Source: Peptococcaceae bacterium BRH_c23 (GTDB lineage Bacteria; Bacillota_B; Desulfitobacteriia; Desulfitobacteriales; Desulfitobacteriaceae). Taken from it: 50,646 bases of DNA. Location: assembly GCA_000961805.1 (NCBI GenBank), contig LADV01000033.1, forward strand, positions 1 through 50,646, read 5' to 3'. A program made the translations under genes and the position numbers. The notes under the pieces are model-generated. The model made no database searches and was not told where the DNA came from. It saw nothing but the letters and a program-made list of their open reading frames with translations. This document shows positions 1 to 50,646 of the stretch, in pieces. Numbering within the stretch: the first letter of the stretch is position 1; every line of letters starts with the position of its first letter.

Positions 1-618
1 TATCAAAATGGTGTTATGCTTTTTAATCCGGAACAGCCGCATGACGGTATGGCACATGATAAGACAGGTATTGATTATGTTATGGTATATATTGAGCCAA
101 AACTGTTTTTAGAGATTCTTCAAAAGAAGGATATAGTCCGCTTCTCTTCTCCAATTGTATATAATTACAGGCTTGAACAAAGAATACTAAACCTTTCTTG
201 TGCAATATTAAGCGGAAAAGATGAAGCATTGTGCAGTGAATTGCTTTTATCTCTTGCCGATAGCTTTACCCAGCCCAATCTTTTTATGAGTTACAGGAAG
301 GATAATGATCTAACCAAAAAAGCAAAGGATATGATTCATTCCAGCCTGGAAAATGTACTAAGACTTGATGACATTTGTAGAGAACTTGATATTTCAAAAT
401 TTCAGTTTATCAGAATGTTTAAAGCCGGTACTGGAATTTCGCCATATCAATATTTTCTAAACTGCAGGGTAGAACTTGCAAAGCAGCTAATAGAAAAAAA
501 CAAAGATGTTTATTCGGCAGTAGCAGAATGTGGTTTTGTTGATTTAACACATTTAAATAAGCATTTTAAAAGTATTTATGGAATAACAGCATTTGAATAT
601 ATGTCCTCCCTAAGTTAG
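1..618 (+). CDS. AraC-family transcriptional regulator, 3' part (cut by the window edge)
   Basis: The frame is open from base 1 (Tyr-Gln-Asn-Gly-Val before the first Met at 16), so the gene begins outside the window. The first ~90 visible residues look like the end of an AraC cupin sensor domain (NPEQPHDG). The last ~100 are a double helix-turn-helix: LRLDDICRELDISKFQFIRM is the first and VYSAVAECGFVDLTHLNKHF the second. This arrangement is diagnostic of AraC/XylS activators that respond to small molecules. The gene is visibly more AT-rich than its neighbours, and its end abuts a broken thioesterase fragment, which suggests it arrived by recombination. Its target is unknown. Confidence 0.85.
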   Translation, partial: YQNGVMLFNPEQPHDGMAHDKTGIDYVMVYIEPKLFLEILQKKDIVRFSSPIVYNYRLEQRILNLSCAILSGKDEALCSELLLSLADSFTQPNLFMSYRKDNDLTKKAKDMIHSSLENVLRLDDICRELDISKFQFIRMFKAGTGISPYQYFLNCRVELAKQLIEKNKDVYSAVAECGFVDLTHLNKHFKSIYGITAFEYMSSLS

Positions 619-623
619 GGAGG
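605..623. repeat. Short inverted repeat spanning the AraC stop codon
   Basis: CCTCCCTA and TAGGGAGG form perfect 8-bp arms around a 3-base loop and include the TAG stop. There is no T-run after it, so it is a weak terminator at best. It lies just before the junction with the truncated thioesterase. Confidence 0.4.
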
Positions 624-653
624 CATAGTGACAAAAGACAATACTCCTTATAA

Positions 654-902
654 TCGGCTTTTTTCATGAGTCTAATGCCTGCCGGCGCTTCGGTCCTGAC
701 AGTTGAATTTAAGGTTAATCTACTTGCCCCAGCGAAGGGCGAAAGGTTTGTAGCCAGAGGGATGGTAGTCAAGCCGGGGCGGACGATAACGGTTTGCTCA
801 GGCGAAGTTTTTGCCCTAGGATCAGAAGAGCCCAAATTGGTTGCCACAATGACAGCAACGATGATGACGCTTCAAGGTCGTCCCGGAGTCGCCGAGGATT
901 AA
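654..902 (+). pseudogene. PaaI-like hotdog thioesterase, C-terminal fragment
   Basis: About 80 residues match the second half of a PaaI/YbgC-type hotdog thioesterase, a family of roughly 130-150 residues that hydrolyses acyl-CoA. VLTVEFKVNLLAPAKGERF is the typical central strand region and GRTITVCSGEVFA the next one. The frame is open only from 654, after a TAA at 651; the residues there (Ser-Ala-Phe-Phe) continue the family pattern upstream of the Met at 666. The N-terminal half with the catalytic region is therefore missing. The break lies 36 bases after the end of the AraC gene. I read this as a remnant left by insertion or deletion, not a functional start at 666. Confidence 0.6.
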
Positions 903-936
903 GAACTAAAACTCTGTGTGATAATTAGAAGAGAGA

Positions 937-1389
937 GTGAATAAAAGGATGAATAGTGAGACTAGAACTGAATTAGCTGTTTGTGGATTGGATTGTACAA
1001 GATGCGCGGACTATGAAAATGGCGAGATCAAGAGCTTAAGTGCGAGACTGGCATATCTGCTTAGAGGTTACGAACGAGTGGCAAGTCTGAAGTCGGTAAA
1101 TAACCCCCTCTTCAATGAATATCCTATATTTCTCGAATTTCTACAGCACTTTGCCCAAGGAGCTTGTGGTGGTTGCCGGAGTGATAATTTACGGTGTCCA
1201 ATCGAATGCCATGCCAAAACTTGTCATCGACAACATGGTGTGGATTTTTGTTATAAATGCAACCAGTATCCATGCGACAAACAATTTGAAGGCAAGACCA
1301 GAGAAAGATGGCTGGAGCGAAACAATCGAATGAAGGAAATAGGCGTTGAGAATTATTATCCGGAACAAGGTAAATCGCCCAGATATTAA
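937..1389 (+). CDS. DUF3795 cysteine-rich protein
   Basis: This 150-residue protein has the DUF3795 pattern: an N-terminal CGLDCTRCADY, then ACGGCRSDNLRCPIECHAKTC and FCYKCNQYPCDKQFE. The roughly thirteen cysteines suggest metal or Fe-S binding. The family is common in anaerobes and has no proven function. The start is a GTG at 937 with only a purine-rich stretch (AGAAGAGAG) before it; an in-frame ATG at 949 is an alternative. It stands alone, convergent with the dehydrogenase that ends at 1414. Confidence 0.75.
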   Translation: MNKRMNSETRTELAVCGLDCTRCADYENGEIKSLSARLAYLLRGYERVASLKSVNNPLFNEYPIFLEFLQHFAQGACGGCRSDNLRCPIECHAKTCHRQHGVDFCYKCNQYPCDKQFEGKTRERWLERNNRMKEIGVENYYPEQGKSPRY

Positions 1390-1413
1390 CAGAAAGTCTA
1401 TTGGGAGTGTTAT

Positions 1414-2403
1414 TTAAGCAAATACCGTTGAAAGATATCCCTTTGTGATTAAGGGACTCGTATCCAGTTTTTTATCAGTGATCAGACTCATTAGCCGGCG
1501 CATGTTGCCTAGGGAGGCCAAACCCACTTTTACAGTAATATTTTTCAATAGCAAGGTTTGGATGGGAAAATCGATGTTGCCAGGGAAAAGCCCGACAATC
1601 GAGAATATTCCTCCTACCCCTATCACCTGAGCAGCTGTGTTGACTGTTGCCGGGAGTCCGATAGCTTCAATAGCTGCATTCACCCCTTGTCCATTAGTGA
1701 TCTCCATGATTTTAGTTACAGCATCCTGCTCTGTCGAATTGATGACATGAGTTGCTCCCATGGTTAACCCTGTCTGTAGACGATTAGTCAAGATATCGAC
1801 TAGAATGATCTTAGAGGGAGCAAATAATCGGGCTGTCTGGATGGCACAGAGGCCGACTGGCCCGGCCCCAAAAACGGCCACTGTATCTCCAGGTTTTAAG
1901 GCGCAGTTATCCACTGCAAAATATCCTGTGGTTAACATATCCCCCGCAAAAATAGCCTGTTCATCACTTATTTGATCAGGAATTGTGACCAACGATGATT
2001 CGGCATGGGGAATCCGCACAAATTCAGCCATTCCACCGGGTAGATTACCCCAATTAGAGCCACTACCAAAAATAGCCGAATTCATACATTGTCCGTAATG
2101 TCCCTTACGACAATTTTCACAGACACCGCAATAGGGTGCAGGCGGGGCAGCAACCCTGTCTCCCAGTTTAAACATTTTTACATCATTACCAACCTCCTCC
2201 ACTATCCCAATAAATTCATGACCCATAATAAAGGGTGGACTTGGTGGGAAATATCCATCTACTATGTGAACATCACTTGTGCAAATAGCCGTGGCTGTAA
2301 CTTTTAAAATCACATCCGTTGGATTTTGGAGTATTGGCTTTGGCACTTCCTCCAAAGCGACCTGTTTAATACCCTTAACGACTGCTGCCAGCATAATATT
2401 CAT
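1414..2403 (-). CDS. Zinc-dependent medium-chain alcohol dehydrogenase, short C-terminus
   Basis: The 329-residue protein belongs to the medium-chain dehydrogenase/reductase family, which oxidises alcohols or polyols with NAD(P). Visible parts are the catalytic zinc region (CTSDVHIVDG, GHEFIGIVEEVG), the four-cysteine structural zinc loop (CGVCENCRKGHYGQC) and the Rossmann motif VAVFGAGPVGLCAIQ. Relatives are about 345-355 residues; this one stops after SPLITKGYLSTVFA, where a further helix is expected, so about 20 residues seem to be missing. Its ATG overlaps the stop of the upstream regulator fragment (ATGA). The substrate cannot be told, and the truncation may have inactivated it. Confidence 0.75.
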   Translation of the reverse strand: MNIMLAAVVKGIKQVALEEVPKPILQNPTDVILKVTATAICTSDVHIVDGYFPPSPPFIMGHEFIGIVEEVGNDVKMFKLGDRVAAPPAPYCGVCENCRKGHYGQCMNSAIFGSGSNWGNLPGGMAEFVRIPHAESSLVTIPDQISDEQAIFAGDMLTTGYFAVDNCALKPGDTVAVFGAGPVGLCAIQTARLFAPSKIILVDILTNRLQTGLTMGATHVINSTEQDAVTKIMEITNGQGVNAAIEAIGLPATVNTAAQVIGVGGIFSIVGLFPGNIDFPIQTLLLKNITVKVGLASLGNMRRLMSLITDKKLDTSPLITKGYLSTVFA

Positions 2404-2927
2404 CCACTTAATAGATCTCTAATCAAGTCTCCTTTCACGCTGTTCTCTGCTTTCAAAGCAATCAGTTGTTTAAGGAACTCCACAGAACAAATCGTCGTAG
2501 CGTGCGTAATAGCCGCAATTTCGAAACTTTCTAGTCCGTCACGAATGCAGCCCACTGTAAGATAGCCAAAAATTTCTTCTTCCACAACTATAGGAGCAAC
2601 CAGACGCGGATACTGACTAGGAACATCCTTTAAAACCGGCAGCTTGATTGATTTCTTTTTATGGGTCATTTCCCGATAATAAGTTCGTCCCGGCCCGTTT
2701 AACCAGAACTCCTGTGACAAACTAGGCATAATAAAATCCTCATCATGTTCAGATCCTGCTAAAGGTTTGGCAAAATATAGAGGTTGAAAAAAACGATCCT
2801 CTAACAATACCGTCAATTGCAGGACATTGCTTAAGGTATTCACAACTTCTTTTAATCCCTGACCCTGAACAACCTGCTCCGTTAAAGCATTTTGAATCTG
2901 CATTCTGAAAATCTTGGGAACCTTCAT
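2400..2927 (-). CDS. PucR/CdaR-like regulator, sensor domain only (probably truncated)
   Basis: The 175 residues resemble the N-terminal sensor region of PucR/CdaR-type regulators: an N-terminal helix, a GAF-like core (YPRLVAPIVVEEEIFGYLTVG) and the linker KGDLIRDLLSG. In full-length relatives this linker is followed by a GGDEF-like segment and a C-terminal helix-turn-helix. Here the frame ends right after DLLSG with a TGA inside the next gene's ATG. No DNA-binding domain is present. It is either a remnant fused by deletion to the dehydrogenase or a free-standing sensor. The ATGA overlap would couple translation of the two genes. Confidence 0.55.
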   Translation of the reverse strand: MKVPKIFRMQIQNALTEQVVQGQGLKEVVNTLSNVLQLTVLLEDRFFQPLYFAKPLAGSEHDEDFIMPSLSQEFWLNGPGRTYYREMTHKKKSIKLPVLKDVPSQYPRLVAPIVVEEEIFGYLTVGCIRDGLESFEIAAITHATTICSVEFLKQLIALKAENSVKGDLIRDLLSG

Positions 2928-3160
2928 CGCTAAGAACGTTGCCTTCGACAGAACGAATCCACCCCCTCCAAAACCCTGATCATAGCTTAAGTTGTATTAA
3001 TACCGAATTTTCTGATTATTTATTATTAACAATACTATCTTCTATCTATTGATCTGTATATGTACATTTCTACGAATCATAGCCCATATTTTGGTAGAAT
3101 ATATCTGAATAATCTTACAAATAGTCACAACTGTTCTCTGAACGGTCGTCTTGTCTTGTC
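2928..3160. other. Intergenic region, no gene seen
   Basis: AT-rich spacer between the regulator fragment and the terminator of the sigma-54 activator. It must carry the promoter for the minus-strand pair at 1414-2927, but I see no convincing -35/-10 or -24/-12 match. Confidence 0.4.
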
Positions 3161-3213
3161 TCAAAAAACAGAAAACCGTTTGCCCTAACCTTATCGATCA
3201 GTTGGACAAACGG
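3161..3213 (-). terminator. Rho-independent terminator of the sigma-54 activator
   Basis: The stem CCGTTTGCCC (3176-3185) pairs with GGACAAACGG (3204-3213) with one mismatch. On the minus strand it is followed by TTTTCTGTTTTTT. It lies 41 bases after the stop of the activator at 3254. Confidence 0.75.
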
Positions 3214-3253
3214 ATACTCTCACTCATAATGCCTAATTAATAGTGTCAGTCAG

Positions 3254-4600
3254 TCAATCCCCTCGAAATTTTATCCCGTACTTCTTAGCTTTCCTAGCTA
3301 TTGTTGAATGATCCATGCCCAAGGCTTCTGCCGAGCTGCGTGTCGAACTGTAAACCTGAGCGGCTTTATGGATTAGTTCTTGTTCTAAAAGTTCTCGCGC
3401 TTTTTTCAGGTCCATTAAACCGCTTACCAGCACGCGACTTTCCTGGTCACTCTGCAGGTCAAAATAATCACTCAGAACTTCGTCGCCCAGCTTAATAACA
3501 TCACAGGGGGAAGATACCACGAGACGCTCAACAACGTTTTCCAACTCCCGGACATTACCCGGCCAGTCATATGAGGTTTCGAAATAGCGTATTACTTCAG
3601 GCAGGATTTTCTTCTCGATATGATACTTTTCGTTATACTTCTGGAGAAACGTTCTGACTAGGCCGGCTATGTCCCTTTTCCGTTCCCGCAGAGGAGGAAT
3701 GTGAATAGGCACCACATTTAACCGGTAAAACAAGTCCTCGCGGAAGGTGCCTAGTTTAATCATAGCCTTAAGGTCTCGATTAGTAGCAGCAATAAATCTG
3801 ATGTCCGCCTTTACCTGCTTAACCCCGCCGATGCGCATAAAACGCAGCTCTTGGATCACTCTAAGCATCTTAACCTGAAGGCTGAGCGGTAAATCTCCGA
3901 TCTCATCCAGCAAAATGGTCCCTTTGTCAGCTACCTCAAGCAGACCCACTTTGCCTTCCCGGCCAGCCCCAGTGAAAGCTCCCTTTTCATAACCAAAGAG
4001 TTCAGACTCTAATAAATTTTCCGGTATAGCCCCGCAGTTTATGGCCACCATAGGTCCTTCATGGCGTTGACTGACTCGGTGGATCAATTTAGCCACAACC
4101 TCTTTGCCCGTTCCTGATTCACCGGAAATCAAGACGGTGGAATCAACCATAGCGACCCTTTGGGCTAATTCTGATACTCTCCTCATTGCAGGACTGTCCC
4201 AAACTACATCCTCCACGTCCAACAACCGTGTGCGAAGTTCTAATAGTTCTGAATGATACCTTGTCACCAAATCTTTGAGCGCCAATACTTCGGTTGCATC
4301 GCGGAAAATGGCCACGACACCCGTCATTATTCCTTGCTCAAAAATAGGTGTGATATTAGCGACAATATCAATGCCCACCGAAACTATATGTGCGTGGTCA
4401 TCAACCACAGGCTTTCCTGTCCGTAACACATCGAGAATGTGGGAATTAGGCTCAATCTCAGAGACCTTTCGTCCCAACACCTTTTCAACTTGAACCCCAA
4501 AACTACGGGTGTAAGCTGGGTTGGCATAGAGTATGGTCGAATCCAGAGCAACTATAATGACACCGTCGTGAATTGAGTCCAAGACGCTATTCGTTAGCAT
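3254..4600 (-). CDS. Sigma-54-dependent transcriptional activator with one PAS domain
   Basis: This 448-residue enhancer-binding protein has an N-terminal PAS domain (about 1-115; SIHDGVIIVALDSTILYANP), an AAA+ ATPase domain (about 135-365) and a C-terminal Fis-type helix-turn-helix (STRSSAEALGMDHSTIARKA). The AAA+ part has Walker A GESGTGKE, the sigma-54 contact loop GAFTGA, Walker B ILLDEIGDLP and the R-finger region LFYRLNVVPIHIPPLRER. It should open sigma-54 promoters on sensing a small ligand through PAS. It sits just downstream of the molybdopterin oxidoreductase operon, whose control is a likely but unproven role. It has its own terminator. Confidence 0.92.
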   Translation of the reverse strand: MLTNSVLDSIHDGVIIVALDSTILYANPAYTRSFGVQVEKVLGRKVSEIEPNSHILDVLRTGKPVVDDHAHIVSVGIDIVANITPIFEQGIMTGVVAIFRDATEVLALKDLVTRYHSELLELRTRLLDVEDVVWDSPAMRRVSELAQRVAMVDSTVLISGESGTGKEVVAKLIHRVSQRHEGPMVAINCGAIPENLLESELFGYEKGAFTGAGREGKVGLLEVADKGTILLDEIGDLPLSLQVKMLRVIQELRFMRIGGVKQVKADIRFIAATNRDLKAMIKLGTFREDLFYRLNVVPIHIPPLRERKRDIAGLVRTFLQKYNEKYHIEKKILPEVIRYFETSYDWPGNVRELENVVERLVVSSPCDVIKLGDEVLSDYFDLQSDQESRVLVSGLMDLKKARELLEQELIHKAAQVYSSTRSSAEALGMDHSTIARKAKKYGIKFRGD

Positions 4601-4870
4601 TCTGCCGTCCCCTTTGAATCAATATCTAAGGAACCATGGAAGCAAGTTTTGGAAGTCTGATTCCTAGTTCCACTGGCGCACTTTATCACCTATCTGTGTA
4701 TTTGGGCTCTGCAGCTTTTCAGGCGCAACGGTGCAATCGTGCACATAAGGTTCCCCAGCTTAATATTAGCACTATGTTAACCCAGTGAATAGAGCATATA
4801 TTGTAAGTACTCGCTATTATTGACCTTAGACTAAGCACAAGTAAACTTGTTCGGAACAAATAAACTATAA
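4601..4870. other. Intergenic region upstream of the sigma-54 activator
   Basis: The spacer holds the promoter of the minus-strand activator. No convincing sigma-54 or sigma-A promoter, no GGTA-N8-TACC site and no open frame was found. Confidence 0.4.
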
Positions 4871-4898
4871 GGGTGGGCACGTTTTTCGTGCACCACCC
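4871..4898 (-). terminator. Hairpin ending the molybdopterin oxidoreductase operon
   Basis: GGGTGG-G-CACG and CGTG-CA-CCACCC form a GC-rich stem around a TTTTT loop, 41 bases after the stop of the membrane subunit. The minus-strand tail (TTATAGTTTATTTG) is only moderately T-rich. Confidence 0.6.
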
Positions 4899-4938
4899 AG
4901 CTGGTACTAAAAAATATTTTGAGCACTATCATCGAAGC

Positions 4939-5820
4939 TTACATGGTTAATTGACCCAAGACAGGTTTGTAAACACCGACCCTTAATAAGAGGTAAAATA
5001 AGAAGTAATGCCCTACAAGATCAGCAGCAGTGATTAAACCAACGACTCCCGCGCCACCAGCTGTACCCACAAAGTAAGACATTAGCAGAGTAAATATTAG
5101 CCCAAACCCGAGGGCTAAGACATAGAATGGCAAGGCGTAAGTTCCGCTAACAAGCAGACGCAATGATTCTTTGGCTGCAGCCGTAGCATTGGTCATACTC
5201 AGTAAATAGAGTCCTATGACAATCAGATTTGTTATCAAAAGAACTATTTCCATATTACTTAAGAAAACAGTTGCTATAGCTACTTCGGTGAAGCCAAACT
5301 CAATCAGGAAAAGAGTAAGCGTTGTTCCGCCCAGCAAAGAGTAAAATAAACAGAGCACAGGCATCATGGCCGTATTCCATAAAGGAATAGAAGGCGAAGA
5401 GTTCATGAGAAACCCGTCATAAATCGCCACAACAAAAGCACTTAGCCCTGCAATCAAAGCGAATACCGAACTAGCAGCACTCCCAGCCGGCGAAATCAAA
5501 AAGAGTGTTCCTGAGACCATCATGATCATCATAGCCCAAAATCCACGAGCAACCCAGGATGTTCCAGGTTTCATAAGACCTCGCCAAAATCGCTCCGGTC
5601 TCCCCAGATAGAGCAGGTGGGCACCACCTTTACCGACCAGCACAATCAATAAACCCACTAAAGCTCCTAGCCAAGAATTCGTGAGAAAAACTGACATTAA
5701 AAATAGCCCTGAACCTATTTTTCCGAAAAAGAACGCCGCTGCTATCAAAGTTGCCCATTCTGTTTGGAGACGAAAACCGGAGACAAATTCGTTCCCTACC
5801 AAAGGCATGGTTTTTGGCAA
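4939..5820 (-). CDS. NrfD/PsrC/DmsC-like membrane anchor of a molybdopterin oxidoreductase
   Basis: A strongly hydrophobic protein of about 293 residues with roughly eight membrane helices, of the NrfD/PsrC type that passes electrons between an Fe-S subunit and the menaquinone pool. LVGKGGAHLLYLGRPERFWR matches the family's quinone-side loop. The likely start is TTG at 5820, eight bases after GGAGG; the GTG at 5829 lies on the Shine-Dalgarno itself. It is the last gene after the catalytic and Fe-S subunits and 12 bases from the Fe-S gene. The direction of electron flow, quinone reduction or oxidation, cannot be told from sequence. Confidence 0.85.
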   Translation of the reverse strand: MPKTMPLVGNEFVSGFRLQTEWATLIAAAFFFGKIGSGLFLMSVFLTNSWLGALVGLLIVLVGKGGAHLLYLGRPERFWRGLMKPGTSWVARGFWAMMIMMVSGTLFLISPAGSAASSVFALIAGLSAFVVAIYDGFLMNSSPSIPLWNTAMMPVLCLFYSLLGGTTLTLFLIEFGFTEVAIATVFLSNMEIVLLITNLIVIGLYLLSMTNATAAAKESLRLLVSGTYALPFYVLALGFGLIFTLLMSYFVGTAGGAGVVGLITAADLVGHYFLFYLLLRVGVYKPVLGQLTM

Positions 5821-5832
5821 TTTGAACACCTC

Positions 5833-6441
5833 CTATTCTATATAATAAACGGAAGGTTCCGTGTTATCCTCAGATAAGGGCTGGAAGCCCCCCCGCTGAC
5901 GGATTAGACGGCTGACCTTGCTTTCTGGGTTAGATAGATCCCCAAAGATACGCGCATCAGCAGGACAAGTCTGAACACAGGAGGGATCCAAGCCTTGGTC
6001 CACCCGTTCTACACAGAACGTACATTTCAGTACGACGCCTTCCTGCCACTTAGGATATTTCACAAGTTCATAGGGGGTCAGTTGTTTACCGTGATAACCA
6101 TTTTTCAAGGAACCTTTCTTGAGGAAGATCCGGTTTTTATAAGGGCAAGCAACGTAACATGCCCTGCAGCCTATGCATTTATTATTGTCTACTAAGACAA
6201 TTCCGTCCTCTCGCTTGGTAGTAGCCCCTGTCGGACAGACTCTTACACACGGTGCATCTTCACAATGATTACATAAGACAGGTATGAATTTTTTCTTGAC
6301 TATAGGATATTCCCCAGCCACTTGCTCCAAAACTTTCGTGAAGAGGACTTCTGGCGGCGTACCATTCTCCGACTTACAGGCAATGGTACAGGCTTGACAG
6401 CCCACACATCTTTTTAAATCAATAACCATTCCCAAATGCAT
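5833..6441 (-). CDS. Four-cluster 4Fe-4S electron transfer subunit (DmsB/PsrB/PhsB type)
   Basis: About 202 residues with four ferredoxin-type cysteine groups: CVGCQACTIACKSENG, CNHCEDAPCVRVCPTG, CIGCRACYVACPYKNR and CTFCVERVDQG...CVQTCP. This is the standard subunit carrying electrons between the molybdenum subunit and the NrfD-like anchor. I place the start at ATG 6441, preceded by GAGGAGGGGTGAC; an upstream TTG at 6462 overlaps the catalytic gene's stop and lies before the ribosome binding site. It has no signal peptide, which agrees with a cytoplasmic complex. Confidence 0.9.
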   Translation of the reverse strand: MHLGMVIDLKRCVGCQACTIACKSENGTPPEVLFTKVLEQVAGEYPIVKKKFIPVLCNHCEDAPCVRVCPTGATTKREDGIVLVDNNKCIGCRACYVACPYKNRIFLKKGSLKNGYHGKQLTPYELVKYPKWQEGVVLKCTFCVERVDQGLDPSCVQTCPADARIFGDLSNPESKVSRLIRQRGGFQPLSEDNTEPSVYYIE

Positions 6442-6458
6442 TAGTGTCACCCCTCCTC

Positions 6459-8984
6459 TCAAATTTTAGTAATTTTAACCTTAGTTGACGTTTCCAAGTG
6501 CCCTGTCATCCCACAGGTCCATTTAAGATCCGCTGGTAGCAATCGATTAAAATGAGTCTGCCTTTTCACCTTGGGAATGGGATGGTTGGACCAGCTGCTG
6601 ATACCATTGGACATTGCGACACACCCCGGATGGATTTCTTCTAACACACTAGCCCGGCCAGTGACTTCGCCAAACGGAGAAGTAATCCTAATGCTGTCAC
6701 CATTTTTAATTCCTTTGGCCTTGGCAGTTTTCGTATTGATCATCACCCCCATATGCATGGGGATATTCTCCATAGCTTCATTAATCCAAGGTATAGAATT
6801 GCTTTCTGAGAAATTGAGCAAGGTCTCTTTAAAGGCAAAAGCGTATAAATCAAATTCCGGGGCGATGTTGTGCAACGGGTGACTGTCCCGCCAGACAGGG
6901 ATCGGCAAATACATGGAAGTATCCCATTTCCGTCCAGCCGCTTTCATCTTGGCTTGGAGGTCATCCCCTGTTTCTTTGAAAAAGTTAAAATATATAGGAA
7001 TCCGGTGACCATGATAAGGTAAATACATTTCTTCTGGTGTCTGATGTCTTGTGGCATGACCATTTTCTTGGAACCAATCAAGCCCATGATCAGGACCATA
7101 AATGCTCTTAGCCATACGATCTGTAAGCTCAAGATTCGTATATTTTTTATCCGGTTCCAAGTAATACTCTGGTTTTAAGAAGACCGTGAAATTCAATAAG
7201 CCATTCCACTGTTCTAAGCACCCAATTCGCGCAGCTAATTCTGTTAAAATATCCGTTGCATCTCGACTATCGTAGAGAGGTTCAATGACCGGACGTCGAT
7301 AAACGTGACCAGTAATTACCGGCGGCTCTATATCGACTAGGAGATGAGATTCCAGATAGGTATGATCTGGGAAGACTATATCGGCCCATTCCGAAGATTC
7401 ATTGAGGACCACATCTATTGCCACAATAAAATCTAACTTTTTAAATACTTCGACCACCTTATCTGTTGCCGAAAGATTCCACATGGGGTTAGAATGCTGA
7501 ATAATTAAGGCCTCAGGTTTAAAGTCAAAGCCAAATTTCTCTGGGTGCAAAATATTATCCGCGCCAAGGTGTCCCGGGTCAATTCCAATCGGAAACCATT
7601 CCATCAGTTGGAAGCTATAAGGCTTGTCGGCAAAAGCATAGGGTGGGTGCAAAAGATGGGGTTGGGGCTTAATCATCCCGTCCGTTCCCGGTTCTACAAT
7701 TAAACAACGATGATCTAAGCCAACCCCGATGTGACCTCCAGGTACATCGATGTTCCCAATGATTAGATTGATCAATTTCATGGCTAAAGAATCAAGACCA
7801 CCGTCAACATGCCCAATGGCTCCACGGTAGTAATTAACCCCTGCTGGACGATAAGGATATTCCTTCCCTTCGATCACAATTGTACTACCAATCCGGGCCG
7901 CTTCTCCGTATTCACGGGCGATCCGCCTAATGGTTTCAGCAGGTATCGTACAAATCTTGGACATACGCTCAGGGGTATGATCTTTTAAAGTATCTTTAAT
8001 AACTTGAAAAGACGGTCGACATTTAAGGCCATTGACAACATAGTTCCCTTCAATGGCATATTCCTGGATACTCTCGTCATCAAAGACTTTGACAGAATCA
8101 GACCCCGCATCCCAAACTAAGGCCTTGCCATTCTCTGGGTCACGAACAAAATTACCATCAGGCCCAATTAAGTAAGGACCATTTGTATGTTTTTTAATAA
8201 ACCCAGCATCGTATATATTTAATTCATGAAGCAGAACATTAACCATTCCTAGGACAAAGGCTCGATCCGTACCGGGTAGAACAGGTATCCACTCATCCGC
8301 CTTAGCAGCGCCGGTAGACATTCTAGGTTCCACTACCACAACCTTCATGCCTCGATTAACTCTAGCCTCTGCCATACGTTTAATAGATCCAGCGACATGC
8401 AAGTGTGAAGAAAAACCATCACCGCCTCCGATTTGAATCCAATAATTGCAATATTCATAGTCATTCGTCGCTGCAAATGAGCCATCTAAGGTTCCATTAA
8501 CAGGATGATAGGCCGCCCCACAATATTGCCCGACTGTCGAAAAATAATTGGCTGATCCATAAGCCGCACCCCATCCCCAAATGTGGATACGATGAAAGTC
8601 ATTGATCGAAACTAACAACTTACGTGGATCTTCCTCTCGAATCTTTTTGAGTTTTTTGGCAGTAATATCATAAGCTTCTTCCCAGGAAATTGCCTCCCAC
8701 TTAGGATCGACCCCAATTCCCTTTTGGGGGTTAGTTCTTCTTAAAGGAGTTTTGACCCGGTTCGGATCGTAAAGTCGCATGATTCCCGATTGCCCTTTGG
8801 GACAGAGCTTTCCCTTATTGTTAATATCATCGGGATCCCCTTCGATTTTTAATACGACCCCATCTACAACGTGAACCCTAATTGCGCAACTGTGAATACA
8901 CATTTTACAGGCACTTTTCACCCAGTAATCCTTCTGGGCCGTTAATTCAGCTTGACGCAAAGTCTCCATTCCTCCTTCTTTCAC
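6459..8984 (-). CDS. Molybdopterin (DMSO reductase family) catalytic subunit, no Tat signal
   Basis: An 841-residue member of the DMSO reductase family that binds a bis-molybdopterin cofactor and one 4Fe-4S cluster. The cluster cysteines are C26, C29, C33 and C61 (CKMCIHSC, then KLCPKGQ). The metal-ligand region is YFSTVGQYCGAAYHPVNG (147-164), where Cys155 or Tyr159 falls near the usual Cys/Sec/Ser ligand. No twin-arginine signal precedes the cluster, so the enzyme should face the cytoplasm, unlike most NrfD-anchored relatives; pyrogallol transhydroxylase is another cytoplasmic member. The start is uncertain: GTG 8984 and ATG 8969 crowd the AAGGAGG, and TTG 8960 is better spaced. The substrate is unknown. 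Confidence 0.85.
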   Translation of the reverse strand: MKEGGMETLRQAELTAQKDYWVKSACKMCIHSCAIRVHVVDGVVLKIEGDPDDINNKGKLCPKGQSGIMRLYDPNRVKTPLRRTNPQKGIGVDPKWEAISWEEAYDITAKKLKKIREEDPRKLLVSINDFHRIHIWGWGAAYGSANYFSTVGQYCGAAYHPVNGTLDGSFAATNDYEYCNYWIQIGGGDGFSSHLHVAGSIKRMAEARVNRGMKVVVVEPRMSTGAAKADEWIPVLPGTDRAFVLGMVNVLLHELNIYDAGFIKKHTNGPYLIGPDGNFVRDPENGKALVWDAGSDSVKVFDDESIQEYAIEGNYVVNGLKCRPSFQVIKDTLKDHTPERMSKICTIPAETIRRIAREYGEAARIGSTIVIEGKEYPYRPAGVNYYRGAIGHVDGGLDSLAMKLINLIIGNIDVPGGHIGVGLDHRCLIVEPGTDGMIKPQPHLLHPPYAFADKPYSFQLMEWFPIGIDPGHLGADNILHPEKFGFDFKPEALIIQHSNPMWNLSATDKVVEVFKKLDFIVAIDVVLNESSEWADIVFPDHTYLESHLLVDIEPPVITGHVYRRPVIEPLYDSRDATDILTELAARIGCLEQWNGLLNFTVFLKPEYYLEPDKKYTNLELTDRMAKSIYGPDHGLDWFQENGHATRHQTPEEMYLPYHGHRIPIYFNFFKETGDDLQAKMKAAGRKWDTSMYLPIPVWRDSHPLHNIAPEFDLYAFAFKETLLNFSESNSIPWINEAMENIPMHMGVMINTKTAKAKGIKNGDSIRITSPFGEVTGRASVLEEIHPGCVAMSNGISSWSNHPIPKVKRQTHFNRLLPADLKWTCGMTGHLETSTKVKITKI

Positions 8985-8990
8985 TCCTTG

Positions 8991-9015
8991 CCCTAACCTA
9001 ACCCTAAACCTAACC
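8991..9015. repeat. Short CCTAA-type tandem repeat between two genes
   Basis: The 25 bases consist of imperfect CCCTAA/CCTAA units and end next to a small palindrome TAACC-TT-GGTTA. It lies in the short gap between the amidohydrolase stop (9053) and the molybdoenzyme start. No function is evident. Confidence 0.4.
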
Positions 9016-9052
9016 TTGGTTAGACATAGCTCGTCATCTTCCTATCTCCAGC

Positions 9053-10393
9053 CTATAGGCTTCTCTTCAGGAATTGACCCGTTGCCTCAGAGACCATTTG
9101 TCCATCTTTGACAACGACCTTTCCTCCTTTGATCGTCATTATTGGCCAACCACGAAGTTCTTGACCATCATAGAGGCTAAAATCAGCTCTGGAACCTAAA
9201 TCTTCATGGCGCACTGTTTTAACTAAATCAAGATCCACCACAACCAAATCAGCGTCACTCCCTGGTGTAATGGTCCCTTTGCGCGGATAAAGTCCGTAGA
9301 TCTCGGCTGGGTTTTTGCTCATAACTTCTACTAAGCGAATGAGATCAAAACCACGATTGTTGACTCCATAATTTAACATTACCGGCAGACTCGTTCCTAC
9401 TGCCGGATATCCGGGCATAGCTCCCCAAATTCCTTTTTCCGCACCCTTTAGATCTAAGGTCAAGGTAACATTGTCAGTACCCACAGTATCCAACAAGCCG
9501 CTAGCCAGACCCTGCCAGAGAGCATCGACACTTTCAGTATCCCGGAAAGGCGGAATCATATGGGCCACTAACCCCAAGGGACTATATTTATCGATGGAGA
9601 GGTAAGGGGAGGTAGTTTCCGCAAAAAGTTTGGGGTAGCGTGGTTTCAGTTCCGCCAAAGCCTTAACACTCTCAGCCGTGGAAACATGAACAATATACAT
9701 TCGACTTCCTGCCAGATCATTGAGATAAGCGGCCCTCCGTACTGCATCTTCTTCGGCAGCATTAGGATGTGTATCTGCCCAATCTGCAAGAGTTTCGCTA
9801 CCTCTGGCCCGCACTTTTTCAGTAGCAATCCTGATCAGATGAGGATTTTCAGCATGAACACAAACAATTGCCTTGTCTCCTAAAGCTGCCACAATTTCTA
9901 GGGTTTGGAGCATGAAGCCGTCATCAACGTCTGGTATGAGTCCGGGGATTCCTGACATGTACATCTTGAACGAGGTAATTCCGAGTTCGTTAGCATAGGT
10001 AGAGATTTCACTTTGCTGTTCGGGAGTCATAATAGCTAAGTGAAAAAAGACATCAGCAACAGCTTTTGCATTGGCGAGATCAATGACATCTTTAAAATAG
10101 GACATATATGGATTCGGACCGCCCATAAAAGCGCCTACTGTCGTAATACCGCCCATTAAAGCGGATGCTGTTTCCTTTTCCATCTCTTCTGCCAAATCAC
10201 CGAAAATACCTAAATGAATATGAGGGTCAATAAGACCAGGTAAAACAAACTTTCCTGCCACTGAGATTTCTTCGTCCCCGCTTAAACCTTGGCCAATCGC
10301 TACAATTTTACCATTCTCCATTGCCACATCGGCTTCAAAGATACCCTGTCCTGGAATCACCAAACGACCGTTTTTTAATACTAATTTACTCAT
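9053..10393 (-). CDS. Hydantoinase/dihydroorotase-type cyclic amidohydrolase
   Basis: This 446-residue amidohydrolase has the binuclear zinc pattern of D-hydantoinase, dihydropyrimidinase, allantoinase and dihydroorotase: GLIDPHIHLG (first two His), SFKMYMSG (Lys expected to be carbamylated), CVHAENP (His), YIVHVSTAES (His) and the late GTDNVTL (Asp). The C-terminal SDADLVVVDLD and GWPIMTIKGGKVVVKDGQ are typical of hydantoinases. It should hydrolyse a cyclic amide or imide in the cytoplasm. It lies between a 2-oxoacid oxidoreductase and a molybdoenzyme, so ring opening in a catabolic path is more likely than pyrimidine synthesis. The ATG follows AAGGGGG. An enamidase role is also conceivable. 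Confidence 0.85.
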   Translation of the reverse strand: MSKLVLKNGRLVIPGQGIFEADVAMENGKIVAIGQGLSGDEEISVAGKFVLPGLIDPHIHLGIFGDLAEEMEKETASALMGGITTVGAFMGGPNPYMSYFKDVIDLANAKAVADVFFHLAIMTPEQQSEISTYANELGITSFKMYMSGIPGLIPDVDDGFMLQTLEIVAALGDKAIVCVHAENPHLIRIATEKVRARGSETLADWADTHPNAAEEDAVRRAAYLNDLAGSRMYIVHVSTAESVKALAELKPRYPKLFAETTSPYLSIDKYSPLGLVAHMIPPFRDTESVDALWQGLASGLLDTVGTDNVTLTLDLKGAEKGIWGAMPGYPAVGTSLPVMLNYGVNNRGFDLIRLVEVMSKNPAEIYGLYPRKGTITPGSDADLVVVDLDLVKTVRHEDLGSRADFSLYDGQELRGWPIMTIKGGKVVVKDGQMVSEATGQFLKRSL

Positions 10394-10535
10394 GAACTAT
10401 ACCCCCTTCTCTATTTTCCTATGGTAGTGGGAATCCGGTTTTCTCACCCCCCTAATTACAAATAACCCCATAATTAAGCCTGCGCTCTCAATAAATCTCA
10501 AGTCCTGCAGGTATTATTGACAGTGATAGGGAAAA

Positions 10536-10551
10536 CGCAATCAAGTCGCCA
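10536..10551 (-). promoter_or_regulatory. Possible sigma-54 promoter overlapping the end of the beta-subunit gene
   Basis: The minus strand reads TGGCGACTTGATTGCG: GG and GC are ten bases apart as required, and TTGC is intact. It overlaps the beta-subunit stop and would drive the amidohydrolase and molybdoenzyme. Because it overlaps coding sequence and has no GGTA-N8-TACC site nearby, chance is a real alternative. Confidence 0.35.
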
Positions 10552-11416
10552 GTTTTCTTTGTAAACGTTGCCACTCCAGATCAACCTCTCGTTGAATTTC
10601 CTCTATCTGAGCTTGGTTAAGATGTCTATACCTTTTTTGCAGCGCTAAATATTGTGAAACAGGTGTCCCTTTAGAACCGTAGTTCAGTGTATAACGCTCT
10701 CCATTTTCTATTTCATACAATGGAAAAACCCCTGATTCTACTGCCAAACGGGATACTTTCGGCCCAGCATTATCTGCTAAACCCCAACCATCCAGGCAGG
10801 GGGCCAAAACTAAAATAAACCGTAACCCCTTCATTTCTTTGGCCTTGGCAACCTTACGCGCTAGATCTTCGGGATAACCCGTGGTTGCTGTAGCCATATA
10901 AGGAATACGGTGGGCAGCCATAATCTCCGCCAGATTCTTCTTGGGTGTTTGTTTACCCGCAGGAGTAGACGCTGTGTAAGCCAGGTAAGGGGTTGCCGAG
11001 CTTTTTTGTGATCCTGTATTCATATACCCTTCATTATCCAAACAAACGTAGATAAAATCTTCATTGCGCTCGGCTGCAGAGGATAAAGACTGGAAGCCAA
11101 TATCATAGGTTCCGCCATCACCGGCCATAACGACAACTTTTGTATGGTCGTTCCCTTTTGCTTTCAGCGCTCGGGCAATACCCGTCGCCGAGGCAGCACT
11201 AGCCTCTAGAGTTGTTTGATAAACTGGCATGCGCATTGAGCTTAAGGGTTGCGGACCGGAAATAATGGCGATACAAGAAGGCGGCACTACTCCGATGGTA
11301 TCCGGTCCTAAAGTGTTCACAATATAACGCATAGCCAAGGCTTCACTACAACCAGGGCAGGCAGCATGACCGGAATTAAAGACTTTTTCTTCATTAATTT
11401 GATAACCCATCTTCAA
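10541..11416 (-). CDS. 2-oxoacid:ferredoxin oxidoreductase, beta (TPP-binding) subunit
   Basis: A 291-residue beta subunit of the pyruvate/2-oxoacid:ferredoxin oxidoreductase family. It has the CPGC cluster motif near the N-terminus and the thiamine diphosphate motif from VVMAGDGGTYDIGF to CLDNEGYMNTG. A further cysteine in LAPCLDGWG probably completes the 4Fe-4S site. With the alpha, gamma and delta genes just upstream it makes a full CoA-dependent oxidative decarboxylase working on ferredoxin. TTG at 11416 is six bases after AGGGG; ATG at 11410 is the alternative. The acid used (pyruvate, aryl-pyruvate or another) cannot be fixed by eye. Confidence 0.9.
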   Translation of the reverse strand: MKMGYQINEEKVFNSGHAACPGCSEALAMRYIVNTLGPDTIGVVPPSCIAIISGPQPLSSMRMPVYQTTLEASAASATGIARALKAKGNDHTKVVVMAGDGGTYDIGFQSLSSAAERNEDFIYVCLDNEGYMNTGSQKSSATPYLAYTASTPAGKQTPKKNLAEIMAAHRIPYMATATTGYPEDLARKVAKAKEMKGLRFILVLAPCLDGWGLADNAGPKVSRLAVESGVFPLYEIENGERYTLNYGSKGTPVSQYLALQKRYRHLNQAQIEEIQREVDLEWQRLQRKLAT

Positions 11417-11419
11417 TCA

Positions 11420-12577
11420 TCACCCCTTCCAGACAGAACTTGTCACGGGTTGTGTACTCATGGCTTCCCGGACTAGTGCTGCGATATTTGTCGGAGAGAT
11501 ATTCGTCCCGCCTACACCTGTCAGATATCCGTGTATTGCAGGTCCACGCTCCAAACCATATAAGGCTGCTTTAAGTTCTTGATGAAGGAAGCCACCTGTC
11601 CCAGGGGCAAAATTGCGGTCCAAAACCATGACCTTAGGTACACCCCTTAAGGCCTGGCGCACTGCCTCGAAGGGAAACGGCCTGAACAATTTAACCTTGA
11701 TTAAACCGACTGGTACGCCTTCTTTGCGTAGATTATCCACGGCATCCCGAGCAGTACCTACCATACTTCCCATGGTGGCAATTACTAATTCAGCGCCCTC
11801 GCAGCAATACTCCTCAATAATTCCATAACCGCGACCCGTAAGCTCCCGCCACTCTAGATCTGCTTCTTGAGCCACATTAATAACACTTTCCATCGCCAAA
11901 CCCAGATCTCGGCGATGACGATAGAACATCTCTTGATTGACGGTATTTCCCCAAGATTCCCCGATCTCTGGATCTAAACGATGGAGGGGATTAAAATCAG
12001 GTAAGTATTGATCCACCATCTCTTGAGCCGGAACCTCAACAATATCTAAGGCGTGTGAAACATAAAATGCTTCATGCATAACCATAGCCGGGAGCATGAC
12101 CTTTTCGGCAACCCGATAGGCTTGCAGGACAGTATCCAAAGACTCTTGACCATGTTCACAGTAATATTGAATCCAACCCGTGTCTCGTTGTGCTAAACTG
12201 TCTGTTTGATCAGGCCAGAAACCCCAGGGCGAACCAATGGTCCGGTTGACATTAAACATCACGATGGGAGCCCTAGCTCCGGAGGCATAATGTAACATTT
12301 CGTGCATTAACATTAAGCCCTGAGAGGCAGTCGCCGTAAACACTCTAACCCCTGTCAGAGAGGCTGTGATACAAGCTGCCATGGCGGAATGCTCTGATTC
12401 GGCTGTCATTAATTCAACAACCATTTCACCAGCGGCTTGAAACTCCGAAATTTTTTCCACAATTGGCGTTTGGGGTGTAATCGGGTAAATGGGAACTACT
12501 TTTGGTTGAGCCAGTCTTACACCATAGGCAACAGCATGGTTACCATTCACTAGAATGCGGTTATTGTTTTTGTTCAT
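11420..12577 (-). CDS. 2-oxoacid:ferredoxin oxidoreductase, alpha subunit
   Basis: A 385-residue alpha subunit. The N-terminus VPIYPITPQTPIVEKISEF is the conserved pyrimidine-binding part of PorA-type subunits. TATASQGLMLMHEMLHYASG and GSPWGFWPDQTDSLAQRDTG are family signatures, and the C-terminal transketolase-like domain contains KVMVLDRNFAPGTGGFLHQE. I choose ATG 12577, which follows GGAGGAAACAGGACG and overlaps the upstream stop (ATGA); the longer open frame upstream lacks such support. The beta gene follows after only a few bases, so the subunits are translated together. Confidence 0.9.
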   Translation of the reverse strand: MNKNNNRILVNGNHAVAYGVRLAQPKVVPIYPITPQTPIVEKISEFQAAGEMVVELMTAESEHSAMAACITASLTGVRVFTATASQGLMLMHEMLHYASGARAPIVMFNVNRTIGSPWGFWPDQTDSLAQRDTGWIQYYCEHGQESLDTVLQAYRVAEKVMLPAMVMHEAFYVSHALDIVEVPAQEMVDQYLPDFNPLHRLDPEIGESWGNTVNQEMFYRHRRDLGLAMESVINVAQEADLEWRELTGRGYGIIEEYCCEGAELVIATMGSMVGTARDAVDNLRKEGVPVGLIKVKLFRPFPFEAVRQALRGVPKVMVLDRNFAPGTGGFLHQELKAALYGLERGPAIHGYLTGVGGTNISPTNIAALVREAMSTQPVTSSVWKG

Positions 12578-14253
12578 CGTCCTGTTTCCTCCTTCAATAC
12601 AACCGCTCCTCGTGGACATTCCTGAACACAACTACCACAGCCTTTACAAAATTGATCTAAAATGCGGTAATGTTCTGTCAAGGAAGAGTCTTTAACCACT
12701 GCCATGTCTGGACAAAAGTAAAAACAATTGTCGCACTCCACACAATTACCACAACTGAAACAGCGCTCTGATTGGGTCTGAGTTTGTTGGGGACTAAAAC
12801 CTATTTTAAGCTCTGCAAAGTTTTTGAGCCTTTCTTCAACCGCAACTGTGCCCTTCTCTTCCCGATTCTGCTCCGGGAAATAAAACATATTAATTTCCTG
12901 GTAAGCAACTACGTCTTGTGACGTTTGCGTATCTTTTGAACTAATCCCCTTGGAATACGGTTTCTTTAAATACTTATCAATACTTTGGGCAGCTTTTTTC
13001 CCTTGCCCAATTGCTGTGGAGACAAAGCGCTCTGCAGGAGTCACATCTCCGCCCGCAAAAATTCCAGGTCGATTAGTCGCTAAATTAGCATCGACCCTGA
13101 CTAAAGATTGTCCGACATTGATTACGCTATCCCAACCGGTCAATTCGGCATCTTGTCCAACCGCCAAGATAACATTCGTTGCAGAAACGCTAAATTCAGT
13201 ACCAGAGAGTGGAATTGGCCTAAGTACTCCTGCAGGAGAATTCTCATCTAACGTAACCCTGATACAGTGCAAACTAAGGGTTTCAAAACTTATGCCTACA
13301 TTCTGAACCATAACACCCGCTAAAATCTCGACTCCTTCTTCCAAAGACTCAGTCAGCTCATCAGGCTGAGCGGGCAGTGACTCTCTAGCCTCTAAGGCTA
13401 GTACCTTAACCTGACTACCTAAACGCCGGGCTGTACCAGCGACATCTAAGGCCACACTACCTCCCCCGATGACAACCACGTCTTGCCCTAATGGAGGAGC
13501 TTCTCCACGGTTAACCTTTTCCAGAAAATCTAAGCCGTTAAACACCCTGAGGTTATCTACTGAAAATTGGGGGAGTGTTTTAGAACTCTGAGCCCCTAAA
13601 GCCAGGAAAACGGCTGAATATTCCTTTTCTAACCCGCTTAAATCACTGGCCTTAACCGAATGATTCAACTTTACTTCTATACCTAGTGCTTCTAAGCGTC
13701 TTAATTCCCCATCCCAGGTTTCCTTGGCTAATCGATAGCTAGGAATCCCATAGCGCAAAACACCGCCGAGTTCGGGACGAGTCTCAAAGATGGTAACCTT
13801 ATAACCAAGTCTTTTGAGCTGATAAGCACAGGATAGTCCTGCTGGTCCACCACCGATCACTGCTATCTTCTGGTCTAGTGCTACCGTTGGCTGGGGTAAG
13901 GCCCACCCCTCACTCAAGGCTAAATCGCCAACAAATTGTTCAAGGGCATTGACCGCGACTGCACCATCATATTCACGACGATTACAGGCACCCTCGCAGG
14001 GATGATGACAGATTCGCCCAGTTACCGCGGGAAAAGGATTGTTGTCCACAAGAGAAGACCAAGCCTCTCGATAGTGTTGCTTCCTGGCTAACATGATCCA
14101 AGTAGGTATCTCCCCGTCAACTGGACAGGCACAGTGGCAAGGTGCTAAACGCTTTTGATAAAAGGGGATAGCACTACGCCAAGTCCCTGTATTCAAAATA
14201 TCCGTCCAGCCGGTCGTCCAAATAGAAGGTACTTCCTTAAAGGTCTCTTTCAT
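12574..14253 (-). CDS. GltD-like NAD(P)H oxidoreductase fused to a two-cluster ferredoxin (delta) module
   Basis: A 559-residue fusion. Residues ~35-110 carry the cysteine-rich GltD/NfnB-type Fe-S domain (CHCACPVDGEIP, CHHPCEGACNRR). An FAD Rossmann motif follows (AVIGGGPAGLSCAYQLKRLG) and an NAD(P)H-binding motif after that (VVVIGGGSVALDVAGTARRL). The end (~490-550) is a ferredoxin resembling PorD: CFSCGNCVECDNCFYFCP and CKGCGSCVQECPRG. It sits in the delta position between gamma and alpha, so the complex may deliver electrons to NAD(P) directly or bifurcate them. It starts with an ATGA overlap on the gamma stop. Confidence 0.88.
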   Translation of the reverse strand: MKETFKEVPSIWTTGWTDILNTGTWRSAIPFYQKRLAPCHCACPVDGEIPTWIMLARKQHYREAWSSLVDNNPFPAVTGRICHHPCEGACNRREYDGAVAVNALEQFVGDLALSEGWALPQPTVALDQKIAVIGGGPAGLSCAYQLKRLGYKVTIFETRPELGGVLRYGIPSYRLAKETWDGELRRLEALGIEVKLNHSVKASDLSGLEKEYSAVFLALGAQSSKTLPQFSVDNLRVFNGLDFLEKVNRGEAPPLGQDVVVIGGGSVALDVAGTARRLGSQVKVLALEARESLPAQPDELTESLEEGVEILAGVMVQNVGISFETLSLHCIRVTLDENSPAGVLRPIPLSGTEFSVSATNVILAVGQDAELTGWDSVINVGQSLVRVDANLATNRPGIFAGGDVTPAERFVSTAIGQGKKAAQSIDKYLKKPYSKGISSKDTQTSQDVVAYQEINMFYFPEQNREEKGTVAVEERLKNFAELKIGFSPQQTQTQSERCFSCGNCVECDNCFYFCPDMAVVKDSSLTEHYRILDQFCKGCGSCVQECPRGAVVLKEETGR

Positions 14254-14795
14254 TTAACACCCCCCTTTCTAGTTAATCTATACCCATCCTCACAGCATTT
14301 AAGGTTTTGATCCACTTTAACCGGGCTCATCTCTGAGACAACTTCACATAAAACCTCAAGGGTGGGTTGACCTAGCAAACCAGCAACCGCCCCAACCAAG
14401 GTTGTATTAACGATCCGTCCTAGCTTATTATCGCTAGCTATAGCCATGGCATCTATGGTAACAATCCGAAACCTTCCTAAACCAGTAAAATGTTCGGGCG
14501 GTTGAGCTGAATTGATGATGACAAAAGTATTCTCAGTCGCACCTCTTAAGAGAACATCATTAAGTAGACTGGGATCGAAGCAGACTATAACATCTGGATT
14601 TTCAATGTTACAGCGTAAGCGGATAGGTTGGTCATCCACTCTAATGAAAGAACTGACCGCTGTACCCCGTCTAGCTCCTCCGTAAGTGGCATAAGCTTGG
14701 ACATATTTGCCTTCCCGGAAAAATACATTCGCTAAAATATCCCCTGCCATTTGCGCCCCTTGACCGCCACGTCCCTGAATAATAAATTGCAGCAA
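14250..14795 (-). CDS. 2-oxoacid:ferredoxin oxidoreductase, gamma subunit
   Basis: A 181-residue gamma subunit with the diagnostic N-terminus FIIQGRGGQGAQMAGDILAN, then YGGARRGTAVSSFIRVDDQPI and RIVNTTLVGAVAGLLG. It is the first gene of the operon. The start is TTG 14795, eight bases after GGAGG; no ATG is well placed. The stop TGA lies within the ATGA start of the fused oxidoreductase. A sigma-54 promoter about 40 bases upstream and GGTA-N8-TACC sites further up suggest substrate-induced expression. Confidence 0.9.
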   Translation of the reverse strand: MLQFIIQGRGGQGAQMAGDILANVFFREGKYVQAYATYGGARRGTAVSSFIRVDDQPIRLRCNIENPDVIVCFDPSLLNDVLLRGATENTFVIINSAQPPEHFTGLGRFRIVTIDAMAIASDNKLGRIVNTTLVGAVAGLLGQPTLEVLCEVVSEMSPVKVDQNLKCCEDGYRLTRKGGVK

Positions 14796-14836
14796 ACTCT
14801 ACACCTCCTCCAGCTTTTTAATACAAACTCATTCAA

Positions 14837-14852
14837 TGCAAGTTAACGTCCA
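14837..14852 (-). promoter_or_regulatory. Sigma-54 (-24/-12) promoter of the 2-oxoacid oxidoreductase operon
   Basis: The minus strand reads TGGACGTTAACTTGCA, with GG and GC separated by ten bases and an intact TTGCA at -12. Transcription would start near 14826, about 30 bases before the TTG start at 14795. A GGTA-N8-TACC dyad lies 119 bp upstream. Confidence 0.65.
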
Positions 14853-14969
14853 ACTTTTTCATTTCTGGAGGATTTATCCTTAAAGGACCTAATCTTGAGT
14901 GTGGACGGTAGTATTTACAGCCTGAACAGTAAGGTTTATTCTAAATATTCTGATTTTTATTTTAAACTT

Positions 14970-14985
14970 GGTACAATAATATACC
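14970..14985. promoter_or_regulatory. GGTA-N8-TACC activator site 1 (2-oxoacid oxidoreductase operon)
   Basis: GGTACAATAATATACC. This 4-8-4 dyad recurs at 15048, 15135 and 19371. It begins 119 bp upstream of the GG of the sigma-54 promoter, a normal enhancer distance. Confidence 0.6.
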
Positions 14986-15047
14986 GCGCCCCTTCAGTTA
15001 ACAACTGAATTAAGACTATTTCGCTTCTAAAATAAGCCTTTATAGCT

Positions 15048-15063
15048 GGTACAACAATTTACC
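15048..15063. promoter_or_regulatory. GGTA-N8-TACC activator site 2
   Basis: GGTACAACAATTTACC, 78 bp further upstream than site 1 and with the same 4-8-4 shape. It supports binding of an oligomeric enhancer-binding protein at several sites. Confidence 0.55.
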
Positions 15064-15117
15064 AGGGATTATTTTCTACTTCACCCTTACTAAGGACTGT
15101 TTTGTCATTAAAACACC

Positions 15118-15167
15118 TTAGTGATTTGTTTTTTGGTATGTATATGTACCAAAAAACAAATCACTAA
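15118..15167. repeat. 21-bp perfect inverted repeat containing a third GGTA-N8-TACC site
   Basis: Arms 15118-15138 and 15147-15167 are perfect complements around an 8-base loop. The centre (15135-15150) reads GGTATGTATATGTACC, so the arms enclose a copy of the activator dyad. It may act as an activator site, as a second terminator for the molybdenum hydroxylase operon ending at 15275, or as both. The A/T runs inside the arms are not placed like a normal U-tract. Confidence 0.6.
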
Positions 15168-15189
15168 TTAATTCCAAGGACTTCATAAT

Positions 15190-15227
15190 TAGCGTGGAGA
15201 CACATTTTTTACATGGTTTCCACGCTA
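15190..15227 (-). terminator. Hairpin after the molybdenum hydroxylase operon
   Basis: AGCGTGGA (15191-15198) pairs with TCCACGCT (15219-15226), plus one flanking T-A pair, about 50 bases after the large-subunit stop. The T-tract is weak, so termination efficiency is uncertain. Confidence 0.5.
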
Positions 15228-15274
15228 TAAAACTTGTTAAAACTCCCCGACGGTGCTTTTCGGAATTACATCTT

Positions 15275-17551
15275 CTACTGATCTTTATTCTGCAGTGCAG
15301 TCAACACTCTTTCTGGAGTCATCGGCAACTCTTTGAATCTGATTCCAATGGCATCATAAACTGCATTGGCAATAGCAGCAGCCGTAGCCACTAACCCAGA
15401 TTCCCCTACACTTTTAGCTCCAAAAGGTCCAGTTTCACTAGCTGCCTGGACTAAAATTGTTTCAATTTGCGGCATGTCTACTGAGGTCAGAATTTTATAA
15501 TCCGACAAATTAGAATTTAAGGGCTTACCTGTTCCCAAATCAATACGGTAATCCTCTGTTAAGGCGTAACCGATTCCCTGCTGAACTGCTCCTTGAATTT
15601 GGCCTTCTACTGAGGCCGGGTTTACAGCCGTTCCAACGTCGTGAGCAGCAACCACTCTTATGACCTCAATGATTCCAGTTTCGGTATCAACTTCGACTTC
15701 GGCAAATTGGGCAGCGTAAACGGGTGGATTACCTGGTGGTTCCTCACTTACTGCTCCGATAAATTGATGACCATGGCTACCAAAGTGAGCAGCATGGGAT
15801 ATTTCTGCGACGCTCAGTGATTTGGAGGAATCGTCTCGCGCCCAAACTCTGCCCTCCTTCACCTCAAGTCCTTCAACAGGGATATCTAGAAGTTCTGCAG
15901 CCATTACCAATAACTGTTCTTTGGCCATTGTAGCGGCCTTTTTTACAGCGTTTCCTCCAGAATAAATCTGGCGACTGGCATGACTACCAATGTCAAATCC
16001 ATTGACATCTGTATCCGACATTTTGCTAATCATGACCTCGTTGAAGGGAATCCCAAGCTCTTCGGCGGCAATCTGGGATAAGGATGTAGCACTACCCGTC
16101 CCAACATCAGAATTACTGAAATTCAAATTGGCACTACCATCTTCATTGATTTTAATAATAGCGGCAGAGGTTTCATGGAGCATCGGTCTAGCCCCGCTCA
16201 CATGCATCATGTAACCCATCCCGACTCCACGCTTTTTAACCCCTTGACTTATTCGTCCATTATTTCTTTTTTCTGTCCACCCGATTGCTTTAGCACCACT
16301 TGCAATAGACTCCTCTAAGCCGCAGCTTTCAATTGCCCAACCACTCCACATCCAAACCTCTCCGGCACAGGGGTGATTCTTGAGTCTCAGCTCAAGAGGA
16401 TCAATACCCAATTTTTCTGCGATATCGTCCATCTGTGATTCGACGGCAAACACCACCTGAGGGTTACCATAACCGCGAAAAGCACCACATTGTGTAGCGT
16501 TAGTATAGACAGAATAGTTATCTACTTTTATGTTGGGAGACTTATACATAGCTAAAAACCAACCGGCCACAGGTCCAGCCAAGGAAGGGGTATGTGTGGC
16601 ATAAGCACCGCCATCAATATAAGAGGTAAACTGGCGAGCCGTAAATGTACCATCTTTTTTCATACCGGTTTTGAGAGTCATCGTCATAGGATGTCTGGAT
16701 TCTGTCGCTAAAAAGGCTTCTTCCCTCGAATATTTGAGCATAACCGGTTGCCCAACCTTCATAGCCAATAAAGCGGAGATTGGTTCATTAACCACCCCTA
16801 GACGACTTCCAAATGCTCCTCCCACCGACGGCTTTATGATGCGAACCTGTCCAATCTTTAAGCCTAAGGCATGGGCTGTAATTCTCCGAACCAAATGAGG
16901 CATTTGTGTCGATGTCCAAATGGTGACACGACCATCCATGTCTGGTGCCGCCATGGAAACTCCACAGGGTTCCATGCTTACTTGGTTGACTTTGGGCACC
17001 TGATAAGTGTCTTCAAAGACATAATCTGCTTCAGCAAAGCCTGCCTCAACATCTCCAATTACGACTGGTGTATGCCCATAAGTATTATTTTCGGCGTCGT
17101 GTAAACGTGGCGCTCCTTCCGCCAAAGCTTGTTCCATACTTACAACAGCAGGCAACACCTCATATTCAACTTCGATAAGCTCTAAGGCTTGAGTTGCCGT
17201 CTCTTCATCAACAGCTGCCACTGCAGCAATTCCGTCTCCGACATAGAGAGGAGTATTTGTGAGAATGTATTGATCCTCAACTAGGATTGCCCCTGGTGAT
17301 GGAGGAAACCCAGCACTATTCCACAAAATTTTCGGCGTATCCTCATAAGTTAAAACAAGCTTAACCCCTGGCAATTGCTTGGCCTTTGAGGTATCAATCC
17401 TGATAACCTTAGCGTGAGCGTAAGGACTACGCAGCACTTTACCAACCAACATATGGGGCAACACCATATCCCCGGTGTATAAAGCACTCCCACTGACTTT
17501 TTCCCGCGCGTCTACCCGGGGTAATGAATGACCAACAACAGAATAACTCAT
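15275..17551 (-). CDS. Molybdenum hydroxylase (xanthine dehydrogenase family) large subunit
   Basis: A 758-residue molybdopterin-binding subunit of the xanthine dehydrogenase/CO dehydrogenase family, which hydroxylates carbon next to nitrogen in N-heterocycles or oxidises aldehydes with water as oxygen source. Visible parts are the N-terminal VDAREKVSGSALYTGDM, the cofactor motifs SVGGAFGSRLG and QCGAFRGYGNPQVVFAVES, and the C-terminal GPFGAKSVGESGLVATAAA with the expected catalytic Glu. The ATG follows AAAGGAGGG. It is the last gene of an FAD, 2Fe-2S, Mo operon. The substrate cannot be assigned; xanthine, nicotinate-like rings and others are all possible. Confidence 0.9.
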   Translation of the reverse strand: MSYSVVGHSLPRVDAREKVSGSALYTGDMVLPHMLVGKVLRSPYAHAKVIRIDTSKAKQLPGVKLVLTYEDTPKILWNSAGFPPSPGAILVEDQYILTNTPLYVGDGIAAVAAVDEETATQALELIEVEYEVLPAVVSMEQALAEGAPRLHDAENNTYGHTPVVIGDVEAGFAEADYVFEDTYQVPKVNQVSMEPCGVSMAAPDMDGRVTIWTSTQMPHLVRRITAHALGLKIGQVRIIKPSVGGAFGSRLGVVNEPISALLAMKVGQPVMLKYSREEAFLATESRHPMTMTLKTGMKKDGTFTARQFTSYIDGGAYATHTPSLAGPVAGWFLAMYKSPNIKVDNYSVYTNATQCGAFRGYGNPQVVFAVESQMDDIAEKLGIDPLELRLKNHPCAGEVWMWSGWAIESCGLEESIASGAKAIGWTEKRNNGRISQGVKKRGVGMGYMMHVSGARPMLHETSAAIIKINEDGSANLNFSNSDVGTGSATSLSQIAAEELGIPFNEVMISKMSDTDVNGFDIGSHASRQIYSGGNAVKKAATMAKEQLLVMAAELLDIPVEGLEVKEGRVWARDDSSKSLSVAEISHAAHFGSHGHQFIGAVSEEPPGNPPVYAAQFAEVEVDTETGIIEVIRVVAAHDVGTAVNPASVEGQIQGAVQQGIGYALTEDYRIDLGTGKPLNSNLSDYKILTSVDMPQIETILVQAASETGPFGAKSVGESGLVATAAAIANAVYDAIGIRFKELPMTPERVLTALQNKDQ

Positions 17552-17570
17552 AATTGCTTCCCTCCTTTCC

Positions 17571-18032
17571 CTATCGACGACTTACATCCATAATCGCTTC
17601 GACGACCTTAACATACCCTGTACAGCGACAAAGGTTTCCTGTGATTCCTTCTCGTACTTCTTTTTCTGTCGGATGAGGATTGCTATCTAATAATGCTTTA
17701 GCTGTCATAACAATTCCCGGGGTGCAATAACCACATTGTATTGCCCCGTGGGCAACTAGTGCTTCCTGAATAGGATCTAATTCCATAATCCCACCTATGC
17801 CTTCAATCGTGGAAATTTGCTTACCCACTGCATCGACCGCTAAGATAAGACATGAGTTGACTGGCTTACCATCCATTAATACTGTACAAGCACCACATTC
17901 CCCGCTGTCACAGCCTTTTTTTGTACCAGTCAGGGCCAAGTCCTCTCTAAGCACATCCAATAAGGTCTTTTTTATCGGAACATTAACTAGATATGTTTCA
18001 CCATTAATTTGCAAACTTATCGGTGTCATCAT
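17571..18032 (-). CDS. Molybdenum hydroxylase 2Fe-2S subunit
   Basis: About 153 residues with both 2Fe-2S sites of the family: the plant-ferredoxin type CDSGECGACTVL and the second pair CGYCTPG and CRCTGY. This subunit links the molybdenum site to the FAD subunit. The start is one of two adjacent ATGs (18032 or 18029) after GGGGGGAG; 18032 gives an ATGA overlap with the upstream FAD gene. The protein is cytoplasmic, with no signal peptide. Confidence 0.92.
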   Translation of the reverse strand: MMTPISLQINGETYLVNVPIKKTLLDVLREDLALTGTKKGCDSGECGACTVLMDGKPVNSCLILAVDAVGKQISTIEGIGGIMELDPIQEALVAHGAIQCGYCTPGIVMTAKALLDSNPHPTEKEVREGITGNLCRCTGYVKVVEAIMDVSRR

Positions 18033-18892
18033 AGTTCTCCCCCCCAAGCTTCAACAAGTGCTCGCCGTGTTAGAACACCCACCATTTGCTTACGGTAACT
18101 GGCGGTGCTCCGAACATCGTCAATTGGGTTAACTGCCTGCTTAGCCAATTCCGCTGCCTGCTCGAAAGCGCTCAGGGTTGCCAAAGAATCGGTCAAACTA
18201 TCCTCCGCATCCTTGATACGTAACGGAGTCGAAGCAACAGCACCAACAGCAATCCTGGCTCTGATTTGCTTTGTTCCCGGCTGAGGCGTTAAGAGCACTG
18301 CTACATTAACTAAGGCAATTTCATGACTTTTGCGCTTTCCGTGTTTATAAAACACACCCTTACTGTTCAGCGGTGGAAGATCCATTTCTATGGCAGTAAG
18401 TAGTTCTCCTTGTTGTAACACCGTTTGACTAGGTCCAACATAAAACTCCTGCACAGGAACCTTGCGTGACCCACTAGGTCCTATAATCAGCAAGCGTGCC
18501 TCATACATTAAAAGAACTAAGGCAACATCTGCCGCAGGAGATGCATTACATAAATTACCACCAATCGTTGCCAGATTACGCACTTGAGGAGTACCCAAAC
18601 TCCTTGCTGCCTCAACCAATACAGGGAAGTGAATACGAACCAACGGGTTCTCGATTAGGGAGCTTATTTGTGTTAAGGCACCTATGGTGATGGTTAGGCC
18701 CTCATAGTTGATTCCCTTAAGTTCTGTCAAGCCTTTAATATTGACGATGCCCCTCCAGTTTATAGGGCCTTTCTTCATTTTAACTAACAGATCAGTTCCC
18801 CCTGCTAAAGGTCTGACTTGATCTCCCAAATTAGCTAGTATAGAAACTGCCTCTAACAGGTTTCCAGGTTCCCAGTAGTTTAAATCCGACAA
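18029..18892 (-). CDS. Molybdenum hydroxylase FAD-binding subunit
   Basis: About 287 residues of the CoxM/XdhB type. The FAD pyrophosphate loops are visible as RPLAGGTDLLVKMKKG and LATIGGNLCNASPAADV. It passes electrons from the 2Fe-2S subunit to NAD or another acceptor. The start is probably TTG 18892, eight bases after GGGGG; a GTG at 18901 lies directly on that Shine-Dalgarno. It ends in an ATGA overlap with the 2Fe-2S gene. It is the first well-supported gene of the operon. Confidence 0.9.
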   Translation of the reverse strand: MSDLNYWEPGNLLEAVSILANLGDQVRPLAGGTDLLVKMKKGPINWRGIVNIKGLTELKGINYEGLTITIGALTQISSLIENPLVRIHFPVLVEAARSLGTPQVRNLATIGGNLCNASPAADVALVLLMYEARLLIIGPSGSRKVPVQEFYVGPSQTVLQQGELLTAIEMDLPPLNSKGVFYKHGKRKSHEIALVNVAVLLTPQPGTKQIRARIAVGAVASTPLRIKDAEDSLTDSLATLSAFEQAAELAKQAVNPIDDVRSTASYRKQMVGVLTRRALVEAWGGEL

Positions 18893-18971
18893 AAGCTTCA
18901 CCCCCTAGAATATTTCAGGTTAAATTACTTGAATGAATTCCCTTTAGCAACCTAAATTTTACGCACTTTTA

Positions 18972-19196
18972 CTAAGTAATAGTTTTAATATTCTGATTAT
19001 TGATCAGTAAAAAATAAGGAAACTGCGCAATAGCATTTTCCAAGCACCCTGTCTCTTTTAGTGGGAGGACTACCTCCCTTTCCCAGCACCGAAACACCAA
19101 GAAACACCCAAAGGTATCAATTAAAACCGTGAACTTTTTGTAAATATCTCTGACAGACTTTCGCCTTATCACCACCTTGCTTCTCAACTTAGTCAT
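18972..19196 (-). CDS. Small hypothetical protein in the leader of the molybdenum hydroxylase operon
   Basis: A 74-residue open frame, basic at the N-terminus (MTKLRSKVVIRRKSVRD), with three cysteines or fewer and no recognised domain. It starts about 30 bases after the predicted sigma-54 transcription start, so it would be the first frame on the operon messenger. The ribosome binding site is weak (GGGTAGAGATCT). It may be a leader peptide or a chance frame in an otherwise empty 590-base spacer. Confidence 0.25.
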   Translation of the reverse strand: MTKLRSKVVIRRKSVRDIYKKFTVLIDTFGCFLVFRCWEREVVLPLKETGCLENAIAQFPYFLLINNQNIKTIT

Positions 19197-19236
19197 AGAT
19201 CTCTACCCAAATGGCGAGTCACATGACTGTATTTTA

Positions 19237-19253
19237 ATGCAAGATGAATTCCT
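19237..19253 (-). promoter_or_regulatory. Sigma-54 (-24/-12) promoter of the molybdenum hydroxylase operon
   Basis: The minus strand reads AGGAATTCATCTTGCAT. GG and GC are ten bases apart and the -12 element TTGCAT equals that of the 2-oxoacid oxidoreductase promoter. A GGTA-N8-TACC dyad begins 119 bp upstream, the same distance as there. The leader to the FAD gene is long, about 330 bases. Confidence 0.55.
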
Positions 19254-19370
19254 AATTTCGTTAAGAACCTCACTATTAGCCTGAACAGCTTATCTAGCGT
19301 ACTATACAGTATAATTTAGGCTTTTAACAGTTCTTTGAACCAGACTGGATCATGATTCAAAAATAGCCTT

Positions 19371-19386
19371 GGTACATTACAATACC
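19371..19386. promoter_or_regulatory. GGTA-N8-TACC activator site (molybdenum hydroxylase operon)
   Basis: GGTACATTACAATACC, the same 4-8-4 dyad found three times upstream of the 2-oxoacid oxidoreductase operon. A degenerate relative with one good half (ACAATTTACC) lies about 75 bp further up at 19446-19461, and a lone TACC half-site in AATGTACC near 19475-19482. Confidence 0.6.
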
Positions 19387-19491
19387 ACTTTTTCCTGACA
19401 TTTCCTGAAACACACGCTATAAGCCGACTATTATTTCAATCTCTTCGATACACAATTTACCACTCTTTCCAAGGAATGTACCACCTTTTAA

Positions 19492-21225
19492 CTAATCCGC
19501 TGACATTAATTTATATTTTTGAATTTTACGTAGCACTGTGGGGTGGGAAACACCTAGAAACTTGGCTGCCTGCCTTATCGTTGGATAGGCCTGCAAAGTT
19601 TTACGCAAGAGTTCTATTTCCAACATTTCAATGGCTTTTTCGAAAGGCAGAGGTTCATTAACCTGAATTACGAGAGCCTGTTGTTCAGGTACGCTGTTCA
19701 CATTAAATGGCAGATGTTTAAGAGTCAAAACCTCATCCTCATTCATAATCAGCATTCGTTCAATCAAATTTTCTAATTCGCGAACATTACCTGGCCAAGG
19801 ATGACGTTCAAAAGCCAACAAAATTTCCGGCTCAAATCTAATATTGCTAGAATATTTTCGGTTAAAGCCTTCTAAAAAGTGGATAGCCAAAGGGACAATG
19901 TCATCTGTACGCTCCCTCAGGGGAGGGAGGTGAATGGGTACGACATTTAAGCGATAAAAAAGATCCGCCCGAAAACTATGTTGGGCTACCATTTCTTCTA
20001 AGTTTTTATTCGTTGCGGTCACTACCCGCACATTAAATTTAATGGGTTTGGCAGCACCGACTCTAAGTACCTCCTGTTGTTGCAATACTCGCAATAATTT
20101 AACCTGCATTGTCATCGGCATTTCCGCGATCTCATCAAGAAGTAGAGTCCCGCCCTCACAAAGTTCGAAAATACCTTTTTTCCCTCCACATCGGGCACCT
20201 GTAAAAGCTCCCTCTTCATAGCCAAAGAGTTCTGATTCGAGCAAGTTTTCCGGAATAGCTCCACAATTGATTTGTAAAAAGGGCCCATTGACACGAGGAC
20301 TTAACTCATGAATTAAGGTGGCCACAATTTCCTTTCCTACCCCGGACTCCCCAGTAATTAAGACGTGTGAATTTACATGAGCCACACGAACTATCAGTTT
20401 AAAAACCCTCTGCATACTCGCACTTCGGAATATGAATTCCTCATGACGCCACAGCTTTGTTCTCAACTCCTTAATTTCGTGGGCATAGCGGATATTCTGT
20501 TGCTCCGTAGTTTCTATCCGTTCTCGCAAAAGATTCAGTTCAGTCATATCACGTATATTACAGACTACACGTAGAACTTCCCCTTTTTCATTAATAACGG
20601 GGCTGCCAGTAATTAAAATTTCTTTACCGGTTTTTATTTTTTGTTTGATAGTCACCGGTTTTTTTTGGCTCAGAACAAGTAAGGCGACCGCTTGGGAAAC
20701 TGTACCGTCATCTTGAAGCTCTCTGACATTACGGCCAACTCCATTGTCTTGCTTGGACAAACCTGTAATTCTTTCATAACTAGTATTGACTCTTAATAGA
20801 GTACCTTCTCCATCAATAATCCCAACGCCATCGTAAAAGGATTCGAGAATAGCCTCAAATTCTTTATTTAACTCTTTAACGTACCCTAACTCCATAGCTA
20901 AAGATTCGAGGTCAGAAACATCTTGAAATACTGCAATTGCGCCAACTACCCTGTCGCCTTCAATAATCGGTGTACGATTGGTGACCATAATTAGGCCGTT
21001 TTGTTCAAACTTTTGCCCAAACGAGGGTTTACCACTATAGAGTACCGACGTAAGTCCAGCAGGTAATAAATCACTGAGTTTCTGTCCAATGACTTTACCA
21101 GCAGCGACTCCCAGCATGCGCTCCGCCTGGCGATTAAAGATTGTAACTCGCTCTTCGGCATCAATAGCTACAATTCCATTATGCACAGCATTAAGGACCT
21201 CGTTCAATTTATTAAACCATGACAA
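19492..21225 (-). CDS. Sigma-54-dependent activator with two PAS domains
   Basis: About 577 residues. Two PAS domains (about 1-110 and 125-235; VHNGIVAIDAEERVTIFNRQ and FYDGVGIIDGEGTLLRVNTS) and a short coiled coil precede the AAA+ domain (GESGVGKE, GAFTGA, LLLDEIAEMP). A TyrR-like helix-turn-helix ends the protein (IRQAAKFLGVSHPTVLRKI). The likely start is TTG 21225, nine bases after GGAGG. It lies just upstream of the molybdenum hydroxylase operon, next to the GGTA-N8-TACC sites, and is the best candidate to bind them and to control the 2-oxoacid oxidoreductase operon as well. The ligand is unknown. Confidence 0.92.
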   Translation of the reverse strand: MSWFNKLNEVLNAVHNGIVAIDAEERVTIFNRQAERMLGVAAGKVIGQKLSDLLPAGLTSVLYSGKPSFGQKFEQNGLIMVTNRTPIIEGDRVVGAIAVFQDVSDLESLAMELGYVKELNKEFEAILESFYDGVGIIDGEGTLLRVNTSYERITGLSKQDNGVGRNVRELQDDGTVSQAVALLVLSQKKPVTIKQKIKTGKEILITGSPVINEKGEVLRVVCNIRDMTELNLLRERIETTEQQNIRYAHEIKELRTKLWRHEEFIFRSASMQRVFKLIVRVAHVNSHVLITGESGVGKEIVATLIHELSPRVNGPFLQINCGAIPENLLESELFGYEEGAFTGARCGGKKGIFELCEGGTLLLDEIAEMPMTMQVKLLRVLQQQEVLRVGAAKPIKFNVRVVTATNKNLEEMVAQHSFRADLFYRLNVVPIHLPPLRERTDDIVPLAIHFLEGFNRKYSSNIRFEPEILLAFERHPWPGNVRELENLIERMLIMNEDEVLTLKHLPFNVNSVPEQQALVIQVNEPLPFEKAIEMLEIELLRKTLQAYPTIRQAAKFLGVSHPTVLRKIQKYKLMSAD

Positions 21226-21360
21226 CCTTTGCCACCTCCCCAATCCAGTATTTGTTTTCTACCTTTCATCCTCCTCTTCTTTGTATCTTCTAACATTCCA
21301 CACCTTCCCTTCATATCCTTCCAAGAGTGCATAATTTATCCAAAAAAGCTCGCCTTCCTG

Positions 21361-21424
21361 AAAAAAAAGTTCATAGCCAATTTTTCCTTTCAACTTAAGT
21401 TGGAAAAGAAGATTGACTATGAAC
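21361..21424 (-). terminator. Strong terminator of the MttB operon
   Basis: GTTCATAG-C-CAAT and ATTGACTATGAAC form an outer stem with one mismatch, with an inner palindrome CAACTTAAGTTG. The minus strand then runs into at least eight T. It lies 22 bases after the last methyltransferase stop. Confidence 0.85.
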
Positions 21425-21446
21425 CTTGCTTATAATTCAGTCAGTA

Positions 21447-22859
21447 TTAGATACCAGCCATTTCTTTCAGTTTTCGCTCAATTGACTTGTCTAAGTAGGG
21501 AATTTCATAATTATCTACGATTTCATTAACGCGTTTTTCAGCTTGATTAATCATTGGCAAAGAGTCGTTTAATCTCCATTGGTCATAGGTTTCCCGATTC
21601 GATAGGGTCGGCTGCCAAAACTCAGTACGGAAATTTTGATAAGTATGGTCTGAAGTTAGAAATTGTCCCCCCGGACCCACATCATGGATCAGTTGCACAG
21701 CTAAATCGTCCACATCAAGCTTAGTTCCTCTCAGGAAACGCCGTACCATGCTGCAAAGTTCGTCATCCATAATGAATTTTTCCATCGACATGGACATGTA
21801 TGATTCCAGGATACCTGCTGCATGGAGAACAAAATCCACACCCGCCATTCCGGCAGCCTGAAGACTCATCATACTTTCATAGGAAGCTTGAAGGTCCAAG
21901 ATTTTACTATCTGTTAAGCATCCCCCGGCTCGGCACGGCAAACCGTAGGAGTGGGCTATTTGGACTGCGGTGGCAATGATCCAGGCTCCTTCGGGAGCAC
22001 CAATACTTAAAGAGCCGTTACGCATCTCAGTGATTGACGAGGCTGAACCATAAACCACCGGGGTTCCCTCCCGAATCGTTTGAGCAAGGGTGATTCCTGC
22101 CAGTATTTCCGCATTCTGCAAAGCGAGTGCACTTGCCAGAGTAGCCGGTGAGGTTGCTCCGGCCATGCCTAAGGACGCAATAATCACGGGTTGTCCTGCT
22201 TCTGCATAAGCTATCAGGGCCCCAACCATTCGTTCGTCCAACATCAAGGGAGTAATTGTATTAATCAAGCTTATCATTACTGGTTGTTTCAGAATGCCTT
22301 TTTCACCATCGAAAAGTATTCCAGCCATCCTTAAAGTATCTTTAGCATGTTTCTCCCCAGTTGCACTGCCCATAAAGGGTTTATCCGAGTTAACAATACA
22401 AGCATATAACATGGCATTATGCCTGTCTTTTTCAGCAACATCACTAGGCTCTACCAACACTCCGCCAGAGATCCCCATATTGGCGCTCGAGCCAGAAAGC
22501 TTAGCAAATTTGATAAAATCTACGAAGGTAGCCTTGCGCCTCAGACCTGAAGCCAAGGTAACATACGGTGCTCCGTATCCTGGAGCAAGAACCGGGTCTC
22601 CAGCGCCGACGGTGATATTTTTACTGGGATTTCTGGCATGAATGGTAAATTGGCGAGGGGCTTTAGCTATAGCCTCCATTACTAGTTTAGGCGGAAAATA
22701 GACACGTTCTCCCTCTACTTTAGCACCAGCAGCCTGTAAAACTTCCCTGGCCTCTATATGATCAATATTAACTCCGGTACGTTCCAAAATTTCGAGACTT
22801 GCTGCTTTTATTTTTTCAATTTCTTCGGGTACAAGTGTCGCAAGAGTTGGCCTTGTCAA
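21447..22859 (-). CDS. MttB-family (non-pyrrolysine) methyltransferase 1
   Basis: About 470 residues of the trimethylamine methyltransferase (MttB) superfamily, which moves a methyl group from a quaternary or tertiary amine to a corrinoid protein. The sequence runs without an in-frame amber codon, so it is of the non-pyrrolysine type that includes glycine betaine methyltransferase MtgB. Markers are LEILERTGVNIDH, IREGTPVVYGSASSITEMRN and VHDVGPGGQFLTSDHTYQNF-like VGPGG near the end. The best start is TTG 22859 after AAAGGGGG. It is the most divergent of the three MttB copies and is the last gene of the operon, after the HyuA-like gene. Confidence 0.88.
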   Translation of the reverse strand: MTRPTLATLVPEEIEKIKAASLEILERTGVNIDHIEAREVLQAAGAKVEGERVYFPPKLVMEAIAKAPRQFTIHARNPSKNITVGAGDPVLAPGYGAPYVTLASGLRRKATFVDFIKFAKLSGSSANMGISGGVLVEPSDVAEKDRHNAMLYACIVNSDKPFMGSATGEKHAKDTLRMAGILFDGEKGILKQPVMISLINTITPLMLDERMVGALIAYAEAGQPVIIASLGMAGATSPATLASALALQNAEILAGITLAQTIREGTPVVYGSASSITEMRNGSLSIGAPEGAWIIATAVQIAHSYGLPCRAGGCLTDSKILDLQASYESMMSLQAAGMAGVDFVLHAAGILESYMSMSMEKFIMDDELCSMVRRFLRGTKLDVDDLAVQLIHDVGPGGQFLTSDHTYQNFRTEFWQPTLSNRETYDQWRLNDSLPMINQAEKRVNEIVDNYEIPYLDKSIERKLKEMAGI

Positions 22860-22873
22860 AACCGTGTCCCCCT

Positions 22874-24835
22874 TTATTCCTCCCAACTAGGATGACCGAT
22901 GGCCGTGACCTCAAGGCGCGTTTCAAGAAACACGACGTCATCTCCTCCGGCCGTATGACTTAGTACTTCTTCTTTCTCAATGAATAACTCCGGATTAAGC
23001 ACTCCCGCGCGTTGTGCTCTCTGCAGAGCTACTTGCTTGGCTTTGTCTAAAGCATTCTTTTCGGCCTCTTCCAGATATAAAAAGGCTTCCCGTTTCCAAG
23101 GCGCATGGACTACATACCCCCCTGCTACACCTGGTTTAATCAGGATGCGAATGAGTTCAGCAACCTGACCGGAAGCTGCACCCACCGCATTAGCCACTTC
23201 GGCATGTAACGGTATCATAACTGGGGTATTCAAGGTATTCCCTACCGCGGGAAGATAGCCTGACACCGGAGCCCCTAAAGCAATAATCGGATAATTAAGC
23301 CTGATCTCAGTCTTAAATCCCCGCTTGTGACAACCATCAAGCAGAGAGCTTAATAGAAATGCCACGCTTGGCTCAGTGTTAAGATTGATTCGCAACCCCT
23401 CTCGGTAGGCAAAACTTTGTAAAATAGTCATACTAAGAGCGGTTTGGATTTCATTCAAGACTTTATCTGCAAATTCGTCCAGTCCTATTCTCAATCTATG
23501 CGCTAGAATCCTCGCTCCTTCCTGAGCAGCTGTGACATTATAGTCTGTAAAGCTACCGAGGACATGCAGTAAATCCGTGGGGGTAAAAGAAATTCGACCA
23601 ATTATCTGAGCCCGCTCTAATTCTTTTAAGGGCAATAAGTTTGGATCACGTCCCACTTTGTCTGCAAGAGCAAAAATATTGTGAGCACTGCTCTCTAGAG
23701 CGTGGATTATTTGCCATTCTGTCTGATTCCAGCGGTCTCCCTGGACAGGTTTCTTGACCAACATAAAGCAATCCGCTGGTTGGGTATCGATTATTTCCCG
23801 ATTCGGGTCAACTCTCTTCAATTCTTCGATGAGAAGAGGATACTTGTTAGCTACGACTGACAAGGGCCAGACCCTTCTCGGCCCGATGATTAGTTTTCGA
23901 TCCTTGGAAACCTGGATATAACTGTCTCCGCCCAGTCCAAAGGTACTGATTTCTGCAGCCTCAACACGGGTCTTCCACCCTCCTACTGTGGCTCCCTCAC
24001 AGTTCATCCTGGGGCGACCGTTCTCTAGGATAGCAATGTCTGTCGTGGTCCCACCCATATCTAAGGCTAGGGCGGATTCAGTTCCGGTTAGAAATATTGC
24101 TCCCACAATACTGGCCGCAGGCCCTGACAGGATGGTTTCAATAGGCTTTTCCCGAGTCATCTCTTCACTCATCAGTGAGCCATCCCCTTTGACAATCATC
24201 AAAGGAGCTGAAATTCCCTTCTCTTTGAGAACGGCTTTGACCGCTGCCAGAAGTTCGGCAATGATCGGTAACAGTCTAGCATTTAGGCAGGTCGTCACTG
24301 TTCGTTCGTGAAAACCGAGAGCAGTCGTGAGTTGGTGGGCACATACAATCGGTACATCCCAAAGCTCTTGGATTATTCTTTGAGCATTCTGTTCATGTTC
24401 TGGATTCCGAATACTAAGATAGCCGGAAATTGCAATCGTATCGACCTGACCATGCATTTCAGTCACTGCTCTTCGGATAGCCTCAAGATCGAGTTCCGCT
24501 AGAGGTATCCCTTTAATATCATGCCCGCCTCTTACAACAAAGGTCTGCTGGGCAGGTAGGTTGCCGGTTGACTCATGCCCTATGAGAATTAAGCCAACCC
24601 GACAACCACGACCCTCAACAATAGCATTCGTAGCTAAGGTCGTGGACAGTGATACGAGCTGAACTTGACGCGGGGTAAAGTCACCCATGTTCTCGATACA
24701 GTTTCGTATTCCAATCGATAAATCTTCACGTGTCGTAAATGCCTTGGCCTTTTCCCTTACTTCCCTGGTCTCTAAATCAAGAAGCACCCCATCTGTAAAG
24801 GTTCCGCCAGTATCAATCCCCAATACTAGGGGCAT
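22874..24835 (-). CDS. HyuA-like hydantoinase/oxoprolinase family protein
   Basis: A 653-residue protein of the HyuA (N-methylhydantoinase A / 5-oxoprolinase A) family with an actin-like ATPase fold. The phosphate loops are visible as LGIDTGGTFTDGVLLD at the N-terminus and ALALDMGGTTTDIAILENG in the middle; SLSTTLATNAIVEGRG is also typical. No HyuB partner is present. Family members use ATP to open lactam or imide rings. Some anaerobes keep such genes next to MttB genes, where the role is unknown. Here it sits between two methyltransferase genes in one operon. The ATG follows AAAGGGGTGACAGGCT. A role in repair or activation of the corrinoid system cannot be excluded. Confidence 0.82.
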   Translation of the reverse strand: MPLVLGIDTGGTFTDGVLLDLETREVREKAKAFTTREDLSIGIRNCIENMGDFTPRQVQLVSLSTTLATNAIVEGRGCRVGLILIGHESTGNLPAQQTFVVRGGHDIKGIPLAELDLEAIRRAVTEMHGQVDTIAISGYLSIRNPEHEQNAQRIIQELWDVPIVCAHQLTTALGFHERTVTTCLNARLLPIIAELLAAVKAVLKEKGISAPLMIVKGDGSLMSEEMTREKPIETILSGPAASIVGAIFLTGTESALALDMGGTTTDIAILENGRPRMNCEGATVGGWKTRVEAAEISTFGLGGDSYIQVSKDRKLIIGPRRVWPLSVVANKYPLLIEELKRVDPNREIIDTQPADCFMLVKKPVQGDRWNQTEWQIIHALESSAHNIFALADKVGRDPNLLPLKELERAQIIGRISFTPTDLLHVLGSFTDYNVTAAQEGARILAHRLRIGLDEFADKVLNEIQTALSMTILQSFAYREGLRINLNTEPSVAFLLSSLLDGCHKRGFKTEIRLNYPIIALGAPVSGYLPAVGNTLNTPVMIPLHAEVANAVGAASGQVAELIRILIKPGVAGGYVVHAPWKREAFLYLEEAEKNALDKAKQVALQRAQRAGVLNPELFIEKEEVLSHTAGGDDVVFLETRLEVTAIGHPSWEE

Positions 24836-24874
24836 AGCCTGTCACCCCTTTCTAATCCATCTTCCAGTTTTCGA

Positions 24875-24898
24875 ACCCCCACTTCTACAAGTGGGGGT
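24875..24898 (-). other. Intercistronic GC-rich hairpin
   Basis: ACCCCCACTT and AAGTGGGGGT form perfect 10-bp arms around a 4-base loop, in the 86-base gap between the second methyltransferase and the HyuA-like gene. No T-run follows on the minus strand, so it is more likely a messenger-stability or attenuation element than a full terminator. Confidence 0.55.
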
Positions 24899-24921
24899 GA
24901 TACCCTGTCCTCATTGCCGAC

Positions 24922-26379
24922 TTAACGAACTTTTTGTTCAGACCGTTCTACGATGGCCCGAATTTTTTGCTGAACATCCTTCGGAAGTGGATCTGGTTCA
25001 TAATTTTCTATGATATCTTTAACCTTTTCATTGGCTCGTTGGAAGAGAGTTTTTTCTCCGTCTGCCTGCCAACTCTCATAACGTTGACGATTAATCAGAC
25101 TTGGATAATATGTTTCAGTTTTAAAGTGTTTCATCGTGTGATCCTCGGATAAGAAATGTCCTCGTGGACCTACTTTATCAATCAGATCTAAGGCTAGGGT
25201 CTCATCGGTCACCTGGATACCGCGCACTAAACGACGAGCCATCCCAATCACGTCATTGTTAATCGTTAGAAATTCTAAGGACGATGTGGAACCATATTCA
25301 ATATACCCGACATCATGATTTAGATTAGGTCCAGAGAGGGCCGTCATGGCAATGGACATAGCCGCTTCTATTCCCGCTTGTTCATCGACTAAATTGGAGT
25401 CGGAGCAGCCAGCAGTCCCGAACATTGGCAATTTAAGGTAGTGAGCCATATCCGCTAACGAAGACATGAGCAGATTGAATTCCGGTGAACCATAGCTGAA
25501 AATGGTACTGGACATATCCATAATCGTAAACACTCCGCCCATAATAAACGGAGAACCTTCTCGGGTTGATTGATTAAGCACTAACCCACTTAAGGATTCT
25601 GCTAATCCTTGGGTGAGTATGCCTGACATCGTAGCAGGGACTGTTCCACCAGCCATAACGCAAGGCGTATAAACCACGGGCAGCCCTTTTCTGGCGGCCA
25701 AAATCAGTTTGGAGGCCGCCTCCCAAGCATGTTGCAGAGGAGAAATCGGCTCTGCGTAAAGCGTCATAAAGGGATTGCGCCGTAATTCCTCAACCCCTCC
25801 GGCCATAATTTCACACATCTCAATAATATCGGCGAAGCCATAAATATCATGGGCCGTGGTTACAATGGGTTTACTCGTATTCAGCACTTGAGCCTCGAAC
25901 TGATGGCGATCCGAGATAAGAAGCGGCACATCCTGAACAATACCCAGGGACATGACAAAATCGAGATTTGGCAAGGCGTCTATCACTTTACAAGCGTTGC
26001 TCACCGATTCTTTCGTAGAACGTTGGCGCTTTCCGGTGTAAGGGTCGATGGTGAACGGAGTATCGGAGCCGGTGCCAAAATATGCGTTGTGCCCTTCCAG
26101 CAGGACATCCCTAGATCCCGTTCGGTTATTACAAAAAGTCACCCGTTTAGGCACAGATCTTAACGCCCGGTCTACGACCGCTGAAGGGATACGAACTAGG
26201 ATACCGTCGACCCAACAGCCTGCTTTCTTTAATATATCACGGGCTTCTTCATCATGTACAGTCACACCCGTACGTTCGAGAACCTCTTGAGCCGCTAGTA
26301 ATATTTCATCACATTGGCTAGGGGAAAGAATGCTGAACATCGGGCTAGCATTTTGTACGTAATTGCTTCTTACAGGCAT
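24922..26379 (-). CDS. MttB-family (non-pyrrolysine) methyltransferase 2
   Basis: About 485 residues of the MttB superfamily with no in-frame amber codon. LLAAQEVLERTGVTVHDEEA at the start and LALDLIDKVGPRGHFLSEDH near the end mark the family. It resembles methyltransferase 3 much more than methyltransferase 1. ATG 26379 is six bases after GGAGG; the ATG at 26385 touches the Shine-Dalgarno. The gene lies 24 bases after its probable corrinoid partner at 26403. A quaternary amine such as glycine betaine is the likely kind of substrate. Confidence 0.9.
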   Translation of the reverse strand: MPVRSNYVQNASPMFSILSPSQCDEILLAAQEVLERTGVTVHDEEARDILKKAGCWVDGILVRIPSAVVDRALRSVPKRVTFCNNRTGSRDVLLEGHNAYFGTGSDTPFTIDPYTGKRQRSTKESVSNACKVIDALPNLDFVMSLGIVQDVPLLISDRHQFEAQVLNTSKPIVTTAHDIYGFADIIEMCEIMAGGVEELRRNPFMTLYAEPISPLQHAWEAASKLILAARKGLPVVYTPCVMAGGTVPATMSGILTQGLAESLSGLVLNQSTREGSPFIMGGVFTIMDMSSTIFSYGSPEFNLLMSSLADMAHYLKLPMFGTAGCSDSNLVDEQAGIEAAMSIAMTALSGPNLNHDVGYIEYGSTSSLEFLTINNDVIGMARRLVRGIQVTDETLALDLIDKVGPRGHFLSEDHTMKHFKTETYYPSLINRQRYESWQADGEKTLFQRANEKVKDIIENYEPDPLPKDVQQKIRAIVERSEQKVR

Positions 26380-26402
26380 TGTCATCCTCCTTTCAAAACT
26401 TA

Positions 26403-27038
26403 TTAGGCTAGCAGTTTCTTACAAAGATCCGCAGCAGACCCTGCATCCGGGGCAAACCCGTCGGCCCCAATTTCATCGGCAAAGTCCTGAGATATCGGAG
26501 CTCCACCGATCATCACTTTTACCTTGTCGCGCAGGCCCTCTTCTTTTAAGAGTTCGATCGTATCTTTCATAGCCAGCATGGTCGTCGTGAGCAAGGCTGA
26601 CATGCCGATCACACCCGGCTGATGGTCCTTAATCGCTTGTAAGAACTTCTCTGGACCCGCATCCACCCCTACATTGATGACTGTAAAGCCTGCACTCTCT
26701 AACATCATGCCGACTAAGTTTTTTCCGATATCATGAAGGTCACCTTTGACCGTTCCGATCACCACTTTACCCGCTGAAGGGATATCTTCACTTAAAATGA
26801 GGGGTTTGACTAGCTCCATACCAGCATTCATAGCCCGCGCTGACATTAAGACTTCCGGCACATACATTTGACCGGATTTAAACCGTGCTCCTACGACACT
26901 CATTCCCGGGATCAGCCCTTGATTAATAATTTCAACCGGGTTGTCACCCGTCCCGATCGCCTGTTGGGTCAGTTGTTTGACTCGATCTAGTTGACCGGCA
27001 ATGACGCTTTGAGAAATCTCTTCATAATAATTGGCCAT
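26403..27038 (-). CDS. Corrinoid (cobalamin-binding) methyl carrier protein 1
   Basis: A 211-residue MtbC/MtgC-type corrinoid protein: an N-terminal helical cap (about 1-85) and a B12-binding Rossmann domain. The cobalt-ligand signature GDLHDIGKNLVGMMLESAGF has the Asp-x-His-x-x-Gly, followed by GMSALLTTTM and MIGGAPISQDFADEIGADGF. It accepts methyl groups from the MttB proteins and passes them to the methyltetrahydrofolate enzyme. It differs at only ten positions from the protein at 28558. Start ATG with GGGAGG. Confidence 0.93.
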   Translation of the reverse strand: MANYYEEISQSVIAGQLDRVKQLTQQAIGTGDNPVEIINQGLIPGMSVVGARFKSGQMYVPEVLMSARAMNAGMELVKPLILSEDIPSAGKVVIGTVKGDLHDIGKNLVGMMLESAGFTVINVGVDAGPEKFLQAIKDHQPGVIGMSALLTTTMLAMKDTIELLKEEGLRDKVKVMIGGAPISQDFADEIGADGFAPDAGSAADLCKKLLA

Positions 27039-27052
27039 CTCTTTTTACCTCC

Positions 27053-28531
27053 CTATTTTGAACTCTTCTTCGCTTCCCGCGCTTCCGCTCTATCGACAAT
27101 TGCTTGAATTTCTGCAATCACACTGTCTGCTAGTTTCTCGGGTTTATGATTATTAATGATAGCTTGGGTTTTTTCCTTGACCCGCTGTCCCATGGACTTA
27201 GAGCCTTCTGCCTTCCAGCCGTCATACCTGAGCCTGTTGATCAGGGTGGGTGCCCAGTTTTCACGGAAATGGGCCATGGTATGGTCTTCCGCTAAGTAGT
27301 GACCACCCGGGCCGACCTTGTCAATAACATCGACGGCTAAGTGTTCATCATCAACTAGAATACCACCTAGAATTTTCTTCACCATGCCAATGATTTCATC
27401 ATCCATGGTCATGAGTTCTAAGGAAGAGGTGGCACCATACTCCATATAGCTACAGTCGTGAACAATATTTGCGCCACTTAAACCGGCGATCAGAATTGAA
27501 AAGGCTGCTTCAATGCCCATCTGAGTGTCGATCACTTTGGCATCCGTGCAACCACCCGTACTGAACATCGGTATTTTCATGTGGCGGGCGACAGAGGTTA
27601 AGGCTGCCGAAAGTAAGCTTAATTCCGCGGCTCCATAGGATAAAATCGTGCTTGACATGTCCATGGTGGAAATTAGTCCACCCATGATAAAGGATGAACC
27701 TTTGCGGACTAATTGACCCGCTACCAGTCCTACCAAGAAATCGGCCACTGAGATTACGAGACTTCCTGCCATCGTGGCAGGAGCCACTCCACCTGAGAAA
27801 GTACAGGGTGTATATATGACGGGAATATTGGCCTTGGCTGCAAATATTGCTTTATCAATGGCCTCTGACGAATGGCGTAACGGGGGACTAGACTCTGAAT
27901 AAAGGATAATAAAGGGATTGCGTTGCAGGGCTTCCATGCCTCCCGCCACTGCTGCAGCCATATCCACGATGTCCTGATACTGATCGATCCCGAAACCCCA
28001 ATGGATAATGGGTTTGGTTGTGTTTTCGACCATAACTTGAAACGCATGAACATCTGCTAACGTCGGTGTGACATCCATGATGGTTCCGCAATCCATGGCA
28101 TAAGATATATTAGGCAAGGCGTCGACCGTAATCGCTGCCCGCAACGTATCAGACTTCCGGGGACGCCGTCGTTCCCCAGTAAAGGGATCGAGGGTGTAAG
28201 TATTCGTGGGTCCTGGGCCATAATAAACATTCTGCCCTTCCAAGAACATGGTTCGTTCACCGTTTCGATTAGAAATAACAATTCGTGAAGGTGCACTACG
28301 GATCGCCCACTCGACGAGGTGAGATGGGAAACGCACCGTATTGCCATCAACCCAACAGCCTCCCTTTTTGAAAATTTCTAAGGCCTCTTCACTGTGTACT
28401 TCAGCACCCGTTCGCTCCAGCACCTCGAGGGCACCATTTAAGATGGTTTCACATTGATCATCGCTCAACACCTTAAACTGTGGTGTCGTATTTACTTGAT
28501 AGTTGGCCCTAACGTATTGGCTTTTTGACAA
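27053..28531 (-). CDS. MttB-family (non-pyrrolysine) methyltransferase 3
   Basis: About 492 residues of the MttB superfamily, without an in-frame amber codon. LNGALEVLERTGAEVHSEEA and VDVIDKVGPGGHYLAEDH are the family marks. It is clearly related to methyltransferase 2 along its whole length but far less similar than their two corrinoid proteins are to each other. The start is either TTG 28531 (ten bases after GGAG) or GTG 28540, which is very close to it. The first corrinoid gene lies 27 bases upstream. Confidence 0.9.
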   Translation of the reverse strand: MSKSQYVRANYQVNTTPQFKVLSDDQCETILNGALEVLERTGAEVHSEEALEIFKKGGCWVDGNTVRFPSHLVEWAIRSAPSRIVISNRNGERTMFLEGQNVYYGPGPTNTYTLDPFTGERRRPRKSDTLRAAITVDALPNISYAMDCGTIMDVTPTLADVHAFQVMVENTTKPIIHWGFGIDQYQDIVDMAAAVAGGMEALQRNPFIILYSESSPPLRHSSEAIDKAIFAAKANIPVIYTPCTFSGGVAPATMAGSLVISVADFLVGLVAGQLVRKGSSFIMGGLISTMDMSSTILSYGAAELSLLSAALTSVARHMKIPMFSTGGCTDAKVIDTQMGIEAAFSILIAGLSGANIVHDCSYMEYGATSSLELMTMDDEIIGMVKKILGGILVDDEHLAVDVIDKVGPGGHYLAEDHTMAHFRENWAPTLINRLRYDGWKAEGSKSMGQRVKEKTQAIINNHKPEKLADSVIAEIQAIVDRAEAREAKKSSK

Positions 28532-28557
28532 GTCACACACTCTCCTTCCTCAATCTA

Positions 28558-29193
28558 CTAAGCTAGAAGTTTCTTACAAAGATCGGCTGCAGACCCTGCA
28601 TCCGGGGCAAACCCATCGGCCCCGATTTCATCGGCGAAGTCCTGAGATATCGGGGCCCCACCGATCATTACTTTTACTCTGTCGCGCAGGCCCTCCTCTT
28701 TTAAGAGTTCGATCGTATCTTTCATGGCCAACATGGTCGTCGTGAGCAGAGCTGACATTCCGATCACACCCGGTTGATGCTCCTTGACCGCTTGTAAAAA
28801 TTTCTCGGGACCCGCATCCACTCCTACGTTGATGACCGTATAGCCAGCACTCTCTAACATCATGCCGACTAAGTTTTTCCCGATATCATGAAGGTCGCCT
28901 TTGACCGTTCCAATGACCACCTTGCCCGCTGAAGGGATATCTTCACTGAGAATGAGGGGTTTGACTAGCTCCATACCAGCATTCATAGCCCGAGCCGACA
29001 TTAAGACCTCCGGCACATACATTTGACCGGACTTAAATCGTGCTCCTACGACACTCATTCCCGGGATTAGTCCTTGGTTAATAATTTCAACAGGGTTACT
29101 TCCGGCCTCGATGGCCTGTTGAGTCAGTTGTTTAACTCGGTCAAGTTGACCGGTAATGACGTTTTGAGAAATCTCTTCATAATAATTGGGCAT
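28558..29193 (-). CDS. Corrinoid (cobalamin-binding) methyl carrier protein 2
   Basis: A 211-residue twin of the protein at 26403, with ten visible substitutions, most in the first 32 residues (MPNYYEEISQNVITGQ). The B12 motif GDLHDIGKNLVGMMLESAGY is intact. It is the first gene of the operon, starting about 50 bases downstream of the sigma-54 promoter, with GGGAGG upstream of the ATG. Being first, it is probably the most highly expressed carrier and may serve all three methyltransferases. Confidence 0.93.
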   Translation of the reverse strand: MPNYYEEISQNVITGQLDRVKQLTQQAIEAGSNPVEIINQGLIPGMSVVGARFKSGQMYVPEVLMSARAMNAGMELVKPLILSEDIPSAGKVVIGTVKGDLHDIGKNLVGMMLESAGYTVINVGVDAGPEKFLQAVKEHQPGVIGMSALLTTTMLAMKDTIELLKEEGLRDRVKVMIGGAPISQDFADEIGADGFAPDAGSAADLCKKLLA

Positions 29194-29245
29194 TTCTGCT
29201 TCTACCTCCCTTGTTAAATTTAATAATTTTGCCGATTAAAGATTA

Positions 29246-29263
29246 TTGCAAATATTGTGCCAA
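29246..29263 (-). promoter_or_regulatory. Sigma-54 promoter of the MttB operon
   Basis: The minus strand reads TTGGCACAATATTTGCAA, an almost perfect TGGCAC-N5-TTGCA. Transcription would start near 29235, about 40 bases before the first corrinoid gene. The same 18 bases occur at 34699-34716. Confidence 0.88.
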
Positions 29264-29335
29264 TTATAATAATGAACAAGAATCAGCATTTTGAGCCGTT
29301 TTTTGCGTTGTTTGCGTTTTCCAGATTACTAAAAT

Positions 29336-29350
29336 ATCTCATTTTGGGAT
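29336..29350. promoter_or_regulatory. Activator dyad A of the MttB operon
   Basis: ATCTCA-TTT-TGGGAT, a 6-3-6 dyad 73 bp upstream of the promoter. An identical copy lies 75 bp upstream of the duplicate promoter (34791-34805). Confidence 0.5.
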
Positions 29351-29411
29351 ATTGATATCATCCACTTCCCAAAATTCTGTGATATATCCGATGTCGGAGG
29401 GATTCTCGATT

Positions 29412-29447
29412 ATCCTATTATAGGATTCAATAATCTCTTTTTAAGAT
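29412..29447. promoter_or_regulatory. Activator dyads B and C of the MttB operon
   Basis: ATCCTA-TTA-TAGGAT (29412-29426) is a perfect 6-3-6 dyad. ATCTCTTTTTAAGAT (29433-29447) follows it 21 bases later, centre to centre, on the same face of the helix. The block is conserved upstream of the duplicate promoter (34866-34903), 149-150 bp from each promoter. It is the likely enhancer for the activators at 31736 and 35104. Confidence 0.6.
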
Positions 29448-29572
29448 TATTGGTAATCCTAATCACACAGGATCACACAAGGCAGGGACAATTTAAAGAA
29501 ATTTATAGCCTGTTTAAAAGATTGTTCATTTGACAATACCTATTTTAAAGCAGAGCCAACTGTACGTTTAAC

Positions 29573-29610
29573 AAACAAAGACCCACTATTGATGATGTGG
29601 GTCTTTGTTT
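29573..29610 (-). terminator. Terminator of the BCCT transporter gene
   Basis: Perfect 14-bp arms (29573-29586, 29597-29610) end in CTTTGTTT. The stem lies 49 bases after the transporter stop and shares its flanking sequence TACGTTTAACAA with the terminator at 35037. Confidence 0.85.
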
Positions 29611-29658
29611 CACTAAAGTTTTAACCCTTTAATGAAAGTACATATATATGTTGATTGT

Positions 29659-31227
29659 TTAAACTGTCTTACTGTTTTGTTTTGTGGGTGCATTATAGTT
29701 ATTAACTTGTTTAACACTTTCCTGATCAAATTCTTTATTAAAGGCCTTTGTAAGTGATACTACCATGGCAAACATGACGATCATAAACGGAAAGGCTGCA
29801 GCAATGGAGGCAGTCTGTAGCGCACTCAATCCACCAGCTATCATCAAGGCGATGGCTACAGCACCGACAATCACACCCCAAGTAATCTTTAGCCCGGCTT
29901 TAGGGTTTAATTCCCCACCCGAAGTTAACATAGCCATAACAAATGTAGCCGAGTCTGCCGAGGTAATAAAGAAGATCGCTATGATCAAGGTGGTCAAGAT
30001 GGTTAGAATGCTCGCCATCGGGTAGTACTGGAACATGGCAAAAATGGCTGTGCTCATATCTTTTGCCACTGCAGCGGCAATCCCACCCTGTTGAACAACA
30101 TCAACAAACAGGGCACTGTTGCCCATGACTGACAACCACAGAAAACTCATTAAAGTAGGAGCAATGACTACACCCAAGACAAACTCTCTGACCGATCTGC
30201 CCCTCGAAATACGCGCAATGAATGCCCCAACAAAAGGACCCCAGGCAACCCACCATGCCCAGTAGAAAATGGTCCATCCTCCAACCCAACCATCATTTGT
30301 TTTGAAGGTATCGGCCCAAAAACTCATTTGAACAATATTCTGAAGGTAAGACCCGAAAGTTTCGGTAAAGCCGTTAAGAATATACCGAGTTGGCCCAACG
30401 ATTAGTATAAAACCCACAATTATAGCGATTAGTACCATATTAGCGTTACTAAGGAACTTAATCCCTCGATTAATTCCAGTTACTGCCGATGTTATAAATA
30501 ATGCCGTAATCACTACGATGATAACGACAGTTGTCGTCATCCCGGTGGGAAGGCCATAGGCATAATTTAAACCGGAAGCAATCTGAGTAGCACCTAATCC
30601 CAGTGAGGTAGCAACCCCAAAGATCGTAGCAAATACTGCAAGAATATCGACTAGTTTGCCAACCCAACCGTTTATTCCTTTCTCTCCAAGTAGCGGATAA
30701 AGAGAGGAACTGACTAAAGCTGGTAAACCTTTACGGAACTGAAAATAAGCCATTGACAAGCCGACTACGGCAAAAATACTCCATGGATGTAAGCCCCAAT
30801 GGAAAAATACATAACGCATGGCAATTTGAGCTGATTCAACGCTCGATTTCTCGCCATAAGGAGGAGCCGAATAGTGATACATGGGTTCAGCTACTCCCCA
30901 AAAGACAAGGCCAATTCCCATACCAGCTGCAAAGAGCATGGCAAACCAGCTCCAAGTGCTGTATTCAGGCTTCTCTCCATCTTTGCCTAGGGTAAGTTTG
31001 CCATATTTGCTTAACGCTAAAAATATAGCAAAACATAGGAAAAAAGTTACTCCAATTAAATAACTCCAACCGAAATTGTCCGTAATGAATTTCTGTACCG
31101 CGCTGAAAGTTGCACCGGCTGCTTTAGGTTGAAGCAATGTAAAGAAAACAAACAGAACCATAATGATCGCAGAAATTGAAAAAATAGTCCGATCAATTTT
31201 TCCTAGGAAACTCTTTTTTTCATCCAT
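29659..31227 (-). CDS. BCCT-family betaine/carnitine/choline transporter
   Basis: A 522-residue membrane protein with about twelve helices of the betaine-carnitine-choline transporter family. The central signature FYWAWWVAWGPFVGAFIARI and the Trp-rich GMGIGLVFWGVAEPMYHY form the quaternary-ammonium site in this family. It should import the methylated amine used by the MttB proteins. ATG 31227 follows AAGGAGGAACGAAGT; longer in-frame extensions lack a ribosome binding site. It has its own sigma-54 promoter at 31390-31407, so it is probably induced together with the methyltransferase operon. Confidence 0.92.
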   Translation of the reverse strand: MDEKKSFLGKIDRTIFSISAIIMVLFVFFTLLQPKAAGATFSAVQKFITDNFGWSYLIGVTFFLCFAIFLALSKYGKLTLGKDGEKPEYSTWSWFAMLFAAGMGIGLVFWGVAEPMYHYSAPPYGEKSSVESAQIAMRYVFFHWGLHPWSIFAVVGLSMAYFQFRKGLPALVSSSLYPLLGEKGINGWVGKLVDILAVFATIFGVATSLGLGATQIASGLNYAYGLPTGMTTTVVIIVVITALFITSAVTGINRGIKFLSNANMVLIAIIVGFILIVGPTRYILNGFTETFGSYLQNIVQMSFWADTFKTNDGWVGGWTIFYWAWWVAWGPFVGAFIARISRGRSVREFVLGVVIAPTLMSFLWLSVMGNSALFVDVVQQGGIAAAVAKDMSTAIFAMFQYYPMASILTILTTLIIAIFFITSADSATFVMAMLTSGGELNPKAGLKITWGVIVGAVAIALMIAGGLSALQTASIAAAFPFMIVMFAMVVSLTKAFNKEFDQESVKQVNNYNAPTKQNSKTV

Positions 31228-31389
31228 ACTTCGTTCCTCCTTAATCTTTCTCTTTAGTTCGATCATCTGGAGTTCACTTGACCATGGGCACTCCCCCTCC
31301 ATCTTGCCTAATCGCAGTACAATAATTAAAATTTGGTTTCCAACTGCGTTCAGAGATGTATGATTATCTTTTCTGAATATTAAATTTAT

Positions 31390-31407
31390 TTGCAATAAGC
31401 ATGCCAC
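31390..31407 (-). promoter_or_regulatory. Sigma-54 promoter of the BCCT transporter
   Basis: The minus strand reads GTGGCATGCTTATTGCAAA: TGGCA and TTGCA with the required ten-base GG-GC spacing. The start would be near 31380, leaving a leader of about 150 bases. Confidence 0.75.
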
Positions 31408-31408
31408 T

Positions 31409-31440
31409 TTAACTTAATGAATGCATACTCATTAAGTTAA
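31409..31440. promoter_or_regulatory. 12-bp inverted repeat next to the BCCT promoter
   Basis: TTAACTTAATGA and TCATTAAGTTAA form perfect 12-bp arms around an 8-base spacer, directly upstream of the -24 element. No T-run follows, so an operator is more likely than a terminator. Confidence 0.5.
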
Positions 31441-31474
31441 GAGGCTTTGTTTCTCGCTTTATTATGCTATATTG

Positions 31475-31690
31475 TCAATCTAAACGAGCAGAAAATCCTG
31501 CATTAATCATTGTTTCAGCGGCACAGTTTTTAGGTCAGCCATGTTTAAGTTTGATATAGTTCTTTAAAAAATTTTCTGAACAAAATTGAAAAGCTCTTCA
31601 GACAGACTGCTTAGTTCTATCCAAAAAGCCATCCAATAACTCTGTTGTCTCAATATAAGAACGAAAACCGTAATATTATCGCTGAGTTCC
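31475..31690 (-). pseudogene. Possible decayed coding sequence between transporter and activator
   Basis: One minus-strand frame reads like protein but is broken by stops: YIETTELLDGFLDRTKQSV, stop, RAFQFCSENFLKNYIKLKHG, stop, PKNCAAETMINAGFSARLD, stop. Both internal stops are TGA. I do not recognise the family. It may be the end of a lost gene displaced when the activator was duplicated or the transporter was inserted. Confidence 0.3.
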
Positions 31691-31735
31691 CATAGATAAT
31701 GCCTTTTGGCGAATCTCAACTTAGGATGACTATCT

Positions 31736-33568
31736 CTATTTAGGAATTTTGATATCAAGCCCCAGATCTTTTACCTTTCTGTAGAAAGTAGATCTACTTA
31801 TGCCTAGGCTATCAGCCGCCTTTTCTTTAGCTTGACCGCTACTACCGAACCTTTTCAATGTAGCTACAATAGCATTTTTCTCTAACTCAGCTAAGGTAGG
31901 TTGAACATCCCCTGTTGATAGACTGGCATTTTGTTCATAATAGTCATTTACCCGAGAAGACAAGCAAGTACAGTCAATAACATTTTTCGTGACAATATTG
32001 ACTGCATACTCAACTGCATTTTCCAGTTCCCTTACATTCCCCAACCAAGGGTAAACAAGCATTTTTTTCTGAACTTCTTGTGTAAAGCTGGTAATTTGTT
32101 TACCAAGGATCAGGTTATACTTATCTAAAAAATGATAGAGCAGAAGCATCAAATCTTCTTTCCGTTCACGCAACGGCGGAATATAAAACGGAATAACACT
32201 TAACCTATAGAAGAGGTCACTTCTAAATAACTTTTCACTGATCATTTCTTCGAGATTGCGATTTGTCGCAGCGATAATCCGGACATCGACCCACACTGGT
32301 TTTACTCCACCGATCCGATCAATTCTGACTTCTTGCAACACTCGTAACAACTTCACCTGAAGATGCATCGGCATGTCACCAATTTCATCGAGAAAGATTG
32401 TCCCTCCATCCGCTTGTTCGAATTTTCCCGGTTTACCACCGCGACTAGCTCCCGTAAAGGCTCCTTCTTCATACCCGAAAAGTTCACTCTCCAGGAGCGC
32501 CTCCGGAATAGCTCCGCAATTTATGGCGATAAATGGGCCGTTTTTTCGATGGCTTTCTTCGTGAATAGCTCGGGCAAATAACTCTTTACCGGTTCCACTC
32601 TCGCCTGTAATTAAGATTGTTGAGTCTGTTGCGGCGACAAGTTGCATTTTCTGCTTAAGCATGGTCATCGCCTTACTGGTCCCTAATATTCCGTCAAGAG
32701 TATATTTGCGATCTTCTCGAATCAATCGTCCTGCTAATTTTCGCAGCTCACGAATGCTTCGGAAGGAAATTACTAAACCGATAATTTCCTGATCTGTTTT
32801 GATGGGTGTTATGGTACTGATAAAGAGGCAGAGTTCTTCCTTGTTTTTATACTTGATTTCTTGTTCGGCATATTGTTGTCCAAAGCTCAGAACTTTTGGA
32901 GCAGAAAACTCTGGAAAAATATCATTGATGTGTTGCCCACAAGCTTGCTGAGTAGAAATACTCAATAGCTTTTCGGCAGACTTGTTAACATGGGTTATAA
33001 AACCTGCATGATCAATCGCTACGAGTCCTTCGACAATAGAGTTAATGACTGCGCTAAATTGGTTGGCCATTAATGAGAGGCGACCATGCATTTGATTTTC
33101 ACCAATCTTACTACTTGTTAAAGCTGCTATTTTCATCAAAAAGTCTTGCAACTTGTCTCGATTAGCAAGCAGCTCATGCTTTTCCACTTCGTCAAAAGCA
33201 AAAATTGAAATTGTGCCAATTATATTGCCGTTCAAGATGATTGGAGATAGTATTGCGGCTTTGAGTTTGCAGATTATCTTCTGCTGACAATCTTTACAAA
33301 TGCTGTGTTTAAGAGGTTCGTCATCTAAAACAAAATAACCGCCGTTGTCAACGATATACTTTGTGATCGATCCTTTTCCATAAACAATCCCAATCTCACT
33401 CTTGTATTTTCCTGTCCCGGCAATGACTTTCAAGTTGTCATCAATAATAGCAACCTCAAATTCTATCACTGCTGAAATAACATCTGCTATTTGTTGGACA
33501 TAGGATTGGTTTGATTCTAATTCTGACGCAAACAACGGTGAATACAAGTTCTCACGCATAGCTTTCAT
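31736..33568 (-). CDS. Sigma-54-dependent activator, copy 1 (sensor + PAS + AAA+)
   Basis: A 610-residue enhancer-binding protein. Residues ~15-160 are a sensor region with a cysteine group [10 protein letters not shown] (C-x2-C-x5-C) inside a GAF-like fold. A PAS domain follows (about 170-280; [20 protein letters not shown]). Then come the AAA+ domain ([24 protein letters not shown]) and a Fis-type helix-turn-helix ([20 protein letters not shown]). It lies upstream of the transporter and two genes away from the MttB operon, both with sigma-54 promoters. The copy at 35104 is nearly the same from the PAS domain onward. The start ATG follows GGGTGAGGTT. Confidence 0.93.
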
Positions 33569-33664
33569 AACCTCACCCGTATCCTATAATTTTTAAACCA
33601 TCAGTTTAAAATTCCTTCGCAACGCTCCTCTCGATGTTTGCTGAGATGTATTGTCAGGCTATCT

Positions 33665-34462
33665 CTATTCGTACAACCCTTTACGGTGGGCAGTTAAATA
33701 CTGCATACAGAATGAATCTTGTCCCAATAAAGCCTGAGAGGCATAAACAAAACCCATCATTGCTTTATCAAGTGGATCAAGAATATAGGCATCCATGCCA
33801 GCTTCCATTGTCTGAATCATAAAGGCTTGGTTCAAAATCTTGCGGTTAGGTAACCCATATGAAACGTTACTTAGGCCACATGCCGCGTGAACACGAGGAT
33901 ATTCTTTACGAATAAAACGGACTGTATCTAGAACATCGTTACCACACCCATCTCCCGTACTGATTGGGGTGACAAGCGGATCTAGGTAAATATCATCTTC
34001 CGGAACTCCGGCTGCTGTAAGATCCCCCACTAATTTACGCACAATCGCAATACGTTGCTCAGCAGATTCTGGAACACCCGTGTCATCCATACACAATGCT
34101 ACAACTTTTGCCTTATATTTTAGAACCAAAGGTAAGACCATGGCGTAGCGTTCTTTCTCTGCCGTTATGGAATTAACCATGGGCTGACCATTCTTTATAG
34201 CGGCAAGTCCGGCCTCCATTGCCTCTGTCCTGGGTGTATCAATACAAAGCGGTGCCGATACTACTTCCTGAATAGTGCGAACAAGCCATTCCATCGTCTC
34301 AACCTCGTCATGCACCATAGTACCGCAGTTAACATCTACATAATGAGCCCCAGACTCTACTTGCCTTTTCGCCAACTCCTGAATAAAGGCCACATCCCTT
34401 TGCTCAACGGCAGGTTTAACAGCTTTTCTGCTTGTATTGATAAGTTCCCCAATGATTAACAT
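33665..34462 (-). CDS. Methyltetrahydrofolate:corrinoid methyltransferase (MtgA/MtrH-like)
   Basis: A 265-residue pterin-binding TIM barrel of the kind that exchanges methyl groups between corrinoid proteins and tetrahydrofolate. MLIIGELINTSRKAV at the start, HYVDVNCGTM, GQPMVNSITAEKERY and YPRVHAACGLSNVSYGLPNR match the family's pterin and Asn-rich loops. It completes the path from methylated amine to methyltetrahydrofolate started by the MttB and corrinoid proteins. It is expressed from the duplicate sigma-54 promoter at 34699 behind a leader of about 240 bases containing gene remnants. The ATG follows AGAAGGAGG. Confidence 0.92.
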   Translation of the reverse strand: MLIIGELINTSRKAVKPAVEQRDVAFIQELAKRQVESGAHYVDVNCGTMVHDEVETMEWLVRTIQEVVSAPLCIDTPRTEAMEAGLAAIKNGQPMVNSITAEKERYAMVLPLVLKYKAKVVALCMDDTGVPESAEQRIAIVRKLVGDLTAAGVPEDDIYLDPLVTPISTGDGCGNDVLDTVRFIRKEYPRVHAACGLSNVSYGLPNRKILNQAFMIQTMEAGMDAYILDPLDKAMMGFVYASQALLGQDSFCMQYLTAHRKGLYE

Positions 34463-34542
34463 TTGCCTTCCTCCTTCTACTATTTAAGATTATCTATTCA
34501 TCAGCTAATGTGTAACAGGCAAATACTTTGCTTTTCATTCTT

Positions 34543-34651
34543 ACACCTTCCAACTAGGATGACTGATGGTCATTCTAATGCATTCTGACTTATCGAACTC
34601 GCTTAGAGCGTTTATTATCAAACTTCTTCATAATAATATGGCATTTCTTTT
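34543..34651 (-). pseudogene. Deletion scar: corrinoid-gene start joined to the end of a HyuA-like gene
   Basis: Just after the duplicate promoter the minus strand encodes M-P-Y-Y-Y-E-E-V-stop (ATG at 34651), matching the start MPNYYEE of corrinoid protein 2. It then passes in another frame into IRMTISHPSWKV-stop, matching the end VTAIGHPSWEE of the HyuA-like protein. So an ancestral corrinoid-to-HyuA operon was deleted internally, leaving its two ends. The MtgA-like gene follows directly. Confidence 0.6.
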
Positions 34652-34698
34652 TTTCTACCCCCTTCGCTAAATCCAACAGTTCAACCGTTTAATGATCA

Positions 34699-34716
34699 TT
34701 GCAAATATTGTGCCAA
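34699..34716 (-). promoter_or_regulatory. Sigma-54 promoter, duplicate copy
   Basis: TTGGCACAATATTTGCAA on the minus strand, identical to 29246-29263. Downstream lie the deletion scar and the MtgA-like gene. Confidence 0.85.
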
Positions 34717-34790
34717 TTCTAATATCTAGCATAAACCTGCATTTTGAGCCGTTTTAACGATTTTAGCCTTATAAGCAGATTGTAATAGAA

Positions 34791-34903
34791 ATCTCATTTT
34801 GGGATATTAATTATTTCTAATTTGCTAAATGCCGATATTTAGTGGATCTCCAGTGATTCTCGATTATCCTATTATAGGATTCAATAATCCCGTTTTAGGG
34901 ATT
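34791..34903. promoter_or_regulatory. Activator dyad array of the duplicate promoter
   Basis: ATCTCATTTTGGGAT (34791-34805), ATCCTATTATAGGAT (34866-34880) and AATCCCGTTTTAGGGATT (34886-34903). The first two are identical to those at 29336 and 29412 and lie at nearly the same distances from the promoter (75 and 150 bp), while the sequence between them has diverged. That marks them as conserved binding sites. Confidence 0.6.
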
Positions 34904-35036
34904 TTTGATAATCAGCAAGCAAATAATCTTCCAAAAAACTAAAAATATAAAATATAAATTTATAGAACTTGAAATTCTACAAATAATTATTTAATAGAGT
35001 TAATAGATATACTCCAATCGTACGTTTAACAAGCAA

Positions 35037-35060
35037 ACCCAGCACACTATAATGCTGGGT
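35037..35060 (-). terminator. Terminator of activator copy 2
   Basis: ACCCAGCA pairs with TGCTGGGT, 44 bases after the stop. The minus-strand tail is TTGCTTGTT. The flank TACGTTTAACAA is shared with the terminator at 29573. Confidence 0.65.
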
Positions 35061-35103
35061 CCTTTTTCGGGACATTTAATCTAACAGGGTATTAAACTTG
35101 TAT

Positions 35104-36942
35104 CTATCTATATTTGGTAATTATTTTATCTTCTAGTTCCAGATCTTTTACCTTTCTGTAGAAAGTAGATCTACTTATGCCCAGGCTATCGGCCGCCTTC
35201 TCTTTAGCTTGACCGCTGCTACCGAACCTTTTCAAAGCAGCTAGGATGGCGTTTTTCTCTAACTCAGCTAAGGTTGGTTGGACATCCCCTCTGGGTAGAC
35301 TGACATTCTGTTCATAATAGTCATTGACTCGAGAGGACAAGCAAGTACAGTCAATAACATTTTTCGTGACAATATTGACTGCATACTCAACTGCATTTTC
35401 AAGTTCTCTTACATTCCCTTGCCAAGGGTATGTTAGCATTTTCCTCTGGGCTTCTTGTGTAAAACCAGTTATTTGTTTGCCAAGGATCAGATTATACTTA
35501 TCTAAAAAATGATAGAGTAGAAGCATCAAGTCTTCTTTCCGTTCACGCAACGGCGGAATATAAAAAGGAATAATACTTAGCCTATAGAAGAGATCACTTC
35601 TAAATAGTTTTTCTTCGATCATTTCTTCGAGATTGCGATTTGTCGCAGCGATAATCCGGACATCGACCCACACTGGTTTTACTCCACCGATCCGATCAAT
35701 TCTGACTTCTTGCAACACTCGTAACAACTTCACCTGAAGATGCATCGGCATGTCACCAATTTCATCGAGAAATATTGTTCCACCATCCGCTAGTTCGAAT
35801 TTTCCTGGTTTACCACCGCGACTAGCTCCCGTGAAGGCTCCTTCTTCATACCCAAAAAGTTCGCTCTCCAGGAGCGCCTCCGGAATAGCTCCGCAATTTA
35901 TGGCGATAAATGGGCCGTTTTTTCGATGGCTTTCTTCGTGAATAGCTCGGGCAAATAACTCTTTACCGGTTCCACTCTCGCCTGTAATTAAGATTGTCGA
36001 GTCTGTTGCAGCGACAAGTTGCATTTTTTGCTTAAGCATAGTCATCGCTTTACTGGTCCCTAATATTCCGTCAAGAGTATATTTGCGATCTTCTCGAATC
36101 AATCGTCCTGCTAATTTTCGCAGCTCACGAATGCTTCGGAAGGAAATAACCAAACCGATAATTTCCTGATCCATTTTTATAGGTGTAATCGTACTGATAA
36201 ATAAGCATAGTTCTTCCTTGTTTTTAAACTTGATTTCTTGTTCGGCATAATGTTGTCCAAAGCTCAACACTTTAGGAACAGAAAACTCAGGGAAAATATC
36301 ATTAATGTGTTGCCCACAAGCTTGTTGAGTAGAAATACTCAATAACTTTTCGGCAGATTTATTAATATGGGTTATAAAACCTGCATGATCAATCGCTACG
36401 AGTCCCTCGACAATAGAGTTTATGACAGCGCTAAATTGGTTTGCCATTAATGAGAGGCGACCATGCATTTGATTCTCACCAATCTTACTACTTGTTAAGG
36501 CTGAAATCTTCATTAAAAAATCTTGCAACTTGTCTCGGTTAGAAAGCAGCTGATTCTTTTCCACTTCATCGAAAGCAAAAATTGATATTGTTCCAATTAC
36601 ATATCCGTTTAATACGATTGGAGAAAGTATTGCGGCTTTGAGTTTGCAGATAATTTTTTGATTACAGTCTTTGCAAATCCTATGTTTAAGTGGTTCATCA
36701 TCTAAGATAAAATTGCCACCACTATTAATGATTTGCTCCGTGATAGATCCTTCGCCGTAAACAATACCAATCTCACCCCGATATTTTCCGGTCCCTGCGA
36801 TAACTTCTAAATTTTTATCAATGATTGCAACCTCAAATTCTATCACTGCTGCGATCACTTCTGCTATTTGCTGAACATAGGATTGGTTAATTTTTATTTC
36901 AGACATTAGTAACGATTTGGTAAATCCCGATATCCTCTTCAT
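35104..36942 (-). CDS. Sigma-54-dependent activator, copy 2 (sensor + PAS + AAA+)
   Basis: A 612-residue near-duplicate of the protein at 31736: the same sensor with its cysteine group ([10 protein letters not shown]), then PAS, AAA+ ([14 protein letters not shown]) and helix-turn-helix ([20 protein letters not shown]). The AAA+ and DNA-binding parts are nearly identical, so both should bind the same dyads. The first ~150 residues and the extreme C-terminus differ more, so the ligand range may differ. It lies upstream of the duplicate promoter driving the MtgA-like gene. The start ATG follows GGGTGAGCTA. Confidence 0.93.
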
Positions 36943-37095
36943 TAGCTCACCCGCTTTTCTAGCTAGATTTATTTAGAGTTTGTACCTTAATATAATTTTA
37001 CAACTAATTTTTCTCCTAGTATAGATAGAATTTTAGGAATATTTAATAAATATCACACAATTTATGTCTAGCTTGGATTGATTTGATTCACATAA
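36943..37095. other. AT-rich promoter region of activator copy 2
   Basis: No open frame. The minus strand contains TTGTAAAATTATATTAAGG, which could serve as a weak sigma-A promoter, but I cannot assign it firmly. Confidence 0.3.
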
Positions 37096-37143
37096 AAATA
37101 AGTAAGGTGGAAGTACTATTTCTTACTTCCACCTTACTTATTT
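37096..37143 (-). terminator. Long hairpin terminator after the DUF1232 gene
   Basis: Perfect 20-bp arms (37096-37115, 37124-37143) with an 8-base loop. The minus strand ends in TTATTTTTATG. It lies 122 bases downstream of the DUF1232 stop; no plus-strand gene reads into it. Confidence 0.7.
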
Positions 37144-37264
37144 AAAAAATCAATTTCATTTTTTGGACAAGAGCACTATCTATACGCACTGAGTGTTCAA
37201 TATTGTAGACTAATTCCATCATAATCACACACTCTTAGGAAGTTGATGTATTGTGTTGAACTAA

Positions 37265-37687
37265 TTAGCTATCTGGTTGATCTGATTCTATTCCGGATTC
37301 GACTTGCTTTTTCCATAGTTTATATCTGTCTAGATCAACACTAACTTGAGTAATGACAAAGCCCGCTACTGCAGCGTCATCCACTAACCCTGCAAAGGGA
37401 ATATAGTCGAAGATTCCGTCCAGAGGAGAAACGAAATAGACGATCCCTAAGACAATTATCAAAAGTGAGCGCTTGGGCATCTCCTTATAGTTGCCGTTAA
37501 TCCAATCTCTTAACACCCCGAATAATAGCTGTAACTTCTCCCAGGTTTCACCCAATGCGGTTCGGTTCGTAGTAGCTTTTTGCAATGCTTCATTGAGAAG
37601 GCCTAACGATTTTTTCTTATCCTTAAGATATTCGTTCGCCTTCGCTTTAAAGGGTGCCAGTCTCTTCTTTTCGAGCTTCATATCCAT
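37265..37687 (-). CDS. DUF1232 (YkvA-like) membrane protein
   Basis: A 140-residue protein with the DUF1232 core ILVLGIVYFVSPLDGIFDYI followed by PFAGLVDDAAVAGFV, a small membrane-associated domain with a conserved SP-x-D motif and no proven function. The N-terminal ~65 residues are charged and helical. It is a single-gene unit with a long terminator, divergent from the DUF1540 gene. ATG 37687 and a second ATG two codons on are both possible starts. Confidence 0.8.
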   Translation of the reverse strand: MDMKLEKKRLAPFKAKANEYLKDKKKSLGLLNEALQKATTNRTALGETWEKLQLLFGVLRDWINGNYKEMPKRSLLIIVLGIVYFVSPLDGIFDYIPFAGLVDDAAVAGFVITQVSVDLDRYKLWKKQVESGIESDQPDS

Positions 37688-37983
37688 TATTGACGACTCT
37701 CCTTATCCTGCTGTTAATCGAACGGTAAAACGCTTTATTCTATGGCTCTTGACTGATAAGGCAAAAAATATTAAAGCTAGCTTTTGTGAATTTAATCAAT
37801 ATTATATCATACAGCTATCCACTTTAATTAGGATATTTTGGTTTTGGCTTACGTCATACTGTTTTAGATCATCCGAAGCATTATTAAATACAAGCAAAAC
37901 AATAACGTTAGAAATTGGTATTCATATAATCTGAGAATCTGGACAATAATATTAGGGAATTGAAAATAAAGGAGGATGTCAAA

Positions 37984-38157
37984 ATGTCAGGACGCGCTCA
38001 AAAGATGCCTCAACCTAACGGTGGAATTAAATGTGTAGTAAATACTTGCCATTATTATGGTAGCGGAGATCATTGCTATGCAGACAAGATCGAAGTTCAA
38101 TCTCCAAATGCCAAAAATACTGAAATGACAGATTGCGCAACGTTTCTCCCCGAGTAA
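37984..38157 (+). CDS. DUF1540 small cysteine protein
   Basis: A 57-residue protein (MSGRAQKMPQPNGGIKCVVN) with the DUF1540 arrangement CVVNTCHYYGSGDHCYADKI and a last cysteine in DCATF, likely a small metal-binding domain. The family is typical of spore-forming Firmicutes. ATG 37984 follows AAAGGAGGATGTCAAA, a very strong site; the in-frame ATG at 37960 lies upstream of that site and is rejected. It is monocistronic and ends at the hairpin at 38196. Confidence 0.85.
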   Translation: MSGRAQKMPQPNGGIKCVVNTCHYYGSGDHCYADKIEVQSPNAKNTEMTDCATFLPE

Positions 38158-38195
38158 TTTATCAAGTTAAAAAGTCAGCTTTTTCATTATTAAAA

Positions 38196-38228
38196 TTTAA
38201 GGCTTGCCCTACTTGGGCAAGCCTTAAA
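38196..38228. terminator. Shared bidirectional terminator
   Basis: A perfect 14-bp stem (38196-38209, 38215-38228) with loop TACTT lies between the convergent DUF1540 and DUF502 genes. The minus-strand tail (TTTTAATAATG) is the better U-tract. Confidence 0.75.
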
Positions 38229-38308
38229 TGACTTAAATAACAAACTTAAACGCTCCTGAGCAGCAAACTGCCATCCATGATTATGATTTACTGATCAATA
38301 GGCATTCG

Positions 38309-38875
38309 TTAAGTTGCCTTCTTACTTAAAAGCCCAGCAGAAGCAATAAACTTTAAGGCATCTTCAGAAGATACTTCGAGCTGTTGAACTTTCTCTTCCG
38401 GCACAAGAATGAGATTTCCGGCCCATTGCATTGATTGCATTAAGTAGACTGCCACGTAACCCTTTGGAATAAATGCGCTTTCTTCATCATTCGTGAGGAA
38501 TCCCAAAAGCTTAAGTTCATTGGACATATTGACCACGACTAAACGAGAAAAGCCTTTTTTATTCGCTGAAAAAGAATTCACAGTGTCTTTAATAATTCCA
38601 TAGATACTACCAAGAAGTGGCACTTTATTAAAGATCTTATCTAAATAATTTAGGAATCGGTTCGTCAACCAGTTTGAGGCTAATAAACCTACTAGAAAGA
38701 TCACGGCGAGTGTAACAATCACTCCGAACCCAGGAAAATATAAGCCCGCACGCTCCAGCATCCCTTTAAATAAGCCATCAGTTAGTAAAAACATACTATA
38801 TAGAATGTAAAATGTAATTGCTACAGGAGTTAGGACTAAGAGACCCTTTAGAAAAACCCCAATAAATTTTTTCAA
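38309..38875 (-). CDS. DUF502 membrane protein
   Basis: A 188-residue DUF502 protein with two N-terminal membrane helices (about 5-30 and 48-72; GVIVTLAVIFLVGLLASNWL) and a soluble part containing KVPLLGSIYGIIKDTVNSF and GYVAVYLMQSMQWAGNLILV, both typical of the family. The function is unknown; members occur in many bacteria and plants. The NifX-like gene is 86 bases upstream on the same strand. Confidence 0.88.
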   Translation of the reverse strand: MKKFIGVFLKGLLVLTPVAITFYILYSMFLLTDGLFKGMLERAGLYFPGFGVIVTLAVIFLVGLLASNWLTNRFLNYLDKIFNKVPLLGSIYGIIKDTVNSFSANKKGFSRLVVVNMSNELKLLGFLTNDEESAFIPKGYVAVYLMQSMQWAGNLILVPEEKVQQLEVSSEDALKFIASAGLLSKKAT

Positions 38876-38961
38876 ATTTACCCCTCTCCAATTGCCAAAA
38901 ATATAATAGACTTATTTTAAATATACAAAAGATTAATAAATCTATTATACCTATTATTCTA

Positions 38962-39303
38962 TTAATTACTTCCAATGTCAAATTCTTGATTTATACTTTT
39001 CAGTACATCCTCAATAAAATCGGGCACTATGCGGTATTTTATTCCTTTTAAAGCCAAAGCTTGTATGGCTCCTGGACCAATTTGACTTACCAATACCTCT
39101 CTACAATCAGCCAGCAGTTCCACCGTTCTTGACATTTGATCCTCGTTATGATCCTGACCGGAACAAAGTGGATCATTTTTTCGCAATTCATAGAACTCAT
39201 ATTTATTATCGTTAACATCAAAAATTAAAAATTGTCTTGCTCTACCAAAATGTTGATTAATATACTTACCATCACTACTTGCCACAGCTACTCTATAAGA
39301 CAT
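38962..39303 (-). CDS. NifX/NafY-type Fe-Mo cofactor-binding domain protein
   Basis: A 113-residue stand-alone dinitrogenase iron-molybdenum cofactor domain (MSYRVAVASSDGKYINQHFG at the start, then LVSQIGPGAIQALALKGIKY). Such proteins bind Fe-S or molybdenum clusters; without nif genes nearby the role is open. ATG 39303 follows GGAGGAATTCTA; the longer frame upstream is rejected. It lies just after the broken PLP enzyme gene and may have belonged to the same unit. Confidence 0.85.
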   Translation of the reverse strand: MSYRVAVASSDGKYINQHFGRARQFLIFDVNDNKYEFYELRKNDPLCSGQDHNEDQMSRTVELLADCREVLVSQIGPGAIQALALKGIKYRIVPDFIEDVLKSINQEFDIGSN

Positions 39304-39342
39304 TAGAATTCCTCCAAATAATCTATTTTCCAATACTAACCT

Positions 39343-40462
39343 TTAGCCCAAAACCTGTGATAAATCGTCTATTAAATCCTGAACATCTTCAATTCCTACT
39401 GAGAATCTAAGTAAACGGTCATTAACTCCCAAGCGCTCTCTGGTTTGAATAGGTATATCTGCATGGGTCTGAGTCCAAGGATAAGTTATTAAGCTCTCCA
39501 CTCCACCTAGACTTTCTGCAAAAGAAATAATTTTGACTTGCCGTAGGACCTTAGGGATAAGCTCTACTGCTTTTAATTCGAAAGAGATTATAGCCCCGAA
39601 GCCCTCCGCCTGCGTTTTTAAAACATTATGACCCGGATGGTCTGTTAGCCCTGGATAATAGGTTTTTGCCACTAGAGAATGAGTCGATAACCACTGAGCA
39701 AGACCCTTAGCATTTGTTTCTTGGGCAGTGATACGCAGGCCTAACGTCTTTAATCCTCGAATTAATAACCAAGAATCTTGGGGACCTAAAACTGCTCCCA
39801 TAGCATTCTGCAAATAGCTAATTTTTTCTGCTAGTTGTTCATTTTTGACGGCTACTAAACCTGCTATAACATCATTATGTCCTCCCAGAAATTTGGTAGC
39901 ACTATGGATGACAATGTCTGCACCCAATTCTAAAGGGCGTTGTAAAATTGGGGTCATAAAGGTGTTGTCTACAATACTCAAGAGGTTTTTAGATTTAGCC
40001 AATTCGGACAGAGTCTTAATATCTGCTATTCGCAGTAACGGATTGGGTAGGAGTTTCAAAGATTATAGCCTTAGAACTGGGTTTTAAGGCCTTACAAACG
40101 CTAGTTATATCGCTTGTGTCAACAAACGAGACCTCTATTCCATAATTACAAAAGACATTATTCAATAAGCGATATGTACCCCCGTACAAATCCTCAGTAA
40201 GAATTAAGTGATCACCGGATTTAAACAAGCCTAATAAAGTTGTAATCGCTGCCATACCTGAAGAAAAGGCAAAGCCTCTAATCCGCCCTTCTAACTGGGC
40301 AATCGCCTGTTCCAAAACCTGACGGGTAGGATTACCTGAACGTGAATAATCAAAGCCAGTACTTTCACCAAGTGCGGGATGGCTAAATGTTGCTGAATAA
40401 TAGACAGGAAAACTAATGGCTCCCGTTGGATCTAGTCGATTCCCCAGCTTGACATATGCCGC
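39343..40462 (-). pseudogene. Cystathionine gamma-synthase/methionine gamma-lyase family PLP enzyme, frameshifted and N-terminally truncated
   Basis: Two frames together make one PLP enzyme of the transsulfuration family. The first (DYSRSGNPTRQVLEQAIAQL, SSGMAAITTLL) ends in IFETPT; the second resumes at NPLLRIADIKTL with the PLP-lysine segment VIHSATKFLGGHNDVIAGL. A one-base insertion in the CCC at 40045-40047 explains the break: removing one C joins ETPT to NPLLRIAD. At the 5' end the homology begins at YVKLGNRLDPTGAI with no proper start, because the gene is joined to a sulfite reductase remnant. It would have made or broken C-S bonds of cysteine or methionine. Confidence 0.8.
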
Positions 40463-40968
40463 AGAAACTACAGTCCATCTTCTCCCAGCTCGGTTGAATG
40501 CCACCTTTTACCCCAAGGTCATTTTCTTCCGCTTTCAAACAGTTATTCCGACACCCTGTAACTCCCATTTTAAACTTATGGGGAAGGTCTTTGGCAAAAT
40601 ATCGTTTATCAAGTTGATTGGCAAGTGCTGTTGTATCAATCAAGCCGCTTGGACAGATAGCGCTTCCCAGACAAGCGGTAACTGCTCTTACCCTAGGCCC
40701 ACTAGACCCTAGCTCTAATCCCGCTTTAAGTAATTCCTTTTTTATGGTATCAATATTCTCAAGCTTAATAAAAGGGATTTCAATCCCTTGTCTTGATGTA
40801 ATATGAATATATCCATCGCCATAGACCTGAGCAATTTCATAGACCTTTTTTAACTTTTCTGCTCTTAATTGACCTCCGACAACCTTTATTCTCATTGAAA
40901 AAGTATCCACCTGAATCTGCCTCATAAAACCCATTTTTTTTTAACGACTTATTATCAAGCTTAGCCAT
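40413..40968 (-). pseudogene. Ferredoxin-type nitrite/sulfite reductase, 5' part, frameshifted and truncated
   Basis: Residues match the first ~180 of an NirA/AsrC-like sulfite reductase: RIKVVGGQLRAEKLKKVYEI, DGYIHITSRQGIEIPFI, CLGSAICPSG and FKMGVTGCRNNCLKAEENDLG (siroheme/Fe-S ligands). The true start is ATG 40968 (MAKLDNKSLKKNGF); one extra base, in TTTT at 40926-40929 or the A9 run at 40934-40942, shifts the frame before MRQIQVDTF. The other end breaks after CSFCGIC, where the ferredoxin domain should continue, and runs into the PLP gene. So it is a deletion fusion with two frame errors. Confidence 0.8.
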
Positions 40969-41040
40969 CTCTTCAACACTCGCTTTCTATTTTGATACGA
41001 TGAATCCCTAAGGAAAGCTTTCTTCGGTCAATCTTAACTC

Positions 41041-41060
41041 TAGCTAAGCTAAGCTAAGCT
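41041..41060. repeat. Short AAGCT tandem repeat with palindrome
   Basis: Four near-identical 5-base units (TAGCT, then AAGCT three times) run into TAGCC, creating the palindrome GCTAAGCTTAGC. It lies in the untranslated leader of the sulfite reductase remnant. Confidence 0.4.
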
Positions 41061-41138
41061 TAGCCGAACCAATCCCGACTCAGTAAGTTGGATATCGGAG
41101 AAGAAAACTCACTTGGATCCATATGTTATAACTAATTT

Positions 41139-41152
41139 AATACATATGTATT
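41139..41152. promoter_or_regulatory. 14-bp palindrome, possible repressor site
   Basis: AATACATATGTATT lies about 22 bases past the predicted transcription start of the sulfite reductase remnant, a common place for a repressor operator. Confidence 0.4.
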
Positions 41153-41180
41153 CCGATATGTTTATAATAGATTAGGATTT

Positions 41181-41210
41181 ATTATAGTGCATGATTGTAA
41201 TTCAAGTCAA
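41181..41210 (-). promoter_or_regulatory. Sigma-A promoter of the sulfite reductase/PLP locus
   Basis: TTGACT at 41205-41210 and a perfect TATAAT at 41181-41186 with an 18-base spacer. Transcription would start near 41174, about 200 bases before ATG 40968. Confidence 0.65.
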
Positions 41211-41241
41211 TAGTTTTTATAGATTAGCTAGAAAAATGTCG

Positions 41242-41282
41242 AAAAAACCCGGTTTTCCTCCTTTAAGAAAAGCCGGGTTTTT
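41242..41282 (-). terminator. Terminator of glgP
   Basis: AAAAACCCGG pairs with CCGGGTTTTT, with an inner A/T-rich stem. The minus strand ends in CCGGGTTTTTTCG. It lies 165 bases after the glgP stop. Confidence 0.8.
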
Positions 41283-41446
41283 ACGACACTCACTATTACG
41301 CATATGATTTAGGCATCTCCGCTTAAAGGAAGTCCCAGAATACTTTGTAAGTGCTTCTTACTATCCTCTTTAGCAAGTGGAAAATTGTGAACACTCAACA
41401 AGATAGGGATCGTTCGAGAGAGCATAGACTACATAGTTAATGCCAT

Positions 41447-43912
41447 TTAGAATATCCGCGAGCGATTCTGAGAAGAAATACTGTTCACGGTTCGGTATCT
41501 AATCTTCCATATCCAATCGGCATATTCTCTAATCGTTCTATCACTGGAAAAGACTCCTGAATTAGCAATATTGGCCAAACAAATTTGGTTCCAATCCTTT
41601 TGATTCAGATAAAGCACTTGGAGCTTTTGATGCATTTCGAGATATGAACTAAAATCTTTTAAGACAAAAAACTCGTCATTATAGATCATCAGGGAATCAT
41701 ATAATGTCCTAAATTCTTCACCCATATTATCGAAAAATCCACTATTTAATTGATCCACACACGTTCTAATATCATAGTTGTTGTGGTATTCATCCCATGG
41801 CTTATATCCTCCATCACAGGTATAAGCCAATACTTGTTCAGCGCTAAGCCCAAAGATGAAGATATTATTCTCACCTACAGCTTCTTTAATTTCGACATTG
41901 GCTCCATCTAAAGTTCCTAAGGTGAGGGCCCCATTCATCATGAATTTCATATTTCCTGTTCCGGAAGCTTCTTTACTGGCAGTAGAGATCTGTTCACTAA
42001 TGTCAGCTGCTGGATAAATCAATTCTCCTTGAGAGACATTAAAGTTCTCTAAGAATACGACCTTAAGTTTTTGGTTGACCCGAGAATCTTGTTCAATTTT
42101 TGTGCTCAGAGTATTAATCAGCTTAATCACAGTTTTAGCATAGTGATAGCCCGGCGCGGCCTTTCCACCGAAAATGAACGTTTGTGATCCTGACAAAGCC
42201 TCCGGCTCATTTAACCCTTTATTATATAAGTGCATGATCTTCAACACGTTGAGCAATTGTCGTTTGTAAGCATGAATTCTCTTCACTTGAACATCAAAAA
42301 TTGACTGCGGGTCAAGGACCAGCCCATATTTTGACTTAACCCGCTCGGCTAATCGGCATTTGTTTTCGTATTTAACCTTAGCGAGTTGTTCCAAAAAACT
42401 ATCATCATCCTTTAAGACGTGAAGTTTCGTGAGTTCTCCGGCATCTTCCTGCCAGTTGGGGCCGATTGCCTCTGTGATCAAGTGAGATAATTTAGGATTT
42501 GCAGCTAATAAAAATCGCCTGTGATTAACTCCATTTGTTTTATTATTAAATTTGTAGCCAAAAACTCGATAGTAATCTTTAAAAACCTCATTCTTAAGAA
42601 TTTTGGTATGTAATTGCGCAACCCCGTTGACAGATGAACTACCGATAATAGCCAAATTAGCCATCCAAACATAGCCATCTTTTAAAATATGGGTGTTGCG
42701 TATCACTTCCTCATCATCCATATAACGGGCAGTTAAATCTTCTTTAAATCTTCGATCGATTTCCTCAATAATTAAATAAATTCTTGGCAAAAGATTTTTA
42801 ACCATCTCAATTGGCCATTTTTCCATAGCTTCTGGCATAACCGTATGATTGGTAAATGACATAGTGTTGACAGTGATATTCCAAGCTTCATCCCAGCCCA
42901 TTCTTTCTTCATCGATCAAGATGCGCATCAGCTCAGGAATACATAACACTGGATGAGTATCATTGATATGAACTGAGACACGTCGAGAGAAGTCATGTAA
43001 AGAACTTAAATGGTTCCTTTTTTTATAACTTCGTACAATCGTCCCTAACCCTGCAGCAACAAAGAAATATTCTTGTTTAAGCCTTAACTCTCTTCCTGCT
43101 CGACTACTATCATCTGGGTATAGAATATAGGAAATTGCCTCTACTTCCGACTTAAAACTGGTGGCTTGATTGAACTCGCCACGATTGAAACAGGCCAAAT
43201 CTAGTTCGCTGCAGATCGTTTCAGCACTCCATAACCTTAAGTTATTGATATACCTTGAATTGTCATAACTCATAATCGGAACATCATAAGGCACAGCTAA
43301 GACTTGTTCATAGTTCTCATGGTTAAAGATTGCTCGCCCATCTCTGAACTCAGTTCTCACAGTTCCCTTGAATTTAACAATCACGGCCTTATCCGGCTTT
43401 CTTGTTTCCCATGGATAACCATTCTTAAGCCAGTTATCCGCCACCTCAACTTGGTGGCCGCCAACAATCTTTTGTTCAAATAACCCATACTTATAGCGAA
43501 TCCCATTACCATGACCATCAATTCCTAAGAAAGCCATCGAATCGAGGAAACAAGCTGCTAATCTTCCTAACCCCCCATTACCTAGGCCAGGATCTACTTC
43601 TTGCTCCAATAGCTCATCGAGATTAATACCTAACTCTAATAAACCAGCTCTCACTAGATCCTCGATCTTAAAGTTTACCAAATAATTATGCAGAAGCTTA
43701 CCGATCAGAAACTCCATGGAAAAGTAATAGACTTGCTTGCCTTGAGAAATTGAGTTTTTGTTTATGGCCCGATAATAGCTCGTTTTTTCTTTTAGCAACA
43801 AGACCAAGGTAACAAATTTATCCCAAGAGGTTGCTTCATCTGTAGTAATTCCTTCCCCCTCAATTAACTTCATCAAAAAGGCTTGCTTAAAGCTTTCTTT
43901 ATCCTTAAACAT
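41447..43912 (-). CDS. glgP: Glycogen/maltodextrin phosphorylase
   Basis: An 821-residue alpha-glucan phosphorylase (GT35), which uses phosphate to release glucose 1-phosphate from glycogen. Family blocks are VYYFSMEFLIGKLLHNYLVN, DPGLGNGGLGRLAACFLDS, VSVHINDTHPVLCIPELMRI and the PLP-lysine segment EASGTGNMKFMMNGALTLGT. The length is normal for the bacterial form. It stands alone, with a 488-base upstream spacer containing a terminator-like hairpin at 44213, so attenuation is possible. It would mobilise stored glycogen, probably during starvation or sporulation. Confidence 0.95.
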   Translation of the reverse strand: MFKDKESFKQAFLMKLIEGEGITTDEATSWDKFVTLVLLLKEKTSYYRAINKNSISQGKQVYYFSMEFLIGKLLHNYLVNFKIEDLVRAGLLELGINLDELLEQEVDPGLGNGGLGRLAACFLDSMAFLGIDGHGNGIRYKYGLFEQKIVGGHQVEVADNWLKNGYPWETRKPDKAVIVKFKGTVRTEFRDGRAIFNHENYEQVLAVPYDVPIMSYDNSRYINNLRLWSAETICSELDLACFNRGEFNQATSFKSEVEAISYILYPDDSSRAGRELRLKQEYFFVAAGLGTIVRSYKKRNHLSSLHDFSRRVSVHINDTHPVLCIPELMRILIDEERMGWDEAWNITVNTMSFTNHTVMPEAMEKWPIEMVKNLLPRIYLIIEEIDRRFKEDLTARYMDDEEVIRNTHILKDGYVWMANLAIIGSSSVNGVAQLHTKILKNEVFKDYYRVFGYKFNNKTNGVNHRRFLLAANPKLSHLITEAIGPNWQEDAGELTKLHVLKDDDSFLEQLAKVKYENKCRLAERVKSKYGLVLDPQSIFDVQVKRIHAYKRQLLNVLKIMHLYNKGLNEPEALSGSQTFIFGGKAAPGYHYAKTVIKLINTLSTKIEQDSRVNQKLKVVFLENFNVSQGELIYPAADISEQISTASKEASGTGNMKFMMNGALTLGTLDGANVEIKEAVGENNIFIFGLSAEQVLAYTCDGGYKPWDEYHNNYDIRTCVDQLNSGFFDNMGEEFRTLYDSLMIYNDEFFVLKDFSSYLEMHQKLQVLYLNQKDWNQICLANIANSGVFSSDRTIREYADWIWKIRYRTVNSISSQNRSRIF

Positions 43913-44212
43913 AGATTATGTACCTCCAATACTTTATTCAACATTATTATTTATTTAACTGCTGTCAAGTGAACAACCCTAACAATAAAAAATACGCAAA
44001 TTCGTGGTTTTAGTTATCATTCTCCTTGGCAATTGTTTTTCCTTTCATTTTATAGGAATTATTTACTGACAAGTTTCGTCAATACTATAGATATGTTCTG
44101 TTTGGCCTCAGATTACACTTTCCACTTTGGTGTGTATTTACAGCATATGCAGAAGGTAAACAAATTGCCTCCAACCAGAATTGTAACAAAGACAGTTTAA
44201 TAACGTTAAAAA

Positions 44213-44245
44213 AAGAGTCTTTACCATCGACCGGTAAAAACTCTT
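44213..44245 (-). terminator. Terminator-like hairpin in the glgP leader region
   Basis: AAGAGTCTTTACC pairs with GGTAAAAACTCTT with one mismatch. On the minus strand it is followed by TTTTTTT. No minus-strand gene ends here, and glgP starts 300 bases further on. On the plus strand TCTCTATTTTTT also follows. It may be an attenuator for glgP or the end of a small RNA. The rest of 43913-44390 shows no gene. Confidence 0.45.
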
Positions 44246-44400
44246 CTCTATTTTTTACAATATTCTCCAAGTAATTAAGCACTAAATATTTATTTCCTCA
44301 AAGTGTAACAAATATAGCTCTTACTACGTATTAAGAGTGTGATACACAAACAGCCTAGAACATAAATTTTAGAAAGATAATTTGAAAGGGAGGGAAAGTT

Positions 44401-44592
44401 ATGTCGAAACGCTTGTATCGATCTAACCTTGATAAACAACTCGGTGGTGTATGCGGAGGATTGGCCGAATACCTAAATTTAGATCCCAGCCTCGTACGGA
44501 TTGGTGCAATACTTCTTCTCTTCTTAGGAGGAACAGGATTTTTAGCCTATCTGGTTGCTTGGCTGGTCATCCCATTAGAATCCAAATACTAA
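44401..44592 (+). CDS. PspC-domain protein
   Basis: A 63-residue single PspC domain: MSKRLYRSNLDKQLGGVCGG, GLAEYLNLDPSLVRI and one membrane helix (ILLLFLGGTGFLAYLVAWLV). Stand-alone PspC proteins are common in Firmicutes and are linked to envelope stress. It has a strong AAGGGAGGGAAAGTT ribosome binding site and its own terminator, so it is monocistronic. Confidence 0.9.
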   Translation: MSKRLYRSNLDKQLGGVCGGLAEYLNLDPSLVRIGAILLLFLGGTGFLAYLVAWLVIPLESKY

Positions 44593-44602
44593 ACTTACAT
44601 TC

Positions 44603-44639
44603 GGCCAACCGCCAAAGCCTAAAGGCTTGGCGGTTGGCC
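44603..44639. terminator. Terminator between PspC and the Fe-S reductase gene
   Basis: A long GC-rich stem (GGCCAACCGCC... with ...GGCGGTTGGCC, one bulged A) followed on the plus strand by AAGTTTTCTCTGTTT. It can serve both convergent genes. Confidence 0.8.
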
Positions 44640-44652
44640 AAGTTTTCTCTGT

Positions 44653-46644
44653 TTAATCAAGAGCGTCGCTTACGAGTTCTGCAATATCCTTATTTTCAAT
44701 ATCTGCCTCTAAAGTAGAAATTGCTTCTGTTAACGTCGTTAAACATAACGAGCATGCGCTGGCCAGGATATCAGATTCAGTTCTCAGAGCTTTCTTTACC
44801 AACAAGTCATTAATTCGTGCATCCTTTGCGTCGCTTTCATTTTTTACCCATACTCGACCACCGCCCCCTCCACAACAGAAGGCCCAAGTCCGATTATTCT
44901 TCATTTCTACCAGTTCTAACCCTGGAATTGAGGCTAAGACCTCTCTGGGTGCCTGATATAGAGCATTATATCTCCCTAAATAGCAGGGATCATGAAAGGT
45001 GACTTTGCCTTTTTGGACTCCCTTTAGGTTTATTTTTTGAGACTTAATAAGATCTAAAATGAATTCGGAATGGTGTATTACTTGATAATTCCCACCGAAC
45101 TGAGGATACTCATTTTTAAGAGTGTTGAAACAATGAGGACAATGAGTCACGATGGTCTTAAATTCATAGCGGTTTAAATTTAGGATGTTTTCGTGGGCTA
45201 ATTGTTGAAAGAGCTTCTCATTACCCAGACGCCTTACGGAATCTCCACAACATTTTTCTTCCATTCCCAAAACAGCGTAATCGATTCCCGCTTTATCTAA
45301 AATTTTGAACATAGCCTGAGAGACTTTCTGATTTCTGGATTCATAGGATCCAAAACACCCCACCCAATAGAGGATATCTGTCTGCTTCTTTTCACTAAGT
45401 TGAGGAATTTGTGACTCACCAGCAAAATAATACTTATTAGCTTGACTTAATCCCCAAGGATTTCCCTTACTAGAGAGAGTCTCAAAGATTGACTGAACCT
45501 CAAGCGGATAGCTTTTATCCTCAGAGCTTAAGCTTCTGCGCATGTCAACGATTCTTTTAACATGTTCGATAGACATTGGACATTTTTCTTCGCAAAGTCC
45601 ACATGTCGAACAAGCTAATAATGATTCTTTAGAAATAACCTTATCGATTATCAGGGATGCTTTAGAGAGGTCTCTTCTGAATAGAGAGTTCCTTTCTGTA
45701 GCGTGCCTTTTCAAACTTTGGATCACTTTTTTGGGAGATAAAGGTGTTCCACTCATATAGGCTGGGCAACCCTTTTGACACCTTCCACAGGAAATACAAG
45801 CATCTAATTCGAGAAGCTGTTTCTTCGTAAACTCTTCAAGACGTCCAGCACCAATCTTCTCTGCACCGTTAGGAAGGATAGCAATTGGAGTCAAGGTGCC
45901 TGATGGAGAGAATGATCTAAGGAAAATGTTCAGCGGTGATGCCACCATGTGAAACAATTTTGAATAAGGAATATAGGCGATAAAGCTAAAGGTTAAAAGC
46001 ATATGAAAATACCAAAGAAAACCATGCAGGTCTAAGGCCATTGGAAGGGATAATCCGGATTTTTGAGTTACTACGGAGAACATTAGACCTACAGGTGACC
46101 ACCAGGCCCAAGGATCAGCAGTTGAATATATCCGCAAGCCCTCTAACAGGAAACCAGTAAAGAGGATCGTAAAAACAAGGATAAGCAAAATCGCGTCATC
46201 ATAGGAGTATTCTTCATGATCCGGTTTATAAATATATCGTTTATAGGTGGCCATTACAATGCCTATCATGGTCAATAATCCAAATAAGTCAAGCAATAAG
46301 CTAAGAATTAAATACTTCTTTCCATAGAAGAGCGGAATTTCAAAGTGATCCTGGATGGCAATGACCAACGTTCCGAAGGTTAACATTAGAAACCCATAAA
46401 AAACGCTCAAATGCATGAACCGTCGAAAGCTTCCCCTAAAAACTCCTCTGTCATGGTTGATAATGGCTGAAAAAAACAGCTTAAATCTTAGACCTAGGTT
46501 ATCGTAAACGATAGGGCGTCCCCTATGCCAGCTGCGAATCTTTTGGATAAAGCCCACTACGAAAATGATCAATGCTATCAGAGCAATGATATACATGATG
46601 CCCTTACCGTCAATATTCCAATAGATCTCCCTTGTTGCCTCCAT
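44653..46644 (-). CDS. Membrane Fe-S oxidoreductase (HdrDE-like; putative EtfAB:menaquinone reductase)
   Basis: A 663-residue fusion. Residues ~1-265 form a NarI/HdrE-like cytochrome b-type domain with about six helices. Residues ~290-390 hold two 4Fe-4S motifs (CISCGRCQKGCP, CSTCGLCEEKCP). The C-terminal half has two CCG cysteine-rich domains (EKCCGDSVRRLG with THCPHCFN; DPCYLGRYN with FCCGGGGG). Proteins of this build in syntrophs and sulfate reducers are proposed to pass electrons between electron-transfer flavoprotein and menaquinone. No etfAB gene is in the window. It is a single gene with a dyad at 46673-46701 upstream. Confidence 0.85.
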   Translation of the reverse strand: MEATREIYWNIDGKGIMYIIALIALIIFVVGFIQKIRSWHRGRPIVYDNLGLRFKLFFSAIINHDRGVFRGSFRRFMHLSVFYGFLMLTFGTLVIAIQDHFEIPLFYGKKYLILSLLLDLFGLLTMIGIVMATYKRYIYKPDHEEYSYDDAILLILVFTILFTGFLLEGLRIYSTADPWAWWSPVGLMFSVVTQKSGLSLPMALDLHGFLWYFHMLLTFSFIAYIPYSKLFHMVASPLNIFLRSFSPSGTLTPIAILPNGAEKIGAGRLEEFTKKQLLELDACISCGRCQKGCPAYMSGTPLSPKKVIQSLKRHATERNSLFRRDLSKASLIIDKVISKESLLACSTCGLCEEKCPMSIEHVKRIVDMRRSLSSEDKSYPLEVQSIFETLSSKGNPWGLSQANKYYFAGESQIPQLSEKKQTDILYWVGCFGSYESRNQKVSQAMFKILDKAGIDYAVLGMEEKCCGDSVRRLGNEKLFQQLAHENILNLNRYEFKTIVTHCPHCFNTLKNEYPQFGGNYQVIHHSEFILDLIKSQKINLKGVQKGKVTFHDPCYLGRYNALYQAPREVLASIPGLELVEMKNNRTWAFCCGGGGGRVWVKNESDAKDARINDLLVKKALRTESDILASACSLCLTTLTEAISTLEADIENKDIAELVSDALD

Positions 46645-46672
46645 GTTACACCTCTACACCTTGTACATCGAA

Positions 46673-46701
46673 ATACCTTACCCCATTTTAGAGTAAGGTA
46701 T
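46673..46701. repeat. 9-bp inverted repeat upstream of the Fe-S reductase gene
   Basis: ATACCTTAC and GTAAGGTAT flank an 11-base loop, between the hydrolase stop and the reductase start. It could be a weak terminator for the hydrolase or an operator; no T-run follows on the minus strand. Confidence 0.4.
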
Positions 46702-46722
46702 AATTAATAATTATATCATAAA

Positions 46723-47574
46723 TTATTGACTATTTTTAGCTTCGATGGTCAGAGAATCTAACCAGTTTATTAAATAGGCTATTATTTCTGTCTTTTCGGG
46801 TTCATTATGAAGCTCATGATACAAGCCGGGCCAAATTTTCAAGGTACAGTCTTTCTTGATCTGTGCAGCAAATTTTGACGAAGCATCAGAGGATGTAATG
46901 CGATCGTTCCCGCCGTGCATGAGTAACAAGGGTAAATCAAACTGGGCAGCATTTTCCACCGCCCAGAATCCTGCCTGGTCTACCGTCGTAAACATTCGGA
47001 CAGAAATTCGGTCGTGGACAAGAGGATCTAAGTTATAAGTATCGAGAATGCTGAGATCATGAGATAAAGCATAAACATCGATACCACTCGGCAGTGAAAA
47101 AGTAGGCCAAACTTTATTCATTAATGAGGCTAAAAGTCTAACACGCGCAGATGGTTCAATGGTCAAGCGAAGCCAAGGACTCGTTACAATAACTCCCTGG
47201 AATTTAGGCTGGCGGCGTAAACAATAATTAAGTACTAGGTTACCACCTAGGCTATGTCCATATAGGAAAAAAGGTATCTTTGGAAAATGATTTAAACACT
47301 CTTGTTTGAAACATTCAATATCATCCAACAGGGTTTCATAGGACGATGTATGGCCTCGCTGACCCAACGATTTTCCATGGCCACGTTGATCATAGCTCAT
47401 TAGTGCGTAGCCTGCTTGGGTTAAGGCCAAGGCCAAATGAGCATACCGACCACTATGTTCTCCCATTCCATGGACAAGGCAAACAACTCCCTTAACATCG
47501 TGCTCAGGTCGCCACTCCCGAGCAAAAAGAGCAGCCCCGTCATTAAGTCTAAACTCAAATTTTCTATACTTCAT
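46723..47574 (-). CDS. Alpha/beta hydrolase, monoacylglycerol lipase/lysophospholipase type
   Basis: A 283-residue serine hydrolase of the Hydrolase_4 family. VVCLVHGMGEHSGRYAHLAL carries the oxyanion-hole HG, FLYGHSLGGNLVLNYCL is the nucleophile elbow with catalytic Ser, LLLMHGGNDRITSS supplies the Asp and GLYHELHNEPEK the His. It probably cleaves monoacylglycerols or lysolipids in the cytoplasm; there is no signal peptide. It is monocistronic as far as can be seen. Confidence 0.9.
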   Translation of the reverse strand: MKYRKFEFRLNDGAALFAREWRPEHDVKGVVCLVHGMGEHSGRYAHLALALTQAGYALMSYDQRGHGKSLGQRGHTSSYETLLDDIECFKQECLNHFPKIPFFLYGHSLGGNLVLNYCLRRQPKFQGVIVTSPWLRLTIEPSARVRLLASLMNKVWPTFSLPSGIDVYALSHDLSILDTYNLDPLVHDRISVRMFTTVDQAGFWAVENAAQFDLPLLLMHGGNDRITSSDASSKFAAQIKKDCTLKIWPGLYHELHNEPEKTEIIAYLINWLDSLTIEAKNSQ

Positions 47575-47776
47575 GAGTAGCTGGCACCCCCTTACTAATA
47601 TCCTCTAAGCACTAAAACACTTTAATCATTGTGTTCCAACTCCAGAGTAGGTACGAGAAAATAGCTATATATTCTCTGATTGCTATTCAATCACCTTTAT
47701 TTATTCTAGTATTTGTAAAAGTTAGCCTGATTAAGTCTCTTCATTAGGCTACTTTGTCTAAATAGAACATAAACTA

Positions 47777-47802
47777 ACGCCCTCAGCATTAACTAAGGGC
47801 GT
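47777..47802 (-). terminator. Hairpin after ytxJ
   Basis: ACGCCCT pairs with AGGGCGT, 45 bases after the ytxJ stop. The minus-strand tail TAGTTTATG is only weakly T-rich. The rest of 47575-47847 shows no gene. Confidence 0.5.
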
Positions 47803-47847
47803 GTTTTGAGTCTAAGGAAAAAGTATAAATAGGTCTCATAGGCTATA

Positions 47848-48216
47848 TTATAGGCTTATATTGAAAGGCTGGGACTCCCCTTCCAGTGCCTTAATAATAT
47901 TACTTTCTGTCACTGACTGATGAGAAGCATTCCACAAAACCTGTCGATCACTCACGAGGAGCACTTGAGGAGATTGATGCTTGATCCCTAACTCTTCAGC
48001 CACTTGATTGGAAACCGGACGAGATTCAATTACCTTGATCATGGTTACAAGGACCTCATTCGTACTTTCACTGATAAAATTCTGAACCTCACTCCAGGCT
48101 CGAGCACTCACTGGACACGTCGTGCTGTGTTTGAAAATAACAATTTTGCGCTGACACGACTCGTTGAGAACATCACTCAACATTTGAGAACTACTTATTT
48201 CTTTGAATTCAGCCAC
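47848..48216 (-). CDS. ytxJ: Bacillithiol-system redox protein YtxJ
   Basis: A 122-residue thioredoxin-fold protein of the YtxJ family. The single active-site cysteine lies in FKHSTTCPVSARAWSEVQNF; the cis-Pro region HQSPQVLLVSD follows. In Bacillus this family is assigned to reduction of bacillithiol-mixed disulfides. Its presence hints that the organism makes bacillithiol, but no bsh genes are in view. The ribosome binding site is AGGAG. It lies upstream of no operon partner. Confidence 0.88.
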   Translation of the reverse strand: MAEFKEISSSQMLSDVLNESCQRKIVIFKHSTTCPVSARAWSEVQNFISESTNEVLVTMIKVIESRPVSNQVAEELGIKHQSPQVLLVSDRQVLWNASHQSVTESNIIKALEGESQPFNISL

Positions 48217-48303
48217 GGTTTTTCACTCCTTTAGTACACTATTGTTCTATAACCATAGGATACTATGCATATTGACCTTCTTGGTTAGTTAGAGATAGTT
48301 CGC

Positions 48304-49458
48304 TCAGTTCCCTTTTAAATCCTGCCAACGGCAAAGGACCTTTTCCAAGAGATCTACGACAACAAACAAACTGACCCCTAACAGAGCCATCATAATAATT
48401 CCTGCGAACATCTCATCTGGAACAGCTCGGCTCCAAGAATCCATAATGAAGTATCCCAGCCCTTCAGTCGTGGCAAATGATTCGGCAAAGAACAAGACAG
48501 CAATAGCTGTTCCCATGCTCAGGCGAAGAGCGGTCAAAACATCCGGCAAACTTGCGGGTAAAAGCACGTACCGATAAACTTGGGCACGATTTCCACCTAA
48601 GGACCGTAGCGAGGAAATCGTTTCAGATTGAACTTTGCGGACTGCATCCCGAGTTGTGACTAATATTTGAAAGAAAACAATGAAGGTAATCAGAAAAATC
48701 TTTGATTGGTCTCCCAAGCCTAGAAACAAGAGAATTAGGGGAAGGAAGACAATTTTTGGAATTGGATAAGTAAGATAAACTAAAGGGGCTAAAAATCGGT
48801 CAATCTTTCGTTCATATCCCATAATCAACCGACCATCCACAAGCACTAAAATTCGACTGCCCAGAAAAACAGCCTCTTCAATACTGTGGGTCACTAAAAC
48901 TGTCGTTAATTTTTGTTCCTGCCAAATCTCTAATAAAAGGCTTTGCAGCCGTTCACGGGTCAAGGCATCAAGAGCTGACAAAGGCTCATCCATCAAGAGT
49001 AGATCTGGTTGAAGTGTTAATGCTCTGGCCAAGGCCACTCTCTGTCTTTGCCCTCCGCTCAACTGGCTGGGAAAATGATGCCGCACTTCCCACAACCCCA
49101 TTTTATGGATCATTTCATCTACGATACCCTGATACTTTCGTTTAGGCAGATGCCTAACCCGCAAACCCAGATTAACGTTTTGAATGACATTTAGCCAAGG
49201 AAACAGCCCATATTCTTGCAGAATAAAGGCTTTTTTTTGGCGAGTCTCTACTACTTTCTCTCCCCAAATCTTGATCTCTCCGCCTGTGGGTCGCAACAAT
49301 CCCGCTAAAAGGTAAAGGAGAGTGCTTTTTCCACAACCTGATGGACCTATTAGAACTAGGCTTTCTCCTGGTTCAATCTTCAAATCAAAATTGTCATAGA
49401 CCATGACCTGTGATGATCCTTGAATGTAGGCTAAATTACAATGAGAAACTTCAATCAC
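48304..49458 (-). CDS. ABC transporter ATPase fused to a truncated permease (SsuB/TauB + SsuC/TauC type)
   Basis: One 384-residue frame. Residues 1-~210 are a nitrate/sulfonate/taurine-type ABC ATPase: Walker A GPSGCGKST, signature LSGGQRQRVALARAL, Walker B LLLMDEPLSALD and the switch His in VLVTHSIEEA. Residues ~215-384 are the later part of the cognate permease (VYLTYPIPKIVFLPLILLFL, the EAA loop TISSLRSLGGNRAQVYRYVL). The permease lacks its first ~70-80 residues and the ATPase its last ~30, with the joint near 48825. I infer an in-frame deletion between adjacent genes. The binding-protein gene is upstream. Whether the product works is doubtful. Confidence 0.8.
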   Translation of the reverse strand: MIEVSHCNLAYIQGSSQVMVYDNFDLKIEPGESLVLIGPSGCGKSTLLYLLAGLLRPTGGEIKIWGEKVVETRQKKAFILQEYGLFPWLNVIQNVNLGLRVRHLPKRKYQGIVDEMIHKMGLWEVRHHFPSQLSGGQRQRVALARALTLQPDLLLMDEPLSALDALTRERLQSLLLEIWQEQKLTTVLVTHSIEEAVFLGSRILVLVDGRLIMGYERKIDRFLAPLVYLTYPIPKIVFLPLILLFLGLGDQSKIFLITFIVFFQILVTTRDAVRKVQSETISSLRSLGGNRAQVYRYVLLPASLPDVLTALRLSMGTAIAVLFFAESFATTEGLGYFIMDSWSRAVPDEMFAGIIMMALLGVSLFVVVDLLEKVLCRWQDLKGN

Positions 49459-49521
49459 AGGTTATACTCTCCTTATTATAGATGTCATACTAGATGTCAG
49501 AAATCGGAAGCCAAACTCGAG

Positions 49522-49594
49522 GTACGAAGTTCGTGATTCGTGGATCGAAACGTAAAGTTTGACATGTGAGGGCGAAGCTCCATGGTCTTCGTAC
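49522..49594. repeat. Intergenic inverted repeat with nested short repeats
   Basis: GTACGAAG (49522-49529) pairs with CTTCGTAC (49587-49594), enclosing repeated TTCGTG/ATTCGTGG and AAAGTTTG elements. It looks like a degenerate dispersed repeat between the binding protein and the ATPase. Relatives elsewhere in the genome would confirm this. Confidence 0.3.
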
Positions 49595-49621
49595 GCCAAC
49601 TTTCAAATATCGAAGATTGAA

Positions 49622-50607
49622 CTACGATTTTGGTAGAAGATTGAGATCAACTAACTCTTGATAGTCATAAGCTTGAGGAATGAGGTTTTTTTCGACCATC
49701 CATTTCATAACACTCTTGATTCTTCCTCGGTTGGCAACTGGAGTTTAGAGAACGTCGGAGTCTTATAACTTTCCTTTAAATCAGGTGGAATTTGTGCTTT
49801 TTCTAAGAAAAGGGCACGATATTGATCAGGATTATTAGTTAGCGCTTGTCCGGCTGAACCATAGGCCCGAATGACAGCTTTAACCCCCTCGGGGTTGTCT
49901 GCGATACTTTTCGTACGAAATAGGAAAACGGTCTGGGAAATATTCCTGTATGTATCATCTACAAGTACCTGAGCCCCTTTTGCTTGTGCGAGTGAGGCTA
50001 AGGGATCAGGTAGACAAGCTGCATTAATCTGATCCGAAAGCAACATATCTAAGCGCACGGGCATTTTAGGAATCGACATCTTCTTAACATCGCTTAACAG
50101 GACTCCTTTATCAGTGAGCATCTGATCACTGACATAGTCAATAATCGAGTTTTGGGATATTCCTAGAGTCGCTCCTTTTAGCCCTGCCATATCTTTAATA
50201 TTAGACTTCGGAGAGGACAGAATGGCAAATCGTCCTTCTTGCGGAGTCGCTCCTAGTCCGATGGAAGCAATTTTCACGTCAGTACCTATTTTCTTCATTA
50301 AGGCAACTGCAAGGATATCAGCAACTTCTCCATCAATTTGACCTGCTTGAAGTGCAGCATCTCGCTCTAAAGCACTTGCAAAACTGATGAGTTCTACTTG
50401 AACCCCTTCCTTAGTGTAGAGTCCGTCTTTTTCGGCAACATAGAACGGTAAATTATCTTCAATCGGCAATAGTCCAATTTTAACTGGTTTAGCTTCACTT
50501 TTCGGTGCTGGGCTGTCAGAGGCTGTGGGCGCTGAGCACCCAGTCACTAAGATAGCTAGGCTAAGTAAAATTCCTAACAAATTAATCCCTAAACGTTGTT
50601 TTCTCAT
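49622..50607 (-). pseudogene. ABC transporter substrate-binding lipoprotein (SsuA/ThiY/NMT1-like), frameshifted near the C-terminus
   Basis: A lipoprotein signal (LLSLAILVTGCSAP, lipobox Cys ~24) precedes an NMT1/SsuA-like binding domain (KIGLLPIEDNLPFYVAEKDG, LKGATLGISQNSIIDYVSDQ). The main frame stops after LPTEEESRVL at 49744-49742. Another frame then continues the protein as IKSVMKWMVEKNLIPQAYDY and further to a TAG at 49622. Loss of one A in the A-run near 49721-49726 explains the shift. About 40 residues are displaced. It pairs with the ABC fusion downstream. The ligand (nitrate, sulfonate or pyrimidine) is unknown. Confidence 0.75.
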
Positions 50608-50646
50608 TTATTCTCGACACTCCTCATCTTGAACTACCTTTATTCT

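Follow-up and report, generated by a model that had tools for sequence, protein, structure and literature searches.

The closest described relatives of the system analyzed here are the sigma-54 activator regulons of the Clostridiales (Nie et al. 2019, PMC6615313), whose sections on regulons describe activators with multiple upstream sites, most of them 100-250 bp from the promoter box, and small regulons that usually lie beside the activator gene and are sometimes controlled in trans. The window (the whole 50,646-bp stretch of DNA that was analyzed, from a Desulfosporosinus-like bacterium) and the related genomes compared have the same multi-site, small-regulon, and, by prediction, occasionally trans-acting layout. 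The particulars differ. None of the target operons in Table 1 of PMC6615313 matches the two operons of the window when compared by gene names, and the listed targets of its DioR purine regulon (ygeW-ygfK-ssnA-ygeY, pbuX, and xdhC) differ from both operons in a comparison by targets alone. Fifteen of its groups have TGT-N10-12-ACA sites, whereas the sites here read GGTA-N8-TACC; the comparison of motifs covers these fifteen groups. The sections on regulons in PMC6615313 make no mention of a repeat array between site and promoter. At IHF-assisted sigma-54 promoters, in the part of PMC7057263 that concerns them, a DNA-organizing factor helps the enhancer-promoter loop to form; this is the role that we propose for a protein bound to three direct repeats with a 21-bp period in the promoters analyzed here. 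The array between enhancer and box is newly described here.

The genes concerned are the following (positions in the window).
19492-21225, minus strand: candidate activator, a PAS-PAS-AAA+(GAFTGA)-HTH_50 sigma-54 enhancer-binding protein (domain scan; TTG start placed from orthologues)
18029-18901, minus strand: FAD subunit, first gene of the molybdenum-hydroxylase operon (xdh; profile match)
17571-18047, minus strand: 2Fe-2S subunit of the same operon (profile match)
15275-17551, minus strand: molybdopterin subunit, XdhA-like (NCBIfam NF043082)
14250-14795, minus strand: 2-oxoacid:acceptor oxidoreductase gamma subunit, first gene of the 2-oxoacid oxidoreductase operon (por; profile match)
12574-14253, minus strand: NAD(P)-binding flavin/Fe-S oxidoreductase of the same operon (profile match)
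11420-12631, minus strand: 2-oxoacid oxidoreductase alpha subunit (profile match)
10541-11416, minus strand: 2-oxoacid oxidoreductase beta subunit (profile match)
9053-10393, minus strand: dihydropyrimidinase/hydantoinase-like amidohydrolase (below curated cut-offs)

An AAA+ sigma-54 domain, a GAFTGA motif, and a DNA-binding domain are all present in the candidate activator, and the start at 21225 given by the initial annotation agrees with the N termini of the orthologues. Of the 73 genomes searched from the order, which we take to be Desulfitobacteriales, 8 encode such an orthologue, at 73-89% identity. The HTH stretch SHPTV(I/L)RK is shared by the window protein and the seven orthologues compared and differs in the paralogues compared. 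The best NCBIfam match of the activator is PrdR (NF041552), which covers residues 122-578 at 457.7 bits, far below the curated membership cut-off of 795, and PMC6615313 lists the PrdR site as one of the TGT/ACA type, unlike GGTA-N8-TACC. The molybdenum-hydroxylase operon has the same subunit set as xanthine dehydrogenase XdhABC, and its molybdopterin subunit scores 763.1 bits against XdhA (NF043082), close below the membership cut-off of 780. Gene content suggests that the two operons may serve to degrade an N-heterocycle or related carboxylate. A search of the window for a riboswitch in the hydroxylase leader gave no Rfam match at gathering scores.

A scan of the window placed copies of GGTA-N8-TACC, which is palindromic, at 14970, 15048, 15135, and 19371, exactly where the initial annotation had put them. 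Over the 50,646 bp, there are 6 matches versus 0.34 expected, a count reached by 0 of 100 shuffles; 4 of the 6 fall in two intergenic gaps, and the other two (40677 and 48557) lie inside listed ORFs. All features of both promoters read on the minus strand.
19447-19461, minus strand: putative distal enhancer site of the molybdenum-hydroxylase promoter, degenerate, 15 bp, GGTAAATTGTGTATC (exact in several relatives)
19371-19386, minus strand: putative proximal enhancer site GGTATTGTAATGTACC of the same promoter (window scan and orthologous promoters)
19269-19331, minus strand: array of the same promoter (repeat model, 3 x 21 bp)
19238-19253, minus strand: predicted -24/-12 box AGGAATTCATCTTGCA of the molybdenum-hydroxylase operon (consensus score and orthologues)
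15135-15150, minus strand: putative third enhancer site at the oxidoreductase promoter, lying 299 bp from GG (kept in por promoters)
15119-15166, minus strand: terminator-like hairpin of 20 pairs around the third site (terminator scoring)
15048-15063, minus strand: putative distal enhancer site GGTAAATTGTTGTACC of the oxidoreductase promoter (window scan and orthologous promoters)
14970-14985, minus strand: putative proximal enhancer site GGTATATTATTGTACC of the same promoter (window scan and orthologous promoters)
14868-14930, minus strand: array of the same promoter, third unit weak (repeat model, 3 x 21 bp)
14837-14852, minus strand: predicted -24/-12 box TGGACGTTAACTTGCA of the 2-oxoacid oxidoreductase operon (consensus score and orthologues)

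Each window box agrees with the consensus at 8 of 12 positions, and 28 GG-N10-GC windows score at least 8 in the same stretch; by themselves, the window boxes prove nothing. We trust them because orthologous promoters keep them: GG-N10-GC boxes lie upstream of both operons and are retained in the orthologues. The form GGAA-N6-TTGCA is found in 14 of 17 promoters (9 of 10 xdh and 5 of 7 por), the window por box being one of the three without it; boxes were located with a GG-N8-TTGC pattern, so that TTGC was part of the selection and GGAA was not. In all likelihood, sigma-54 uses these boxes.

The initial annotation had proposed looking for the motif upstream of orthologous operons, and it is conserved there, with exact sites in 8 of 10 xdh promoters (L001 and L127 have one-mismatch sites) and in 7 of 7 por promoters. 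In the orthologous promoters, the dyads are kept roughly 100-250 bp upstream of the boxes, and the third por site, at ∼300 bp, lies 294-321 bp from GG in 7 of 7 por promoters, with one mismatch in L127 and L129. The distal xdh site is exact in L002, L108, L004, L126, L129, L130, and L171. When motif pairs with starts 64-94 bp apart were counted, 16 were found in 9 of the 73 genomes of the order versus 1 in the backward-read control, and 14 of the 16 lie upstream of orthologues of the two operons; related species and paralogous promoters are non-independent samples in such counts. The proposed genome-wide comparison of motif frequency thus came out in favor of the pairs and not of the single motifs, whose counts (GGTA-N7-GTACC versus backward control, both strands summed, in five genomes) were 20/44, 34/47, 5/22, 31/24, and 38/26. 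The control exceeds the motif in 3 of these genomes and is slightly lower in 2, with no consistent enrichment; only pairs, not single motifs, separate from the control.

Among lone sites elsewhere in G001 and G002 (L110-L114), no sigma-54-like box was noticed at a fitting distance.

All 8 genomes with an activator orthologue contain motif pairs, as does one further assembly (G034), and the co-occurrence of pair and orthologue gives a Fisher p of 7e-10, uncorrected for kinship. No activator orthologue was found in G034 (2.2 Mb, with the motif on a 4.1-kb contig and the best relative at 44%). The two-operon sigma-54 regulon of the initial annotation is supported by the conservation of the sites, the enrichment of pairs, and their tracking of the activator across genomes. 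The same co-occurrence argues for its candidate binder, the product of 19492-21225, which very probably binds the dyads.

The initial annotation had also taken an equal motif-to-GG distance of 119 bp as a signal beyond chance. This distance is exact at both window promoters, with GG at 14850-14851 and 19251-19252 on the minus strand, but it differs among orthologous promoters. Measured from the first G of the proximal site to the first G of the box, the distance is 134 bp at both window promoters and 126-157 bp over 15 promoters (14 xdh/por promoters and L128, excluding the weak site of the L127 xdh promoter, which lies at 148 bp), a range that rules out a conserved constant; L170 and L171, added later, have 126 and 136 bp. 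Proximal site-to-box distances tend to differ by roughly one turn of the helix (R 0.67-0.82 for a 10.5-bp period, with related species counted). Enhancer-to-array distances give R 0.85 at 10.5 bp, with a simulated p of 0.08 when the four distinct distance classes alone are used.

The initial annotation overlooked the triple direct repeat of 21-bp period. It lies between enhancer and box in both promoters, starts 78 bp before the box, and also occurs at sigma-54 promoters without GGTA sites. In leave-genome-out scoring, 13 of 15 array copies scored above every one of the 2,735,146 background positions, and a single position outscored the remaining two; the offsets of these 15 training loci (-69, -77, -78, and -79) were those that matched best, so that the training scores look too favorable. 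Models trained on xdh arrays find the por arrays and vice versa, at a background fraction of at most 1.8e-5. A box-anchored search gave 41 hits in 25 of 73 genomes, compared with 5 for a backward control and 17 in 14 genomes for a gap-shifted control. Among the 38 non-training hits, 19 have a second unit at lag 21 and a third at lag 42, versus 0 of 17 control hits, and no triple occurs at any other lag from 8 to 39. These 19 extra boxes fall in 8 genomes; 9 of them have TGCAATTTTGCA upstream and none has GGTA-N8-TACC. The box-anchored search fixed the array offset at 77-81 bp beforehand and is no measure of it; the offset is measured by a G002 hit from a box-free model search, 78 bp before its box. 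The second-best new place in the model search (G010, E 0.0024) has no adjoining box, and over the 73 genomes the model has matches in 63 at E up to 5, mostly noise.

No array is recognizable at L127 xdh, L129 xdh, L128, or L164, and those of L004 xdh and L002 xdh are weak; therefore, the array is not indispensable. In a sample of the phylum, a strict array pattern matched none of 386 genomes outside the order and one (G004) of the 12 sampled from within it, and in the class it matched 8 of 73 order members versus 0 of 9 others; this pattern misses the xdh and por arrays, which makes absence elsewhere provisional. The genes behind arrays encode acyl-CoA dehydrogenase, enoyl-CoA hydratase, CoA hydrolase/transferase, molybdenum hydroxylase, and oxidoreductase.

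Several other readings of these elements were weighed. That the motif and the equal distance are coincidental draws on the unconserved 119-bp equality, the weakness of the boxes alone, and the inconsistent single-motif counts; the conserved sites, the excess of pairs across genomes, and their association with the activator already contradict it, leaving its probability negligible. It is very improbable that the motif copies are RNA hairpins or terminators rather than operators. The 15135 copy does lie in the 20-pair hairpin scored as a terminator, and the 15048 copy was scored too, with a 6-pair stem on the plus strand, but L004 keeps the third site without long arms and orthologous sites recur at 126-157, mostly 202-225, and 294-321 bp from the box. 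The dyads might instead be the target of a different regulator (the 448-aa paralogue encoded at 3254-4600, the 704-aa one of G003, or an unrelated dimeric protein), with the product of 19492-21225 regulating something else. The activator gene indeed lies away from the motif-bearing operon in G003 and G007, beside other sigma-54 boxes, so that it would act in trans there; the 704-aa paralogue adjoins the operon in G003, and a relative of the 448-aa paralogue adjoins the activator in L004 and L171. At L003 and L163, beside the displaced activator, no GGTA site was found before the neighboring sigma-54 boxes. We nevertheless consider this reading improbable, because relatives at E 1e-80 or better exist in 44 of 45 family genomes, yet among the 73 order genomes pairs occur only with the 73-89% orthologue, plus G034, and because no pair occurs in G006, where the best hit and the 704-aa protein share their HTH type.

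A stronger contender, although still unlikely, is that the array is not a protein site but a spacer with an intrinsic bend or the remnant of a duplicated promoter, its geometry coming from common descent. Some array promoters are clearly interrelated (among 8 array-following genes scanned, 4 encode aldehyde ferredoxin oxidoreductases and 2 look-alike enoyl-CoA hydratases), and a T-rich stretch ends many units. On the other hand, unrelated genes follow arrays that have different dyads upstream, and the units keep RCNRTT-like letters beyond the A/T phase. Since the array also stands before boxes whose upstream dyads differ, a shared DNA-organizing or co-regulatory protein probably binds there, and we find it fairly likely that one protein common to many promoters does so.

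Taken as a whole, one activator regulon with a common array is the best explanation and a quite probable one. Both gaps would be sigma-54 promoters of one regulon, in which PAS-PAS-AAA+-HTH_50 dimers (19492-21225) would bind paired GGTA-N8-TACC dyads, most often ∼78 bp apart, with an additional third dyad ∼300 bp out at the oxidoreductase operon. The bound dimers are predicted to form an AAA+ oligomer and loop to the sigma-54 RNA polymerase at the -24/-12 box, turning on the molybdenum-hydroxylase and 2-oxoacid-oxidoreductase operons jointly. The 63-bp array, whose distance from the box is almost constant and which lies roughly in helical phase with the enhancer, may allow its bound DNA-organizing or co-regulatory protein to shape the loop. 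To our knowledge, Bacillota lack IHF, and little is known of loop organization at sigma-54 promoters of Gram-positive bacteria.

If this is correct, an uncharacterized activator gains a likely binding site and two target operons, making regulator and pathway directly testable, and the common array points to sigma-54 promoters of this order that, as a class, would hold one more element in addition to enhancer and box. More tentatively, and with slightly less than an even chance, Desulfosporosinus and kin may have modular sigma-54 promoters that combine activator-specific dyads with a common 63-bp cassette, made up of three boxes in 21-bp phase whose position ahead of the -24/-12 element hardly varies. 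A single DNA-organizing or global metabolic regulator would bind this cassette, shape the loop as IHF does elsewhere, and provide one handle on many catabolic operons. As a side observation, the 15135 copy is at once a conserved third site and part of a terminator-like hairpin.

Re-examination of the window sequence showed that the initial annotation had correctly placed four copies of a GGTA-N8-TACC dyad and two sigma-54 (-24/-12) boxes, upstream of a molybdenum-hydroxylase operon (xdh) and a 2-oxoacid oxidoreductase operon (por), and that the 119 bp it gave from the nearer edge of the proximal site to the GG of the box is exact at both promoters. The features concerned are:

19492-21225, minus strand: activator (PAS-PAS-AAA+(GAFTGA)-HTH_50)
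18901 to 15275, minus strand: FAD/Fe-S/Mo hydroxylase genes
14795 to 9053, minus strand: oxidoreductase operon

The window contains 6 matches to the dyad (0.34 expected; 6 reached in 0 of 100 shuffles), four of them within two intergenic gaps. Each box matches 8 of 12 consensus positions, a score of at least 8 being reached by 28 GG-N10-GC windows in the same stretch, so the boxes need independent support.

A scan with the activator retained 80 loci; identity is 63-89% in five of them and 33-49% in the other 75. Pooling of these with loci found through motif and genome searches gave ten xdh-type promoters (window, L001, L002, L108, L004, L126, L127, L129, L130, and L171) and seven por-type promoters (window, L001, L109, L004, L127, L129, and L170). 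The gene order activator-hydroxylase-oxidoreductase-amidohydrolase is maintained in L001 and L004; L002 stops short of the hydroxylase genes, which are on L109, and the contig ends of these two loci have 44 identical bases in common. The conservation upstream of orthologous operons that had been proposed as a check was found, as exact sites are present at 8 of 10 xdh and 7 of 7 por promoters, with one mismatch in the xdh sites of L001 and L127. The 27 exact sites have the consensus T-GGTA-AATNNATG-TACC-A. The box takes the form GGAA-N6-TTGCA at 14 of the 17 promoters (exceptions, L127 xdh, L170 por, and the window's own por box); boxes were picked by a GG-N8-TTGC pattern, so the share of TTGC, and not that of GGAA, follows from this choice.

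With distances taken between the first G of each site and that of its box, the spacing is 126-157 bp for proximal sites and mostly 202-225 bp for distal ones (244 bp at L129 xdh); all 7 por promoters have a third site, 294-321 bp away, which carries one mismatch in two of them. The equal distance stressed in the initial annotation does not hold as a rule: it is 134 bp at both window promoters, and just two others among the 15 compared share this value. Distances tend to differ by ∼10.5 bp, a stepping that is no more than suggestive, given that many of the loci are related.

Across the 73 genomes of the order Desulfitobacteriales, enrichment of single GGTA motifs was not consistent. Motif pairs with starts 64-94 bp apart occur 16 times in nine genomes, compared with one instance in a backward-read control, and inspection of the loci placed 14 of the 16 upstream of xdh or por orthologues; the others are inside an ORF (L132) and before another sigma-54-like box (L128). 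An activator orthologue (73-89% identity) is present in 8 of the 73 genomes, namely the pair-bearing genomes minus G034, for which the assembly is 2.2 Mb and the contig with the motif 4.1 kb (Fisher p 7e-10 for co-occurrence, uncorrected for kinship). The C-terminal helix-turn-helix sequence is SHPTV(I/L)RK in all seven orthologues compared as well as in the window, and differs in the paralogues compared. Based on site conservation, pair enrichment, and co-occurrence, the proposed two-operon regulon is well supported. The activator gene of genomes G003 and G007 is located apart from the motif-bearing operon, implying that it acts in trans there or that another protein binds. The 74 bp from the hydroxylase to the oxidoreductase genes of G007 contain no sites, so one enhancer may serve both operons in this genome. 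In genome G044, a GGTA dyad pair spaced by 69 bp and a box TGGTGCTGATTTTGCA (L128:9007-9273) are upstream of an ATC-hydrolase-family gene (PF14196), which may be a third activator target.

Both window promoters also have, between enhancer and box, an array of RCYGTY direct repeats with a 21-bp period starting at -78 before the box (14868-14930 and 19269-19331). The pattern ACYGTY-N15-ACYGTH, picked after both copies had been viewed, occurs in the window only at these two promoters (0.06 expected; at least two in 1 of 100 shuffles). Thirteen more promoters could be aligned to the array at -69 to -79, some weakly; by letter count, the L002 and L004 xdh arrays showed no clear win over shuffles, and the array was not recognizable at L127 xdh, L129 xdh, L128, and L164. 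Pooled identity is highest at a lag of 21 bp (0.332, compared with 0.22-0.30 at other lags). When the array model was built without the test genome, 13 of 15 copies scored above all 2,735,146 background positions and the other two were beaten by one; models trained on xdh recover por arrays and the reverse, at a background fraction of at most 1.8e-5.

When a 63-bp array model was run over the 73 genomes, the top non-training match (C39 of genome G002, E 0.002) turned out to precede a sigma-54 box by exactly 78 bp, with an acyl-CoA dehydrogenase gene following; the runner-up (G010, E 0.0024) had no box alongside. Among regions upstream of 182 distinct boxes in the collected loci, the best nine outside the training set scored 2.6-28.7 bits, compared with 1.9 for the best of 215 downstream controls. 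Searching for the pattern with its first unit 77-81 bp before a box gave 41 matches in 25 of 73 genomes, compared with 5 in a backward control and 17 (14 genomes) when the gap was moved to 66-70. After removal of three training loci, 19 of 38 matches have a second unit at exactly 21 bp and a third at 42, as do 0 of the 17 control matches, and lags of 8 to 39 other than 21 produced no triple. The 19 triples represent ∼12 promoter families, after grouping of look-alikes, in 8 genomes. The strict array pattern occurs in 8 of the 73 genomes of the order and was absent from all 386 genomes sampled elsewhere in the phylum and from nine others of the class; since this pattern fails to detect the xdh and por arrays, the absence is provisional. 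Eight array-following genes, seven behind members of the 19 and one behind the G002 match, were scanned, and they encode four aldehyde ferredoxin oxidoreductases, two enoyl-CoA hydratases, one CoA hydrolase/transferase, and one acyl-CoA dehydrogenase.

The centres of GGTA dyads fall 39-71 bp ahead of the array, 11 of 15 at 48-50 bp, and the 19 triples have no GGTA-N8-TACC within 110 bp. A second dyad class, TGCAATTTTGCA, is centred 57-67 bp before the same array in nine of these (L204, L205, L208, L217, L226, L232, L233, L234, and L236), several of which have a TGCAT...ATGCA dyad further upstream; the next gene encodes an aldehyde ferredoxin oxidoreductase in the three scanned (L204, L205, and L226). 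Another TGCA-N4-TGCA is found at 48 and 50 bp in two triples, and the remaining eight have neither exactly, some with looser dyads.

The most economical model is a modular promoter with an activator-specific enhancer, a common phased array, and a -24/-12 box. IHF is not known from Bacillota. The array could be the site of a protein with a looping role like that of IHF, which often assists DNA looping at sigma-54 promoters (PMC7057263), or of a global regulator of catabolic operons; intrinsic bending or shared descent of the promoters are possible alternatives to such a binding site. Nie et al. 2019 (PMC6615313) describe 39 activator groups with targets, and the targets in their Table 1, compared by gene names, do not match these operons. 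Titles and abstract openings from literature searches yielded no published account of this regulon, nor of sigma-54 promoters with a 21-bp array.

The hydroxylase is XdhA-like (763 bits, cut-off 780), and further genes encode the 2-oxoacid oxidoreductase with a flavin/Fe-S partner and a dihydropyrimidinase-like amidohydrolase, followed by a MopB-FeS-NrfD reductase. Among related clusters, L109 additionally encodes a cytosine/purine-type permease and L127 a TRAP transporter. In genome G005, where the activator shows 63% identity (residues 114-579), a similar dyad pair with a spacing of 68 bp (GGTAGCGATTTGTACC, GGTACGATATACTACC; L164:3355-3438) lies, along with box TGGAACGTTTCTTGCG, ahead of a gene for a cytosine/purine-type permease, the proximal site being 173 bp from the box. 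Together, this gene content and these transporters point to import and anaerobic degradation of a putative nitrogen-heterocycle or carboxylate substrate.

The third window site is within a 20-pair terminator-like hairpin; L004 has the site without the long arms. A second hairpin (15190-15227, TAGCGTGGA...TCCACGCTA), 3' of the hydroxylase operon, is kept in L001 and not in L004 and perhaps acts in termination or mRNA stability. One copy of the 12-mer AATATTCTGATT lies immediately downstream of the oxidoreductase enhancer (14944-14955) and another in the hydroxylase leader (18987-18998), and a similar stretch lies between both sites of L108. With transcription from the hydroxylase box and GTG at 18901 as start codon, this untranslated leader would be ∼325 nt (18902-19225). 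The window had no match to any Rfam family at gathering scores.

Two strong sigma-54 boxes of identical sequence, TGGCACAATATTTGCA, are present at 29247-29262 and 34700-34715, ahead of corrinoid/methyltransferase genes. Their upstream regions resemble each other and share the dyad ATCCTATAATAGGAT, at distances of 164 and 165 bp, and neither showed a 21-bp array. The two promoters likely constitute a second regulon, for which the SpoVT_C-type proteins at 31736-33568 and/or 35104-36942 may be the activators.
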